This document shows, one piece after another, positions 1 to 45,435 of a DNA stretch of 45,435 nt. Numbering within the stretch: the first letter of the stretch is position 1; each line of letters opens with the position of its first letter. Position numbers and translations under genes: made by a program. The notes beneath the pieces were generated by a model. That model had not been told where the DNA came from. It saw only the letters and a program-made list of their open reading frames with translations, and ran no database searches. This stretch comes from a virus. The stretch spans positions 1 to 45,435 of the IMG/VR virus record IMGVR_UViG_3300031227_000095; one strand, 5' to 3'.

Positions 1-1
1 A

Positions 2-439
2 TTTCATTCATTATCAGCTAAATATTATGTTGGAGATATTGTTGTTTATGGTTTAAATATTTGGCGCTGTATTCAAGAACATACTGCATCTGTATTTAAC
101 AATACAATGTGGGTTGCTATTGGTTCAGGTGGAAACACTTCAGTAAATGTTGTAGAAACATCAGGAGCAATTGTTATAGACGTATCTCTTGGTGATGTAT
201 TTACTATAAATATTGCTGGAGCAACAAGTATTTATTTTACTGGTTTTGAATCTAATTTACATAGGACTGTAATGTTAATACTTAATAGTCCTAATCATAA
301 CATTACTTGGAGCCCAGCTGTTAAGTGGCCAGGTGGATCAGTTCCAACATTGTCTGCATATAGAGATAGACTTGTCTTTTGTAGTGAGGATGGTGGTTTT
401 AATATTGATGGTGGTGTTTGTGGGGTAGGGTATGTTTAA
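2..439 (+). CDS. Tail fibre/appendage protein, C-terminal part (partial)
   Basis: The reading frame is open from base 2, so this is the 3' end of a longer gene that begins outside the window; the ATG at 107 is internal. The visible start, YYVGDIVVYGLNIWRCIQEH followed by a Trp about 15 residues later, matches the short carbohydrate-binding module (ChtBD3/CBM5-12 type) common in phage tail fibres. The remainder (an ILNSPNHNITWSP segment, then VKWPGG and a final Gly-rich tail) resembles the C-terminal beta domain of phage receptor-binding appendages. The gene overlaps the next one by 8 bases. Role inferred: host-surface attachment as part of the tail appendage. Confidence 0.7.
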   Translation, partial: FHSLSAKYYVGDIVVYGLNIWRCIQEHTASVFNNTMWVAIGSGGNTSVNVVETSGAIVIDVSLGDVFTINIAGATSIYFTGFESNLHRTVMLILNSPNHNITWSPAVKWPGGSVPTLSAYRDRLVFCSEDGGFNIDGGVCGVGYV

Positions 440-1472
440 AAATTGGTGGTATACTGTTGGTTCCAGCGGTATTATGCTACCGATTGGAGCCATTATAGGG
501 TTGGATAGTCTAATCATCCCTACTGGCTTTCAAGCGTTTACTTATGCTGATGACTTTTATATTGTTGGTGCATCAGGTACAAAGACTTTAGGGGCTACAG
601 ATTCTCCATTGATTACTACTACAACAACAACTAGTGGTGCTCATACTGGTGGTTTACAGAGTGCATATGGTACAGATTGGGGTAATGGTAGTGGTAAACC
701 CGGTACCACATATACACCACAGGGTGCTCACGATCATACTGTAGATTTTTCTTACAAACCTGAGTCTTCAAATCTTAAACTGATACAAGCTACAGCTAAA
801 TCATTTGTTCCAGAAAATGGTATATTATTCTCTGATGGTGAGATTAGTAATGCTATAGCGTTTGATGCTCTTGAAGCAAATGGAGGTTATGCTAAAGGTT
901 TTAGTGTAACCGGTGCTGGAGCTGCTGCACATAGTATAGCTACCAACAGTTCTATTATGAGTCATGATCATATGACAATGTGGCCAAATATGGCGGACTT
1001 TGGTTGCGGAAATACAAATACTTGGCAAGGTACGCAGTTTGCTCATGACCATACTTTAGCCAATACTACAGTTACAGGTCAGATTAAACATGTTGTTCTA
1101 AGGGCGTGGAAGGCTGCTGCTGCTAGGATTGGTGGTAATCCTATTGTTATGTACCAATCAGATATTATTCCAGAGGGTTGGTTAAAATGTGATGGTACAC
1201 TAGGCACTCTTGACCTTAGAGATTGCTTCATTAAAGCGTCAGCTACTGGTGATGGTACTATTTCTGGTGATAATCAACTTGTCGTTGATGGTCTTACAGA
1301 TTCGTTTGGTCATACTCATATGTATACAGGGCCAGCAACTATGTCATGTGATAGACAACATCCAGAGCTAGTTGATCATGATCATGCTATTACGTGGTCT
1401 GGAGAGGGATTACCTCCTTGGTTCGCATTAAACTTTATAGTAAAAGGAAATCTACCTTTTGCAATGGAATAG
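432..1472 (+). CDS. Tail collar/short-fibre-like protein with HxH motifs
   Basis: A 346-residue protein. It contains repeated His-x-His pairs (AHDH, SHDH, AHDH, GHTH, DHDH), which in collar-domain fibres such as T4 gp12 bind metal at the trimer axis. The start (PIGAIIGLDSLIIPTGF) and a second copy near residue 240 (SDIIPEGWLKCDGTLGTLDL) fit the phage tail collar pattern of a Pro-Gly-Trp-x-x-Cys-(D/N)-Gly entry followed by LRD. The C-terminus (PPWFALNFIVKG) matches the usual collar ending PPYYALAFI. Two collar-like modules in tandem are likely. The start overlaps the upstream fibre gene, so the two are probably translationally coupled. Receptor-binding role is inferred. Confidence 0.72.
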   Translation: MFKNWWYTVGSSGIMLPIGAIIGLDSLIIPTGFQAFTYADDFYIVGASGTKTLGATDSPLITTTTTTSGAHTGGLQSAYGTDWGNGSGKPGTTYTPQGAHDHTVDFSYKPESSNLKLIQATAKSFVPENGILFSDGEISNAIAFDALEANGGYAKGFSVTGAGAAAHSIATNSSIMSHDHMTMWPNMADFGCGNTNTWQGTQFAHDHTLANTTVTGQIKHVVLRAWKAAAARIGGNPIVMYQSDIIPEGWLKCDGTLGTLDLRDCFIKASATGDGTISGDNQLVVDGLTDSFGHTHMYTGPATMSCDRQHPELVDHDHAITWSGEGLPPWFALNFIVKGNLPFAME

Positions 1473-1475
1473 ATA

Positions 1476-2150
1476 ATGAAAAGAATATTGTTGTTAGAAA
1501 AAGCTAAGTTTATACTTCTTAGAGATAGTAATGGAAATGAAGTTGCATTTGATACGGTTGAAGATTTTAACAGATGTGTACCGTCAGTATCATTTGCAGG
1601 AATGGTTAAAGTTAATTACGAACCAGATAAAGGTTTTCATATTGTAGATGGTATCAAGAAAAGCGTTCCTTATGACACCTATGATTTGATTCTTAATGAT
1701 GTTAACCAAATAGCACAGAACAAGCTTAATGAGTATTATGGTCTCGATGTTGATGTTGCCAAGGACCTTGCGTTTAAAAACCATAATGAAGCATTAGCTG
1801 AACGAAAAAAAGAAGAAAATCTTAAAGATTTTAGTTATAATGGTGTTAGCTTTACTTCTGATAAAGAATCAATTCAGGCTACACAGAATGATTGTTTATC
1901 TCAACTTGGAACAGATCCAATTTTAACATTTCGTGGTACTGTTAATGCTGGATCTTGGCTTACTACAGAAGGGTTTGTTCCATTTACAAATGAAGAGTTT
2001 ATAACATTTGCTAAAGAATATTTCCTTCGTGGTTCTGATAATTATACTACCATGGCTGGACACATTATTGCCATTAAGGCTATCATGTCTAACGCAAGTA
2101 GTACTGCTGCCGATATATTGGCCTATGATTTCAGTGGTGGATGGCATTAA
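1476..2150 (+). CDS. DUF4376-like tail protein
   Basis: A 224-residue protein starting three bases after the collar gene stops. The second half (FSYNGVSFTSDKESIQATQN, then a Trp-Leu-Thr-Thr segment, FTNEEFITFAKEY and a His near the C-terminus) follows the layout of DUF4376 domains, which occur in phage tail-fibre and fibre-assembly proteins. The first half carries acidic and Lys-rich helices around residues 75-115. No catalytic motif is visible. Its place directly behind the collar gene suggests a structural or fibre-assembly role. The family match is by eye only. Confidence 0.55.
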   Translation: MKRILLLEKAKFILLRDSNGNEVAFDTVEDFNRCVPSVSFAGMVKVNYEPDKGFHIVDGIKKSVPYDTYDLILNDVNQIAQNKLNEYYGLDVDVAKDLAFKNHNEALAERKKEENLKDFSYNGVSFTSDKESIQATQNDCLSQLGTDPILTFRGTVNAGSWLTTEGFVPFTNEEFITFAKEYFLRGSDNYTTMAGHIIAIKAIMSNASSTAADILAYDFSGGWH

Positions 2151-2176
2151 TTTAATAAACCCGTAGAGAGGGCGTT

Positions 2177-2464
2177 ATGTGGATAGAACAAGCAGGAGGG
2201 GTTAAGATGCTTAGCCCCGATGGTGATAAGATTACAATTGCCATGACAGACCCAACAGGAACAGTAGCTGTAGATCAGATGGGTGAGACTACCTCTGATT
2301 GGTTTGAATATAAAGATGGAGGAGTTAGTGCCAATCTTGATGTAGATAATACAGCTAAAAGCATATTCGCTCCAATAAAACTAAGGATTACTGCGGTAGG
2401 CACTGGGGTTAGACTGTATCATAGAAAGAAGCCTAGTAAACAACCTGTTATTATAAGGAATTAA
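2177..2464 (+). CDS. Hypothetical small structural protein
   Basis: A 95-residue protein not assigned to a family. It has a beta-rich, Thr/Asp-rich middle and a basic end (YHRKKPSKQP). AGAGAGGG lies just before the ATG. It sits in the tail appendage block, 26 bases after the DUF4376-like gene and 5 bases before the next gene, so it probably belongs to the same transcript and makes a small virion component. Nothing visible supports an enzymatic role. Confidence 0.5.
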   Translation: MWIEQAGGVKMLSPDGDKITIAMTDPTGTVAVDQMGETTSDWFEYKDGGVSANLDVDNTAKSIFAPIKLRITAVGTGVRLYHRKKPSKQPVIIRN

Positions 2465-2469
2465 TTGAC

Positions 2470-2850
2470 ATGGGTGTTATCTATCCGACTATAATGAAGA
2501 TAATTGCGCCAACAATAGGTAATCCATTCGGATTGCCAGTTGGTGGTGGGGTGTTGACTCAGCCTCCATACTCAGAAGACCTCCTTGTTTGGCTCAGGGG
2601 AAATGATGATGGTGTAGATCAAAAACTAGACTCATGGAAGAAGCCAGACGCTGAAAACTTTGATATGAGCAAGTCTAGTTGTATTTTTGTGAACGGTACT
2701 GATGAAAAACTATCCATGCCGGATATGCCTTCTGATGCTACTATAACGTATCAAGGAACTGCTACTGCTGTTGTTGATACAGTACTGAAGGAAATAACAT
2801 TCACAACTGCTGGTACATTCTATGACCTCAACGTATGGACTGACTTATGA
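2470..2850 (+). CDS. Tail protein, N-terminal piece of a gene probably split by an HNH insertion
   Basis: A 126-residue protein. It ends with a beta segment, EITFTTAGTFYDLNVWTDL, that stops abruptly. In phage tail proteins this type of segment normally leads directly into a sentence such as 'LFAHFRLSEG', which is exactly how the protein starting at 3,218 begins. The stop codon overlaps the start of the HNH gene (ATGA at 2,847-2,850). The simplest reading is that this piece and the 453-residue protein were once one tail protein, now interrupted by the HNH cassette. The frames of the two pieces differ, so they would be made as separate chains. Confidence 0.6.
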   Translation: MGVIYPTIMKIIAPTIGNPFGLPVGGGVLTQPPYSEDLLVWLRGNDDGVDQKLDSWKKPDAENFDMSKSSCIFVNGTDEKLSMPDMPSDATITYQGTATAVVDTVLKEITFTTAGTFYDLNVWTDL

Positions 2851-3221
2851 TTGATTGGTTAAGTAGGTTGGGAAAAAAAGAAAATCTCACAGGGCATAAG
2901 TTCGGAAGACTCACAGTCTTACGTATAGACGAAATTTGGCACTGCGAGTGTGACTGTGGAAACGCAGTAGCTGTTATGGGTGATAACCTTAGTGGAAACA
3001 ATACATTTTCATGCGGATGCTCATTCTTGGAAAAGGTAAGCGGTGAGAACTCGCATTTTTGGAATGGTGTATCTAGGCTGAGCAGTCAAGGTTATATTTA
3101 TATTACAGACAGGCATGGCGATAGAGTCAGGGAACATAGAGATATAGCCAGAGAAGTTCTCGGGAGGGAGCTAACCAGCGATGAAGTTGTGCACCATAAG
3201 ATGAGGGAGGCTGGAGCATGA
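2847..3221 (+). CDS. HNH-type homing endonuclease, C-terminus apparently truncated
   Basis: A 124-residue protein. Residues 14-55 (GHKFGRLTVL, then CECDCGN and a final SCGC) form the Cys-rich DNA-binding module typical of phage HNH proteins. Residues 75-118 show the start of an HNH domain (REHRDIAREVLGR, then EVVHH). The chain ends six residues after the HH, so the second half of the usual HNH fold (Asn and last His) is missing; it may be inactive. Both ends have ATGA overlaps with the flanking tail-gene pieces (2,847 and 3,218), suggesting translation by re-initiation. No group I intron core fits in the space, so this looks like a free-standing insertion. Confidence 0.72.
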   Translation: MIDWLSRLGKKENLTGHKFGRLTVLRIDEIWHCECDCGNAVAVMGDNLSGNNTFSCGCSFLEKVSGENSHFWNGVSRLSSQGYIYITDRHGDRVREHRDIAREVLGRELTSDEVVHHKMREAGA

Positions 3222-4579
3222 GTACTCTATTTGCACATTTTAGATTAAGTGAAGGTCCACTAGCTGGACTAACCTCGTGGGACGACACCGGATTACATAC
3301 CATTACGTGGGATGGGACTACAGCTAACATGAGAGCTGGTGTTCAGTCGTCTGGGTATAACCCTAATGCTGTTGATGGTTGGTGGGAGATTACTGGTGAT
3401 GACGTGATGTACCCTTACCCTGTTAGTCAATTTGATGTTTATCACAAAGGCGGAACATTTAACTTTTGTAAAGATACGCATTACGCACCTGAGACTAGCC
3501 CTATTGGTACTTTTAATGGGATTGATGATGAAATAATACTAGATACTGAAGTGGTATTCAATGACGATTTTTACATAACTTTTTATGTTGATTCAAGCGC
3601 AGGTAATCTAGTTCACCAGATGTTGTTTGGTGCTGGTGCTGGTCCTTGCTTGCTTAGGATTCTAGGTGGAAAATGGTCTGCCAAATTAAATGATGACAAC
3701 ACTAGATACTTTAGTTTAGTAACTAATGTTACAGGGTTTGGTTCGTTTGTGAGAGTCAACGGTGTACTCACTCTTACAGTTGGAGATCAAACGCAGAGCA
3801 TTAACATACCAACAGGTGTATCCTTCGCTATCAAAAACATTTCAGTAAACACCGTTTCGTTTAGTGGGATCATAAGAAATGTGGATATTAATGGAACTCT
3901 TATTCCAATCAACGAAGGCGAAGGACTAGACTGTCACGACTCAGAGGGTAACATTATAGGCACATATAGCGTAACTATCCCTACATTCTGGAATGGTGAG
4001 CCTATGGTGTCTCAGGCTATTATGGATATGGAAGCTGCTAGTACCAGTGGGAATTATCTTACTGATGGACTTGGGCATCCACTACCTATGACACAAACCA
4101 ATTGGGGTGAGCTTGGGGCTGATATTGTAATCAATGGTCAGTTTATTTATGGTGCTGATGATTGGACCCTTGGAACTGGGTGGACTGTAGCCAATAAAGT
4201 CCTTACATACTCTGGAGCGGCTTTTGGACCAGTAGTGTCTCAGTTAGGTGATGTAACGCTGTCGGCAACTTACAATGTTGACTGTGAGCTGGAGGCTGGG
4301 TCTTTCAGGATAAAGGTTGGTTCTCTCGCGTACACTACATGGGAAGGTACACCCCTCACCATAGTAGCAGATGGAACTATTCCAGATATCAACATCGAAC
4401 CGTTGTCAGCAACTGTCGAGTTAAGTTCAATTTCCATAAGAGAAGTAAACCCAGTAATGAACCAAAACAAACAGTACTATATGACAGCTTGTGAGGGTAA
4501 ACCAGTCGAGCGATGGGATTATAAAACACCACGTACCACGGCTGAGGATGCTGAGATTAAGCTCCTCGGCTGTCTTTGA
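3218..4579 (+). CDS. Tail protein with lectin-like (LamG/ConA-fold) and carbohydrate-binding-like domains
   Basis: A 453-residue protein. It begins at once with LFAHFRLSEGPLAG and SWDDTGLH, the usual entry to a LamG/concanavalin-like domain in phage tail proteins, with no preceding N-terminal region. Residues about 95-235 are beta-rich (IGTFNGIDDEIILDTEV onwards). Around residues 305-410 a second module starts (VINGQFIYGADDWTLGTGW), matching the carbohydrate-binding 'NG.F..G...W..G.GW' pattern. The missing N-terminus is probably the 126-residue product encoded at 2,470-2,850. Role inferred: glycan recognition by the tail. Confidence 0.62.
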   Translation: MSTLFAHFRLSEGPLAGLTSWDDTGLHTITWDGTTANMRAGVQSSGYNPNAVDGWWEITGDDVMYPYPVSQFDVYHKGGTFNFCKDTHYAPETSPIGTFNGIDDEIILDTEVVFNDDFYITFYVDSSAGNLVHQMLFGAGAGPCLLRILGGKWSAKLNDDNTRYFSLVTNVTGFGSFVRVNGVLTLTVGDQTQSINIPTGVSFAIKNISVNTVSFSGIIRNVDINGTLIPINEGEGLDCHDSEGNIIGTYSVTIPTFWNGEPMVSQAIMDMEAASTSGNYLTDGLGHPLPMTQTNWGELGADIVINGQFIYGADDWTLGTGWTVANKVLTYSGAAFGPVVSQLGDVTLSATYNVDCELEAGSFRIKVGSLAYTTWEGTPLTIVADGTIPDINIEPLSATVELSSISIREVNPVMNQNKQYYMTACEGKPVERWDYKTPRTTAEDAEIKLLGCL

Positions 4580-4660
4580 TAATATTATTGATATTTGAAA
4601 CCATAGACGGTAGAGAAAGACGCTTACCCATACGGGATATTCACTTAACGGGAGATAGAA

Positions 4661-5137
4661 ATGGCATTAAAAATAATAGTACCAGAAGAAGTGATTGACG
4701 AACCGGTGATGATTGAAATCGGAGAACGATTCAGGCGCAGATCTTCAACAAATAAAGAGCATGCTCTTGGAACAATATATCAATTTAGCGATGCTGGCGA
4801 GAACCTGTTTACTGCGGAGGCATATGCTGCCTGTCATGGATATGGTTGTATACTAGATGATGGTATGTTTTACCATGTATTTACTACTGCCGAGAAAGAC
4901 AATCTTGTTCCTGTAGACTGGCCAAACAGTAAAGACGCAGAAGATGAGCGAATAGCTTATGAAGATTATTTTCGTAAGTCAACACAGACTGAACTTGCTG
5001 ACGGTACTTGGAGATTCAGGATACAAGTTGGAAATGACGCTCTAATGAACACCGAGAGGTTGATCTACCAAGAATCATTGGGTGTATTACTGACAAAAGG
5101 TGAAGGTCAAGCTCTTGAAGTTAAACCAGAAGTATAA
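4661..5137 (+). CDS. Hypothetical late protein
   Basis: A 158-residue acidic protein of no recognised family. ACGGGAGATAGAA precedes the ATG and provides a good Shine-Dalgarno sequence. An 81-base gap separates it from the tail block, and the next gene starts 12 bases downstream, so it may open the cluster that contains the lysis-type genes. No signal peptide, membrane segment or catalytic motif is visible. Confidence 0.5.
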   Translation: MALKIIVPEEVIDEPVMIEIGERFRRRSSTNKEHALGTIYQFSDAGENLFTAEAYAACHGYGCILDDGMFYHVFTTAEKDNLVPVDWPNSKDAEDERIAYEDYFRKSTQTELADGTWRFRIQVGNDALMNTERLIYQESLGVLLTKGEGQALEVKPEV

Positions 5138-5149
5138 AGGAATCTCAAT

Positions 5150-5512
5150 ATGGATGTGCCAGATCTTGTAGTGGAATGGGCATTAGGAGTTGTGACTAGT
5201 GCCGGAATGGGGAGTTTCTTCTTTTTGAAGAACAAGTCAAGTAAGAACACTGCTAGTATCGTGGCACTTAAAGAGCAAATGGATCAAAAAATAGTTAATG
5301 CAATTGAGAAACTAGGAGAAAACGTAACGCCACTAAGTCTCTGTAATGCCAAGCAAGAGTTGTGGCAAACAAGGTTTGATATGTGGATGGCCCAGAACAA
5401 GGAACAACATAACCATATTGACAGTAGTGTAGCTGCTGCGCTGGAGAACATAGAAAAGCAATTGGTTTTTGTATTCGAGAAGCTTGACAATTTAAGTAAG
5501 GGGGACAAGTGA
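5150..5512 (+). CDS. Single-TM coiled-coil protein, candidate inner-membrane spanin or holin-like
   Basis: A 120-residue protein with one hydrophobic N-terminal segment (residues about 7-27, WALGVVTSAGMGSFFFL) followed by a long charged helix likely to form a coiled coil (residues 35-118). This N-in, C-out layout with a periplasmic coil is that of an inner-membrane spanin. The next gene encodes a lipoprotein and overlaps its stop codon (TGATG), as spanin pairs often do. A class III holin is an alternative. Function is inferred from architecture and position. Confidence 0.5.
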   Translation: MDVPDLVVEWALGVVTSAGMGSFFFLKNKSSKNTASIVALKEQMDQKIVNAIEKLGENVTPLSLCNAKQELWQTRFDMWMAQNKEQHNHIDSSVAAALENIEKQLVFVFEKLDNLSKGDK

Positions 5513-5961
5513 TGTGGAGGTCAATAGGGTGTGTGATCATAGTATTTATGTTGCTGTCTGGGTGTGGTGCTCACGAGAAAACTAATAATTTGATAGCTCA
5601 GGCTAACACAGATAGATTCAAAGCTTTCACAAAAGGCATGAACGCTTCCACTTCCGAGGGTGCAAGGATTGCTATGGCCATGGCCTTCGCTGGTAACATG
5701 GGACAACAGAACTTCTACAAAGAAGACTCGGCCCTTGATTGGGTACTTGGTGTTGGTCGTATAGTTACTCCACTGGTTCCGTTGTTCTGGCAGAGTGGTG
5801 ACGATACTACTCAGGGTATTACTGCTGGTCGTGATGTATTCTTTCAGTCTACAAGAGCTGACTCTCATTCAAACTACCAATCAGCAGCAAGTGAGTTGTT
5901 CTTGGGAACAGGAGCGTATGCTTACGACAATGGTACAGAAACCTCGTTTCCAGTAGAATGA
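5512..5961 (+). CDS. Lipoprotein with lipobox, candidate outer-membrane partner
   Basis: A 149-residue protein starting at the ATG at 5,512; a GTG three bases upstream is possible but would put an extra Met in front. MWRSIGCVIIVFMLLSGCG is a type II signal peptide with lipobox LSGC, giving lipidation at Cys18. The mature part is about 132 residues, with a Gly/Ala-rich stretch and VLGVGRIVTPLVPLFW near residue 75. It overlaps the upstream coiled-coil gene by one base (TGATG). The tandem suggests a two-component spanin, although the mature part is longer than usual and not Pro-rich. Confidence 0.55.
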   Translation: MWRSIGCVIIVFMLLSGCGAHEKTNNLIAQANTDRFKAFTKGMNASTSEGARIAMAMAFAGNMGQQNFYKEDSALDWVLGVGRIVTPLVPLFWQSGDDTTQGITAGRDVFFQSTRADSHSNYQSAASELFLGTGAYAYDNGTETSFPVE

Positions 5962-6040
5962 GCAGTGATAATTGAAAGATTACTGTACTTGGTGGCGTTT
6001 CTATTAAAAGTAAAGTAGTCTCAGTGTAGAGGATAGGGTC

Positions 6041-6154
6041 ATGGCCCGAAAGCAAGTAACCTACTTTAATCGAATGAGGATTTGGTGTGATGACGAAACA
6101 TCAGCTTGTAAGTACGTCAACGAAAGACTTTTGCACGTTTTTCCCAGAAGGTAA
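6041..6154 (+). CDS. Possible 37-residue basic protein
   Basis: A short frame, MARKQVTYFNRMRIW and so on, with a strong Shine-Dalgarno (AGAGGATAG) eight bases before its ATG. It overlaps the start of the phospholipase-like gene in another frame by 65 bases. It may be a real small lysis-cluster gene or only a leader peptide. There is no family match. Confidence 0.3.
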   Translation: MARKQVTYFNRMRIWCDDETSACKYVNERLLHVFPRR

Positions 6155-6362
6155 TTGGAGCCACTGCTGCCAAAAACACGACCGGGCATACTACATTGGT
6201 GTCCCATTCTTTGCCGCAAACTGGAGGCTTTACAAGTGTGTAAAAAGAAGGAATCATACAGCAATAGCATTAGTGATGTTGGTCGGGACAAGCTTGTTTG
6301 GGATAGTCCCATATATGAGGGCCAGTACGGCCCGAAAGAAAAGAATAAAAAATTTAGGGTAA
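6090..6362 (+). CDS. Small phospholipase A2-like membrane protein
   Basis: A 90-residue protein; the start is taken at the ATG at 6,090 rather than the GTG immediately before it. Residues 15-34 read CTFFPEGNWSHCCQKHDRAY. The CCxxHDxxY element is the catalytic signature of secreted phospholipase A2 (His-Asp dyad flanked by the paired Cys). The C-terminal third has one hydrophobic segment (ALVMLVGTSLFGIVPYM) and a basic tail (ARKKRIKNLG). It sits between the lipoprotein and the muralytic gene, so a role in membrane damage at lysis is plausible but inferred. No calcium-loop sequence is obvious, so activity is uncertain. Confidence 0.55.
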   Translation: MTKHQLVSTSTKDFCTFFPEGNWSHCCQKHDRAYYIGVPFFAANWRLYKCVKRRNHTAIALVMLVGTSLFGIVPYMRASTARKKRIKNLG

Positions 6363-6411
6363 TGGTACCCGTATCCAAGCTTTGGGTTTGGTTTAAAAAC
6401 AGGAGAAACAA

Positions 6412-6618
6412 ATGAATAATTTAGTACTTAAGATGGCCCTTCCTATTATCCTCGGATTAGTAGAGGATATGATTACCCCTGACAACTTCAAGATTTATGG
6501 TAAAAAACTGATTGGATTGGCTCGTGAGTTTGTTAAGGATACTGAGACGAAGGTGGATGATAAAATTATGCTCCCACTTCTTGATGCTGCTGAGAAAGCT
6601 CTTGGGATTATTGAGTAG
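6412..6618 (+). CDS. Hypothetical 68-residue protein
   Basis: A short protein with an amphipathic N-terminal helix (LVLKMALPIILGLVEDM) and a second helix ending KALGIIE. A clear AGGAGAAACAA precedes its ATG, and the next gene starts one base after its stop, so it is tightly coupled to the lysis cluster. The hydrophobic face could allow membrane association, but a proper transmembrane helix is not evident. Function unknown. Confidence 0.55.
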   Translation: MNNLVLKMALPIILGLVEDMITPDNFKIYGKKLIGLAREFVKDTETKVDDKIMLPLLDAAEKALGIIE

Positions 6619-6619
6619 T

Positions 6620-6808
6620 ATGTGGAACTGGTTTAAACGAGAACCAAAGGTAATTGCTACGAAGCGTCAGGTAATACTGGCGCTTTATCACGCTTCTGGT
6701 ATGACGTATGATGCTGGTAATGATCTTGAGGACGCTGAGTTGTCTGATCCAAATAGTAGAAGGTCCCACTCGTTTGAAGGACATAAAATTTATAGGTTGT
6801 GGATGTGA
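6620..6808 (+). CDS. Hypothetical 62-residue protein
   Basis: The start is placed at the ATG at 6,620, one base after the upstream stop; an upstream ATG in the same frame would extend into the previous gene. It starts MWNWFKREPK and contains QVILALYHASGM and an acidic middle. It ends one base before the start of the muralytic gene. It belongs to no recognised family. Confidence 0.45.
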   Translation: MWNWFKREPKVIATKRQVILALYHASGMTYDAGNDLEDAELSDPNSRRSHSFEGHKIYRLWM

Positions 6809-6809
6809 T

Positions 6810-7268
6810 ATGAGTTTTAATAAAGACCAGTTGCGTGATCTAATCATAAGGGTGTTGAAGAAGGTAGACAACTTCTACTCTGAAGATGCTGTGACACTAT
6901 TGATGATGACCGCTGCTTCCGAATCTGACCTCGGCACGTATCTGCACCAGGTAAAGGGGCCAGCTAAGGGATTGATGCAGGTTGAGCCAGCAACAATGCG
7001 TGACAATTATGGGTCATATTTGCACTTCAGGGATAAGCTTAAGGAGCAGATTTTTTCAGCTTGCCATGTTGGGATGCCTGATGTAGACGCACTTGAATAC
7101 AACATTGCCCTTAATATACTAATGGCAAGAGTGAAATACTACAGAGCACCTGGCCCAATACCAAGTACTCTTGAAGGAATGGCAATGTATCACGAAGAAT
7201 TTTACAATGCCGGAGGTGCTGCGCATTGGGAGATTACCCTTGAGAAGTATCAGAAGTTTTGTCTTTAG
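6810..7268 (+). CDS. SLT/lysozyme-like muralytic protein (candidate endolysin)
   Basis: A 152-residue protein starting at MSFNKDQLRD; upstream starts in the same frame lie inside the previous gene. Residues about 24-55 read EDAVTLLMMTAASESDLG and then GPAKGLMQVEPATMRD. This is the transglycosylase-SLT pattern: catalytic Glu in the 'ESDLG' segment, followed by the GLMQ motif. The second half contains ALNILMARVKYYRAPG and a Tyr-His-Glu segment. In N4 a muramidase gene also lies in the lysis genes beside the portal gene. Peptidoglycan cleavage is therefore likely. No signal peptide is visible, so export would need a holin. Confidence 0.65.
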   Translation: MSFNKDQLRDLIIRVLKKVDNFYSEDAVTLLMMTAASESDLGTYLHQVKGPAKGLMQVEPATMRDNYGSYLHFRDKLKEQIFSACHVGMPDVDALEYNIALNILMARVKYYRAPGPIPSTLEGMAMYHEEFYNAGGAAHWEITLEKYQKFCL

Positions 7269-7283
7269 GAAATTGGAGCAGCT

Positions 7284-7655
7284 ATGGATTGTTTAATTAG
7301 AGAAGACTTGTGTCCAATATATAGAGGCGACACACCAATATATGATGTTAAGCTTACGTATTCTGATGGGTCGCCTGTAGATATTACTGGGATGACGCTT
7401 ATATTTTCAGCAAAGTTAAATAAAGATAGTAAGGATGGTGTCATAGGTGACTTTAAGGTGACTACCTTATTTGAGGTTGGTGATGATTCAACTAATGGAA
7501 TTGGTTCAATCACCATACCTTCAAAGGTAACTATGACGCTGGTTCCATCTAGGAATATGCATTACGATGTTAAACTGATTGGTAGTGGAATTGTGTCAAC
7601 AGTTGCCGCTGGAATGTTCCAAGTAGTTCAAACCATACCAAAGAAGATACCGTGA
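7284..7655 (+). CDS. BppU-like N-terminal domain protein
   Basis: A 123-residue beta-rich protein. The sequence IYRGDTPIYDVKLTYSDGSP then DITGMTLIFSAKLN matches the short immunoglobulin-like domain at the start of BppU-type baseplate proteins and many small phage proteins (RGDT, 'G..vDltG', then an alternating strand ending in LK). It ends with GMFQVVQTIPKK. It stands alone here. Location just before the portal gene suggests a virion or assembly role. The next small frame overlaps its stop codon (GTGA). Confidence 0.55.
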   Translation: MDCLIREDLCPIYRGDTPIYDVKLTYSDGSPVDITGMTLIFSAKLNKDSKDGVIGDFKVTTLFEVGDDSTNGIGSITIPSKVTMTLVPSRNMHYDVKLIGSGIVSTVAAGMFQVVQTIPKKIP

Positions 7656-7780
7656 TAAATAGTAAAATTATATTTAATATGGTAAGAAGAACTATAAGTG
7701 TTCATGTTTCAAGCAGAAAAATAGTTTCTAGTATTTCTAAAAAGAATATAATTAAGTTAAACATAGTTAAACGAGGTTAG
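7652..7780 (+). CDS. Possible 42-residue basic protein
   Basis: A GTG-started frame overlapping the previous stop (GTGA) and ending two bases before the portal start. It has many Lys, Arg and Ile residues (MVRRTISVHVSSRKIV). It fills an otherwise empty 124-base gap, and the overlap favours coupled translation. There is no recognised family and no independent Shine-Dalgarno. Confidence 0.35.
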   Translation: MINSKIIFNMVRRTISVHVSSRKIVSSISKKNIIKLNIVKRG

Positions 7781-7782
7781 TG

Positions 7783-9798
7783 ATGTCCGATGATATAAAT
7801 AATGATAGTCTCGTTGATTGGAAAAATGCTCCAAGTTTGCAAGATTTGAAGGCTGACGTTACTGAGGCAGAACATGCACACAATGCCCATGTCACAGAAG
7901 TTGATAACTGGCTCAAGAACTATAACGGTGAGCAGATAATCAAGACTAAGGCTGGTAGGAGCAAGATAGTACCAAAGGTTATCAGGAAACAAGCTGAGTG
8001 GAGGTATCCAAGTCTTAGTGATCCATTTCTTAGCACTACAGATTTATTTAATGTTGCTCCAAATACATTTGAAGACAAGCAATCAGCCATACAGAATGCA
8101 CAGGTACTGAACTATCAGTTTAACCATCAATTGAATAAAGTTAAGTTTATAGATGAATTTATCAGAACGTGTGTTGACGAGGGAACAGTAATAGTTGAGT
8201 TAGGCTGGGAAGAAGAAGATGACGAACGTGAAGTAGAAGTTCCAGTTATGGGGATCGACCCAGCAACAGGTGAAACTGTTCAGGTTGGTGTTGAGTTGCA
8301 GGTTAAAACTGTTTCAGTTAAGAACCAACCAACATTAGAAATATGTCACTATAATAATACAATAATAGATCCAACTTGCGATGGTGATCTTGATAAAGCA
8401 GAGTTTGTTATTAGGAGTTTTGAGACAAGTAAGAGTGAGCTTAAGAAAGATGGTAGGTATAAGAATATAGATAAGATATCTATCGATTCATCTGATAGTT
8501 TGACCGATAGTGACTTTGAAAGTGCAGATGCAAGTAACTTTAGGTTTAGAGACGATGCTAGAAAGAAGTTTGTTGTTTATAGGTATTTTGGATATTGGGA
8601 TATAGATGGTAATGGAGTAACGAAACCTATTGTAGCTGCGTGGGCAGGTGACGTTATGCTTAGACTGGAAGAAACTCCATTCCCAGATAAAAAGATACCT
8701 TTTGCATTGGTTCAATTCCTTCCACGTAGGAAGCAGGTTTACGGTGAACCAGATGGTGCGTTGATTGAGGACAATCAAAAGGTCATAGGTGCTGTTACAC
8801 GAGGTATTCTTGATGTAATGGGTCGAAGTGCAAATGGGCAGCAAGGTAGCCGTAAAGACGCTCTTGATCCAGTCAATGCACGTAAGTATGAACGTGGTGA
8901 TGATTATAAGTTCAATGCTAATGTTGACCCAAGGCAAGCATTTCACATGGGTACATATCCTGATGTTCCAAGAAGCGCTATGGATATGATTGGATACACT
9001 TCAAATGAAGCTGAGAGTCTTACTGGCGTTAAAGCATTTAGTAGCGGTGGCATTACAGGGAATTCACTTGGAAACAGTGTTGGTGGAGCTAGGCTTGCTA
9101 CAGACGCTACAACCAAAAGAGAACTTGACATACTTAGACGGCTTGCTAATGGAATCGTGCAGATAGGTAGAAAGATTATAAGTATGAACCAAGAATTTAT
9201 CAGTGATGAGGAAATTCTTAGGATAACTGATGAAGAATTTGTTAATATAAGCAGAGATGATCTTGCTGGAGAGTTTGATATTACATTGAGTATTAGTACT
9301 CCGGAAGCTGATAATGAGAAAGCTGCTGGCCTAGAGTTTATGTTGCAGACCGCAGGTGAGACTATGCCGTTTGAATTTAAGCAGATTATACTTAGCGATA
9401 TAGCCAGGCTTAGAAAGATGCCAGAACTTAGTAAGATGATATCTGAATACCAGCCACAACCAGATCCCGCTGCTGCGTATAAGGCTAAGCTTGAGATTCA
9501 GTTGTTGGAAGCTCAGGTTTACAATGAACAGGCTAAGGGCCAAGAGAATGCTGTGGACGTTGGGCTTAAGCAGGCTAAGACAGAAACAGAGATTGCAAAA
9601 GGTAGAAGTCTTAATAGTAAGTCTGATAAAGAAGATCTTGACTTTGTCGAGCAAGAGTCTGGAGTACATAGACAACATGAACTTGACAAACAAGATAATG
9701 ATAGTAAGAATAAGAATGAACAGAAGTTGGTTGATTTAATGATAGCTGATGAACAAGGTGCTGGTGCTGTCGGTGATGGTAATGCTGGTGTACAATAA
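7783..9798 (+). CDS. Portal protein
   Basis: A 671-residue protein; the ATG at 7,783 has GAGG seven bases upstream and is preferred over the overlapping GTG. The N-terminal part (KTKAGRSKIVPKVIRKQAEW, then SDPFLSTTDLF and DEGTVIVELGW) matches the conserved region of podovirus portal proteins. A later part has RRKQVYGEPDGALIEDNQK and a Gly-rich GNSLGNSVGGARLATDA segment. The C-terminal 100 residues form a charged coiled coil (KAKLEIQLLEAQVYNEQAKG), as in portal barrel/tail regions. The size and its position before scaffold and capsid genes fit the N4 gp59 family. It should form the dodecameric DNA entry vertex. Confidence 0.78.
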   Translation: MSDDINNDSLVDWKNAPSLQDLKADVTEAEHAHNAHVTEVDNWLKNYNGEQIIKTKAGRSKIVPKVIRKQAEWRYPSLSDPFLSTTDLFNVAPNTFEDKQSAIQNAQVLNYQFNHQLNKVKFIDEFIRTCVDEGTVIVELGWEEEDDEREVEVPVMGIDPATGETVQVGVELQVKTVSVKNQPTLEICHYNNTIIDPTCDGDLDKAEFVIRSFETSKSELKKDGRYKNIDKISIDSSDSLTDSDFESADASNFRFRDDARKKFVVYRYFGYWDIDGNGVTKPIVAAWAGDVMLRLEETPFPDKKIPFALVQFLPRRKQVYGEPDGALIEDNQKVIGAVTRGILDVMGRSANGQQGSRKDALDPVNARKYERGDDYKFNANVDPRQAFHMGTYPDVPRSAMDMIGYTSNEAESLTGVKAFSSGGITGNSLGNSVGGARLATDATTKRELDILRRLANGIVQIGRKIISMNQEFISDEEILRITDEEFVNISRDDLAGEFDITLSISTPEADNEKAAGLEFMLQTAGETMPFEFKQIILSDIARLRKMPELSKMISEYQPQPDPAAAYKAKLEIQLLEAQVYNEQAKGQENAVDVGLKQAKTETEIAKGRSLNSKSDKEDLDFVEQESGVHRQHELDKQDNDSKNKNEQKLVDLMIADEQGAGAVGDGNAGVQ

Positions 9799-9827
9799 TA
9801 ATTAACACATTCATAAGGTGACCCTGT

Positions 9828-10175
9828 ATGCAAGACGAGAATTTAGGTGAAATGGAAGAAATTCGTATCAGTATTGAAGAGGCAGAACATGCCATAGCTT
9901 TGAGAGATGATATCAACAAGATGCTTGAAAATCCATTGGTTAATAAGGTAGTTGGCCATCATTATTTCCAGGAAGAGTCTATGAGACTTGTGTCCTGTCT
10001 GGGTGAAGATAATCTTGACGATAGGACTAAGCTTGAGATGCAAAAGATGCTATACGGTATTGCCTATTTTCAGCGTTGGCTCAGGGTAACTGTTCTACAG
10101 GGTAATGAGATGGAAGAGCATGTTAAGGCTGCACGGGACGAACTTGATAGAGAAGTTGATCCGGAGGTTAATTAA
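9828..10175 (+). CDS. Hypothetical helical protein between portal and scaffold
   Basis: A 115-residue, mainly helical and acidic protein (RISIEEAEHAIALRDDINK). It overlaps the scaffold gene start by one base (TAATG). A gene of similar size occupies this slot in N4-like phages, and a capsid assembly role is inferred from position only. Confidence 0.5.
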   Translation: MQDENLGEMEEIRISIEEAEHAIALRDDINKMLENPLVNKVVGHHYFQEESMRLVSCLGEDNLDDRTKLEMQKMLYGIAYFQRWLRVTVLQGNEMEEHVKAARDELDREVDPEVN

Positions 10176-11308
10176 TGGCTAATGGCATTGACGAAACCGT
10201 TGATCTTGAGAATATGAGTGATGATGATTTTATGGAAGCAACTGAGTCTGACGATCCTATTGGAACCGTTGCCGAAGTAAATAGTGAAGTAGTGAACGAT
10301 GAACAAGATGGACCTGATGAAGATTTGGATGAAGCTGATGTCGATGATCAAGAGGACACTCTGGATGATGACCAATCAGACGATGAAGATGATGAGTCAG
10401 AAGATGGCAGTGAAGAAGATGATGGTCAAGTAGACAAAGACACGGAAACTCTCGATGGAGAGCAAGATACTGAAGATACCCCTGATATCGACTTTGAAGC
10501 TGGTTATAAGGATTTATTTGCGCCATTTAAAGCCAATGGTAAGTACATGCAGGTAGATAATGTGGAAGATGCCAGACGACTCATGCAAATGGGTGTTGGG
10601 TATCAAAAGCGGATGTCAGAGCTTAAACCACATTTGAAGATTATCAAAAGTCTTAAGAATAACGATTTGCTTGATGTAGATAAGATAAATCGCCTTATTG
10701 ATTTGGATAAGAAAGATCCTGGTGCAATTGCTAAGCTAATTAAGGAAGCGGGAGTAGATCCACTTGATATCGATACTGAGGCTGGCGAAGAGTATAAGCC
10801 GAAAGATTATGGTGTCTCTGATTCTGAGTTCGATCTCGACCAAGCGATTGACAATATTCGTGGCAATGAAAGCTATGATAGGTCAATAGCCGTGATGGGA
10901 GAGCAATGGGACCAGAAAAGTAGAGGTATTATAGCCGAAAATCCTGAGATCGTAGGTATTATAGATAGCCACATTCAAAGTGGTGTATTTGATGCAGTGC
11001 AAGCTCATGTTGAAAAAGAACAAACTTTAGGTAGGATGAAAGGTTTGTCTAGCATTGAGGCGTACCGTGAGGCAACGCAGGTACTGCAGAAAAATGGGGT
11101 TCTTGAGGGTGATGGCGTTAAGAAAGAATCTGATCCAAAAAACAAAGAACCTAATCCATTGGTAAAAGAAGCTAAGAAGAAGCAGGAAGCTAGTCGCAAA
11201 AAGCGCAAGAAAGCTGCTGCTCCAATTAAAGGTAAACCAAAGTCAAAGAAGTCTGAAAAAGATTATGATAAGATGTCTGATGCAGACTTTATGGCAGAGG
11301 TTGGCTAA
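10175..11308 (+). CDS. Scaffold-like capsid assembly protein
   Basis: A 377-residue protein with strong charge polarity. Residues about 20-105 are very acidic (EDDGQVDKDTETLDGE and similar). The middle carries FKANGKYMQVDNVEDARRLM followed by MGVGYQKRMSELKPH, a pattern typical of phage scaffold/head assembly proteins. The C-terminal 60 residues are very basic (AKKKQEASRKKRKKAAAP), as in scaffold proteins that bind capsid subunits through a basic tail. GGAGG precedes the ATG. It lies between portal and major capsid, which supports the assignment. No protease motif was seen. Confidence 0.65.
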   Translation: MANGIDETVDLENMSDDDFMEATESDDPIGTVAEVNSEVVNDEQDGPDEDLDEADVDDQEDTLDDDQSDDEDDESEDGSEEDDGQVDKDTETLDGEQDTEDTPDIDFEAGYKDLFAPFKANGKYMQVDNVEDARRLMQMGVGYQKRMSELKPHLKIIKSLKNNDLLDVDKINRLIDLDKKDPGAIAKLIKEAGVDPLDIDTEAGEEYKPKDYGVSDSEFDLDQAIDNIRGNESYDRSIAVMGEQWDQKSRGIIAENPEIVGIIDSHIQSGVFDAVQAHVEKEQTLGRMKGLSSIEAYREATQVLQKNGVLEGDGVKKESDPKNKEPNPLVKEAKKKQEASRKKRKKAAAPIKGKPKSKKSEKDYDKMSDADFMAEVG

Positions 11309-11327
11309 AGGAAATTAGGTAAAAGTT

Positions 11328-12683
11328 ATGATTTATAGTGATCCCGTAAACGGTTTGAAGTCAAGTGTTGATGTTGGTGCTCCAGAAGGTGAACAGTTTA
11401 ATCTGTTTAAATGGCAACGCAAGGCTCTTATTGCCATTCGTAACCGTCAGGTATTCCAACAGTTGGCAGATACTACTGTGATGCCTAAGTATCATGGTAA
11501 AAAGATTAAAAAGTATGAATACATTCCGGTCTTGGATGATCGTAATGTGAATGATCAGGGGCTTGATGCTGCTGGTGCAACTCTGATTATGGACAAGTTT
11601 CATCTGTTCACCGCAGATAATGTTTTGGTTCCAGATGCTACTGTTGCTGGTAATGCTGCTGGTTTCAGTACCGCTGCACTCGCTGAAGCCGCTACTGGTT
11701 ACGTTGCCGCTACAATGGTTGCAATGAGTGGTGGGCTTTCTTTGTATGGTGGATCTAAGGATGTCGGAACCATTACGAAGCGTCTTCCTGCTCTCACTGA
11801 GGAAGGTGGGATGGTAAATAGAATCGGTCACTCTCGTACTACACTTGAGGGTTCTATTGCTGAGCAGGGTTTCTTTAGTACTTATACTGAAGATTCTATT
11901 CAGTTTGATACTGACGACATGCTGCTTGATCACATTATGACCGAATCACTCGTTGCTGCTAATGAGCTTGTTGAAGATAACCTTCAGCTTGATCTTATTG
12001 CTGCTGCTGGTGTAAGTTTGTTTGCTGGCGGTGTAACCACTGTTGCAACTATTGATGGTAATGCTGCTTCTGATTGTATCGTTAATTATAAGGATCTTTT
12101 GAAGATCAATATTACCTTGGATGACAATAAGTGTCCAAAAGGAACCAAGCTTATTAGTGGTTCACGTATGATCGATACCAAGGTTATTAGTGCTGCTCGT
12201 TATTGTTATGTTGGATCAGAACTTCTTCAGACTCTTGAGGGAATGGTTGATCTGCATGATGTTGCTGCTTGGAAAGAGGTTGCCTCTTATGCTCAGGCTG
12301 GTAATGTTGCTGTTGGTGAGGAGGGTGCAATTGGTCGTACTCGCTTTATTGTAGCCCCAGAGATGATGCGATGGGAAGGTGGTGGTGCTGCTGCTGGTGC
12401 GAATGATCAGAATTGTGCAGTTACTGATGTTGAAGGTACTGACCATTTTGATGTAGCTCCAATGTTGTTTGTTGGTTCAGGTAGTTTCTCAACTATTAGC
12501 TTTAGTTCTTCCGGAAAGTCTGTGAAGTTTAGTATTATTCACAAGAAGCCTGGCGTTGCTACTGCTGATGCGTATAATGACCCGTATGGTAAGAAGGGCT
12601 TTTACAGTTTGAGATTCTGGTATGGGACTCTAATAACACGTCCAGAATGGATTGCGCTTATTTACACTGCAATTGAAGAGTAA
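11328..12683 (+). CDS. Major capsid protein, N4 gp56-type
   Basis: A 451-residue protein. The N-terminus (NLFKWQRKALIAIRNRQVFQ, then PVLDDRNVNDQG) and a long helix (MTESLVAANELVEDNLQLDL) fit the N4-gp56 major capsid family, an HK97-fold protein. Later parts have FIVAPEMMRWEGGG and a C-terminal GKKGFYSLRFWYGTLITRPE. A preference for GCT, GGT and GTT codons stands out compared with neighbours, consistent with a highly expressed gene. AGGAAATTAGG precedes the start. The HNH gene downstream separates it from the next structural gene. Confidence 0.78.
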   Translation: MIYSDPVNGLKSSVDVGAPEGEQFNLFKWQRKALIAIRNRQVFQQLADTTVMPKYHGKKIKKYEYIPVLDDRNVNDQGLDAAGATLIMDKFHLFTADNVLVPDATVAGNAAGFSTAALAEAATGYVAATMVAMSGGLSLYGGSKDVGTITKRLPALTEEGGMVNRIGHSRTTLEGSIAEQGFFSTYTEDSIQFDTDDMLLDHIMTESLVAANELVEDNLQLDLIAAAGVSLFAGGVTTVATIDGNAASDCIVNYKDLLKINITLDDNKCPKGTKLISGSRMIDTKVISAARYCYVGSELLQTLEGMVDLHDVAAWKEVASYAQAGNVAVGEEGAIGRTRFIVAPEMMRWEGGGAAAGANDQNCAVTDVEGTDHFDVAPMLFVGSGSFSTISFSSSGKSVKFSIIHKKPGVATADAYNDPYGKKGFYSLRFWYGTLITRPEWIALIYTAIEE

Positions 12684-12816
12684 AAACAGGCACTTAAGTT
12701 TTATTGATATACGAACAGTCAATAAATGAGGATTTTAGCTTGTGTATCCTCTACGGTTAATGTGTGGTGTGACTAGGTAGTTATAGTTTAACTAAACATT
12801 AATTGTAGAGGTTATT

Positions 12817-13428
12817 ATGGAATGTGTTGAAGATCTTGGTATCAAAGAAACAGTATCTAAGAATGGCAATATCAGGGGTAGAAGGTTTGGTTTGTTTATG
12901 TGCCCAGAGTGCTTTGAGAAAGTTGAGGTTGATATATATTACGGCAAGAAAGCAAAAACCTGTGTAAAGTGTAGGCCGTATCATATGAAGTGTAAGCATC
13001 ACATGTGTAACACTAGGCAACATGCGATATGGAAGGGAATGAAGCAGAGATGTGACGACAAGAAGCGTGAGAAAGGAATTAAGTATGATGTATCATGGTC
13101 AAATTTCAATGAATTTTGGAAAGACATGGGGCCGACATACTTTGATGGTGGATCAATAGATCGAATAGATAACAACAGTGACTATTGTAAAGAAAATTGT
13201 CAGTGGTTAACCTTCTCTGAAAGCGCAAAAAAAGATAAGATAAAAAAAGTTATGCAGTTCGAGATATCAGGTAAAGGTAAAAATATAATATATACTAACT
13301 GTGTAAGCACGTTTGACTCTGTTGTGGAAGCAGAAGTGAAGACTGGATTCCATAGGTCTGGTATAGCAAGATGTGCAAGGGGAGAGCGTAGAAAGGCCAA
13401 TGGATATGGTTGGAGATACGTTAACTAA
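12817..13428 (+). CDS. Free-standing HNH/AP2-like homing endonuclease
   Basis: A 203-residue protein. Residues 28-65 hold several CxxC pairs (MCPECFEKV, CVKCRPYHMKC). Residues about 68-135 match the phage homing nuclease pattern WKGMKQRC, then DVSWSNFNEFWKDMG, SIDRIDNNSDY and ENCQWLTFSE. The C-terminal 50 residues (CVSTFDSVVEAEVKTGFHRS, ending GYGWRYV) look like a NUMOD1 DNA-binding module. It is preceded by a 133-base leader with small inverted repeats and its own RBS (GTAGAGG). It sits directly behind the major capsid gene, a typical landing site for free-standing homing nucleases. Confidence 0.75.
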   Translation: MECVEDLGIKETVSKNGNIRGRRFGLFMCPECFEKVEVDIYYGKKAKTCVKCRPYHMKCKHHMCNTRQHAIWKGMKQRCDDKKREKGIKYDVSWSNFNEFWKDMGPTYFDGGSIDRIDNNSDYCKENCQWLTFSESAKKDKIKKVMQFEISGKGKNIIYTNCVSTFDSVVEAEVKTGFHRSGIARCARGERRKANGYGWRYVN

Positions 13429-13450
13429 TATTAACTTTTTAGGAGTAAAG

Positions 13451-13996
13451 ATGGACTCTAAGAAAGACTTACTTATGGAAGAAGCGAAGAGTTTGGGGCT
13501 TAAACCTCATCACTCTACTGGCGAACTTAAACTACAACAGATGATCAATGACGAACTAACCAAAGGTGAAGATGTGGAAGATGTAGGAGAAGTTGAAACA
13601 AAAGTAGAAGTAGAAGCTGTGGCTGAAACCAAAAGTGAAAGAATTAAGCGGTTGAGAGATGAACAGCGGAAGTTGATTCGTGTAGTCGTTCGATGCAACA
13701 ATGACGATAAGAAGGAATGGACCGGTCAAACCATTACAGTTATTTGTGCTGCTGGTACTCTTAAGAAGTGGGTTCCATTTGACAATGAAAATGGATGGCA
13801 CGTGCCTCAAGCGATACTTGATGTCATGGGTGCAAAAATGTGCCAGAAATTCAAGAACGGAAAACTCGCCAATGGACAGCCTCACAAGGTTAGCTTTATG
13901 GCCAAAGAATATAGTATTGAAGAGTTAAAGCCTTTGAGTGAAAAGGAACTGAAAGGTCTTGAGAAAGAACAGGCTGCTAGAGGGAGTATAGATTAA
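13451..13996 (+). CDS. Conserved N4-type virion/assembly protein
   Basis: A 181-residue protein. The ATG at 13,451 follows TTTTTAGGAGTAAAG, a clear RBS; earlier in-frame starts lie inside the HNH gene. The first 70 residues are acidic and helical (LLMEEAKSLGLKPHHSTGEL, resembling a small SAP/LEM-like helix pair). Residues 78-170 form a beta-rich domain (LIRVVVRCNNDDKKEW, ITVICAAGTLKKWVPFDN). Order and size correspond to the gene after the capsid gene in N4 (gp55). Function not known. Confidence 0.55.
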   Translation: MDSKKDLLMEEAKSLGLKPHHSTGELKLQQMINDELTKGEDVEDVGEVETKVEVEAVAETKSERIKRLRDEQRKLIRVVVRCNNDDKKEWTGQTITVICAAGTLKKWVPFDNENGWHVPQAILDVMGAKMCQKFKNGKLANGQPHKVSFMAKEYSIEELKPLSEKELKGLEKEQAARGSID

Positions 13997-14628
13997 TGGC
14001 TGAGTTAACCAATACTGATTTAACTGCTGCCGATGGATTACAGGTTAGTCAGGACGGTGCATTTACTGTTCATGGTTCAGGAACTTTCGATGACCTAATG
14101 GAAGCGGTAAATAAGCATCTTGACGCACAGTTTAGACTTTCTAGGATCCAAGGTGCTGATTACGCAAATGCTTACGCTAGCAGCCTTCAGGCGGCTATGA
14201 GCAATGCAGTACAGTACCTTCTTGGTATGGCTAATGCTGAATTGATTGACGCTCAAATTAGAAAGATTGATGCTGAGATTGTTCTAATTGGACAACAAGG
14301 TGAGAAGACATATTCTGAGCGAGCATTACTTGACGCAAAGAAAGCTACTGAATACAAGCAAGGTGAGAAGATAGATGCTGAGCGAGCATTACTTGACGCA
14401 AAGAGAGCTACTGAAGACAAGCAGTTGGATGTGTTGGCTGAACAGGCTCTAATGATAGCTGAACAAGCAAAAGGATTTTTGTGGTCAGCTAACCAAAAGT
14501 ACATGAAGACTATTATCGATGGTCAATCTGTAAACGCAAACATTGAAGGCGTTGGTATTACTGGAAGTATATATTCTGAAGCAAATCTAGAAGATGCCGC
14601 AAGTGTAGGTAAACCAAGTCAACCGTAA
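13996..14628 (+). CDS. Virion protein with internal repeat (N4 gp54-position)
   Basis: A 210-residue helical protein overlapping the previous stop by one base (TAATG). Residues about 102-142 contain two near-identical 21-residue units built around GEK, ERALLDAKKATE and KQ, encoded by a 63-base tandem duplication at 14,299-14,424. The rest is coiled-coil-like with many Ala and Gln, plus a Gly/Ser-rich end. Such helical Ala-rich proteins in this position are virion or ejection proteins in N4-like phages. Confidence 0.55.
   Translation: MAELTNTDLTAADGLQVSQDGAFTVHGSGTFDDLMEAVNKHLDAQFRLSRIQGADYANAYASSLQAAMSNAVQYLLGMANAELIDAQIRKIDAEIVLIGQQGEKTYSERALLDAKKATEYKQGEKIDAERALLDAKRATEDKQLDVLAEQALMIAEQAKGFLWSANQKYMKTIIDGQSVNANIEGVGITGSIYSEANLEDAASVGKPSQP
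14299..14424 (+). repeat. 63-base tandem duplication within a virion gene
   Basis: Two adjacent units, 14,299-14,361 and 14,362-14,424, both start GGTGAGAAGA and share GAGCGAGCATTACTTGACGC. They encode 21-residue repeats and keep the reading frame. The copies differ at only a few positions, pointing to a recent duplication. Confidence 0.75.
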
Positions 14629-14649
14629 GAATCCAAAGAGGTCTGCAGT

Positions 14650-16926
14650 ATGGGGTTATTTGATACAGAAATAAGGCAGTTTGAGATGTATAACCAGCCT
14701 TTGGTAGATGATCCAAATACTGCAGACCTTATCGGACCTGCAGTAGTAGCCATGAGGAGAGAAGAAGACTTCATGGATCACGTAAGACTAGCCTTGGTCG
14801 CCATTCTTGGTAGAAAGGATATTCATAAATTCCAAAATATAATTGAAGATGGTGTAACTCCAAATATAGAGTTTCCGGATTCAAACATAAACTTACTAGT
14901 TGTACCTAATGCTTATCATGAGTCATTGGTTCCAGTTGGTGGAGAGTGTACTGGTGTGAGAGTTGGCCATATGCGTGTTATCGATTGGATCAATTTCTAC
15001 ATGGCCCAAAACTCAGTGTCTCCATATCAACCTTGCATACAACGGCCAATAGTCGACATAGACGATGGTAACGATGGATTTAGGAGTGTTGGTGTTATAG
15101 GAGCATCGTTGAACGCTACAGGCACTGCATATATAGCATACGCATTGGATCATGGTGCCGGTGAAAATCCAATTGACACAGTTATAGAACTTGAACCAGA
15201 AATACCACTAAAACCAGATGGTATATTTAGTGTAGTTTATTATTCATATGGACAAATTGATCCAGAGGAACCAGAGGGTGGTTGGAGCGAGGAGGAAAGA
15301 CCAGAATCATTTGAACGGTGTGGTCTTGCATATTATCCTATAGAAGAACCTGACTTTAGTTTTGGGCAAGAAGGCGGAGAGTTCAGAACATTTCCGCCAC
15401 TTCCATTGAGGGTTAACAATGAAAACTACTATGCTGCGTTTGACGAAGCAAAAATAGATGATATAGAGAAGCTTGGTAAGATTGTTGGAGTTGATACAGG
15501 CAAGCTTATCGATGATGTAATGGAGGGAGCGGAAGAGGAAGGTTACGACTCCAAGATGGATCATGTATTTCTTAACTTTGGGACAAGGATTCATGATAAT
15601 TCTGAAGCTAGTTGTAGGTATTTGTATTTATTGTTTAGCAAGATAAGAGAGTATGGACTTGAGGCGGGAGATGGTAGCTTTGGATTTTATCCATGTTGGT
15701 ACAATGAAATTGTAAAGGTCGAAGGTGCTATAAACCCAAGTGTTTATACTCCTGCAATGTGTAATATAATTACTATTGAAACAGATGACTATTATTATGA
15801 ATTTACGTTCTCAATGATCTCAGACGAAACTATGACAGTAGCTGCTGTATTGGCCGATGAGATTATGGGACCGCAATACGAGGACCGTGCTAACGCTTCT
15901 GGTAAGTTTTGGTACATAAGTTCAAGTTCGGGTGATCCAAGTCGTGAGGAGGAGTATGAGCAGCCTCCCGCGGAAGCTGGTATGTGGCCAGAAGAAGGTG
16001 AACAGCCAGTTGAGATAATGTTTGGTGAATGTGATGGTGGTGACGTAAGGTTTATTAAGATAGTTGGTATTGGTGGCAAGGTAAGAATTAAGGATACTGA
16101 GACTGGTGTGGTTAAGATGAGGAGACTTAACTACGATGATCCAAATAGTATAACTGTACCGTATATACCTGCTATTGGAGAAGTACTTACTAACCATGAG
16201 TTAGCTGATAACTTCTTAAGTGGACTTCATGTTAGTATGTATATAGCTGACATAGAAACCAAAAGTAAAAGCTGGTGGATGGTAATAGCTCAGATCATCA
16301 TTGTAATTGTTGTTACGTGGATAAGTTATGGACAGATGACCGGAGCTACATTGTCAGCGCTTGGTGCTGCTGATGTCATTGCTATGGGAGCGCTCATGAT
16401 AGCTGGATATATAATGGGCAAGATAGTTGTCGGTATATCTAGGGATCTTGGTTTAATAGCTGGGGCCATAGCTGCATTGTTAGCAATGTATATTACTGGT
16501 AGGATGACTACTGGTTCATTCGCAAGTATTGGAAGTATCAGTTCTAGTTTTTCAAGTATGAGTTTGATGGATATACTGTCAACATCGTTCAAAACATTAA
16601 GTCAAGCTGTAAATACATACACTGGATCGTCTCTTGGTGATATTGGAAGAGAGTTTGAAGGAAAAAGAGAGTGGTACGCCAATGAGATTAACTTGCTTGG
16701 TGACCAGCGTGAAGAGCTGGAAGAAGAAGAAGGTGGTTATGTCGGCAGTGAGGTTTTGATAGAAGACTTGATAAATAGCAGTATAAGGACTACTGTGAAT
16801 CCAATGGACGCAAGTAGTTACTTTGATTTTTACGACAAGTTTCACGAGATAGGCGAATCATTTTTCGATACAGATAATTTACTAGAAGCTCCATTTGATA
16901 TGGAAGCACAATTAATGCCGGTTTAA
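14650..16926 (+). CDS. Large virion protein with a hydrophobic C-terminal third, candidate ejection protein
   Basis: A 758-residue protein. Residues 1-535 are mixed alpha/beta with many acidic stretches. Residues about 541-620 contain three consecutive hydrophobic segments (WWMVIAQIIIVIVVTW, then IAMGALMIAGYIMGKIVV, then LIAGAIAALLAMYITG), followed by a Ser-rich linker and an acidic C-terminal helix. It lies between the repeat-containing virion gene and two Gly/Ala-rich small virion genes, as in the N4 gp53/gp52 region. A role in forming a channel through the host inner membrane during genome ejection is inferred from the hydrophobic block and position. No enzyme motif was recognised. Confidence 0.5.
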   Translation: MGLFDTEIRQFEMYNQPLVDDPNTADLIGPAVVAMRREEDFMDHVRLALVAILGRKDIHKFQNIIEDGVTPNIEFPDSNINLLVVPNAYHESLVPVGGECTGVRVGHMRVIDWINFYMAQNSVSPYQPCIQRPIVDIDDGNDGFRSVGVIGASLNATGTAYIAYALDHGAGENPIDTVIELEPEIPLKPDGIFSVVYYSYGQIDPEEPEGGWSEEERPESFERCGLAYYPIEEPDFSFGQEGGEFRTFPPLPLRVNNENYYAAFDEAKIDDIEKLGKIVGVDTGKLIDDVMEGAEEEGYDSKMDHVFLNFGTRIHDNSEASCRYLYLLFSKIREYGLEAGDGSFGFYPCWYNEIVKVEGAINPSVYTPAMCNIITIETDDYYYEFTFSMISDETMTVAAVLADEIMGPQYEDRANASGKFWYISSSSGDPSREEEYEQPPAEAGMWPEEGEQPVEIMFGECDGGDVRFIKIVGIGGKVRIKDTETGVVKMRRLNYDDPNSITVPYIPAIGEVLTNHELADNFLSGLHVSMYIADIETKSKSWWMVIAQIIIVIVVTWISYGQMTGATLSALGAADVIAMGALMIAGYIMGKIVVGISRDLGLIAGAIAALLAMYITGRMTTGSFASIGSISSSFSSMSLMDILSTSFKTLSQAVNTYTGSSLGDIGREFEGKREWYANEINLLGDQREELEEEEGGYVGSEVLIEDLINSSIRTTVNPMDASSYFDFYDKFHEIGESFFDTDNLLEAPFDMEAQLMPV

Positions 16927-16941
16927 CCGGGAGGTAATGAA

Positions 16942-17322
16942 ATGGCAAGTAATTACATGGACCAACGGCCACAGATTGGCGATACTGGTTACGACTGGAA
17001 TAAGATGGGAATAGATGCGATGGGCTTAGGTGGTGACCTCGGTGGATACTTCGGTGTTCCACAACAGGATATCGCACCACCTGATACTGGATTTGATTGG
17101 GGTGGAGCGGCTAAAGGTTTCGGTTCAGTTACTAGTGGTATTGGCGGGTTAGCTCAAGCTTGGCAAGGGATGCAGGGATTAAAATTAGCCAAAGAACAGC
17201 TTGGTACGCAGAATGCCCAGTGGGAGAAGAATTACGCAGCCCAGAGAGATGACATAGCTGTTAGTCGTGCTGAGAGGGAAGATGCTCGCGCCAGATCTAA
17301 AGAGAACTTTGTAGTAGCATAA
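16942..17322 (+). CDS. Small internal virion protein (N4 gp52-like)
   Basis: A 126-residue protein with a Gly-rich first half (GLGGDLGGYFGVPQQD), a GIGGLAQAWQGMQGLKLAKE segment and a charged helix ending SKENFVVA. Gly-rich entry followed by a single long helix is typical of small encapsidated proteins next to the vRNAP in N4-like phages. GGGAGG precedes the ATG. Role in DNA ejection inferred from location. Confidence 0.5.
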   Translation: MASNYMDQRPQIGDTGYDWNKMGIDAMGLGGDLGGYFGVPQQDIAPPDTGFDWGGAAKGFGSVTSGIGGLAQAWQGMQGLKLAKEQLGTQNAQWEKNYAAQRDDIAVSRAEREDARARSKENFVVA

Positions 17323-17343
17323 TTTAATTCAGCAGGTGACGAC

Positions 17344-19062
17344 ATGGCTAATGCAGTAACATGGAAGAATATTGGAACTGTTAGTGGTGCAGGTGCGCTT
17401 GCTGCTGCTAATAGTTCAAGACAGGATATAGGGCAAGGAATAGCTAATATAGGCAAGGCAGCTAGTGGGTTCGGTGATGATCAAATTCAAGCTGAAACAG
17501 ATCTAGCTGTCAATGCCTTAAGGGCTGCTGCCCCAGATGACAGGCAAGGATTGTTGCAAAGTTTCGCTGATAGCAATATTAGTATGCATAGCGATCAGAT
17601 AGGCAAGGTTGCGTCTGAGATTGATGCACGGGATTTCGCTGAAGACAAGTTCAGAACCACAACCGATGCGACAGGTGCTCAGCGTAATATTCAGAACGAA
17701 TTGGATCTATCTAAGTTTGAATATAAAAAGGAACAGGACGCTTTCTCAAAAGCATTATCTGTCAAAAAGTATAATCAAAAAGCCAATGAGTTTAACAGGT
17801 CTTATGACGTTGCCAATGGATTATCAAGACCAATGCCCATGTGGGACGGATCGACTAGTGTTAATCCAATTGAACAAGCGCAAATAGATAACGTTGCAAT
17901 CAACCAAACTAAAAGTAATCCACAGTTTGAAGGTGATACAAAAGATCTTGACAGCTCTGGCCCAATACTTGTGTCACGTAAAGATGCAACTGTACTTGCG
18001 ATTCAAGATTTAAAATTAAATGGTAGTACCGGTGGGTTTAAGTCGAACAGGGATGAGGTTGAAAGCAAGTCAGGTGATATACTTATTTCAAGCGCAGTTG
18101 ATGCATTCTCTCCAGTTATAGAGAAATCTATCAATGATTTTATGGCTACGAATTTAGAGTTTTTTGATGAAGACGGTAAGATTGACTATTCTGCATTCCA
18201 AGATCAGGATCAGAAGATAGCTCCTGGTGCAGTTAAGGCCGGTAAGATGTTGGATGGTAGGCTGAGTACAATGACAAAGCAGATGAACAAATATCTTCGT
18301 AATTTCCCCGCTGGTCCAAAGAGAGACGCAAGGGAGAAGCAATTCAGAGAGGAGTCCGGACTAAATAAGCTTGACAGCATGAGCAAGGAATTTAACTCCA
18401 AGGTTTCTGAGCAACAAAAGTTTGAACGAACACAGAAGGGGAAATCGGTTGTTAAGGGTGACAAGGTAAGAAGTTATTACGATACAACTAGTAGTGTGTC
18501 AAAGGTGTATAACGAAAACTATAAAGATAGCGACTATGATATAAGTAACTTTAAAAATCAAATAGCCACAATGCGCAATGTAGTTCCACCAGCATACGAT
18601 AGTCTTCCAGATGGTCTAATAGCTGAGGCTATCAGTAATGTCACTAAGGCTGGAAGTACTATTGGTTTTGATACAAACAATATAGAGCTTATAAACAATC
18701 CAAGTGCTACTGCTAAACAAATTAATGTTGCTGTGTATGAGGAGATTAGGAACATAGTTAGTAGAAAGAATGGTAGTACTAATAATACATTCATGCCAGC
18801 CGTGGCAAACTTAAGTAGAGAAGATGTTGCAAAAGAGACTGCTGAGCTAAGAGCTACAAGGGCACCAGAGTCTACTTTGGTGAAAGCTGCTACTTTAGCT
18901 GGAAAAGTTGGTCGTGTAGCCAAAACAGCCAGTATGTTTACACCTCTTGGTGCTGGACTATTAGGTAAAACATTGTTCGACAAATCTAAAAATCTTACCA
19001 GGTCTCTTGATACCAAAGAAGAAAGAGATGTACTGTTAAAGGCATTAAAAGGTGACAAATAA
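17344..19062 (+). CDS. Internal virion/ejection protein (N4 gp51-like)
   Basis: A 572-residue, mainly helical protein. The start (VTWKNIGTVSGAGALAAANS, then GQGIANIGKAAS) is the Ala/Gly-rich entry seen in ejection proteins. Residues about 60-410 are charged helices, and residues near 510-555 contain a Gly-rich hydrophobic segment (TPLGAGLLGKTLF). Its stop overlaps the ATG of the vRNAP gene by one base (TAATG), so the two are translationally coupled and probably made in related amounts. No catalytic motif was recognised. Confidence 0.55.
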   Translation: MANAVTWKNIGTVSGAGALAAANSSRQDIGQGIANIGKAASGFGDDQIQAETDLAVNALRAAAPDDRQGLLQSFADSNISMHSDQIGKVASEIDARDFAEDKFRTTTDATGAQRNIQNELDLSKFEYKKEQDAFSKALSVKKYNQKANEFNRSYDVANGLSRPMPMWDGSTSVNPIEQAQIDNVAINQTKSNPQFEGDTKDLDSSGPILVSRKDATVLAIQDLKLNGSTGGFKSNRDEVESKSGDILISSAVDAFSPVIEKSINDFMATNLEFFDEDGKIDYSAFQDQDQKIAPGAVKAGKMLDGRLSTMTKQMNKYLRNFPAGPKRDAREKQFREESGLNKLDSMSKEFNSKVSEQQKFERTQKGKSVVKGDKVRSYYDTTSSVSKVYNENYKDSDYDISNFKNQIATMRNVVPPAYDSLPDGLIAEAISNVTKAGSTIGFDTNNIELINNPSATAKQINVAVYEEIRNIVSRKNGSTNNTFMPAVANLSREDVAKETAELRATRAPESTLVKAATLAGKVGRVAKTASMFTPLGAGLLGKTLFDKSKNLTRSLDTKEERDVLLKALKGDK

Positions 19063-22000
19063 TGGCTTTTGGAAAGTTTGAGTTTTCTGGTGTTGATGAC
19101 CTATATTTAAGTGAAGAAAAGAAGTTGGAAAACAAGGCTGCTCGTAAAAAAGCGGCTTTACCTATTTTTAGTAAGAAGGCAACGCTTGTAAGTGCCGTTG
19201 ATGGGGATACTTTTAACATACTTGAAGCCGAAAAGAATCTTAGGCTTTCTGGTGGTATAAACACTGCTGAATCAACAGAGACTGGGTTGTCTAATAATAA
19301 GATCCTTAGGAGTCAACAGAGATCATATGGTGCGAAGTATGGAGTACCATGGGAGACAGTAACAAAGGCAACTATAAAGCAGGAAGGTTTGGATGCTAAA
19401 AAAGCTGCACTTGGTGCACTTGGTGGAGAAGGGTCCGATATACAATATGTTGAAAAAGGTGTTGATAGATATGGAAGAACACTTGCTGATGTTTATAGTA
19501 GTGATGGTGATAATTTAGCAGATACATTGAGTGGAAGAAATGCTAATAATCAATTTGATTCAGCAACTGCAAAGGGTAAGTATACAGGCGAAGTTGGAAC
19601 AGGATTTGACGATAAGGGTAGTCCGGAAATTCAGATTGGGTCAGATGGCTTGTTTGTGTATGGTGACCATCAGCACTTGACCCGTAGCGACCTTGAGAAG
19701 AACCGAGAGCTATATGATGCAGATTTTGCCTACAAGTATAGTTGGGATGCAAAACTTGGCAGTGGGATAGCTGGTCAAGTTGCTGATGTTGCAGGTATGT
19801 TGTATTCAGGTACAGGCATGGTTAAAGATATATTTGAGAAAGGTATATTGTCTGGCTTTACTCCAGGGAACACTCTTGAAGATAGTTTTAACACTTGGAA
19901 CAATATTCCTCATGTTGCTAGCGGTAAAACAAAAGCTGGTGTTATTGGCAATAATGAGAGGGTGATGTTTGATAGTATAGTTAATGCTGAGACGCTTACC
20001 GACGAGCAAGAAGAGTTTATTGGTAGCCCAACAGGTAGGAATATGCTTAGGATTGCCACTGAGTATAGAGAGAAGAGAGAAGAGTTTAAAGAAATTGGTG
20101 AAAATGCTGAGGACAGATCTAGTGTTGTCGATAGACGAAAAAGTGTAGCTGTGAACAAGGAATTCATAGAAAAGTATGAAGATGAGGGGCTTGGAAGTGC
20201 GCTACTGTTTGGATTAAAGAATGCTCCGCACTTTGGTTATAAGATGGTTGAAAGCCTACCACTTATGGTCCCTCTTGCTACTCCAGGTGTAAGTGTTGTA
20301 ACCATGGCTGCTATGTCTGAAGGCGGTACTATGGATGGTGTTGAGGAATTTAGACTTACAAATGGTAGTGAACCAAATGAGAAGGAAGTCAACACTATAG
20401 CTGGATGGAAAGCTGCTTCAGCTTTATTTGAAAAATTTGGTGCTGATAGAGCCTTTGCAGGTAATACTACTTTTATAAAGCAATTTTTAAAGTCAGCGGG
20501 CGAACTTGAAAAACCATTAAGATTTTTAGCCAAAGGTGCTGAAAGCTTATTTTCAGAAGGTGCATCTGGAGGTGGATCTGAATTTTCTGATCAGATGGCT
20601 ATAACGCAAGATGTAAGTAATGTTGATTACGGTAAGGTTGCACTTGGGGCCACAGAAGAAGCTCTTGGTGCACTTGGAATATCTGCGTCTAGTGGGTTGG
20701 TTCGTGGAGTTAAGAAAATCAAACCAACTAAAGCAATTGACAATAAAATAGAAGATGCCACACCAACTCCTCAAGCGTCTCCGTCAACATACACTCCAAC
20801 AGAAGGTATTGGTGGAGCTGAGACACAAACAATATTAGCAAATAGCATTGCAGTACTAACTGGTAATGCAAGTGGCGATAAGAACCAAGCCGTATTTGAC
20901 CTATTGTCTACGTTACAAAATGCTGACGAACTGTTTGGGGATACTGCTCAAGCGGCTAAAGACGGAATGGCTGGTTTGATCAAAGATAACGCTAAAGAGA
21001 TATTTGCTGCAAGTGAAGAGCTTAGTAAGCTTAAGGATGTGACTGAGAAAGAATTTAATGTTGTTCTTGGTAGTCTTGGTTCTGGTGATAAAGTAGACAT
21101 AAGCAAGATAGATGGGTTAAGCGAGCAAGAAATTAAAGCTGTTGAGGCTATCAACTCAGCTATTGATAGTTCTGGGACCAAGGAGATGCAAAGGGTTAGT
21201 GGTGAAATCATTGATCCAAGTACTCCAAACGCAAGTATAAAGGGTTACCTTCAAGGTGCTTTGGATACCGGGTCAATAGCTGCTGGGTTCACTAATTTTA
21301 ATATTCACATGCAGGCTAAGGCTAATGCGTTCATAGAAGCGTTTAATTCTGGCACTGTGAGCTATATCAAGAAGGGGATGAATGATTACACTATTCACAC
21401 AGAAGTTCCTTCAGACGCAGTAAAAGAGGATAAAGGGACTGGTTACAAGAATTACTTTGTTATCCATGGCAATAGTAAAAGATTTGTTGAGGGAGTGGAA
21501 AGTGACGTTAAGCTTATAAGTGAATATTATGAGTTGGCTGAAGCTGTAGTTGATGGAAAGGCAAGTAGGGGGGAAACGGTTAAGGTGGCTAATGACCTTG
21601 GTCGTGAGATAATTAAATCAGGAGCACTAGACAAGGGAGATATTGGTGGCAAAGTCGAAGAAGAAAAAGTCGAAGGGGAAGTCAAAAAGGAAGCAAAAGA
21701 AGCTGGAAAGAAAGCTGACGGAACAGTAGATAGTGCGCCAGACACTGTAACTACCAATGTGGATCAAAAGAAACGAGTAAAAGTTATAAAACAATTAGCC
21801 AGTGTTCTTGGTTCCGGAAATGGTAAGTGGAATACTGAAAAATACGCACAACTATTCCATAAAACTGGTAATAAAAAAACAATTAACGTTAAAACTCTTA
21901 GTGATTTTGATAATGAAATCATCACAACAAAAGCACAAGCTACAGAGTTTGAAAGTAAGATTTCTGGTAAAAAATACTATTTAGTTTATGTCGGAAATAT

Positions 22001-25000
22001 AGAAGACGCTGGTGGCCCAATACAAGCATACGATTCTAATTTTATTGAAATAGAAAGAAGTACTACTTACAATAAAACATTGGCTAGTATTGCAACTGTA
22101 GCAGAACATGATTCTGCACAGATGGTTGTTGATTCATTGAATGAAAAGACAACTACCAAACAACCAACCACAAAGCCTGTAGCGAAGCCCCAAGGCGATA
22201 GCGAAAGGCTTGGTCAACCAGAATCAATACCAATACCAGTTGAAGAAGAAGGTGGCATTGATTCAGATAGGTTCGACGAGGATACAATTCCGACAGAGAG
22301 CATGTCTCCATCCGAATCTATTGACGAGCTTACTGATAACTATAACTCATCTAAAGTTGTCAGAACCAAAGATAAGATAATAGCAAAGGATGGCAAGACA
22401 GAAATAGTTGCAAAGAATATTGACGGAGTCATATTCATATCGACAAACAAGGCACTGTGGAAGAAATATTTTGCTGAAAAAAGATGGACAAAACCAAGAG
22501 AGCAAAAAGATGGTAGTTTTGCTGAGGCATTACCAGAAGATATATTTAAAAGCGAGAATGAGTTAGAAGCATTTGTACTCGCACACGAGGAAGCCCATAA
22601 TGTCGTATTCAAGAAACCAGATGAAACTATTGGTGAGTATGAAAGAAGAGTAAACGATTACGCTATCAAGGAACTTGGGTTTGGATATAGGGCGGATAAG
22701 TCTAACTGGTTTGACAAGGTAAAGAGTAACCTGGTTAACATTGGCCGGGAGTATACAACTACTCTCGGAGAACTCATTACACACAAGCTTCCAACTAAGG
22801 ATAGCTTCCTTAGTGGCACATCTCTCAAGATACTTAGTAGTGAGACTGAGAAGAATGCTGAGATAGAGAGACTTACTGCTGAGTTTAAAGCTGCTGGTGA
22901 TAAGTACATTGATCCAGATAGTGACAAGCAAGACTTGATTTATAGTTTTAATAACCTGATGGTCAAGTCTGGGAATACGCAGGTTACTCCTGATGAATTC
23001 TATTATGCTATGGCAAATGCGTTTGCTAATTGGATGGCTGCTAGTGGGAGAAAGACACTTATCAATGATGCCCATGATATGAGTATGATCTTGTATGGTG
23101 AATGGGATCATGCATTGCTTGGGAACGATGCAATTATTCACGACAAAGGTACTCCTCTGTATATGGTAGCAGAAGGTGCTGGTGGTAACATGTCTAAGAT
23201 ACTTGGACTTAAAGTTGCAGTGCCAAAAGGAATGAGTCGTCAGGATAAAGCAATGCTTGGTAGGCTTAGCGATCAAAAGAGTTTCGATAAGACGCTTGGT
23301 TTGATGATGTTGGATCTGGCTGGAAGGCTAGAAAGCAATCCAGTTACAGTTGTGAAGAATGCTACCTATGATCTTGGTAAGGCTAGTAAGGCTACCAGAA
23401 AGAGTAAAGACAATACTATTCAACTTAGTACTATTAAAATAAACAAGGACACCAAGCAAGCTGATAAAGTTATAGACGGATTCTCAAACAGTGATCAGTA
23501 TTTTGAAGATATCAATGGTGTGCAGATAGATAAGAGTGACATTTATACTGATAAGCCAAAGGAAACTGTGTCCAAGAGGATTCAAGGTAGTATGAGTGAT
23601 TTGCCTGCTAATAGGCAGACACTGCTTCGCAAGTTGCAAGATGTTGTTTGGAAACCAATAGAAGGCAATATTAGCACATTTCTTAGTTTTGACCCAAGCC
23701 ATCAACGAATAATAGCTGGGTGGGTAGACCGCAATAGTGTTCACGTTGATAAGCGTAAAGCTGTAGATGCCAGGAACAATCAAATAGATAAACACATTCA
23801 AGACTTGAAGGACCTTAGTGCCAAGAAGTTCTTTTTTGGTTATTATTTTATGAACCAATTTAGAATAATGATCGATAGTAATGGAATTAATCCATTGAGC
23901 GGAAAGAACCTTCATAGGTTCATGGTCAATAACGATAAGACCAAAGTTGTGTTCAAGAAAGGTGACGCGACTGAAGTAATGTTTAAGTATTCAATCGTTC
24001 AGGCACTTGGTTCAGATGTAGATAAGACTGATCACGCTGGTGTGCTAGAAGACTTTAATAGTGTTGTTGGAGAGTTTGGTGAATTGGCTCAAAACATTAC
24101 TGGTAAAGAGTTGGTTGATCGTGGTGTTAATGCTCATGGTTTGGCTGGGCTAGTTGCACTAGGCGATTGGCTCAATGTAGATACTGGGGAAGAGGTTACT
24201 TCGCATCTTGGTTTAGAGGTTGATGGAATCACCAATGGATACGCGCTTGGATTGCTGCAATTTCCCAATGACGAAGACGGTGGGCTGGAAGCTAATCTTA
24301 AAAGAGTTGGCATCACATATAAGAAGGGTGAGTACGAAAAGGGAATCCATGGTGTAGAAGATGCTTATAACAGAGCAGGTAGACAGTTTAAGAAAGTTCT
24401 CACTGGCAATGGACTTATTGATGTGTTTGAAGGGGTGTATGGTGGCATAGACAGGAACTTGATGAAAGGCCCGTTTATGATATTCAATTATGGGGCAAGT
24501 GCTCACAAGGCCACTGAGGGCATAGCAAAAGCTATATCAAGTAAGATTTACAAAGGTGAAGTTAGTGCCGATGAATTGAGGGTATTTGTCAATACGATTA
24601 ACCCTCGTGGTATGTATAAGATTAATAATCTAATTGCTGCTCTTGATAAAAAGTCATTTATGGAGACTGATGTTAGCGATGATATAGTTGAACTTGAGGG
24701 AATGATACAGCGTGGGTTCTCCGGAATAGTAGAAGAAGCATTTGAGCCATTGGTTGGTAGTACCAAGGAAATTAAAGATCAACTGACGAAGGCAATGGAT
24801 GCTATAGCTAGTGGGTTCGCGGTAGAGTTTGAAGAGAGAAGTAAGGAATTAGTTGGTGAACTGGTTATCAACGGTCCTAAGCACCCAGAGCTACTTCCAA
24901 GTGGTAAGAAGAACAAGAAAGCTGGCACTCCAATTAGATTGAGTAAAGACGGACTGAACCAAGTCGAATTGAGACAAGTTGCCGAGGGCTTACTAGATAC

Positions 25001-28000
25001 TCATTATCCATTGTTGGCTGGAGGGTGGAACAATAGTAGTGAGGGTGAAAAACAAGCTTTTATAGATATGGTTAGTAGGGATAAGATTCAGACGGACAAG
25101 AGAGTTCAGAACTTCATGCTAACTGAAGCTGACAATAAGGCTGTGCGTGATAAACTTGCCACAATGGTCTCAGAATATAGTGATTCATTAACCAAAGCCA
25201 AGAACATAGCAAAACTCGTTAATAGTAGTGGTGGTAAGACAACTTGGGATGCTATAAAAAGAAATCCTAAGCTTAAGGTTGATGGTAAGCTTAATTTTGA
25301 TAAAGTAGCAGAGTTGCTTGGCGAAGGTGGTACCACTCAGACGACATCAGGTGTAAGTCTTGGTGGTTTTGCTTACGGTCATCCAGGTGCAAAGATGTTG
25401 GTTAGGAGTATTCAGAATATGGATGCTAGTATTATGGGTAAAACTATGCAGGATTCTGATAGTTTTCTTGGTTTGCATGATGCTGTGTATGTTGGGATAG
25501 ATAAGATTCAGGAAACAGTTAAACGTATAAATAGTAATGCACTTGAGTTAAGCAAAGACTACTCAATAGCAGAGGCAGTGCTTGAACAATTCATTAAAGT
25601 TAAGGGTAATATAGAAAAGAACGACCATAGGCTTACAGTAAAACTAAGTAAAAAATATGGTGAAGATAAGTTATATGAGGTCAAAGCTCTTATTGACCAA
25701 GCTAATAGTAGACTTGACGACCAGAGAGCGGAAAAGACTAAAACTGAAAGCTTTGGTGGTGATACAAGTAAAATTGACTTACGTATGCAATCGATTGTTG
25801 ATGGGTTGGCCAATGAGCTTGGGATAACTAATCCAGAAGCTATATCACTACTTGATACCGATTTGGGAAAAATAGATATTGGAGCCAATTTAAGAGCATG
25901 GGATAAGCATTACGCAGACCCAACAAATAAAGAAGCTAAGGATGCAAAGAATCCTAAAAAGCCAAAAGCTAAGCTTGTTCCACCTAGTCAAAAACTTGGT
26001 CCACTTGAGGAGACAGTTTCAAAGAATAATGAGGATCGTAAGATATTGTTTGATAAGCTTAAGTCAGGTGAAGTGGTTCAGTACTATATGCCAGACTCAA
26101 CATCTAATAAGGATATTCAGCTTGGTTCACTTGGTTCGGAGAGTACTCAGGATATAAAGCAAGACGCTGTCGTAGAAGTGTTGCGTGGAAATGCTACTGC
26201 TGAAAATATTGAGCAGGTTAACGAGATGCTTGGTGCTGATAATAAGGATATCAATAAAGTGCTGAAAGAATTGGTTCAGCCATTAGTATGGAAGATTGAT
26301 AGCCTAGTTATAAACATTAAGGGGTATGCCAGTGGAGTGTATGCGGAAGGATTATTTAGAAGTGCTGATAATGCAATAGAGGTTGTATATAATATTGATG
26401 GGCCAGTGAGTAGGACTGAACAGACTGCTCAAGAAGTGTTTGCCCATGAGATGATTCACGCTGTGAGTTGGAGAGCCGTACAGGGTAGCCTACACTTCAG
26501 GAATGAATTAACAGCACTGAGAGATGCAATTAGTAAGAATGTGTCTGTAAGGGACTTTTTGGTCGATGGAGATACAAGTGAGGATGCTAAGAAATTAGCT
26601 GAGAGGCAGTATTTAGCAGTGTTCGGTAAAGATAGTCTTCAAGAGTTCTTGGCGTATGGATTAACCAATCCGGTTTTAATCCAAAAACTGAAAGGCACTA
26701 AGTCAGTTGGAGTTAAATGGTTTGCTGGTGACACATGGTATGAAAAGGTTCTGAGTGCTATGGTTAAGGCCATGTCAATAGTCGAAGGGTTTATTAATAA
26801 AAAGGACAATAAGAATGCCCATGAACAATTATTTAGCTTGGCTCAAGAGGTTAATGGGATTAATCAGAGCAAGGCAAGTAAGATAGCCAACACGATTAAT
26901 GCCGGTAAGGTGTACGAGAAAAGTGACGAGCTTATAAAGAGTTTCGTTGGTAAACATGAAAGGTTTGCGCGGACACTTATTACACATGCTGCTATTAAAG
27001 GGCTGAAGATATCACATGCCGGGGCAAGAGTATTCCCTAAGTTCAATGGTGTGGTTGGTAGCAAGTTGACGTTGGCCGGTCAGATCGCTACGTTGAGTCC
27101 CGGTATTATAGCTAGGATGATGATCCAACTTTTTGGCAAGGGGATCATTTATACTACAAAGAATGGGGACAAGGTCACACTTTATACAAAGGATAAGGAT
27201 GGGAATATAATTGATCCAGGTAAAGCATTGACTTATTCGCTTGCTGAGATGGCAAAGAAGATGGAAGGTAATGCCGCAAGGGAACTGTTTAAGCTGATTA
27301 CTGATGTGACAGGTACAATGCCGGTTGTGTTGCAGCGGTCATTGAGTGAGAGTAAAAGGAAAGTTGAGCAGGCTCGTGATTCAGCTAAGGAACTTGTGGG
27401 GACTGTGCTTAACAAGAGTTTTGGAGACAGGAAACCAAGTAAAGAAGAAAGCCGAATGCTCACTAAGGCTATTGGTAAAACAGACCTTCAATTATTGAGA
27501 GATGTGTATAGTGACGATGTTGTAGCTACATTGATCAAGAGTAAGAGTAAGCTTGATGCGCTGATTAATAGTGAGAAGAAAGCACTAGGGCTTAACGGTT
27601 GGTGGTATAAGCAAGCTGAAGGGTTAAGTACTAGAATGGTTAAACAAGAGCAGGGTGGCCATCTTGTATTTGATAACGTTAAGGCAATGGTCAAGAACGC
27701 TGACAGCGAGATTTCAGATGTTGATAGGTTTGACAGGTTTGTCACACTTCTTGCTCTTAGTAAGACTGATGGTAGGGAGAGTTTGGCTAGTTTTATAGAT
27801 AGCAATAAGGATGGGTTTACTGAGGTAATTAATACATTCGTTAGTTTGGCCAGTGTTAGTAAGGAGAGTTTTGTTGGAAGTGAGATGTTGATGACAAAGG
27901 GTTATGTTCCGAAGGTTGGTGACGCTCATAGGGCCGTGGAGGTTGCTGGGCTAGACCGTATAACCAAAGAACAGATGAAACTTAAGGGGTATGACTGGCA

Positions 28001-29720
28001 ATACGATTTGGTTAATTATGCTGGTGAGCAAGTTGGTATGTATTTGGCAAAGAATCTTCCTCTTGAGAATCAGGTTAAAGGATTGCTTAGTAGGACCGGT
28101 AAACATATGGCCCATACGAGCATGATGGAGAAATGGAAAGAGGATTATAGTGATAAGGTGGATTCAGGTAGTAGGAACTATAAGGATCTGAAAAAGTATC
28201 AGGCATTGATGTTGAATAAAGAGATGGGAACGGTGCGTACTGGAAAGGCATTAAGGCCAGTTGTGGATGAAAAAGGGAAGATTGTAGACCTGACTATCGA
28301 TATGAACTTTGATGTCGAGGAGGACCTTCTAGGGCTTAATATGGATGTGGTCGAGGTAACGTCTACATTGAATATGAATACTATTGATAAAATTAATAGT
28401 GAAGAGGTGAACGAGGAAGGTATCGATACATTGATTGGCAGACAGGAAGATCATCGTCCTGGCAATGAGTGGGAGTTTATTAATATAATGGACACGAAGA
28501 GCGATGACTATCAGGAGTTGTTTATCAGATTGCCATGGGCTGCTAGAAAGAAAATTGAGAAGTATGCTAAGTTGAATGGTGGGGACTTTTGGGTAGAAGA
28601 AGTTTGGCTAGATGCAATATTTGGTTACGAGAACTGGAGTATTGCTAATTTGGTTAAAGGTGAGAGTAGAAAGAGGAAGGTTAAGATAGTAGAGGAAGTT
28701 GTGAAAGGTATAGTAGGAGTAATTAATAACAATATAGTTATTAAGACTCCTGCTGTTTGGGGTGGAAACTTTGCAAGTAACTTTATAACAAGTGTGATTA
28801 GTGGACTTGGTGCATTTGAAACTATCAAGTATTGGAAAGATGGATTGGATAAGCTGAAGGAATATCAGAAATATGCTAGTGAGATTGCTGAGATAGATTT
28901 CAAGAGTAGGGCTAATGTAGCTTACAAAAAGGCTAACGTTGCAAGGCGTAAGCTCCTGACCGATAGAATGAACAAGAGTTCGGTTGCTGAGTTGATGGAT
29001 GCAGGGCTATATAGTGCAATTACAACTCAGGAGATGCAAACTGATGAGTATAGTTATAAGAACAAGGCGGTACGTGTTATAGAGGAGGCTACAGGCAAGC
29101 TGAAGGGTGGTACTACTGTGGGGAAGATAGTGAAGGGATTGTATCTGGCAGAAGACACTGAAGCATATAAGAGTTTACTTGGTATGGTTCAGGTGTCAGA
29201 TTTCTTGGGTAGGTATGGAATCTATAGGAAGATGGTTGATGATCAAGGTAAGACTAAAGATGAGGCATATAAGTACATTCAGGACGTTTTCGTTGATTTC
29301 AATATACCAATCGGTAAAGTTGCTCAATATGCTAACAGTATGGGCATGATGCTATTCTATAAGTACTGGTCAAGAATCCAACGAGCAACACTAGGAATGA
29401 TCAAGCATCATCCAACTAAAAGTATGCAAACATTACTGATGAGGAGTGTATTGGGAATGGACATGGGCTCAATATTTAATTCAGGTATCATTACTGGAGG
29501 AAACTTCTCACCAACACATGGTTGGATTGATCCAATCAAAATGCTTAAGCAGTTTGTAATGCCAAGTGGATTGGAGATTGGTATTGGAATTGGTGGTGGT
29601 GAAGGTGTTACCGGGGTGCTTGGTGCTCTTGGTGCTGGCGCTGCTACGGTTGAAGGTGCGATAAAGAATAATCAATTACATGGATTTCACTATGGTTCAA
29701 GTGATAAGGCTGGTAATTAA
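19062..29720 (+). CDS. Giant virion-encapsidated RNA polymerase (N4 vRNAP-type) with SNase-like and zincin motifs
   Basis: A 3,552-residue protein; N4 vRNAP is about 3,500. The central part has the T7/N4 RNAP motifs: the T/DxxGR-equivalent region at about 1593-1601 (GYYFMNQFR, Arg1601), motif A DGITNG with Asp1721, motif B RNLMKGPFMIFNYGAS with Lys1802 and Tyr1810, and motif C GLHDAVYVG with Asp2140. Residues 40-165 look like a staphylococcal-nuclease domain: VDGDTF, RLSGGINTAES (Arg61, Glu70) and DRYGR (Arg139), equivalent to the catalytic Arg/Glu/Arg. Two HExxH sites are present: HEEAH at 1175-1179, and HEMIH at 2462-2466 with LQEFLAYGLTNP (Glu about 2528) as possible third ligand. By analogy with N4 it is packaged, injected and transcribes early genes. 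The nuclease and peptidase roles are inference. Confidence 0.88.
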   Translation: MAFGKFEFSGVDDLYLSEEKKLENKAARKKAALPIFSKKATLVSAVDGDTFNILEAEKNLRLSGGINTAESTETGLSNNKILRSQQRSYGAKYGVPWETVTKATIKQEGLDAKKAALGALGGEGSDIQYVEKGVDRYGRTLADVYSSDGDNLADTLSGRNANNQFDSATAKGKYTGEVGTGFDDKGSPEIQIGSDGLFVYGDHQHLTRSDLEKNRELYDADFAYKYSWDAKLGSGIAGQVADVAGMLYSGTGMVKDIFEKGILSGFTPGNTLEDSFNTWNNIPHVASGKTKAGVIGNNERVMFDSIVNAETLTDEQEEFIGSPTGRNMLRIATEYREKREEFKEIGENAEDRSSVVDRRKSVAVNKEFIEKYEDEGLGSALLFGLKNAPHFGYKMVESLPLMVPLATPGVSVVTMAAMSEGGTMDGVEEFRLTNGSEPNEKEVNTIAGWKAASALFEKFGADRAFAGNTTFIKQFLKSAGELEKPLRFLAKGAESLFSEGASGGGSEFSDQMAITQDVSNVDYGKVALGATEEALGALGISASSGLVRGVKKIKPTKAIDNKIEDATPTPQASPSTYTPTEGIGGAETQTILANSIAVLTGNASGDKNQAVFDLLSTLQNADELFGDTAQAAKDGMAGLIKDNAKEIFAASEELSKLKDVTEKEFNVVLGSLGSGDKVDISKIDGLSEQEIKAVEAINSAIDSSGTKEMQRVSGEIIDPSTPNASIKGYLQGALDTGSIAAGFTNFNIHMQAKANAFIEAFNSGTVSYIKKGMNDYTIHTEVPSDAVKEDKGTGYKNYFVIHGNSKRFVEGVESDVKLISEYYELAEAVVDGKASRGETVKVANDLGREIIKSGALDKGDIGGKVEEEKVEGEVKKEAKEAGKKADGTVDSAPDTVTTNVDQKKRVKVIKQLASVLGSGNGKWNTEKYAQLFHKTGNKKTINVKTLSDFDNEIITTKAQATEFESKISGKKYYLVYVGNIEDAGGPIQAYDSNFIEIERSTTYNKTLASIATVAEHDSAQMVVDSLNEKTTTKQPTTKPVAKPQGDSERLGQPESIPIPVEEEGGIDSDRFDEDTIPTESMSPSESIDELTDNYNSSKVVRTKDKIIAKDGKTEIVAKNIDGVIFISTNKALWKKYFAEKRWTKPREQKDGSFAEALPEDIFKSENELEAFVLAHEEAHNVVFKKPDETIGEYERRVNDYAIKELGFGYRADKSNWFDKVKSNLVNIGREYTTTLGELITHKLPTKDSFLSGTSLKILSSETEKNAEIERLTAEFKAAGDKYIDPDSDKQDLIYSFNNLMVKSGNTQVTPDEFYYAMANAFANWMAASGRKTLINDAHDMSMILYGEWDHALLGNDAIIHDKGTPLYMVAEGAGGNMSKILGLKVAVPKGMSRQDKAMLGRLSDQKSFDKTLGLMMLDLAGRLESNPVTVVKNATYDLGKASKATRKSKDNTIQLSTIKINKDTKQADKVIDGFSNSDQYFEDINGVQIDKSDIYTDKPKETVSKRIQGSMSDLPANRQTLLRKLQDVVWKPIEGNISTFLSFDPSHQRIIAGWVDRNSVHVDKRKAVDARNNQIDKHIQDLKDLSAKKFFFGYYFMNQFRIMIDSNGINPLSGKNLHRFMVNNDKTKVVFKKGDATEVMFKYSIVQALGSDVDKTDHAGVLEDFNSVVGEFGELAQNITGKELVDRGVNAHGLAGLVALGDWLNVDTGEEVTSHLGLEVDGITNGYALGLLQFPNDEDGGLEANLKRVGITYKKGEYEKGIHGVEDAYNRAGRQFKKVLTGNGLIDVFEGVYGGIDRNLMKGPFMIFNYGASAHKATEGIAKAISSKIYKGEVSADELRVFVNTINPRGMYKINNLIAALDKKSFMETDVSDDIVELEGMIQRGFSGIVEEAFEPLVGSTKEIKDQLTKAMDAIASGFAVEFEERSKELVGELVINGPKHPELLPSGKKNKKAGTPIRLSKDGLNQVELRQVAEGLLDTHYPLLAGGWNNSSEGEKQAFIDMVSRDKIQTDKRVQNFMLTEADNKAVRDKLATMVSEYSDSLTKAKNIAKLVNSSGGKTTWDAIKRNPKLKVDGKLNFDKVAELLGEGGTTQTTSGVSLGGFAYGHPGAKMLVRSIQNMDASIMGKTMQDSDSFLGLHDAVYVGIDKIQETVKRINSNALELSKDYSIAEAVLEQFIKVKGNIEKNDHRLTVKLSKKYGEDKLYEVKALIDQANSRLDDQRAEKTKTESFGGDTSKIDLRMQSIVDGLANELGITNPEAISLLDTDLGKIDIGANLRAWDKHYADPTNKEAKDAKNPKKPKAKLVPPSQKLGPLEETVSKNNEDRKILFDKLKSGEVVQYYMPDSTSNKDIQLGSLGSESTQDIKQDAVVEVLRGNATAENIEQVNEMLGADNKDINKVLKELVQPLVWKIDSLVINIKGYASGVYAEGLFRSADNAIEVVYNIDGPVSRTEQTAQEVFAHEMIHAVSWRAVQGSLHFRNELTALRDAISKNVSVRDFLVDGDTSEDAKKLAERQYLAVFGKDSLQEFLAYGLTNPVLIQKLKGTKSVGVKWFAGDTWYEKVLSAMVKAMSIVEGFINKKDNKNAHEQLFSLAQEVNGINQSKASKIANTINAGKVYEKSDELIKSFVGKHERFARTLITHAAIKGLKISHAGARVFPKFNGVVGSKLTLAGQIATLSPGIIARMMIQLFGKGIIYTTKNGDKVTLYTKDKDGNIIDPGKALTYSLAEMAKKMEGNAARELFKLITDVTGTMPVVLQRSLSESKRKVEQARDSAKELVGTVLNKSFGDRKPSKEESRMLTKAIGKTDLQLLRDVYSDDVVATLIKSKSKLDALINSEKKALGLNGWWYKQAEGLSTRMVKQEQGGHLVFDNVKAMVKNADSEISDVDRFDRFVTLLALSKTDGRESLASFIDSNKDGFTEVINTFVSLASVSKESFVGSEMLMTKGYVPKVGDAHRAVEVAGLDRITKEQMKLKGYDWQYDLVNYAGEQVGMYLAKNLPLENQVKGLLSRTGKHMAHTSMMEKWKEDYSDKVDSGSRNYKDLKKYQALMLNKEMGTVRTGKALRPVVDEKGKIVDLTIDMNFDVEEDLLGLNMDVVEVTSTLNMNTIDKINSEEVNEEGIDTLIGRQEDHRPGNEWEFINIMDTKSDDYQELFIRLPWAARKKIEKYAKLNGGDFWVEEVWLDAIFGYENWSIANLVKGESRKRKVKIVEEVVKGIVGVINNNIVIKTPAVWGGNFASNFITSVISGLGAFETIKYWKDGLDKLKEYQKYASEIAEIDFKSRANVAYKKANVARRKLLTDRMNKSSVAELMDAGLYSAITTQEMQTDEYSYKNKAVRVIEEATGKLKGGTTVGKIVKGLYLAEDTEAYKSLLGMVQVSDFLGRYGIYRKMVDDQGKTKDEAYKYIQDVFVDFNIPIGKVAQYANSMGMMLFYKYWSRIQRATLGMIKHHPTKSMQTLLMRSVLGMDMGSIFNSGIITGGNFSPTHGWIDPIKMLKQFVMPSGLEIGIGIGGGEGVTGVLGALGAGAATVEGAIKNNQLHGFHYGSSDKAGN

Positions 29721-29721
29721 A

Positions 29722-29762
29722 TTGATACTGCAAGTTTTTGGCTCACCAGCTTGCAGTATCAA
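29722..29762. terminator. Convergent-gene hairpin, probable bidirectional terminator
   Basis: A perfect 13-bp stem, TTGATACTGCAAG at 29,722-29,734 and its complement at 29,750-29,762, with a 15-base loop. It lies between the vRNAP stop and the end of the leftward genes. On the minus strand the stem is followed by TTTAATT; on the plus strand there is no T-run, so termination there would be weaker or need help. Confidence 0.65.
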
Positions 29763-29778
29763 AAGGTAAAAGATAGTA

Positions 29779-30201
29779 TTAAGTCCAGGTTTTAAGTATT
29801 GGTCTATGGTTTACAAGTTCATGGCAATACTTACAAAGCGTTTCAAGATCATCAAGGTGATCTGATTCAAAAAATACATTTACATATGTTTTGTGATGAA
29901 CTTGTAACTTACGTGATGATCCACATCTAGTACACTTGAAGTGATCCCTTTGGATTGTAGTTAATCTCACATTGTTCCATTGGTCAGAGCGTAAGTATTG
30001 TCTGTAGTTGCCATAGCTCCATAGGTTAGTTGATCCAGTTGGATCATACTTCTTTATTTCAGATGGTTTTCGTATTGGTACGTCCAGCCAATTGTGCTTA
30101 GTATTGCGAGTATACTTATCACCATTTTTGAATGCATAGATAAATAATAATATAACGAATGCTAGAGCAGGAAAACTAAATAGTAGTAGTATTGTTTTCA
30201 T
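29779..30201 (-). CDS. Membrane-anchored HNH nuclease-like protein
   Basis: A 140-residue protein. The ATG at 30,201 has GGAGA upstream; a longer version starting at 30,237 would run into the neighbouring gene. Residues 2-24 form a hydrophobic segment (TILLLFSFPALAFVILLFIY). Residues about 70-135 match an HNH domain: YRQYLRSDQW, RDHFKCTRCGSS, LQVHHKTY, then LETLCKYCHELVNH with paired Cys for zinc. It overlaps the next gene upstream by four bases (ATGA). The membrane anchor is unusual for a phage HNH protein. It may act on incoming DNA at the envelope, but this is speculation. Confidence 0.65.
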   Translation of the reverse strand: MKTILLLFSFPALAFVILLFIYAFKNGDKYTRNTKHNWLDVPIRKPSEIKKYDPTGSTNLWSYGNYRQYLRSDQWNNVRLTTIQRDHFKCTRCGSSRKLQVHHKTYVNVFFESDHLDDLETLCKYCHELVNHRPILKTWT

Positions 30202-30476
30202 TTTACATTCTCCGTTGGTTCCATATGTCCATGGCATCTATCACACGTTCCACTCGCACCCTGGTAGCCGCATATGTGGCATTGATACACTTGTTGGTCA
30301 AAGTTTAGTTTAAATTGGCGTTTCTTTGCTTTCTGGTTCTCGATAGATCCGTTTGACCGTGTGTTTAACGGTTCACTTGTGGCCAGTATTGGCATAGCGT
30401 CTATGAGGCTATTTGTTGAATGACGATCCATTTCTAGTTGAACCAGGTCAACGTTTTTTATTATTAATGTTCCCAT
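30198..30476 (-). CDS. Small zinc-ribbon protein
   Basis: A 92-residue protein. The C-terminal third has CHICGYQGASGTCDRCH, two CxxC pairs spaced as in a small zinc ribbon. The first half is not recognised. GAGGAAAAC precedes the ATG. It overlaps both neighbours (29 bases with the upstream gene, four with the HNH gene), so these three genes form a tight unit. Confidence 0.55.
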   Translation of the reverse strand: MGTLIIKNVDLVQLEMDRHSTNSLIDAMPILATSEPLNTRSNGSIENQKAKKRQFKLNFDQQVYQCHICGYQGASGTCDRCHGHMEPTENVK

Positions 30477-30699
30477 TGTTTTCCTCTATTGCGGTGTCCA
30501 TACACGCTTGACAATAATACTTATCTGCGTCTGGGTATAGCTCTTCAAGTTCTTCCTCGTCGAATCTCTCGTTGCATCCATCGCATATGAATACATCTTC
30601 AGGACATTCCTTTTTGCCTCGTGAACAGCTATCTGTGAGTTTAATAAGGATAAAATTGTAATTGTCTTGCTCTAGTAGGAATTCATCGTTTAATTTCAT
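30448..30699 (-). CDS. Small Cys-rich zinc-finger-like protein
   Basis: An 83-residue acidic protein from the ATG at 30,699; a GTG start at 30,729 would add ten residues, and neither has a clear RBS. It contains CPEDVFICDGCNERF and a later CQACMDTA, i.e. two pairs of Cys that can bind one zinc. A small inverted repeat (GGGC...GCCC, 30,712-30,726) lies just upstream of the ATG and may affect translation. Function unknown. Confidence 0.5.
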   Translation of the reverse strand: MKLNDEFLLEQDNYNFILIKLTDSCSRGKKECPEDVFICDGCNERFDEEELEELYPDADKYYCQACMDTAIEENNGNINNKKR

Positions 30700-30760
30700 A
30701 TTTAGACCGCAGGGCTTATTAGGCCCCACGGTTATTTATGTAGACTATCTAATTAGCAGT

Positions 30761-31066
30761 CTAACTATGGTTGAAGATATCTGAAATTTGCGAAGAAGTA
30801 TCGCTATTACTGTCTCCATTAGGTTCATGGCCACCTGTTTCAAGAACGAGTTCTGGCTCTGTTTTGGATGGCTGAGGAGCCTCGGTGGAGTTTGCAACTA
30901 CCTTTACTTTCGAGAAGCTACAAGTAATTTGATTACTACCTGATCCATCTCTAAGTGATTTAACCGAAACTTCAAGTGTTTTTGGGTCAATGTCGGTGAA
31001 CCCTTCACTCTTCATTCCTTCCATAATAATTTTTTTCGATTCTTCCGATGTAAATGTTACTTCCAT
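30761..31066 (-). CDS. Hypothetical protein
   Basis: A 101-residue protein. The N-terminal 58 residues (FTSEESKKIIMEGMKSEGF, then KTLEVSVKSLRDGSG) look like a small ordered domain. The rest is a low-complexity Ser/Glu/Pro tail. Its leader, AAACCAGAGGAATAAAT before the ATG, closely resembles the leader of the 123-residue gene upstream. The Gly-repeat gene ends 20 bases before its ATG. No family recognised. Confidence 0.5.
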   Translation of the reverse strand: MEVTFTSEESKKIIMEGMKSEGFTDIDPKTLEVSVKSLRDGSGSNQITCSFSKVKVVANSTEAPQPSKTEPELVLETGGHEPNGDSNSDTSSQISDIFNHS

Positions 31067-31085
31067 ATTTATTCCTCTGGTTTAA

Positions 31086-31328
31086 TTATCCGTATCCGTC
31101 TCCGCCTCCGTCTCCGTCTCCGTATCCGTATCCTTCTCCGTATCCGTCTCCGCCTCCGTCTCCGTCTCCGTATCCGTCTCCGTATCCGTCTCCGTCTCCG
31201 CTTCCGCTTCCGCTTCCGCTTCCGTTTCCATATCCGTATTCGCTTCCGTGTCCGGCTCCGTCTCCGGCTCCGGCTCCGTATCCGTATCCGCTTCCGTATT
31301 CGCTTCCTTTCATGTCTACTCTTTCCAT
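31086..31328 (-). CDS. Gly-rich repeat protein encoded by the TCCGNN hexamer array
   Basis: An 80-residue protein starting MERVDMKGSEYG, then almost entirely Gly-x dipeptides where x is Tyr, Asp, Ser, Ala, Asn, Glu or His. AGGGGG stands eight bases before the ATG, a strong RBS, and the start lies within the end of the upstream gene. Codons alternate GGA with NNC, so Gly is fixed and x varies. The overall make-up recalls Gly/Tyr/Asp-rich self-associating or calcium-binding repeats, but it has no proper RTX nonapeptide. Length is likely to vary between isolates by slippage. Function unknown; it could also be a non-coding array that happens to be open. Confidence 0.5.
   Translation of the reverse strand: MERVDMKGSEYGSGYGYGAGAGDGAGHGSEYGYGNGSGSGSGSGDGDGYGDGYGDGDGGGDGYGEGYGYGDGDGGGDGYG
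31089..31310. repeat. TCCGNN hexanucleotide array, 37 units
   Basis: Thirty-seven adjacent 6-base units, without phase breaks. The first three bases are TCC in 35 units (TTC in two), the fourth is mostly G, and the last two bases vary freely (TA, TC, CC, CT, GC, TG, TT). Six consecutive units at 31,089-31,124 are repeated exactly at 31,137-31,172, so larger segments have been duplicated as well. Confidence 0.9.
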
Positions 31329-31687
31329 GTTTTAACCCCCTTTATGGAGTCGAATGCCTCCTTGGTACAAGTGATAATTTCAATTGCTTCTGTTAGTGTT
31401 ATTTTATTGATCTCACATGGAAATTTACATTCATCGGGGTTTTTAACACCCTCCATTGCAAGTTGAGATAAGCTCGCAGCACCCGACCAATACCAAAGTC
31501 TTCGGGAGTTCAGCAACTCAACCTGCTTTCCATCTTGTGATTTAAGAAAGCCAGCATGTACTCCTGCTGAGTATGTACGAATTATCACATACTCTAGTCC
31601 GTCTGTATTTACAGGAGGCAACTGTTTTGCACCTTTCTTTACATATTTGACACCATTAATTTCAATCTCATTCAATTCTACTGACAT
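31316..31687 (-). CDS. DUF6948-like conserved phage protein
   Basis: A 123-residue protein. The region LEYVIIRTYSAGVHAGFLKS, then LLNSRRLWYWSGAASLSQLA and FPCEINKITLTEAIEIITCT is a well-conserved small phage protein domain (DUF6948 type). The biochemical role is not known. It is preceded by ACCATAGGAATAAAT, a leader shared with other genes of this cluster. It lies between the SSB gene and the Gly-repeat gene. Confidence 0.6.
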   Translation of the reverse strand: MSVELNEIEINGVKYVKKGAKQLPPVNTDGLEYVIIRTYSAGVHAGFLKSQDGKQVELLNSRRLWYWSGAASLSQLAMEGVKNPDECKFPCEINKITLTEAIEIITCTKEAFDSIKGVKTWKE

Positions 31688-31709
31688 ATTTATTCCTATG
31701 GTTTAATTG

Positions 31710-32507
31710 TTATCCAAACAAAGAAGTGTCTGGTGTTGCGTCAACTGGCTCTACTTTGGTGCCAGGATCAATTTTAATTTTACGCTTATCATTAGTCTTA
31801 CCCTTATTGGCTTTCATCCAAGCTTCCATTTTAGTTGGCTCAGTTTCGCTAGCAAGCATTTCCGCAGCACTAAATCCATCTGAAGAGAATGAATTTGCAA
31901 TCTCATTTTCCTCACGACTTTCCGCTACAGGAACATATTCACCATTTGCATTCTGTTCCTGCTTGTTAACCAAGTTTTTATTGACAGCAATCTTTACAGT
32001 TTTACCAATGATACTTTCCATAATGAAGTCAACGTCTGTGTCAACCTCTTTTCTTGCTGCTGGGCTATATACTGGAGCGATACCTGGAGACATTGACTGT
32101 AGGGCTTCCTGGAAGAACATTGCGTATCGATCTACAAGTGTTGCTCCTTTTGTTTCGTCTGCAATAAATGTTTTATATGAATCTGGGAATGCAGTAGCTA
32201 CGATGTTTGCACAAGTTACGAATCCTGGGAGATGTCGAGTGCTTCCAGTTGGCTTTCCATCTTTTCCTTTTACCGGATAATCAACCTTGCCCTTTGACGA
32301 TAAGAAGTAACAATCTTCCTTCAATCTCTTACCTTCTGCAGTCTTGAATTCAAAATGAAGACACATTGATCCAGATGGCTTCTTGATTCCATAACACTGT
32401 ACTACTGTTGCAATATGTACGTTTTGGTCCAGAAGGAAACCTCCGCCACCTGTGTAGTCTGTTGGGGCCTCCACTGTTCCTGATGATGCTGTGCTAATAT
32501 CTAACAT
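31710..32507 (-). CDS. Single-stranded DNA-binding protein, N4 SSB-like
   Basis: A 265-residue protein, about the size of N4 SSB (gp45). The first 130 residues are beta-rich (GFLLDQNVHIATVVQCYGI, CLHFEFKTAEGKRLKEDCYF), compatible with an OB-type domain. A helical section follows, and the C-terminal 70 residues are charged and end in an acidic, hydrophobic tip (PDTSLFG), a common SSB feature for protein contacts. It is the first large gene of the leftward block beside the vRNAP, as in N4. In N4 this protein melts promoter DNA for vRNAP and supports replication and late transcription. Assignment rests on size, position and overall features. Confidence 0.6.
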   Translation of the reverse strand: MLDISTASSGTVEAPTDYTGGGGFLLDQNVHIATVVQCYGIKKPSGSMCLHFEFKTAEGKRLKEDCYFLSSKGKVDYPVKGKDGKPTGSTRHLPGFVTCANIVATAFPDSYKTFIADETKGATLVDRYAMFFQEALQSMSPGIAPVYSPAARKEVDTDVDFIMESIIGKTVKIAVNKNLVNKQEQNANGEYVPVAESREENEIANSFSSDGFSAAEMLASETEPTKMEAWMKANKGKTNDKRKIKIDPGTKVEPVDATPDTSLFG

Positions 32508-32524
32508 ATTCTACCTCTTATTGC

Positions 32525-32541
32525 GGCCTAATTTGTAGGCC
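32525..32541 (-). promoter_or_regulatory. Leader hairpin upstream of the SSB gene
   Basis: A 6-bp inverted repeat, GGCCTA and TAGGCC, with a 5-base loop, about 20 bases before the SSB start codon and just upstream of its RBS (AGAGGTAG). A similar GGCCTAAT hairpin precedes the small Cys-rich gene at 30,699. Possible control of translation or transcript ends. Confidence 0.35.
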
Positions 32542-32553
32542 ATGATTATTAAA

Positions 32554-32592
32554 GCTCAGACTATAGTGTCTTGAGCAATTTCTTATTTTTTT
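32554..32592. terminator. Hairpin with T-run between resolvase and SSB genes
   Basis: Stem GCTCAGAC (32,554-32,561) pairs with GTC-T-TGAGC (32,568-32,576) with one bulged T and a 6-base loop. On the plus strand it is followed by ATTTCTTATTTTTTT. On the minus strand, the direction of the flanking genes, only TTTAAT follows. It stands in a 191-base gap with no open gene and may end the resolvase transcript and block antisense reading. Confidence 0.5.
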
Positions 32593-32698
32593 GGAATATC
32601 ATTTATTCCAGTTACCTGCTTACTGTATCTTGTATCCAAACTTACTTGTCATGGATATATCAAATGACCTGTTCCCTATGTTTACCCACTTTTCGTTA

Positions 32699-33094
32699 TC
32701 ATAGTTCCCATATTCCTATTACCATCTTTCCTTTTTTGTTTGGGTCAAGACCACCATAACTATAAGATACAGTCGGTACATAGTTATAATTATCGTCCTC
32801 TATCTTGCCATATGTTGACAGGCAATCTTGGAAGAGTTTATTGTTTACGCTGCACCAGTTGTCTATGTCGGATAGTTGTTTTGTTTTTGAATAGTACGTG
32901 AAAGATAGTGATATTGTTCCAAACATTGGAAGTGCCATTATCTTTCCATACATTATACGTTTGTACTCATCCTTTACCTTTGTCAATACCATGTAATGGG
33001 CATTTCGATACTTGTTTAGGCTAAGAGCAAATGTTTTATCCTTCATTGTCTTTCTTGGCAGGTATACGTAAGTTGGAGCTTCAAGTGTGTACAT
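32699..33094 (-). CDS. RusA-like Holliday junction resolvase
   Basis: A 131-residue protein, the usual size of RusA (about 120). The sequence SDIDNWCSVNNKLFQDCL followed by YGKIEDDNY reproduces the RusA signature: 'D.DN..K...D.L...G...DD', with Asp residues that bind the catalytic metal. It should cut four-way junctions during replication and recombination, in line with the ERF and Cas4-like genes in the same block. The upstream gene ends two bases before its ATG. Confidence 0.72.
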   Translation of the reverse strand: MYTLEAPTYVYLPRKTMKDKTFALSLNKYRNAHYMVLTKVKDEYKRIMYGKIMALPMFGTISLSFTYYSKTKQLSDIDNWCSVNNKLFQDCLSTYGKIEDDNYNYVPTVSYSYGGLDPNKKGKMVIGIWEL

Positions 33095-33096
33095 AC

Positions 33097-33465
33097 CTAT
33101 CGTCCAGTTATGTCGTGGTCGTCATCAAGTGAGTTAATCACTTCTTCACCGTGTTCTAATACCATTTTTTCAGTCAGACATGCTTCTGCGAGTAAGCTAT
33201 AATTAATAGTGTCGCCAAACTTCTCTTTAAGTAGGTGTGGAGTCGCGGTGTTTGGGTTATTAATTAAATCCAATACCGACACAAGGTGTTTAACCCACAT
33301 GCCCATCAGCGCCTTCTCAGGCGTTGTGCCAAGGAAGTCTGCTGCTACTTTAAAGTTATGTAATCTATCTTCTTCTGACGAGTACTCCTCCTCCTTTGAG
33401 CATAGAACTTTCTTACATGATTCAAGTCTATGATTCACTAGCTCATCAAATTGTTTTGGTTTCAT
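33097..33465 (-). CDS. Helical MazG/DUF1599-like protein, possible nucleotide metabolism
   Basis: A 122-residue helical protein. The pattern CKKVLCSKEEEYSSEEDRLH, NFKVAADFL, then KHLVSVLDLINN and EKFGDTINYSLLAEA (Glu...Asp-x-x-Asn-Tyr) resembles the small all-alpha NTP pyrophosphohydrolase-like proteins, including DUF1599 proteins that have been linked to modified-nucleotide loci. The specific substrate cannot be read from sequence. AAAGGATAAAA precedes the ATG. It overlaps the MazG gene upstream by 20 bases. Confidence 0.5.
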   Translation of the reverse strand: MKPKQFDELVNHRLESCKKVLCSKEEEYSSEEDRLHNFKVAADFLGTTPEKALMGMWVKHLVSVLDLINNPNTATPHLLKEKFGDTINYSLLAEACLTEKMVLEHGEEVINSLDDDHDITGR

Positions 33466-33802
33466 TTTTATCCTTTCGTTCTATTGAATTTTCATGTGTG
33501 AATTTGTCAGGGTATCTCAACTTGAGTTTATTTATATTCTCATTCATCACCTCTTCCATTGTCCAGTTTTGAGCTTCAAGAATCCTTGCAATGTACCAAA
33601 GACAATCACCAACCTCTTCTTTAATATTTTCTAAGTCAGGAATCTGCTCATAGAACATCGCCTTCTTTATTGCTCCCATTAGCTCTCCTGACTCACTTGC
33701 TAACCCAATTGCTCCGTGTATCGTATCTTGCTTTAGTGTTTTTGGCCTAAATGTATTACTTTTGGTTCTAGCAGAAGCAATTATGTACTCACTTGGATTC
33801 AT
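33446..33802 (-). CDS. MazG-type nucleoside triphosphate pyrophosphohydrolase
   Basis: A 118-residue protein. ASESGELMGAIKK gives Glu37-x-x-Glu40 and KEEVGDCLWYIARI gives Glu63-x-x-Asp66: together the ExxE...ExxD metal site of the MazG fold. The end NINKLKLRYPDKFT is also typical of this group. It should hydrolyse an NTP or dNTP to the monophosphate, cleaning nucleotide pools or removing an unwanted base. GGAGGATAA precedes the start. It overlaps the next gene by 20 bases, so the two pyrophosphohydrolase-like proteins are likely made together. Confidence 0.75.
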   Translation of the reverse strand: MNPSEYIIASARTKSNTFRPKTLKQDTIHGAIGLASESGELMGAIKKAMFYEQIPDLENIKEEVGDCLWYIARILEAQNWTMEEVMNENINKLKLRYPDKFTHENSIERKDKNETKTI

Positions 33803-33811
33803 TTATCCTCC

Positions 33812-34123
33812 TCATTTATATTTATCAAGAGCAATCCCCTTTTCAATAGATTTGGATACTATGTCAGCAAGGTCACCTTTCTCACGAGACTCACTCCAGA
33901 TCATACCCGCTATGTCCTCAAGGTCAGTTTCGTCCTCGATAAGTCTCGTGATTAGGCGATTGATAATCCCAAATGCTACATCTGTCTTAATAATTACGTC
34001 TTCAGAAGTTCCAGTTATGTCAAATGAGTTATCGGTTAATACTACGTAAAGGTTATTACGTTTGTATTGCATAATAAATCTATGACCATCACTGTCTTCT
34101 TCTATTGGTTTATCTTGTTTCAT
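33812..34123 (-). CDS. Hypothetical protein
   Basis: A 103-residue protein. It starts with a short beta region (HRFIMQYKRNNLYVVLTDN, then FDITGTSEDVIIKTDVA) followed by two acidic helices (IEDETDLEDIAGMIWSES, DLADIVSKSIEKG). No family recognised. AGGATAAAT lies directly before the ATG, the leader motif common in this block. It is located between the ERF and MazG genes. Confidence 0.5.
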   Translation of the reverse strand: MKQDKPIEEDSDGHRFIMQYKRNNLYVVLTDNSFDITGTSEDVIIKTDVAFGIINRLITRLIEDETDLEDIAGMIWSESREKGDLADIVSKSIEKGIALDKYK

Positions 34124-34152
34124 ATTTATCCTATATCGTTCAGTAAGGCTTT

Positions 34153-34638
34153 TTAAACCCCGTCCGTATCTTCCTCTCCGGTCACCTGTACTAACGCTTG
34201 GTGTGAGTAGCGTCTACCATAGCTCGCAGCAACGCCAATCATCTGACTCAACGATAGGTTAGGCATGATCTTAATTGGCAATTCAATTGAAGACTTATGC
34301 CATTCCCCGGATGAGTGCATCACAGTGGTATGGGTCACAACTGTTGGCACCTTGGTTCTGATGAGTTCGTGTGACTGTAGGATAGCTATTCCATTGTCCG
34401 ATAGTGGCTTACGTGCAATGTCTATAAGGCCAGCGAGTGTCATGTACCTATAACCATAACCCTCTTTGTCCTTGGCTCCATTTGTCATCGCACCCTGTGC
34501 TTTGGCCATTGCACCAGCTAGTTCACCAATTGTACGTGACATAGATTCGCCAAATGTACGGTATTCTTGTCCCACTGGTTCGGTGGTGGTGGTGACTGCG
34601 CCATTGTCTGGTTGTTTTGGATCTAATTCGCTACTCAT
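34153..34638 (-). CDS. ERF-family single-strand annealing protein
   Basis: A 161-residue protein. After a 30-residue disordered lead it shows the ERF pattern: IGELAGAMAKAQGAM, YRYMTLAGLIDIARKPL, NGIAILQSHE, THTTVMHSSGEWHKS, then SLSQMIGVAASYGRRYSHQA and GEEDTDG. ERF proteins (P22 Erf) anneal complementary strands in phage recombination. The protein is shorter than P22 Erf (about 200 residues) and lacks a long C-terminal region. It overlaps the primase-helicase stop by eight bases, so recombination and replication functions are coupled. Confidence 0.75.
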   Translation of the reverse strand: MSSELDPKQPDNGAVTTTTEPVGQEYRTFGESMSRTIGELAGAMAKAQGAMTNGAKDKEGYGYRYMTLAGLIDIARKPLSDNGIAILQSHELIRTKVPTVVTHTTVMHSSGEWHKSSIELPIKIMPNLSLSQMIGVAASYGRRYSHQALVQVTGEEDTDGV

Positions 34639-36556
34639 TCGTTGCTCCTGATTTTCTGTAAATTGTTTTCATTATTGTGCTAGTTATCTCGTCAGGCGTT
34701 ATTGGCTGATCAAGTTTAGAGTTAAGCTCAGATACTTTGATGTAAATGTCAGCATCAGACACTTGTGAGTCGAGCAATACTAATGCATAGCGCAGGAGTA
34801 AGTTGCTACGGTTACCAGGTTGTACTCTTGATGCGAACCAACGCTGGATAGCATTCATGTTCTCCATTGACACTATAGTTTGTTGCTGCTTAAGCGCTTT
34901 GTCTGTACGTGGGATAAACTGAGTTACATCTAGTAGCTTACCTGTGTTGTACTCGTGTCTTCCATTGTGGCTTGCCCATTTACGTGGACGGTCACAAGTA
35001 GCAGTATCTGCTTCAAACGGTAACCAAGAATAGATATTCCGCATGAAACGTTTATGATCAGCTTCTGATAACTTTACCGTGTGACTTAATGGTAAAATTA
35101 TACGGAACCTGTTCTTACGATCCGTGTGCCTCTTGGTTGTATATGCTATGTAGGTAAAATCTTCAAGTAACTTTGTTGCCACATGCATTTGGATACCCTC
35201 GTCTATATCCAATACGCATAAGTTTGTTCCAAGCTTAATACTTTCAGTCCTCCTGTGGCCATCTGTTAGGTGATGGGTTATGAAGTGGTGATTTGGCAAC
35301 TGGGTTAGTTTGTGTAGATTATCGAATGGTGCATAATCATTTTTGAATCCAGTTGTGATGTCAGCAGAGTGAGCCAATGGTATCTTGGTTAAGTCGGTTT
35401 CCTCCAGTGATTCTCCGGTAAAGAACTCAATTTCATCAACGAATGAACGTTTAATTATAATGTTGTTTTTATAGCCATAAGTTATAGCAAGAGTCATCAT
35501 TGTTTTACGTTGAGATTCGTTTCCTTTATAGAATTGTAGGTCTTCAATCAAGTCGACATTTGTTACATCCTTTCCAACGTGTGCCAGATAATTTGCAAGT
35601 CTAATGTACGGTGCATCTCTGTTCTGGATTAGCTTGAACTTTTGTCCAGAAGCCTCTACAAGCTCGATAGCATGGTTTAAATTATCTTGGGATATCATTG
35701 CCTCCTTATCTACAAATGCGTATGCTCCAGCTAACTTAAGAGCTTTGAAGTAGCGATGTGACATCTCGGCTTTGCTCGTCTCGTCAAACTTCGAGAACTT
35801 ATCAGCTCTCTTTTCGCAATCCAGTTGATATTGGATCAGGTCAACAGATACAGCTTTATCCATATCAATCTGCTTTCCGAAGTTTGAGGCGGTTGCGAGG
35901 TTGGTGAAATAGTTCATTAACCATGTTTCTTCTGTTGACACTTTGCTATCTGTGAGTGAGTCATATATCTCAGTGGCCGTAAGTTCAGACTTTGATGAGG
36001 CTGAAGTAGAGTAACCAAATAATAAACGTCTAGCATAGCCAGATGCTAAGATATCGGTGAATTCCTCTTCTACCTTGCCTCCGCCAAGTAGTCTCACTGG
36101 TGTTCCGAACATCATAAGATTTGTTGGTGTATAACCTTCGATATCTTCGGATCTAATGTTCTCCCTTGTGTTTTTGATTAGTTTTGGTTTCACTAGCCCT
36201 TTATCGTATAGTTCAAACAGTACGTTTAGTGCTTCTGTGTTACCAAGTAGGTTCTGTGCTATTTCATCTATCTCGATATTCATTGAACCAGATGAAGACA
36301 TCAGGAGCTTTTGTCTTAATTGTTTTAGTGCTGGTCCAGTTGCTGCATCAAATGAAAACGGTAGTACTCCAAGTGATTCGAATTCCATTTTAACTTTCTC
36401 ATAAGACGCTTCCTCTTCGATATTATCACGAGCAGCACGAAAATTTGCTATTTGAAGCAGGCGTAGTTCAGCTTGGGTTGGGAATACTTCTGTAAGGAAT
36501 TTACGTCTGAATCCACAGATCAAGTTTTCTTCAAATATATTTGTTGAATGACCTTT
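34631..36556 (-). CDS. Primase-helicase, exon 2 (downstream of a group I intron)
   Basis: Encodes residues 67-707 of the spliced protein, starting KGHSTNIFEEN. An unspliced frame would begin at the TTG at 36,523. MNIEIDEIAQ (spliced residues 158-167, Asp163-Glu164) is a Walker B motif; the following TPTNLMMFGTPVRLLGGG and SGYARRLLFG are typical of the DUF3987-type ATPase of phage primase-helicases. Residues about 510-560 (NLCVLDIDEG with Asp516 and Asp518, then AYTTKRHTDRKNRFRIILPL) match motifs I (DxD) and II (SxH) of archaeo-eukaryotic-type primases. N4 also has a primase gene near SSB. The exact N4 counterpart is not certain. Confidence 0.72.
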   Translation of the reverse strand, partial: KGHSTNIFEENLICGFRRKFLTEVFPTQAELRLLQIANFRAARDNIEEEASYEKVKMEFESLGVLPFSFDAATGPALKQLRQKLLMSSSGSMNIEIDEIAQNLLGNTEALNVLFELYDKGLVKPKLIKNTRENIRSEDIEGYTPTNLMMFGTPVRLLGGGKVEEEFTDILASGYARRLLFGYSTSASSKSELTATEIYDSLTDSKVSTEETWLMNYFTNLATASNFGKQIDMDKAVSVDLIQYQLDCEKRADKFSKFDETSKAEMSHRYFKALKLAGAYAFVDKEAMISQDNLNHAIELVEASGQKFKLIQNRDAPYIRLANYLAHVGKDVTNVDLIEDLQFYKGNESQRKTMMTLAITYGYKNNIIIKRSFVDEIEFFTGESLEETDLTKIPLAHSADITTGFKNDYAPFDNLHKLTQLPNHHFITHHLTDGHRRTESIKLGTNLCVLDIDEGIQMHVATKLLEDFTYIAYTTKRHTDRKNRFRIILPLSHTVKLSEADHKRFMRNIYSWLPFEADTATCDRPRKWASHNGRHEYNTGKLLDVTQFIPRTDKALKQQQTIVSMENMNAIQRWFASRVQPGNRSNLLLRYALVLLDSQVSDADIYIKVSELNSKLDQPITPDEITSTIMKTIYRKSGATNE

Positions 36557-37441
36557 CGCTTGTGTTCAATACAGCTCGTTATACTGTACTAGCGGACTAA
36601 CCGCATCTGCATGTTTCCATGCAGGCCAGACTATATCACTATCTCTTTTTACATTTTATGCAATTTGGAGTCATAGTATTTTTATTTGTAAAGTAAGCTT
36701 GCGCTCTAGTTACAGCGTTTCCACATACTGTACATTTCACATTAAAATACTTCTGACCATTACGCTGCTCGTCAAAGCTTAAAACCAACCAACAACCGTA
36801 TATGTTACCTATAAGGCTATTCATTAGCTTTTTAGCTTTAATGCCTGAAATACCAGAGTTCTTGCCACCTTTTGACTGAGCATTGATATTCTCAGCGTGA
36901 GTACACCACTCAAGGTTCCAATCATTATTGTTTGATGGGTCATTGTCCATGTGGTGTGCTATTGGCTTATTGTCTGGATTGGGTATGAAATGTTTAGCAA
37001 CTAGTTGGTGTATCAATAGACGTTCTGTCTTGTGATCCCTACATAGCGTTACTCTTCTATGGTTATACTTTCCTATATCTGGCTTAAGTTCCTTTTGAGG
37101 GTATCTCTGAGGAGCACCATTCTTATTTAGTATAACCCTTGCAACCGAAGTCACTATACCAGAATTTGATATAGTGTATAACTTTTCATATCCACTTATT
37201 TCAGCTATCATGTAAACACCCTTTCCATTTAAGTTTATATCAACTTAACACGGTTAATGGTAAAGGTGAAGAGATATCTCCCGTTTCCACTCACTTGAGT
37301 GTACTTCCTTTCGGAATAGTCGTTGAGCAATACCTGTGTAGGTCTTCGCTGCTGATTGTCTTCGACATTACTCGGTCAGAGTTTCCAGCAATTAGAGAGA
37401 TTTTTCCATAAATCATCACTGACTTAGGCGGCTTTGTTCAA
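36557..37441 (-). mobile_element. Group I intron with HNH gene, inserted in the Walker A motif
   Basis: An 885-base intron. The core elements are readable on the minus strand: P-element AATTGCTGGAAAC (37,381-37,393), Q-element CAATCAGCAGCGAAGACC (37,341-37,358), R-element GCTCAACGACTATTCC (37,313-37,328) and S-element around GTGATATAGTC (36,628-36,638), with GACTA in R pairing TAGTC in S (P7). A GAAA-capped hairpin CTGCATG/CATGCAG follows (36,607-36,624, P9-like). The exon ends CGGT, the intron's GCCG can pair with it including the required U-G, and the intron's last base is G. Splicing joins PSGFG to KGHS, restoring a P-loop. Confidence 0.85.
36639..37211 (-). CDS. Intron-encoded NUMOD4-HNH homing endonuclease
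   Basis: A 190-residue protein. Residues 4-50 (ISGYEKLYTISNSGIVTSVA) are a NUMOD4 module. Residues about 55-112 form the HNH domain: RRVTLCRDHK, LLIHQLVAKHFIPNPDNKP, IAHHMDNDPSNNNDWNLEWC, then THAENINAQS. The C-terminus has a zinc finger (CTVCGNA and CIKCKK). All catalytic HNH residues appear present, so it is probably active and able to spread the intron to intron-less copies. The stop codon lies directly before the S-element of the ribozyme. Confidence 0.82.
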   Translation of the reverse strand: MIAEISGYEKLYTISNSGIVTSVARVILNKNGAPQRYPQKELKPDIGKYNHRRVTLCRDHKTERLLIHQLVAKHFIPNPDNKPIAHHMDNDPSNNNDWNLEWCTHAENINAQSKGGKNSGISGIKAKKLMNSLIGNIYGCWLVLSFDEQRNGQKYFNVKCTVCGNAVTRAQAYFTNKNTMTPNCIKCKKR

Positions 37442-37639
37442 ACCGAAACCACTGGGCATTAAATTAAGAATATACGTATTTACGCATATTATACCCCTTT
37501 CTTTTGTGTGGATATTAGTTCGCAACATGCTCGCCATCTTGCTAAAGTAATATGCACAAAGTAACCTGAAATAGTGACGCTCTAAACGTCTTGTTTTAGT
37601 GCAGAGTAAGTCTGTCACTCGTTCTTGGATTTGGTGCAT
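37442..37639 (-). CDS. Primase-helicase, exon 1
   Basis: Encodes residues 1-66 of the spliced protein, ending with NLMPSGFG just before the intron. Without splicing the frame runs seven more residues (LNKAA and so on) into a stop at 37,424. After splicing the sequence becomes MPSGFGKGHS, a Walker A motif. The remainder is a helical N-terminal region (LLCTKTRRLERHYFRLLCAY). The gene upstream ends nine bases before its ATG. Confidence 0.72.
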
Positions 37640-37648
37640 AGCTCATCC

Positions 37649-37906
37649 TTATTTGAATTCTACATTATTAAACGCAGCTACAACATTTAGTACATTTACT
37701 TGGGTTGATGTTTGCTTAAATACTTCTTTGTTGATTGTCGAAATGTGAGGTGGTTTAATTAAGTAATCCCAAATATCCTCGCCATCTTCACCCTTAACGT
37801 GTGTGTTCTGAAATTCAGTTGCGTCTGATTCGATTACAGTTTCTCTTTTGGTAATGGTCAACTCGTATTCTACGGTTGGTTCAAAATCTTTGATTAAATC
37901 GCTCAT
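37649..37906 (-). CDS. Hypothetical acidic protein
   Basis: An 85-residue protein with a beta-rich first half (YELTITKRETVIESDATEF) and a helical end (VNVLNVVAAFNNVEFK). No family recognised. AAAGGAACAAT precedes the ATG. It is the first gene after a 417-base regulatory-looking gap, and the primase-helicase gene follows directly. Confidence 0.5.
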   Translation of the reverse strand: MSDLIKDFEPTVEYELTITKRETVIESDATEFQNTHVKGEDGEDIWDYLIKPPHISTINKEVFKQTSTQVNVLNVVAAFNNVEFK

Positions 37907-37936
37907 ATTGTTCCTTTGGTTGAATTAATTGTTGGT

Positions 37937-38100
37937 CGATACTGACAGGACTCGAGTATCGTTATTTTATTGGATTTTGCTTACTTCACCAATACAGTTC
38001 CCTTTAAACTGATTATCTATCGTTCGTATAGTCGCGTTTTAAAGGTAGGCGTGCTTGACGCCTTGTTTTATTTCTACAACCAGTTGCTTACGGTTGTCTT
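37937..38100. promoter_or_regulatory. Hairpin-rich intergenic region
   Basis: Part of the 417-base gap at 37,907-38,323, with no convincing protein gene. It holds a 7-bp stem CGATACT/AGTATCG (37,937-37,961) followed on the plus strand by TTATTTTATT; a pair of complementary 8-mers CCTTTAAA/TTTAAAGG around 38,001-38,045; a 6-bp stem AGGCGT/ACGCCT with 5-base loop (38,047-38,063) followed by TGTTTTATTT; and ACAACC/GGTTGT near 38,076-38,097. It separates two leftward gene groups and probably carries promoter and terminator signals. Confidence 0.4.
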
Positions 38101-38110
38101 CTGTATTGCT

Positions 38111-38225
38111 GCGGATGGTAGGATTTGAACCTACATATCTGGAAACTACAAGAATTCTGTTAGTCGTCACTAGCGTAGCTATTGTAATTTTGATCCAATT
38201 GACTTGCCAGATAGTCAACATCCGC
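38111..38225 (-). ncRNA. tRNA-like structured RNA of unusual length (115 nt)
   Basis: On the minus strand, a perfect 7-bp acceptor-like stem (GCGGATG, 38,219-38,225, with CATCCGC, 38,111-38,117) closes the element. A canonical T-arm, GTAGG-TTCAAAT-CCTAC (38,118-38,134), directly precedes the 3' acceptor strand. On the 5' side a D-arm, GACT-ATCTGGCA-AGTC with the GG pair, can form. Between these lie about 65 bases instead of an anticodon arm plus variable loop, with no anticodon stem-loop having U33. TATCTGG in the D-loop region is complementary to CCAGATA next to the T-arm (7 bp). No CCA is encoded. It may be a decayed tRNA or a tRNA mimic. Confidence 0.5.
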
Positions 38226-38276
38226 TTAATGCTAGTCTTTCCTAGCAGTCTTTTCATCTCTTGTTACTAACCTAGT

Positions 38277-38309
38277 TGAACCAATCTATCCGTTATCTTG
38301 ATTGGTTCA
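38277..38309. repeat. 10-bp inverted repeat
   Basis: TGAACCAATC (38,277-38,286) and its complement (38,300-38,309), loop 13 bases. It lies between the end of the Cas4-like nuclease gene and the tRNA-like element. There is no T-run on either side. It may stabilise the 3' end of the nuclease transcript. Confidence 0.5.
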
Positions 38310-38323
38310 GTAAGCGCATTGTT

Positions 38324-39295
38324 CTACTTTATACGTCCAGCTTTCACAAGAGATTTGTACTGGTCACATATTTCTATTACATTGCAGTACATGCATCGCT
38401 TTACTTCTCCAGGGAAGTGCACAACCTCTCCAGTGCTTCCGTCAGAGACAAGACGATCATTTGCCTCTTGAGAGGATTTAAAGTTCTTGGTTGCTTTTTT
38501 GGCTCCAATTTTCTTATAGTATTTCCATATGTCGTCAGATGCCCACAGTTCGTCGTCAGTGCATCGTGGAAGCTCTGATTGCTGTGAGTCTATATTGGTA
38601 TCAATTAGATTTAATCGATTGGCTATCCACTCTTCAGTCCATTGTAGTGGTCTAATTGGATAATCTTTAGATAGTACGCGTAGTTTTGGATAGTTCCTAT
38701 CGTACTTGGCTTTCGATGCTTGCCAGTCTGAGAATACCTTTTCAATGCTTACGTTATCCTCTTTTATCAATATTGGGTTGAGCCAACGGTAGATAGATCC
38801 CTGGATAGAGTAATCTTCAGCATTGGAGTCAAAGATATGTCCCCATACAGAAGTTATTTTATAGTCGAATAGCTTACCGTCTATACAGCCATCAAATTTA
38901 CCACGTATTGTCCAACCGTTTAGGTCCCGGCTAGAACGTTTTTCTGTGTAGATCGGTATTTGGCCTTGGTGTACAGTTTCTGGGTTAACCACAACGTTTT
39001 GTTGGACTTCAATTGGTATTCCCATTGCCTCCATTGCTCTTGATATTGTTGAAGACTTGTTCCATCCATTTTCTGCGAATGCGTGTACTGCCGATCCAAA
39101 CACAGAAGGGATCAAGTCTGATAGATCCACTTCTTTCTCAAGGTCTTGGTTCTGCATTGACAGTACAATAGATCTCATTGGTTTAAGTAAAGATGTGGCT
39201 GATATTGTTTTTTTGTCACTACAGTGGTCGTAATCAGAATGTGACAGTAATACTGCTAATGGTAGTGATAGATTATTATTATTTGTTAAGTTCAT
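38324..39295 (-). CDS. Cas4/RecB-like PD-(D/E)XK nuclease with putative Fe-S cluster
   Basis: A 323-residue protein. PSVFGSAVHAFAENG (His71, Glu75) followed by RGKFDGCIDGKLFDYKI (Asp135, Asp144, Lys146) and QGSIYRWL are the motifs of the RecB/Cas4 nuclease fold. The C-terminus has CMYCNVIEIC (C-x2-C-x5-C), and Cys25 sits in front of the fold (DHCSDKKTISATSLLKP): the four-Cys arrangement of Cas4/AddB iron-sulfur nucleases. It is likely a 5'-end-resecting exonuclease working with the ERF annealing protein. AAGGAGAACAA precedes the ATG. Confidence 0.75.
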   Translation of the reverse strand: MNLTNNNNLSLPLAVLLSHSDYDHCSDKKTISATSLLKPMRSIVLSMQNQDLEKEVDLSDLIPSVFGSAVHAFAENGWNKSSTISRAMEAMGIPIEVQQNVVVNPETVHQGQIPIYTEKRSSRDLNGWTIRGKFDGCIDGKLFDYKITSVWGHIFDSNAEDYSIQGSIYRWLNPILIKEDNVSIEKVFSDWQASKAKYDRNYPKLRVLSKDYPIRPLQWTEEWIANRLNLIDTNIDSQQSELPRCTDDELWASDDIWKYYKKIGAKKATKNFKSSQEANDRLVSDGSTGEVVHFPGEVKRCMYCNVIEICDQYKSLVKAGRIK

Positions 39296-39366
39296 TTGTT
39301 CTCCTTGTGTTTTTTATTGTTACTACTTTGCTCGCTCGGCTTATCTTTGTCCCCACATTTGGGGAA

Positions 39367-39435
39367 TACCAACCAACCCGTTCGTTGGAACTAAGCAACC
39401 CTTTCAACCATGATCAAATTGTAGGTTGGTTGGTA
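39367..39435. repeat. 12-bp inverted repeat with long loop
   Basis: TACCAACCAACC (39,367-39,378) and its complement (39,424-39,435) with 45 bases between, beside a smaller hairpin TCCCCA/TGGGGA (39,351-39,366). Both lie in the 147-base gap between the ThyX-like and nuclease genes. Possible leader structure or operator. Confidence 0.5.
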
Positions 39436-39442
39436 AAATTTG

Positions 39443-40024
39443 TTATAAGCCCAACAATTCTGGGTTATCCAGAGATTCAATGGTCTGCTTCAGGAACTCG
39501 ATCCAATCAGGTAACTTGTGGGCAAATCGCTGTGAGTTGATGTGCCTGATTACTTTGTAGTTCAAGTTAACTTCACGCTCTTGTAAGAATGCCTGTGGTA
39601 ATGCCTTAGACTTGACCCTGCTTGACGTTTGCCTCGAAAGCATATCCAAGTATTCAATGTAGACCATAGCGTCAGAGGTGCTGTCAAAGTCTTCGTTTTT
39701 CAGGTCGAAATATTCAGGCAATAAATCATCATTATCAAGCGTGTGCATAGTTGACTCTGATTGTTTTGACACCCCTATACGGTAAGTATCAAATTGTTTC
39801 CAGAATTCAAGAGTTGCTGTGACTGATATCCACACTTGAATGTGCTCAAGGAACTTATTGTGTCCTTTATCGCGACCAGCATTAGCAAGTGCTGCTTTGT
39901 AGATCCTGTTACGCTGTTCGTCAGTCCACCATTCAGTTCTGGTGAGGCCAGGCTTACGAAACGATAACCCAAATCCATAGAGTGCTGAGTCTAATCCTGC
40001 TTCATCTAATTTAGTTACTTCCAT
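39443..40024 (-). CDS. ThyX-like protein with altered signature
   Basis: A 193-residue protein. Residues 54-92 (GHNKFLEHIQVWISVTATLE, then FWKQFDTYRIGVSKQSEST) align by eye with the core of flavin-dependent thymidylate synthase ThyX: 'GHETPFEH' and 'RQWFRHRI..YNE.S'. The RHR motif that binds FAD/dUMP is replaced by DTYR, and the Ser-Tyr-Asn-Glu section by SKQSES. It is slightly shorter than ThyX (about 220). It may use another pyrimidine substrate or be a non-catalytic relative. Its neighbour encodes a radical SAM enzyme. The fold assignment is fairly good; the reaction is unknown. Confidence 0.55.
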   Translation of the reverse strand: MEVTKLDEAGLDSALYGFGLSFRKPGLTRTEWWTDEQRNRIYKAALANAGRDKGHNKFLEHIQVWISVTATLEFWKQFDTYRIGVSKQSESTMHTLDNDDLLPEYFDLKNEDFDSTSDAMVYIEYLDMLSRQTSSRVKSKALPQAFLQEREVNLNYKVIRHINSQRFAHKLPDWIEFLKQTIESLDNPELLGL

Positions 40025-40036
40025 TTCAATTCTCCT

Positions 40037-40777
40037 TTAAGTTAAGTGTTTATAATACGCACCCCCTACAGAAACATTCAATTTCTTACTTGTCTGAGGG
40101 CAGTAATTACTGGTATTGTTCGGAAATAGCCATAACGCTTTAAGCGTAATGCAGTCTTTAACGCAACCATTGCATCCTATCCCTCTGTTTTCTTGTATTC
40201 CAGTATGTCTTCCACTCAATTCAAAGCACTCACTCAGCTTAGCTAACATCTCTGGATAAACCTCTGTCTTAAATCTTTCGGAACTGTAGTAGTCAACGAA
40301 AGTTTTAATTTTCATGCCGCCTTTACTAAAGATACCTATGAACTCTTTTGTATCTTCGTAGGAGTATGATTCACTAACAACTATTACTGCTGTCTGTCCT
40401 GGCACTACAGTGTTACGCAACCCATGCCCCATATGATATCTAATATCAGGGCCATACGAGTCATATACATGAGTGTCAATTAACCCATTAGTATTTATTT
40501 GAACTCTTGCCCCACTTAAGGCAGCCATGTGGTATATCATAGGGAAGTTCTTGTGAAGCCCTGGTTCGCCACCACTTAAACTTATTATAGGTTCTATGTC
40601 TTTTTTTTTACACAGGGCTACGTAATTGCTTATATGTGGGCCAACAAAAGCCGGATAAATAAAGTGATCTCCTTTTGCTTGAAAATCATTAAGGCAGTTA
40701 CTACAATTCTTATCACATTTATTTGTCAACAGTATGCGTAACCTGAACTCATCCCTGTGTTTTTGTTTGTCTATCAT
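40037..40777 (-). CDS. Radical SAM enzyme with SPASM-like C-terminal Cys cluster
   Basis: A 246-residue protein. LTNKCDKNCSNCLN has the CxxxCxxC motif (Cys21, Cys25, Cys28) for the [4Fe-4S]-SAM cluster; SLSGGEPGLHKNFP contains the GGE motif (residues 69-71) that binds the Met part of SAM; VQINTNGL is the following strand. Cys202, Cys205, Cys209 and Cys226 could hold an auxiliary cluster as in SPASM/twitch enzymes. It is smaller than most SPASM proteins. The substrate cannot be told: nucleotide/base modification or peptide modification are both possible. It ends 12 bases before the ThyX-like gene start, so the two are probably co-expressed. Confidence 0.72.
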   Translation of the reverse strand: MIDKQKHRDEFRLRILLTNKCDKNCSNCLNDFQAKGDHFIYPAFVGPHISNYVALCKKKDIEPIISLSGGEPGLHKNFPMIYHMAALSGARVQINTNGLIDTHVYDSYGPDIRYHMGHGLRNTVVPGQTAVIVVSESYSYEDTKEFIGIFSKGGMKIKTFVDYYSSERFKTEVYPEMLAKLSECFELSGRHTGIQENRGIGCNGCVKDCITLKALWLFPNNTSNYCPQTSKKLNVSVGGAYYKHLT

Positions 40778-40809
40778 TTAGTTATCCTTATCTGCTTCAT
40801 CCAATTCAA

Positions 40810-41274
40810 TTAGTTAAACTGAGCATAATCAAACTCAAGAATGTCATAGAGTTTATCCATGCTCTTTCCTGCGTCCTCCAATGCTATAAAGTTACTTCCA
40901 TCCTTATCCATGTGGTTTACAAGTTTTTGCAATCCTGGCAGCACTGGCGCGACCAAATCACCCCTTGTGCCTCCTTCTTTGTAAATATCGGTAAGATCAA
41001 TTGCCAGCCTTTCGGCTATCCTCACCATTTCAATTGCTGAGTATTCGTGCCTGGTATCTGGAATTGAAATGATGAACATTCTGAACCTTGCCCGGATCCA
41101 TTTCCAGTTTTTCCATGTAGGCCAATTGTCGATAGCAAGCCTTGCGGCCGTATCAGTGGTCGAAATAGCCTCTTTCAATTCAACCTTTGCAAATTTATTT
41201 TCTATCTTCAGTGTCTTCATAGCTCCAATGATGATTGTCAACATTGTGATTGCCTGGTCTCCTTCTCTGCTCAT
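40810..41274 (-). CDS. Hypothetical helical protein
   Basis: A 154-residue protein, all-helical by composition, with several Trp in a row of basic residues (DNWPTWKNWKWIRARFRMFI). No family recognised. TAGGAACGAACGAT precedes the ATG, and the upstream gene ends 11 bases away. It lies in front of the radical SAM gene; whether it is a functional partner is unknown. Confidence 0.5.
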   Translation of the reverse strand: MSREGDQAITMLTIIIGAMKTLKIENKFAKVELKEAISTTDTAARLAIDNWPTWKNWKWIRARFRMFIISIPDTRHEYSAIEMVRIAERLAIDLTDIYKEGGTRGDLVAPVLPGLQKLVNHMDKDGSNFIALEDAGKSMDKLYDILEFDYAQFN

Positions 41275-41285
41275 ATCGTTCGTTC

Positions 41286-42053
41286 CTATTTGGTAGTTTT
41301 GGTTTCGGTGTACACTATCTCATTGTAGTATTTATTTATGTACGCAGATTCTAATCCATTTTTGTTAATTGCATAATAGAATGGAAGCATTGATTTACTT
41401 GCTCTGACTAACGCACTCTTTGCTTCAACTTGGTTCACAGGTTTTATATAGAACCTTTGGTTACATGGACCATTGAAATAGCCCATTGCAACGGTTTCAT
41501 CCTGCATTTTAGCCTTATTTGGCTTCCATGCTTGTACTGGTATTGATTTAAGCTCACAATGCTCTGGTGGGACATATGGACGTTTTGCGTCAAGATCCTG
41601 AACCAATAAAGCAAGTTCTCTTATTTCTTGTATGTTTGGGGTTGAGTCTGGTAATGCAGATATTTTTGCAATGAAGCTTGGGTTACATGGGTGAAATGAT
41701 CCAGTTATCATTGTCTTAATTTCTTCTATGTAAATATCTATCTCGGTGCAGAATCCATCCATTGCCAATTGGTCTAGTTTTAATGGTGGTGATGATCTGA
41801 TTATATTTATTGCCGGTAAGTATATATTCTCATATATTGCTAGTTGTCCGGATTCAGTGCTTAGTTCGATTGACTTGTTGAGTTGAGCTTGTCTAGTTGC
41901 ATAGTATTCATATCCTATTTTATCGTCAACGAATACTTCGTTTAGTTCTATTAAGGTTAAGCTTACTGGTGGTGCAAGTGATAAGATGAACTGAGTGTCT
42001 GGTTCATCCAGTCTATTGCCAATGTGGTCCGTTATGTACAGTTTATGTTTCAT
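41286..42053 (-). CDS. Hypothetical protein
   Basis: A 255-residue protein. The start is taken at the ATG at 42,053, which overlaps the stop of the winged-helix-like gene (TGATG); an in-frame upstream start would add six residues. Sequence features: MKHKLYITDHIGNRLD, a hydrophobic beta region (LSLAPPVSLTLIELNEVFVD) and a Cys-Pro-rich middle. No family recognised and no catalytic signature seen. Confidence 0.5.
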   Translation of the reverse strand: MKHKLYITDHIGNRLDEPDTQFILSLAPPVSLTLIELNEVFVDDKIGYEYYATRQAQLNKSIELSTESGQLAIYENIYLPAINIIRSSPPLKLDQLAMDGFCTEIDIYIEEIKTMITGSFHPCNPSFIAKISALPDSTPNIQEIRELALLVQDLDAKRPYVPPEHCELKSIPVQAWKPNKAKMQDETVAMGYFNGPCNQRFYIKPVNQVEAKSALVRASKSMLPFYYAINKNGLESAYINKYYNEIVYTETKTTK

Positions 42054-42412
42054 CACTTCAAGATACCCCATTCTTCTATTGCTATGTCTTCATTTTCCTG
42101 TTTATTTGGAACCAAAAAGAATGGACTTACCATGAATGAGTTGCCACGAACCTTTCTTACCAATTTGTGCTTAACCAGTTCTTTCATTGCCCTGGCTCTC
42201 ATTGTTGACTCGCTTCTACTTTTGGGTCCAGGTATAGTAGACTTATTTGTCTTCCAGTTCATATTAAATTTTATGCTTAGAAAGAAATCTCTAGCTGGTT
42301 TTGACATTGTACCCATTATGTCTAATAGGTCCGGTCTTTCATTTTGTGAGTATAAGTTTAGTCTGCTCATTTTGCTGTATGGTATTCCGGAAAATTGTTT
42401 ATCCTTAATCAT
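42053..42412 (-). CDS. Winged-helix-like protein, paralogue 1
   Basis: A 119-residue protein. MSKPARDFFLSIKFNMNW, then AMKELVKHKLVRKVRGNSFM and VSPFFLVPN resemble a winged helix-turn-helix with a beta wing. The same arrangement occurs in the next gene upstream (MSKPTQRFFKILKDMRNG, AYMELKKGGAVRRVRKDVYM, NPDLILVWP), so the two are related by duplication. It overlaps that gene by four bases (ATGA) and the following gene by one. DNA binding, as regulator or replication initiator, is inferred. Confidence 0.5.
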   Translation of the reverse strand: MIKDKQFSGIPYSKMSRLNLYSQNERPDLLDIMGTMSKPARDFFLSIKFNMNWKTNKSTIPGPKSRSESTMRARAMKELVKHKLVRKVRGNSFMVSPFFLVPNKQENEDIAIEEWGILK

Positions 42413-42837
42413 GCAAGTTCATCCCAAGTCGCCTTAACTGTTCTACGTGAATCTGGCCAAACCAATATTAGATCTGGGTTTATCATGTACACATCCTTCC
42501 TTACTCTTCTTACTGCTCCACCTTTTTTTAATTCCATATACGCCTTTGATATTGCCTGTTGGTTCATTCCATAACTTTTTATGTGGCAAAAATTAGTCGA
42601 GCCATTCCTCATATCTTTTAATATTTTAAAAAATCTTTGAGTCGGCTTGCTCATACTGACTATGGCATCTACTATATCCACTGATTCCATCCATGGCTTA
42701 AGGTTTATATCGTTGAATCTACCAACCGCAGTGAAGTCAGATTTGTTTCTCGGAACCAACGTTGTTTTAACATCATGGTTTTTTAGTGGAGAAACCCCTT
42801 GCACTTTCGCAGTTATAGTTATATCTTCTATTGTCAC
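42409..42837 (-). CDS. Winged-helix-like protein, paralogue 2
   Basis: A 142-residue protein with an extra 45-residue N-terminal part (a beta-rich region with KTTLVPRNKSDFTAVGRF) in front of the domain shared with its neighbour. The pattern (helix, helix, basic turn RRVRKD, then YMINPDLIL) recalls plasmid RepL-type and phage winged-helix proteins. It is the first gene after the GC-rich structured locus and has a 14-bp stem just upstream of its RBS (AGGAG), which suggests control of this gene pair. Confidence 0.5.
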   Translation of the reverse strand: MTIEDITITAKVQGVSPLKNHDVKTTLVPRNKSDFTAVGRFNDINLKPWMESVDIVDAIVSMSKPTQRFFKILKDMRNGSTNFCHIKSYGMNQQAISKAYMELKKGGAVRRVRKDVYMINPDLILVWPDSRRTVKATWDELA

Positions 42838-42847
42838 TTCGTTCTCC

Positions 42848-42893
42848 TATTCTCTGATTAGTTAATTTTGATAGGTTATCTAATCAGAGAATA
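42848..42893. promoter_or_regulatory. 14-bp perfect inverted repeat in the leader of the winged-helix pair
   Basis: TATTCTCTGATTAG (42,848-42,861) and its exact complement (42,880-42,893) with an 18-base AT-rich loop. It ends two bases before the AGGAG of the gene starting at 42,837. There is no T-run, so a protein-binding site or RNA hairpin controlling translation is more likely than a terminator. A smaller dyad, TATACT-gtat-AGTATA, lies at 42,983-42,998. Confidence 0.55.
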
Positions 42894-43020
42894 ACATACG
42901 AAACATATGTAGTCAACATTGTTTTTATACCATTCTATGCTTTTAAAACCCCACAGTTCTAAATACATAGGTTCGTAGTATTTATACTGTATAGTATATA
43001 ATAAGATTGTTTGTAGTACG

Positions 43021-43138
43021 AAGTGCTTAGGCGGATACGCTCTCGCTTGGCAGCTTCGCTCCACCACCACACCCTTCGACAAGGTGTGTAGCGCAGGCGT
43101 TAAGCCGGGAGCTACTCACCTGTCGTAAGTAATCACTT
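43021..43138. ncRNA. GC-rich structured locus with alternative hairpins
   Basis: A GC-rich island in an AT-rich genome, without a convincing protein frame. On the minus strand GGTGAGTAGC (43,111-43,120) pairs with GCTACACACC (43,083-43,092), nine of ten positions, around an inner GGC/GCC hairpin. The same AAGGTGTG segment (43,081-43,088) can instead pair with CACACCCTT (43,068-43,076) around a CGAC loop. The ends, AAGTG-CTTA and TAAG-TAAT-CACTT, can close the whole element. It overlaps the last few bases of a small zinc-finger gene. It may be a leader RNA, small RNA or attenuator; strand is uncertain. Confidence 0.4.
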
Positions 43139-43282
43139 ATACCTAACTTCATTTCCATCTTGTTTTATTTTCTTGGCTACCAACTTTGATATACATTTAT
43201 TGCATATTTTGTGTTGGTTATAGATAGAGAGTATTGTAGTACAATTCTTACATTTCCTATTGGCTTTCTTTGGTCTTGGCAT
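43133..43282 (-). CDS. 49-residue zinc-finger protein
   Basis: A small frame with MPRPKKANRKCKNCTTILSI and ICNKCISKLV: two CxxC pairs, 13 residues apart, and many Lys/Arg. Its ATG overlaps the upstream stop (TAATG), and GGAG is located about ten bases before. The Cys spacing and basic character suggest nucleic-acid binding. Confidence 0.55.
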   Translation of the reverse strand: MPRPKKANRKCKNCTTILSIYNQHKICNKCISKLVAKKIKQDGNEVRYK

Positions 43283-43623
43283 TAACAAAACTCTCCTCTT
43301 TGAAACGAGTAACCTTCCGGATCAAGGAAACAGTTCTTTCTTGCATGTTCACCGTGATGCTCTCTGCAATATAGAGTTTGGTTGCGTCCATCTTTTGAGT
43401 TTATAACCATTTGTACGAAGTGATAGATCTGAATTTCATCACCACACTCATCTACTATAGTTTTATCTATAAGAAACTCAACCCAATCTTCGAATGTCAT
43501 TAACTCATCTGTTGCATGGAATGAGAATGACCATCCTGATGACTTTTTACCTATGTGTAGGTCTTGTTTCCTGTGCCCGCAACACTTACACTTTTTTTCT
43601 TGTACGTAGTAATTTGTTCCCAT
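43282..43623 (-). CDS. Conserved phage zinc-finger protein
   Basis: A 113-residue protein. It begins MGTNYYVQEKKCKCCGHRK, then HIGKKSSGWSFSFHA and a DECGDEIQIYHFVQM region. This N-terminal combination (Gly-Thr-Asn-Tyr-Tyr, a CxxC knuckle, then HIGK-SSGW-FSF) is a widely spread small phage protein of unknown function. The C-terminal CREHHGEHARKNCF may complete a metal site. The stop overlaps the start of the 49-residue zinc-finger gene. Confidence 0.6.
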   Translation of the reverse strand: MGTNYYVQEKKCKCCGHRKQDLHIGKKSSGWSFSFHATDELMTFEDWVEFLIDKTIVDECGDEIQIYHFVQMVINSKDGRNQTLYCREHHGEHARKNCFLDPEGYSFQRGEFC

Positions 43624-43630
43624 GTTACAC

Positions 43631-43855
43631 CTATTGTTCTTCTATTTTTCTCAATATGCAATTGAGTGAGTCGGTTAAGTCTTCAGCGTTTCTTACTTCT
43701 TCGCGCAAGTCGTCTTCAATAGTGCTGTCGTCATCATTTGTTTCTACCCAACCATTTTCTCGCATAAAGTCTTTCACACTGACTTCTATATCTATTACTG
43801 AGTTGCCTTGTGCTAATTTTTTGAATATAAAACCTGTGATTGTCTGATTGTTCAT
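43631..43855 (-). CDS. Hypothetical small acidic protein
   Basis: A 74-residue protein; the ATG at 43,855 has GAGGAATAAA directly before it, so it is preferred to an upstream in-frame start. The first half is mixed and the second half is an acidic helix (DLREEVRNAEDLTDSLNCIL). It starts eight bases after the VWA gene stops. No family recognised. Confidence 0.5.
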   Translation of the reverse strand: MNNQTITGFIFKKLAQGNSVIDIEVSVKDFMRENGWVETNDDDSTIEDDLREEVRNAEDLTDSLNCILRKIEEQ

Positions 43856-43863
43856 TTTATTCC

Positions 43864-44952
43864 TCAATGTTTTAGTTGTACTGTTCTTCCATATCTACTT
43901 GGTGCTTCCTCTCCGTCAGTGCTGATCCAAATAACATCGTACATTGGTACTTTGAAGTCAAAGTCTACAAACAGGTCTGAAAAGAATATAAGTACAGTTG
44001 GTGGTTCTTTGGCTAGTTGGTTAAAGAACGATTTGAAGTGTGTACCTCCGTGTGAGCCAAATTTAAGATCAGTAAGTATGTCACTTGGTTCAATCTCGAA
44101 CTTATTATCTATACAGGTAGATACTCCATATATCGTTAATCGCTCTAGTGAGTACATTGATCGTATTTGCTCAACTTCAGTTAAGTAGGTTTTCATTTCT
44201 CCTTCTGACACTGAACCAGATGTATCTATAGCTACCACAATGTGTTTTATGGTTGGTGAGTGTTGAGATGGGAGATAGAAGTCAGGCATATACCTTCTGT
44301 TCGGTCTGGTCCACGAATGGTCCTCTTTGGCGAAGTCTTGCATATAATTTTGTAATATTATATTCCATGGAAGTATTGGATTCAGAAGTTTATTTATTCT
44401 GGCTCTAATTGCTCCAGGAACCTCATTTCCACAGTCCTTTAGATCACATGCAGTTTGAGCTTGCACTAGGATCTCCTTAGCACGCTGTGACGCTTCAATC
44501 TTATCTACAGGCTCCAGTATGTCACCTGCCCCCCAAGATTGCTCCTCATCGCTCTCAGGCAGTGCATCGTATATAGACTCAGCGGTCATATCACGATATT
44601 CTTCAGACAGTAGTCCACCATCTGGTAACTCGTACTTTTCATCATGTAGCATAATGTTAATTGCATAGTCAGTTGCAATATTCCATTTGCGGTGATCACG
44701 AGTACCTTTACGTCCGAATGAGTCTAGGGCTACATGCATTACTTCGTGTAACATTAAACCTATTAGTTGTGGTTTAGTTAAGTGCTCAATGAACTTTGGG
44801 TTAATCAGTATCTCCTTACCGTCAGTTGCAGCAGTAGATACCTTCTCTGTTAACACTGTTTCAAGTGAAAACAGTAGCGTTGAGAAGAATACCGATTTAG
44901 TTAGTATCTCTATCTTAGCTTTACTAAGTGTATTCTCTGGTAATTGGTTCAT
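43864..44952 (-). CDS. VWA-domain protein with metallopeptidase-like N-terminus (N4 gp25-like)
   Basis: A 362-residue protein. LIGLMLHEVMHVALDSFG has HExxH (His69-Glu70, His73), and IVVAIDTSGSVSEGE (Asp243, Ser245, Ser247) is the metal-ion-dependent adhesion site of a von Willebrand factor A domain. DUF2201-type 'putative metallopeptidase plus VWA' proteins have this order. N4 encodes a VWA protein (gp25) beside a MoxR-like AAA ATPase; such a partner would lie beyond the right end of the window. AAGGATAAAC precedes the ATG, from a leader repeated five times upstream. Confidence 0.72.
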   Translation of the reverse strand: MNQLPENTLSKAKIEILTKSVFFSTLLFSLETVLTEKVSTAATDGKEILINPKFIEHLTKPQLIGLMLHEVMHVALDSFGRKGTRDHRKWNIATDYAINIMLHDEKYELPDGGLLSEEYRDMTAESIYDALPESDEEQSWGAGDILEPVDKIEASQRAKEILVQAQTACDLKDCGNEVPGAIRARINKLLNPILPWNIILQNYMQDFAKEDHSWTRPNRRYMPDFYLPSQHSPTIKHIVVAIDTSGSVSEGEMKTYLTEVEQIRSMYSLERLTIYGVSTCIDNKFEIEPSDILTDLKFGSHGGTHFKSFFNQLAKEPPTVLIFFSDLFVDFDFKVPMYDVIWISTDGEEAPSRYGRTVQLKH

Positions 44953-44956
44953 TGTT

Positions 44957-45199
44957 TATCCTTGGTTTGACTTGCAGTGCAGTGCATGGCAGGGCAGGGC
45001 ATCGCAGCGCATTACTTTGTATCCTTGGTTTGACTTGCATGGCAGCGCAGCGCAGCGCACGGCACTGTATCCTTGGTTTGACTTGCATGGCATGGCAGGG
45101 CAGTGCAATGCAGTGCATGGCATTGCATGGCATTGTATCCTTGGTTTACTTCTATCCTTGGTTTGACGCGCATGGCACGGCAATGCAACGCATTGCGTT
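44957..45199. repeat. Compound array: TATCCTTGGTTT leader copies alternating with GCANN pentamers
   Basis: Five copies of TATCCTTGGTTT begin at 44,957, 45,020, 45,068, 45,136 and 45,153. Four continue GACTT (or GACGC) into runs of the pentamer GCANN: 8 units (44,974-45,013), 6 units (45,037-45,066), 10 units (45,085-45,134) and 5 units (45,170-45,194). GCA is invariant in all 29 units; the other two bases vary. On the minus strand the leader reads AAACCAAGGATA and contains a Shine-Dalgarno sequence; the last copy serves the VWA gene. No protein gene is supported here because period 5 breaks every frame. Confidence 0.88.
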
Positions 45200-45200
45200 A

Positions 45201-45380
45201 CTATGGTTTACTGGTCAAGTGGTACATATTACAATGTTTACATTTATAAGCTGACTTCTCCATTCTAGTTACCTTTGAGTTCTTTGTTATCCTGGCAAGG
45301 TGAACTTGTGCTATTTGCATGGTTGGGAATTGGAGTTTTGTGGTTACCGAGCATATGTTTTGTGGGTTTGGTTCCAACAT
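45201..45380 (-). CDS. 59-residue protein with a C-terminal CxxC knuckle
   Basis: Starts MLEPNPQNICSVTTKLQF, then ARITKNSKVTRMEKSAYKCK and HCNMYHLTSKP. The CxxC pair (Cys47, Cys50) with Cys10 and nearby His could bind zinc. AAAGGTGA lies seven bases upstream of the ATG and overlaps a preceding stop codon, a good sign of a real, coupled gene. It fills the otherwise empty space between the repeat array and the right end. Confidence 0.5.
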   Translation of the reverse strand: MLEPNPQNICSVTTKLQFPTMQIAQVHLARITKNSKVTRMEKSAYKCKHCNMYHLTSKP

Positions 45381-45386
45381 TCTGAA

Positions 45387-45434
45387 TCACCTTTGAGTTT
45401 TGAATTGCAATAGCTGATAACGCTTGCTTCTTAT
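45387..45434 (-). CDS. Possible C-terminal end of an upstream gene (partial)
   Basis: A frame open from the right edge encodes IRSKRYQLLQFKTQR and stops (TGA) six bases before the ATG of the 59-residue gene. Distance and overlap with its RBS are typical of a preceding gene's end. By analogy with N4 this could be the AAA ATPase that accompanies the VWA protein. Another frame is also open, so this is tentative. Confidence 0.25.
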   Translation of the reverse strand: MRSKRYQLLQFKTQR

Positions 45435-45435
45435 T

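Follow-up and report, generated by a model that had tools for sequence, protein, structure and literature searches.

Can a virion RNA polymerase that travels with phage DNA also carry a nuclease and proteases on the same chain? The question is raised by one long reading frame in a virus record of 45,435 bases, the whole of which was analysed here (the window). We favor, with a probability of about 0.72, the reading that this frame encodes a polyvalent injected protein, namely the N4-type virion RNA polymerase (vRNAP) of an uncultured N4-like phage, with an N-terminal tip resembling staphylococcal nuclease (SNase). Sequence comparison and structure prediction give the domain order SNase-like / NTD / zincin-like ZU / RNAP / zincin copy B / C2, with most catalytic positions of the tip retained (table 1).

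The polymerase and its surroundings

The frame has no internal stop, and its ATG overlaps the stop of the preceding gene (TAATG). It matches PHROG 2206 (virion RNA polymerase) with E=1e-211. The initial annotation of this DNA had placed all single-subunit RNAP motifs in one frame of 3,552 residues, and this is borne out: R1601, D1721, K1802, Y1810, and D2140 align column for column with their counterparts in 15 Schitoviridae polymerases from public records of cultured phages, that is, N4 and 14 others. On sequence grounds the product is an N4-type virion RNA polymerase. The homology extends into the C-terminus, where PHROG 2206 covers residues 2385–3484 and solved N4 PDB chains cover 3201–3457. 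Residues 161–1094 returned no family match and finish in a low-complexity linker. Overall, several unrelated enzyme-type domains share one chain, as in polyvalent proteins.

Table 1. Features of the polymerase locus, in window positions
Feature	Position	Strand	Remarks
ORF, 758 aa, N4 gp53 (tail plug) position	14650..16926	+	PHROG 2220
ORF, 126 aa, N4 gp52 position	16942..17322	+	PHROG 2646
ORF, 572 aa, N4 gp51 position	17344..19062	+	putative ejection protein by synteny
Virion RNA polymerase, 3552 aa, N4 gp50-like	19062..29720	+	
Predicted SNase-like domain, residues 36–160	19167..19541	+	D47/D49/T50, R61, N67, E70, Y137-G138-R139
Remaining N-terminal region, residues 161–1094	19542..22343	+	N4 NTD by position
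Zincin-like domain ZU, residues 1095–1210	22344..22691	+	HEEAH 1175–1179 (nt 22584–22598), E1194, N1198, A1201
Single-subunit RNAP catalytic core, residues 1590–2150	23829..25511	+	R1601, D1721, K1802, Y1810, D2140
Zincin-type domain copy B, residues 2375–2580	26184..26801	+	HEMIH 2462–2466 (nt 26445–26459), E2528
C2 region, residues 2581–3552	26802..29717	+	homologous to N4 C2

The gene order is that of N4, with gp53-, gp52-, and gp51-position genes followed by the polymerase and then a strand switch; the gp51-position ORF gave no family match and is assigned by position only. Elsewhere in the window, phage-family matches include the portal, major head protein, SSB, primase, and exonuclease. 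With gp50 of Escherichia phage N4 (PDB 11fw, 11gp, 9pnq; PMC12633501) the window polymerase shares the five RNAP residues, C2, and a zincin-type CTD, besides the order gp53-gp52-gp51-gp50 of the locus. In contrast, N4 gp50 has neither an SNase tip nor ZU, both of which are found in the window.

Public records are uneven in how they name such proteins: in OP313112.1, KY065148.1, MG592470.1, and OY978778.1, virion polymerases, or the regions that encode them, are labelled "ribonuclease E", "coil containing protein", or as unrelated enzymes, apparently by misannotation.

The SNase-like tip and its distribution

The Pfam SNase model (PF00565) scores 17.7 bits (E 0.005) against the 300-aa N-terminus, below its curated cut-off of 21, and phmmer with the window N-terminus matched SNase in two colinear, weak pieces; its integrin matches were dropped, being absent again in the profile search. 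When the whole chain or the tip alone served as the query, scanning recovered only a 100%-identical contig. Relatives were gathered by scanning with the RNAP core, which yielded 80 IMG/VR loci, and 16 of the N-termini, 17–28% identical to that of the window, were aligned (profile A4). The two invariant columns of this alignment are both Asp residues of the DGDT box (D47, D49), and E70 and R139 are near-invariant. Searched with the profile, 177,635 PDB sequences gave matches that, for all 60 listed, are SNases or SNase-derived (best E=4.4e-4), with the DGDT, R..DTPE, and YGR boxes in register. The AlphaFold2 model of residues 11–200 has a core pLDDT of about 81–95, and all 50 of the Foldseek matches listed for it are SNases (E=4e-5, probability 1.0), at a moderate TM-score of 0.41 by query and 0.56 by target. 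Residues ~36–160 are thus predicted to form an SNase-like OB-fold domain, so that structure prediction upholds the fold proposed for this N-terminus in the initial annotation, together with its fusion to an N4-type vRNAP. Most active-site residues are kept in the window, and relatives retain them at 20–30% identity.

The family positions D21, R35, E43, and R87 are represented in the window by D49, R61, E70, and R139. Three of these (R61, E70, and R139) had been picked out beforehand and are indeed kept; what had gone unmentioned is that the position of D40, a Ca2+ ligand, is Asn (N67) in the window, as it is in the closest relative, L019. The two chains are 68% identical in RNAP and 78% in zincin B but only 32% in the SNase-like domain, where D49, E70, and R139 are nevertheless common to both; the spacing from R61 to E70 is one residue longer in the window. 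Compared with PF00565 SNases, then, the window domain shares the predicted fold and four of the positions, and differs in the Asn at D40, in the greater length of the helical stretch that separates E43 from the YGR strand, and in its fusion to a 3500-aa chain. Other relatives lie nearer to the canonical family: the tip of L067 passes the Pfam cut-off (21.4 bits), and all five kinds of catalytic position are kept in L023, L043, L020, L022, L067, L034, L070, and L086.

A stricter, nine-member core profile detected the tip in the window and in a further 25 contigs, some of which are near-copies; loci outside the training set matched at 1e-17 to 4e-34. Nearly all 26 tips retain the D21, R35, and E43 positions; a YGR-type box is present in about two thirds, while about a third have no clear one. 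None of the 15 cultured Schitoviridae polymerases sampled has the tip. Searches of phage records were likewise negative for the window N-terminus (nucleotide and protein) and for the tips of L024, L023, and L020 and the ZU domain, apart from an Erwinia match at E 0.5 that we consider noise; tblastn with five different tips singly found no N4-like isolate, although diverged tips could escape such a search. On the RNAP-core tree the tip is strongly clustered, requiring 9 changes where shuffling gives 22.1 (none of 500 shuffles was as low), and 22 of the 26 tipped rows fall within a 38-row set that contains none of the sampled cultured phages. A single gain with subsequent losses is the likely history, on a tree with uneven support and some long branches.

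In L030, L038, L045, L022, L025, L033/L034, and L070 the tip starts an ORF of its own, which precedes the RNAP ORF. Among 65 vRNAP N-termini compared with Pfam, two instead match SLT transglycosylase (best E 1.2e-20) and two match phage lysozyme; because such N-termini exist, this end of the polymerase appears to be a site that different enzymes can occupy. An SNase tip is not mentioned for N4-like polymerases in the open-licence papers found, and its novelty rests on that absence in a non-exhaustive search.

A comparable arrangement occurs in a cultured phage outside the N4 group. The product of gene0066 of Aeromonas phage phiA008 (OL774570.1, L099:13911-20063), a hypothetical protein of 2050 aa, resembles the window polymerase in its N-terminal SNase, its HExxH-type site (HELGH), and its place in a virion-protein gene block. 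It differs in giving no RNAP match, in a complete set of SNase catalytic residues (Pfam 29.9 bits, above the cut-off), and in PHROG matches to virion structural proteins.

Zincin-type domains and split chains

Both HExxH sites noted in the initial annotation, HEEAH at 1175 and HEMIH at 2462, are present and are conserved as HExxH in L019 (HESGH and HEMIH). In 5000 shuffles of the polymerase the mean number of HExxH motifs was 0.043, and two or more appeared in 0.06%. The two sites are of different kinds: HEMIH belongs to a domain known from N4-like polymerases and is no surprise, whereas HEEAH lies in a separate, unclassified domain.

Every cultured polymerase sampled (15) has at least one HExxH in its C-terminal region, and these sites fall in two tandem homologous domains, A and B (hhalign E=7e-11), noted at L006 (N4 gp50, 2228 and about 2439–2578), L003, and L017. 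The motif is found in copy A in N4 (2228), LUZ7, Littlefix, Fifi011, and phiCB2047-B, in copy B in the window, pYD6-A, VBP32, MS02, pVco-5, Alteromonas A5, and others, and in both copies in Vibrio phi1 and PG11. The N4 copy B, at the start of the C2 domain, has no HExxH but matches the copy B of others at E=3e-19, and a HMMER copy B profile finds 2439–2578 of N4 best and C1 second. The window, in turn, has copy B only. HEMIH as the counterpart of the HExxH of N4 is therefore ruled out, since it aligns to the degenerate second copy of that phage. Across nine copy B sequences the HExxH and a downstream Glu are invariant (H88, E89, H92, E154, first-row numbering), making E2528 a candidate third ligand; weak matches were obtained to SprT, M91, M78, and aureolysin. 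Copy B is homologous to the N4 C1/C2 domains, assigned to zincins in a passage of PMC5512222, and passages of PMC5512222 and PMC12633501 already describe a zincin-type domain in N4-like polymerases. Judged by homology, HEMIH-2462 is part of this described domain and not new in kind. The same comparisons indicate that one or the other zincin copy has been lost in different Schitoviridae branches, an A/B pattern for which the relevant passages of the cited N4-like polymerase papers hold no description.

The HEEAH domain, which we name ZU, spans ~115 residues between the NTD and RNAP. Among nine members from nine phages the HExxH and a following E-x3-N (E1194, N1198) are invariant at low overall identity, and the AlphaFold2 model has a confident core (pLDDT about 81–94) of strands, an HExxH helix, and then a Glu-bearing helix. 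ZU lies after RNAP in L022 (12479–12961) and L042 (3598–4095) and on its own ORF in L027 (3370–5820); because its position varies in this way, it appears to move as a unit. The conserved HEEAH with its downstream ExxxN would fit a zincin. Alternatively, HEEAH-1175 might be a conserved helix of a different fold with no metallopeptidase site. Sequence comparison of ZU with Pfam, PHROG, and the PDB gave nothing informative, its model matched no PDB fold, and good model matches were confined to unnamed large viral proteins; nor has ZU any detectable profile similarity to A or B, leaving a third copy of zincin A/B unsupported. Conservation of H, E, H and E-x3-N in nine of nine members, the placement of HExxH and Glu on successive modelled helices, as in polyvalent-protein zincins described in part of PMC5512222, and the relocation of the domain as a unit nonetheless make the different-fold alternative unlikely.

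In three loci the polymerase is encoded by three adjacent ORFs, an SNase-tipped NTD, RNAP, and a zincin-B CTD (L030:4632-16372, L038:4195-16348, L045:5097-17379), which overlap or are separated by a few bases. One joint only is split in L033, L022, and L070 and in L037, L052, L067, L076, L078, and L098. Assembly errors might account for some of the splits (the fused L081 has a near-copy in L088); L030, L038, L045, and L091, on different contigs, have similar ORF boundaries. Two split polymerases have been reported previously and, in the passage concerned, are ascribed to gene calling or read-through (PMC10654107).

These splits bear on whether the chain processes itself, as the initial annotation had suggested it could and as a passage of PMC5512222 proposes. 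After entry, the zincins would then cleave at the NTD-RNAP and RNAP-CTD joints and free RNAP from inhibition by the CTD. ZU and zincin B do sit at the two joints formed in N4 by flexible linkers, and in that phage the CTD represses RNAP (both from parts of PMC12633501), and relatives have gene breaks at these joints. Against this, N4 vRNAP is described as packaged unprocessed (passage in PMC5512222), the recombinant protein is reported without degradation (passage in PMC12633501), and HExxH persists in the CTD ORF of about ten loci in which RNAP and CTD are already separate (L027, L030, L032, L037, L038, L045, L052, L067, L078, L091, L098). Self-processing is possible but weakened, and we consider it improbable. 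Because CTD ORFs already split from RNAP mostly retain the motif, an outside target fits better, and the most likely substrates of the zincins are host proteins or some target other than these two joints. The tandem zincin losses and the natural NTD/RNAP/CTD gene splits show which parts must be joined and which need not be, and have a bearing on what the zincin does.

What the tip might do at entry

By analogy with N4, the capsid would contain the chain, which would leave together with the DNA by way of channels formed by the upstream gp51/gp52-like proteins, after which the NTD would stay at the inner membrane and RNAP would transcribe the early genes. As the DNA enters, the tip might act on nucleic acid. 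SNases depend on Ca2+, an ion in short supply in the cytoplasm but more abundant in the periplasm and outside the cell. The NTD of N4, for its part, is membrane-associated according to a passage of PMC12633501. For these two reasons we favor action at the envelope, the most probable site, rather than on the host chromosome. The likeness to polyvalent proteins of phages and conjugative elements (Iyer et al. 2017, PMC5512222) lies in a giant multi-domain chain that is transferred, the transfer in the window phage being presumed from N4; the words SNase, staphylococcal nuclease, micrococcal, and thermonuclease are absent from the text of that paper.

How far the tip works as an enzyme depends on how its residues are read. 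That the likeness arose by chance, from short DGDT and YGR stretches in a fast-evolving N-terminus, is highly improbable and largely refuted: single-sequence scores do lie under the Pfam cut-off, but family profile and structure search both return SNases, and a near-canonical R-x-x-G-I-D-A-P-E occurs in L024, L067, and L052. A weightier alternative, although one we think somewhat unlikely, is a pseudo-nuclease, a non-catalytic DNA/RNA grip holding the end of the genome or setting where the chain lies in the ejection channel. The Asn at the D40 position in the window and L019 is in its favor, as are the several relatives without a clear YGR box and the hazard of a live nuclease beside packaged DNA, which would need keeping off the phage's own genome. 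It is harder to reconcile with the D21, R35, and E43 positions surviving in almost every one of the 26 sequences despite an identity of about 20%, with relatives such as L023 and L043 that retain all five kinds of position, or with the full set in phiA008.

Returning to the SNase-like tip as a candidate nuclease, the N67 at the D40 position leaves its activity in the window phage at near, and slightly below, even odds, which rise in relatives that keep D40. The larger proposal, in which an uncultured N4-like lineage injects its polymerase with a working nuclease as the leading tip, and one chain or three adjacent products deliver nuclease, protease, and transcription at the onset of infection, is tentative, with the balance somewhat against it. 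No part of phage protein ejection is less well understood than the N-terminal third of N4-like virion polymerases. A recognizable enzyme fold at the tip of this third, conserved over a large uncultured lineage, gives studies of DNA entry a concrete activity to examine. The giant SNase-tipped virion protein of the cultured phiA008 makes the hypothesis testable.

As for the remaining genes, PADLOC returned no match in the window. A Radical SAM-like protein is encoded in the minus-strand replication block (40037–40777, −; Pfam 26.8 bits against a cut-off of 29.5). The gene after the major head protein has a weak I-HmuI NUMOD-like match (12817–13428, +), and a NUMOD4/HNH homing-endonuclease-like gene lies among the replication genes (36639–37211, −).
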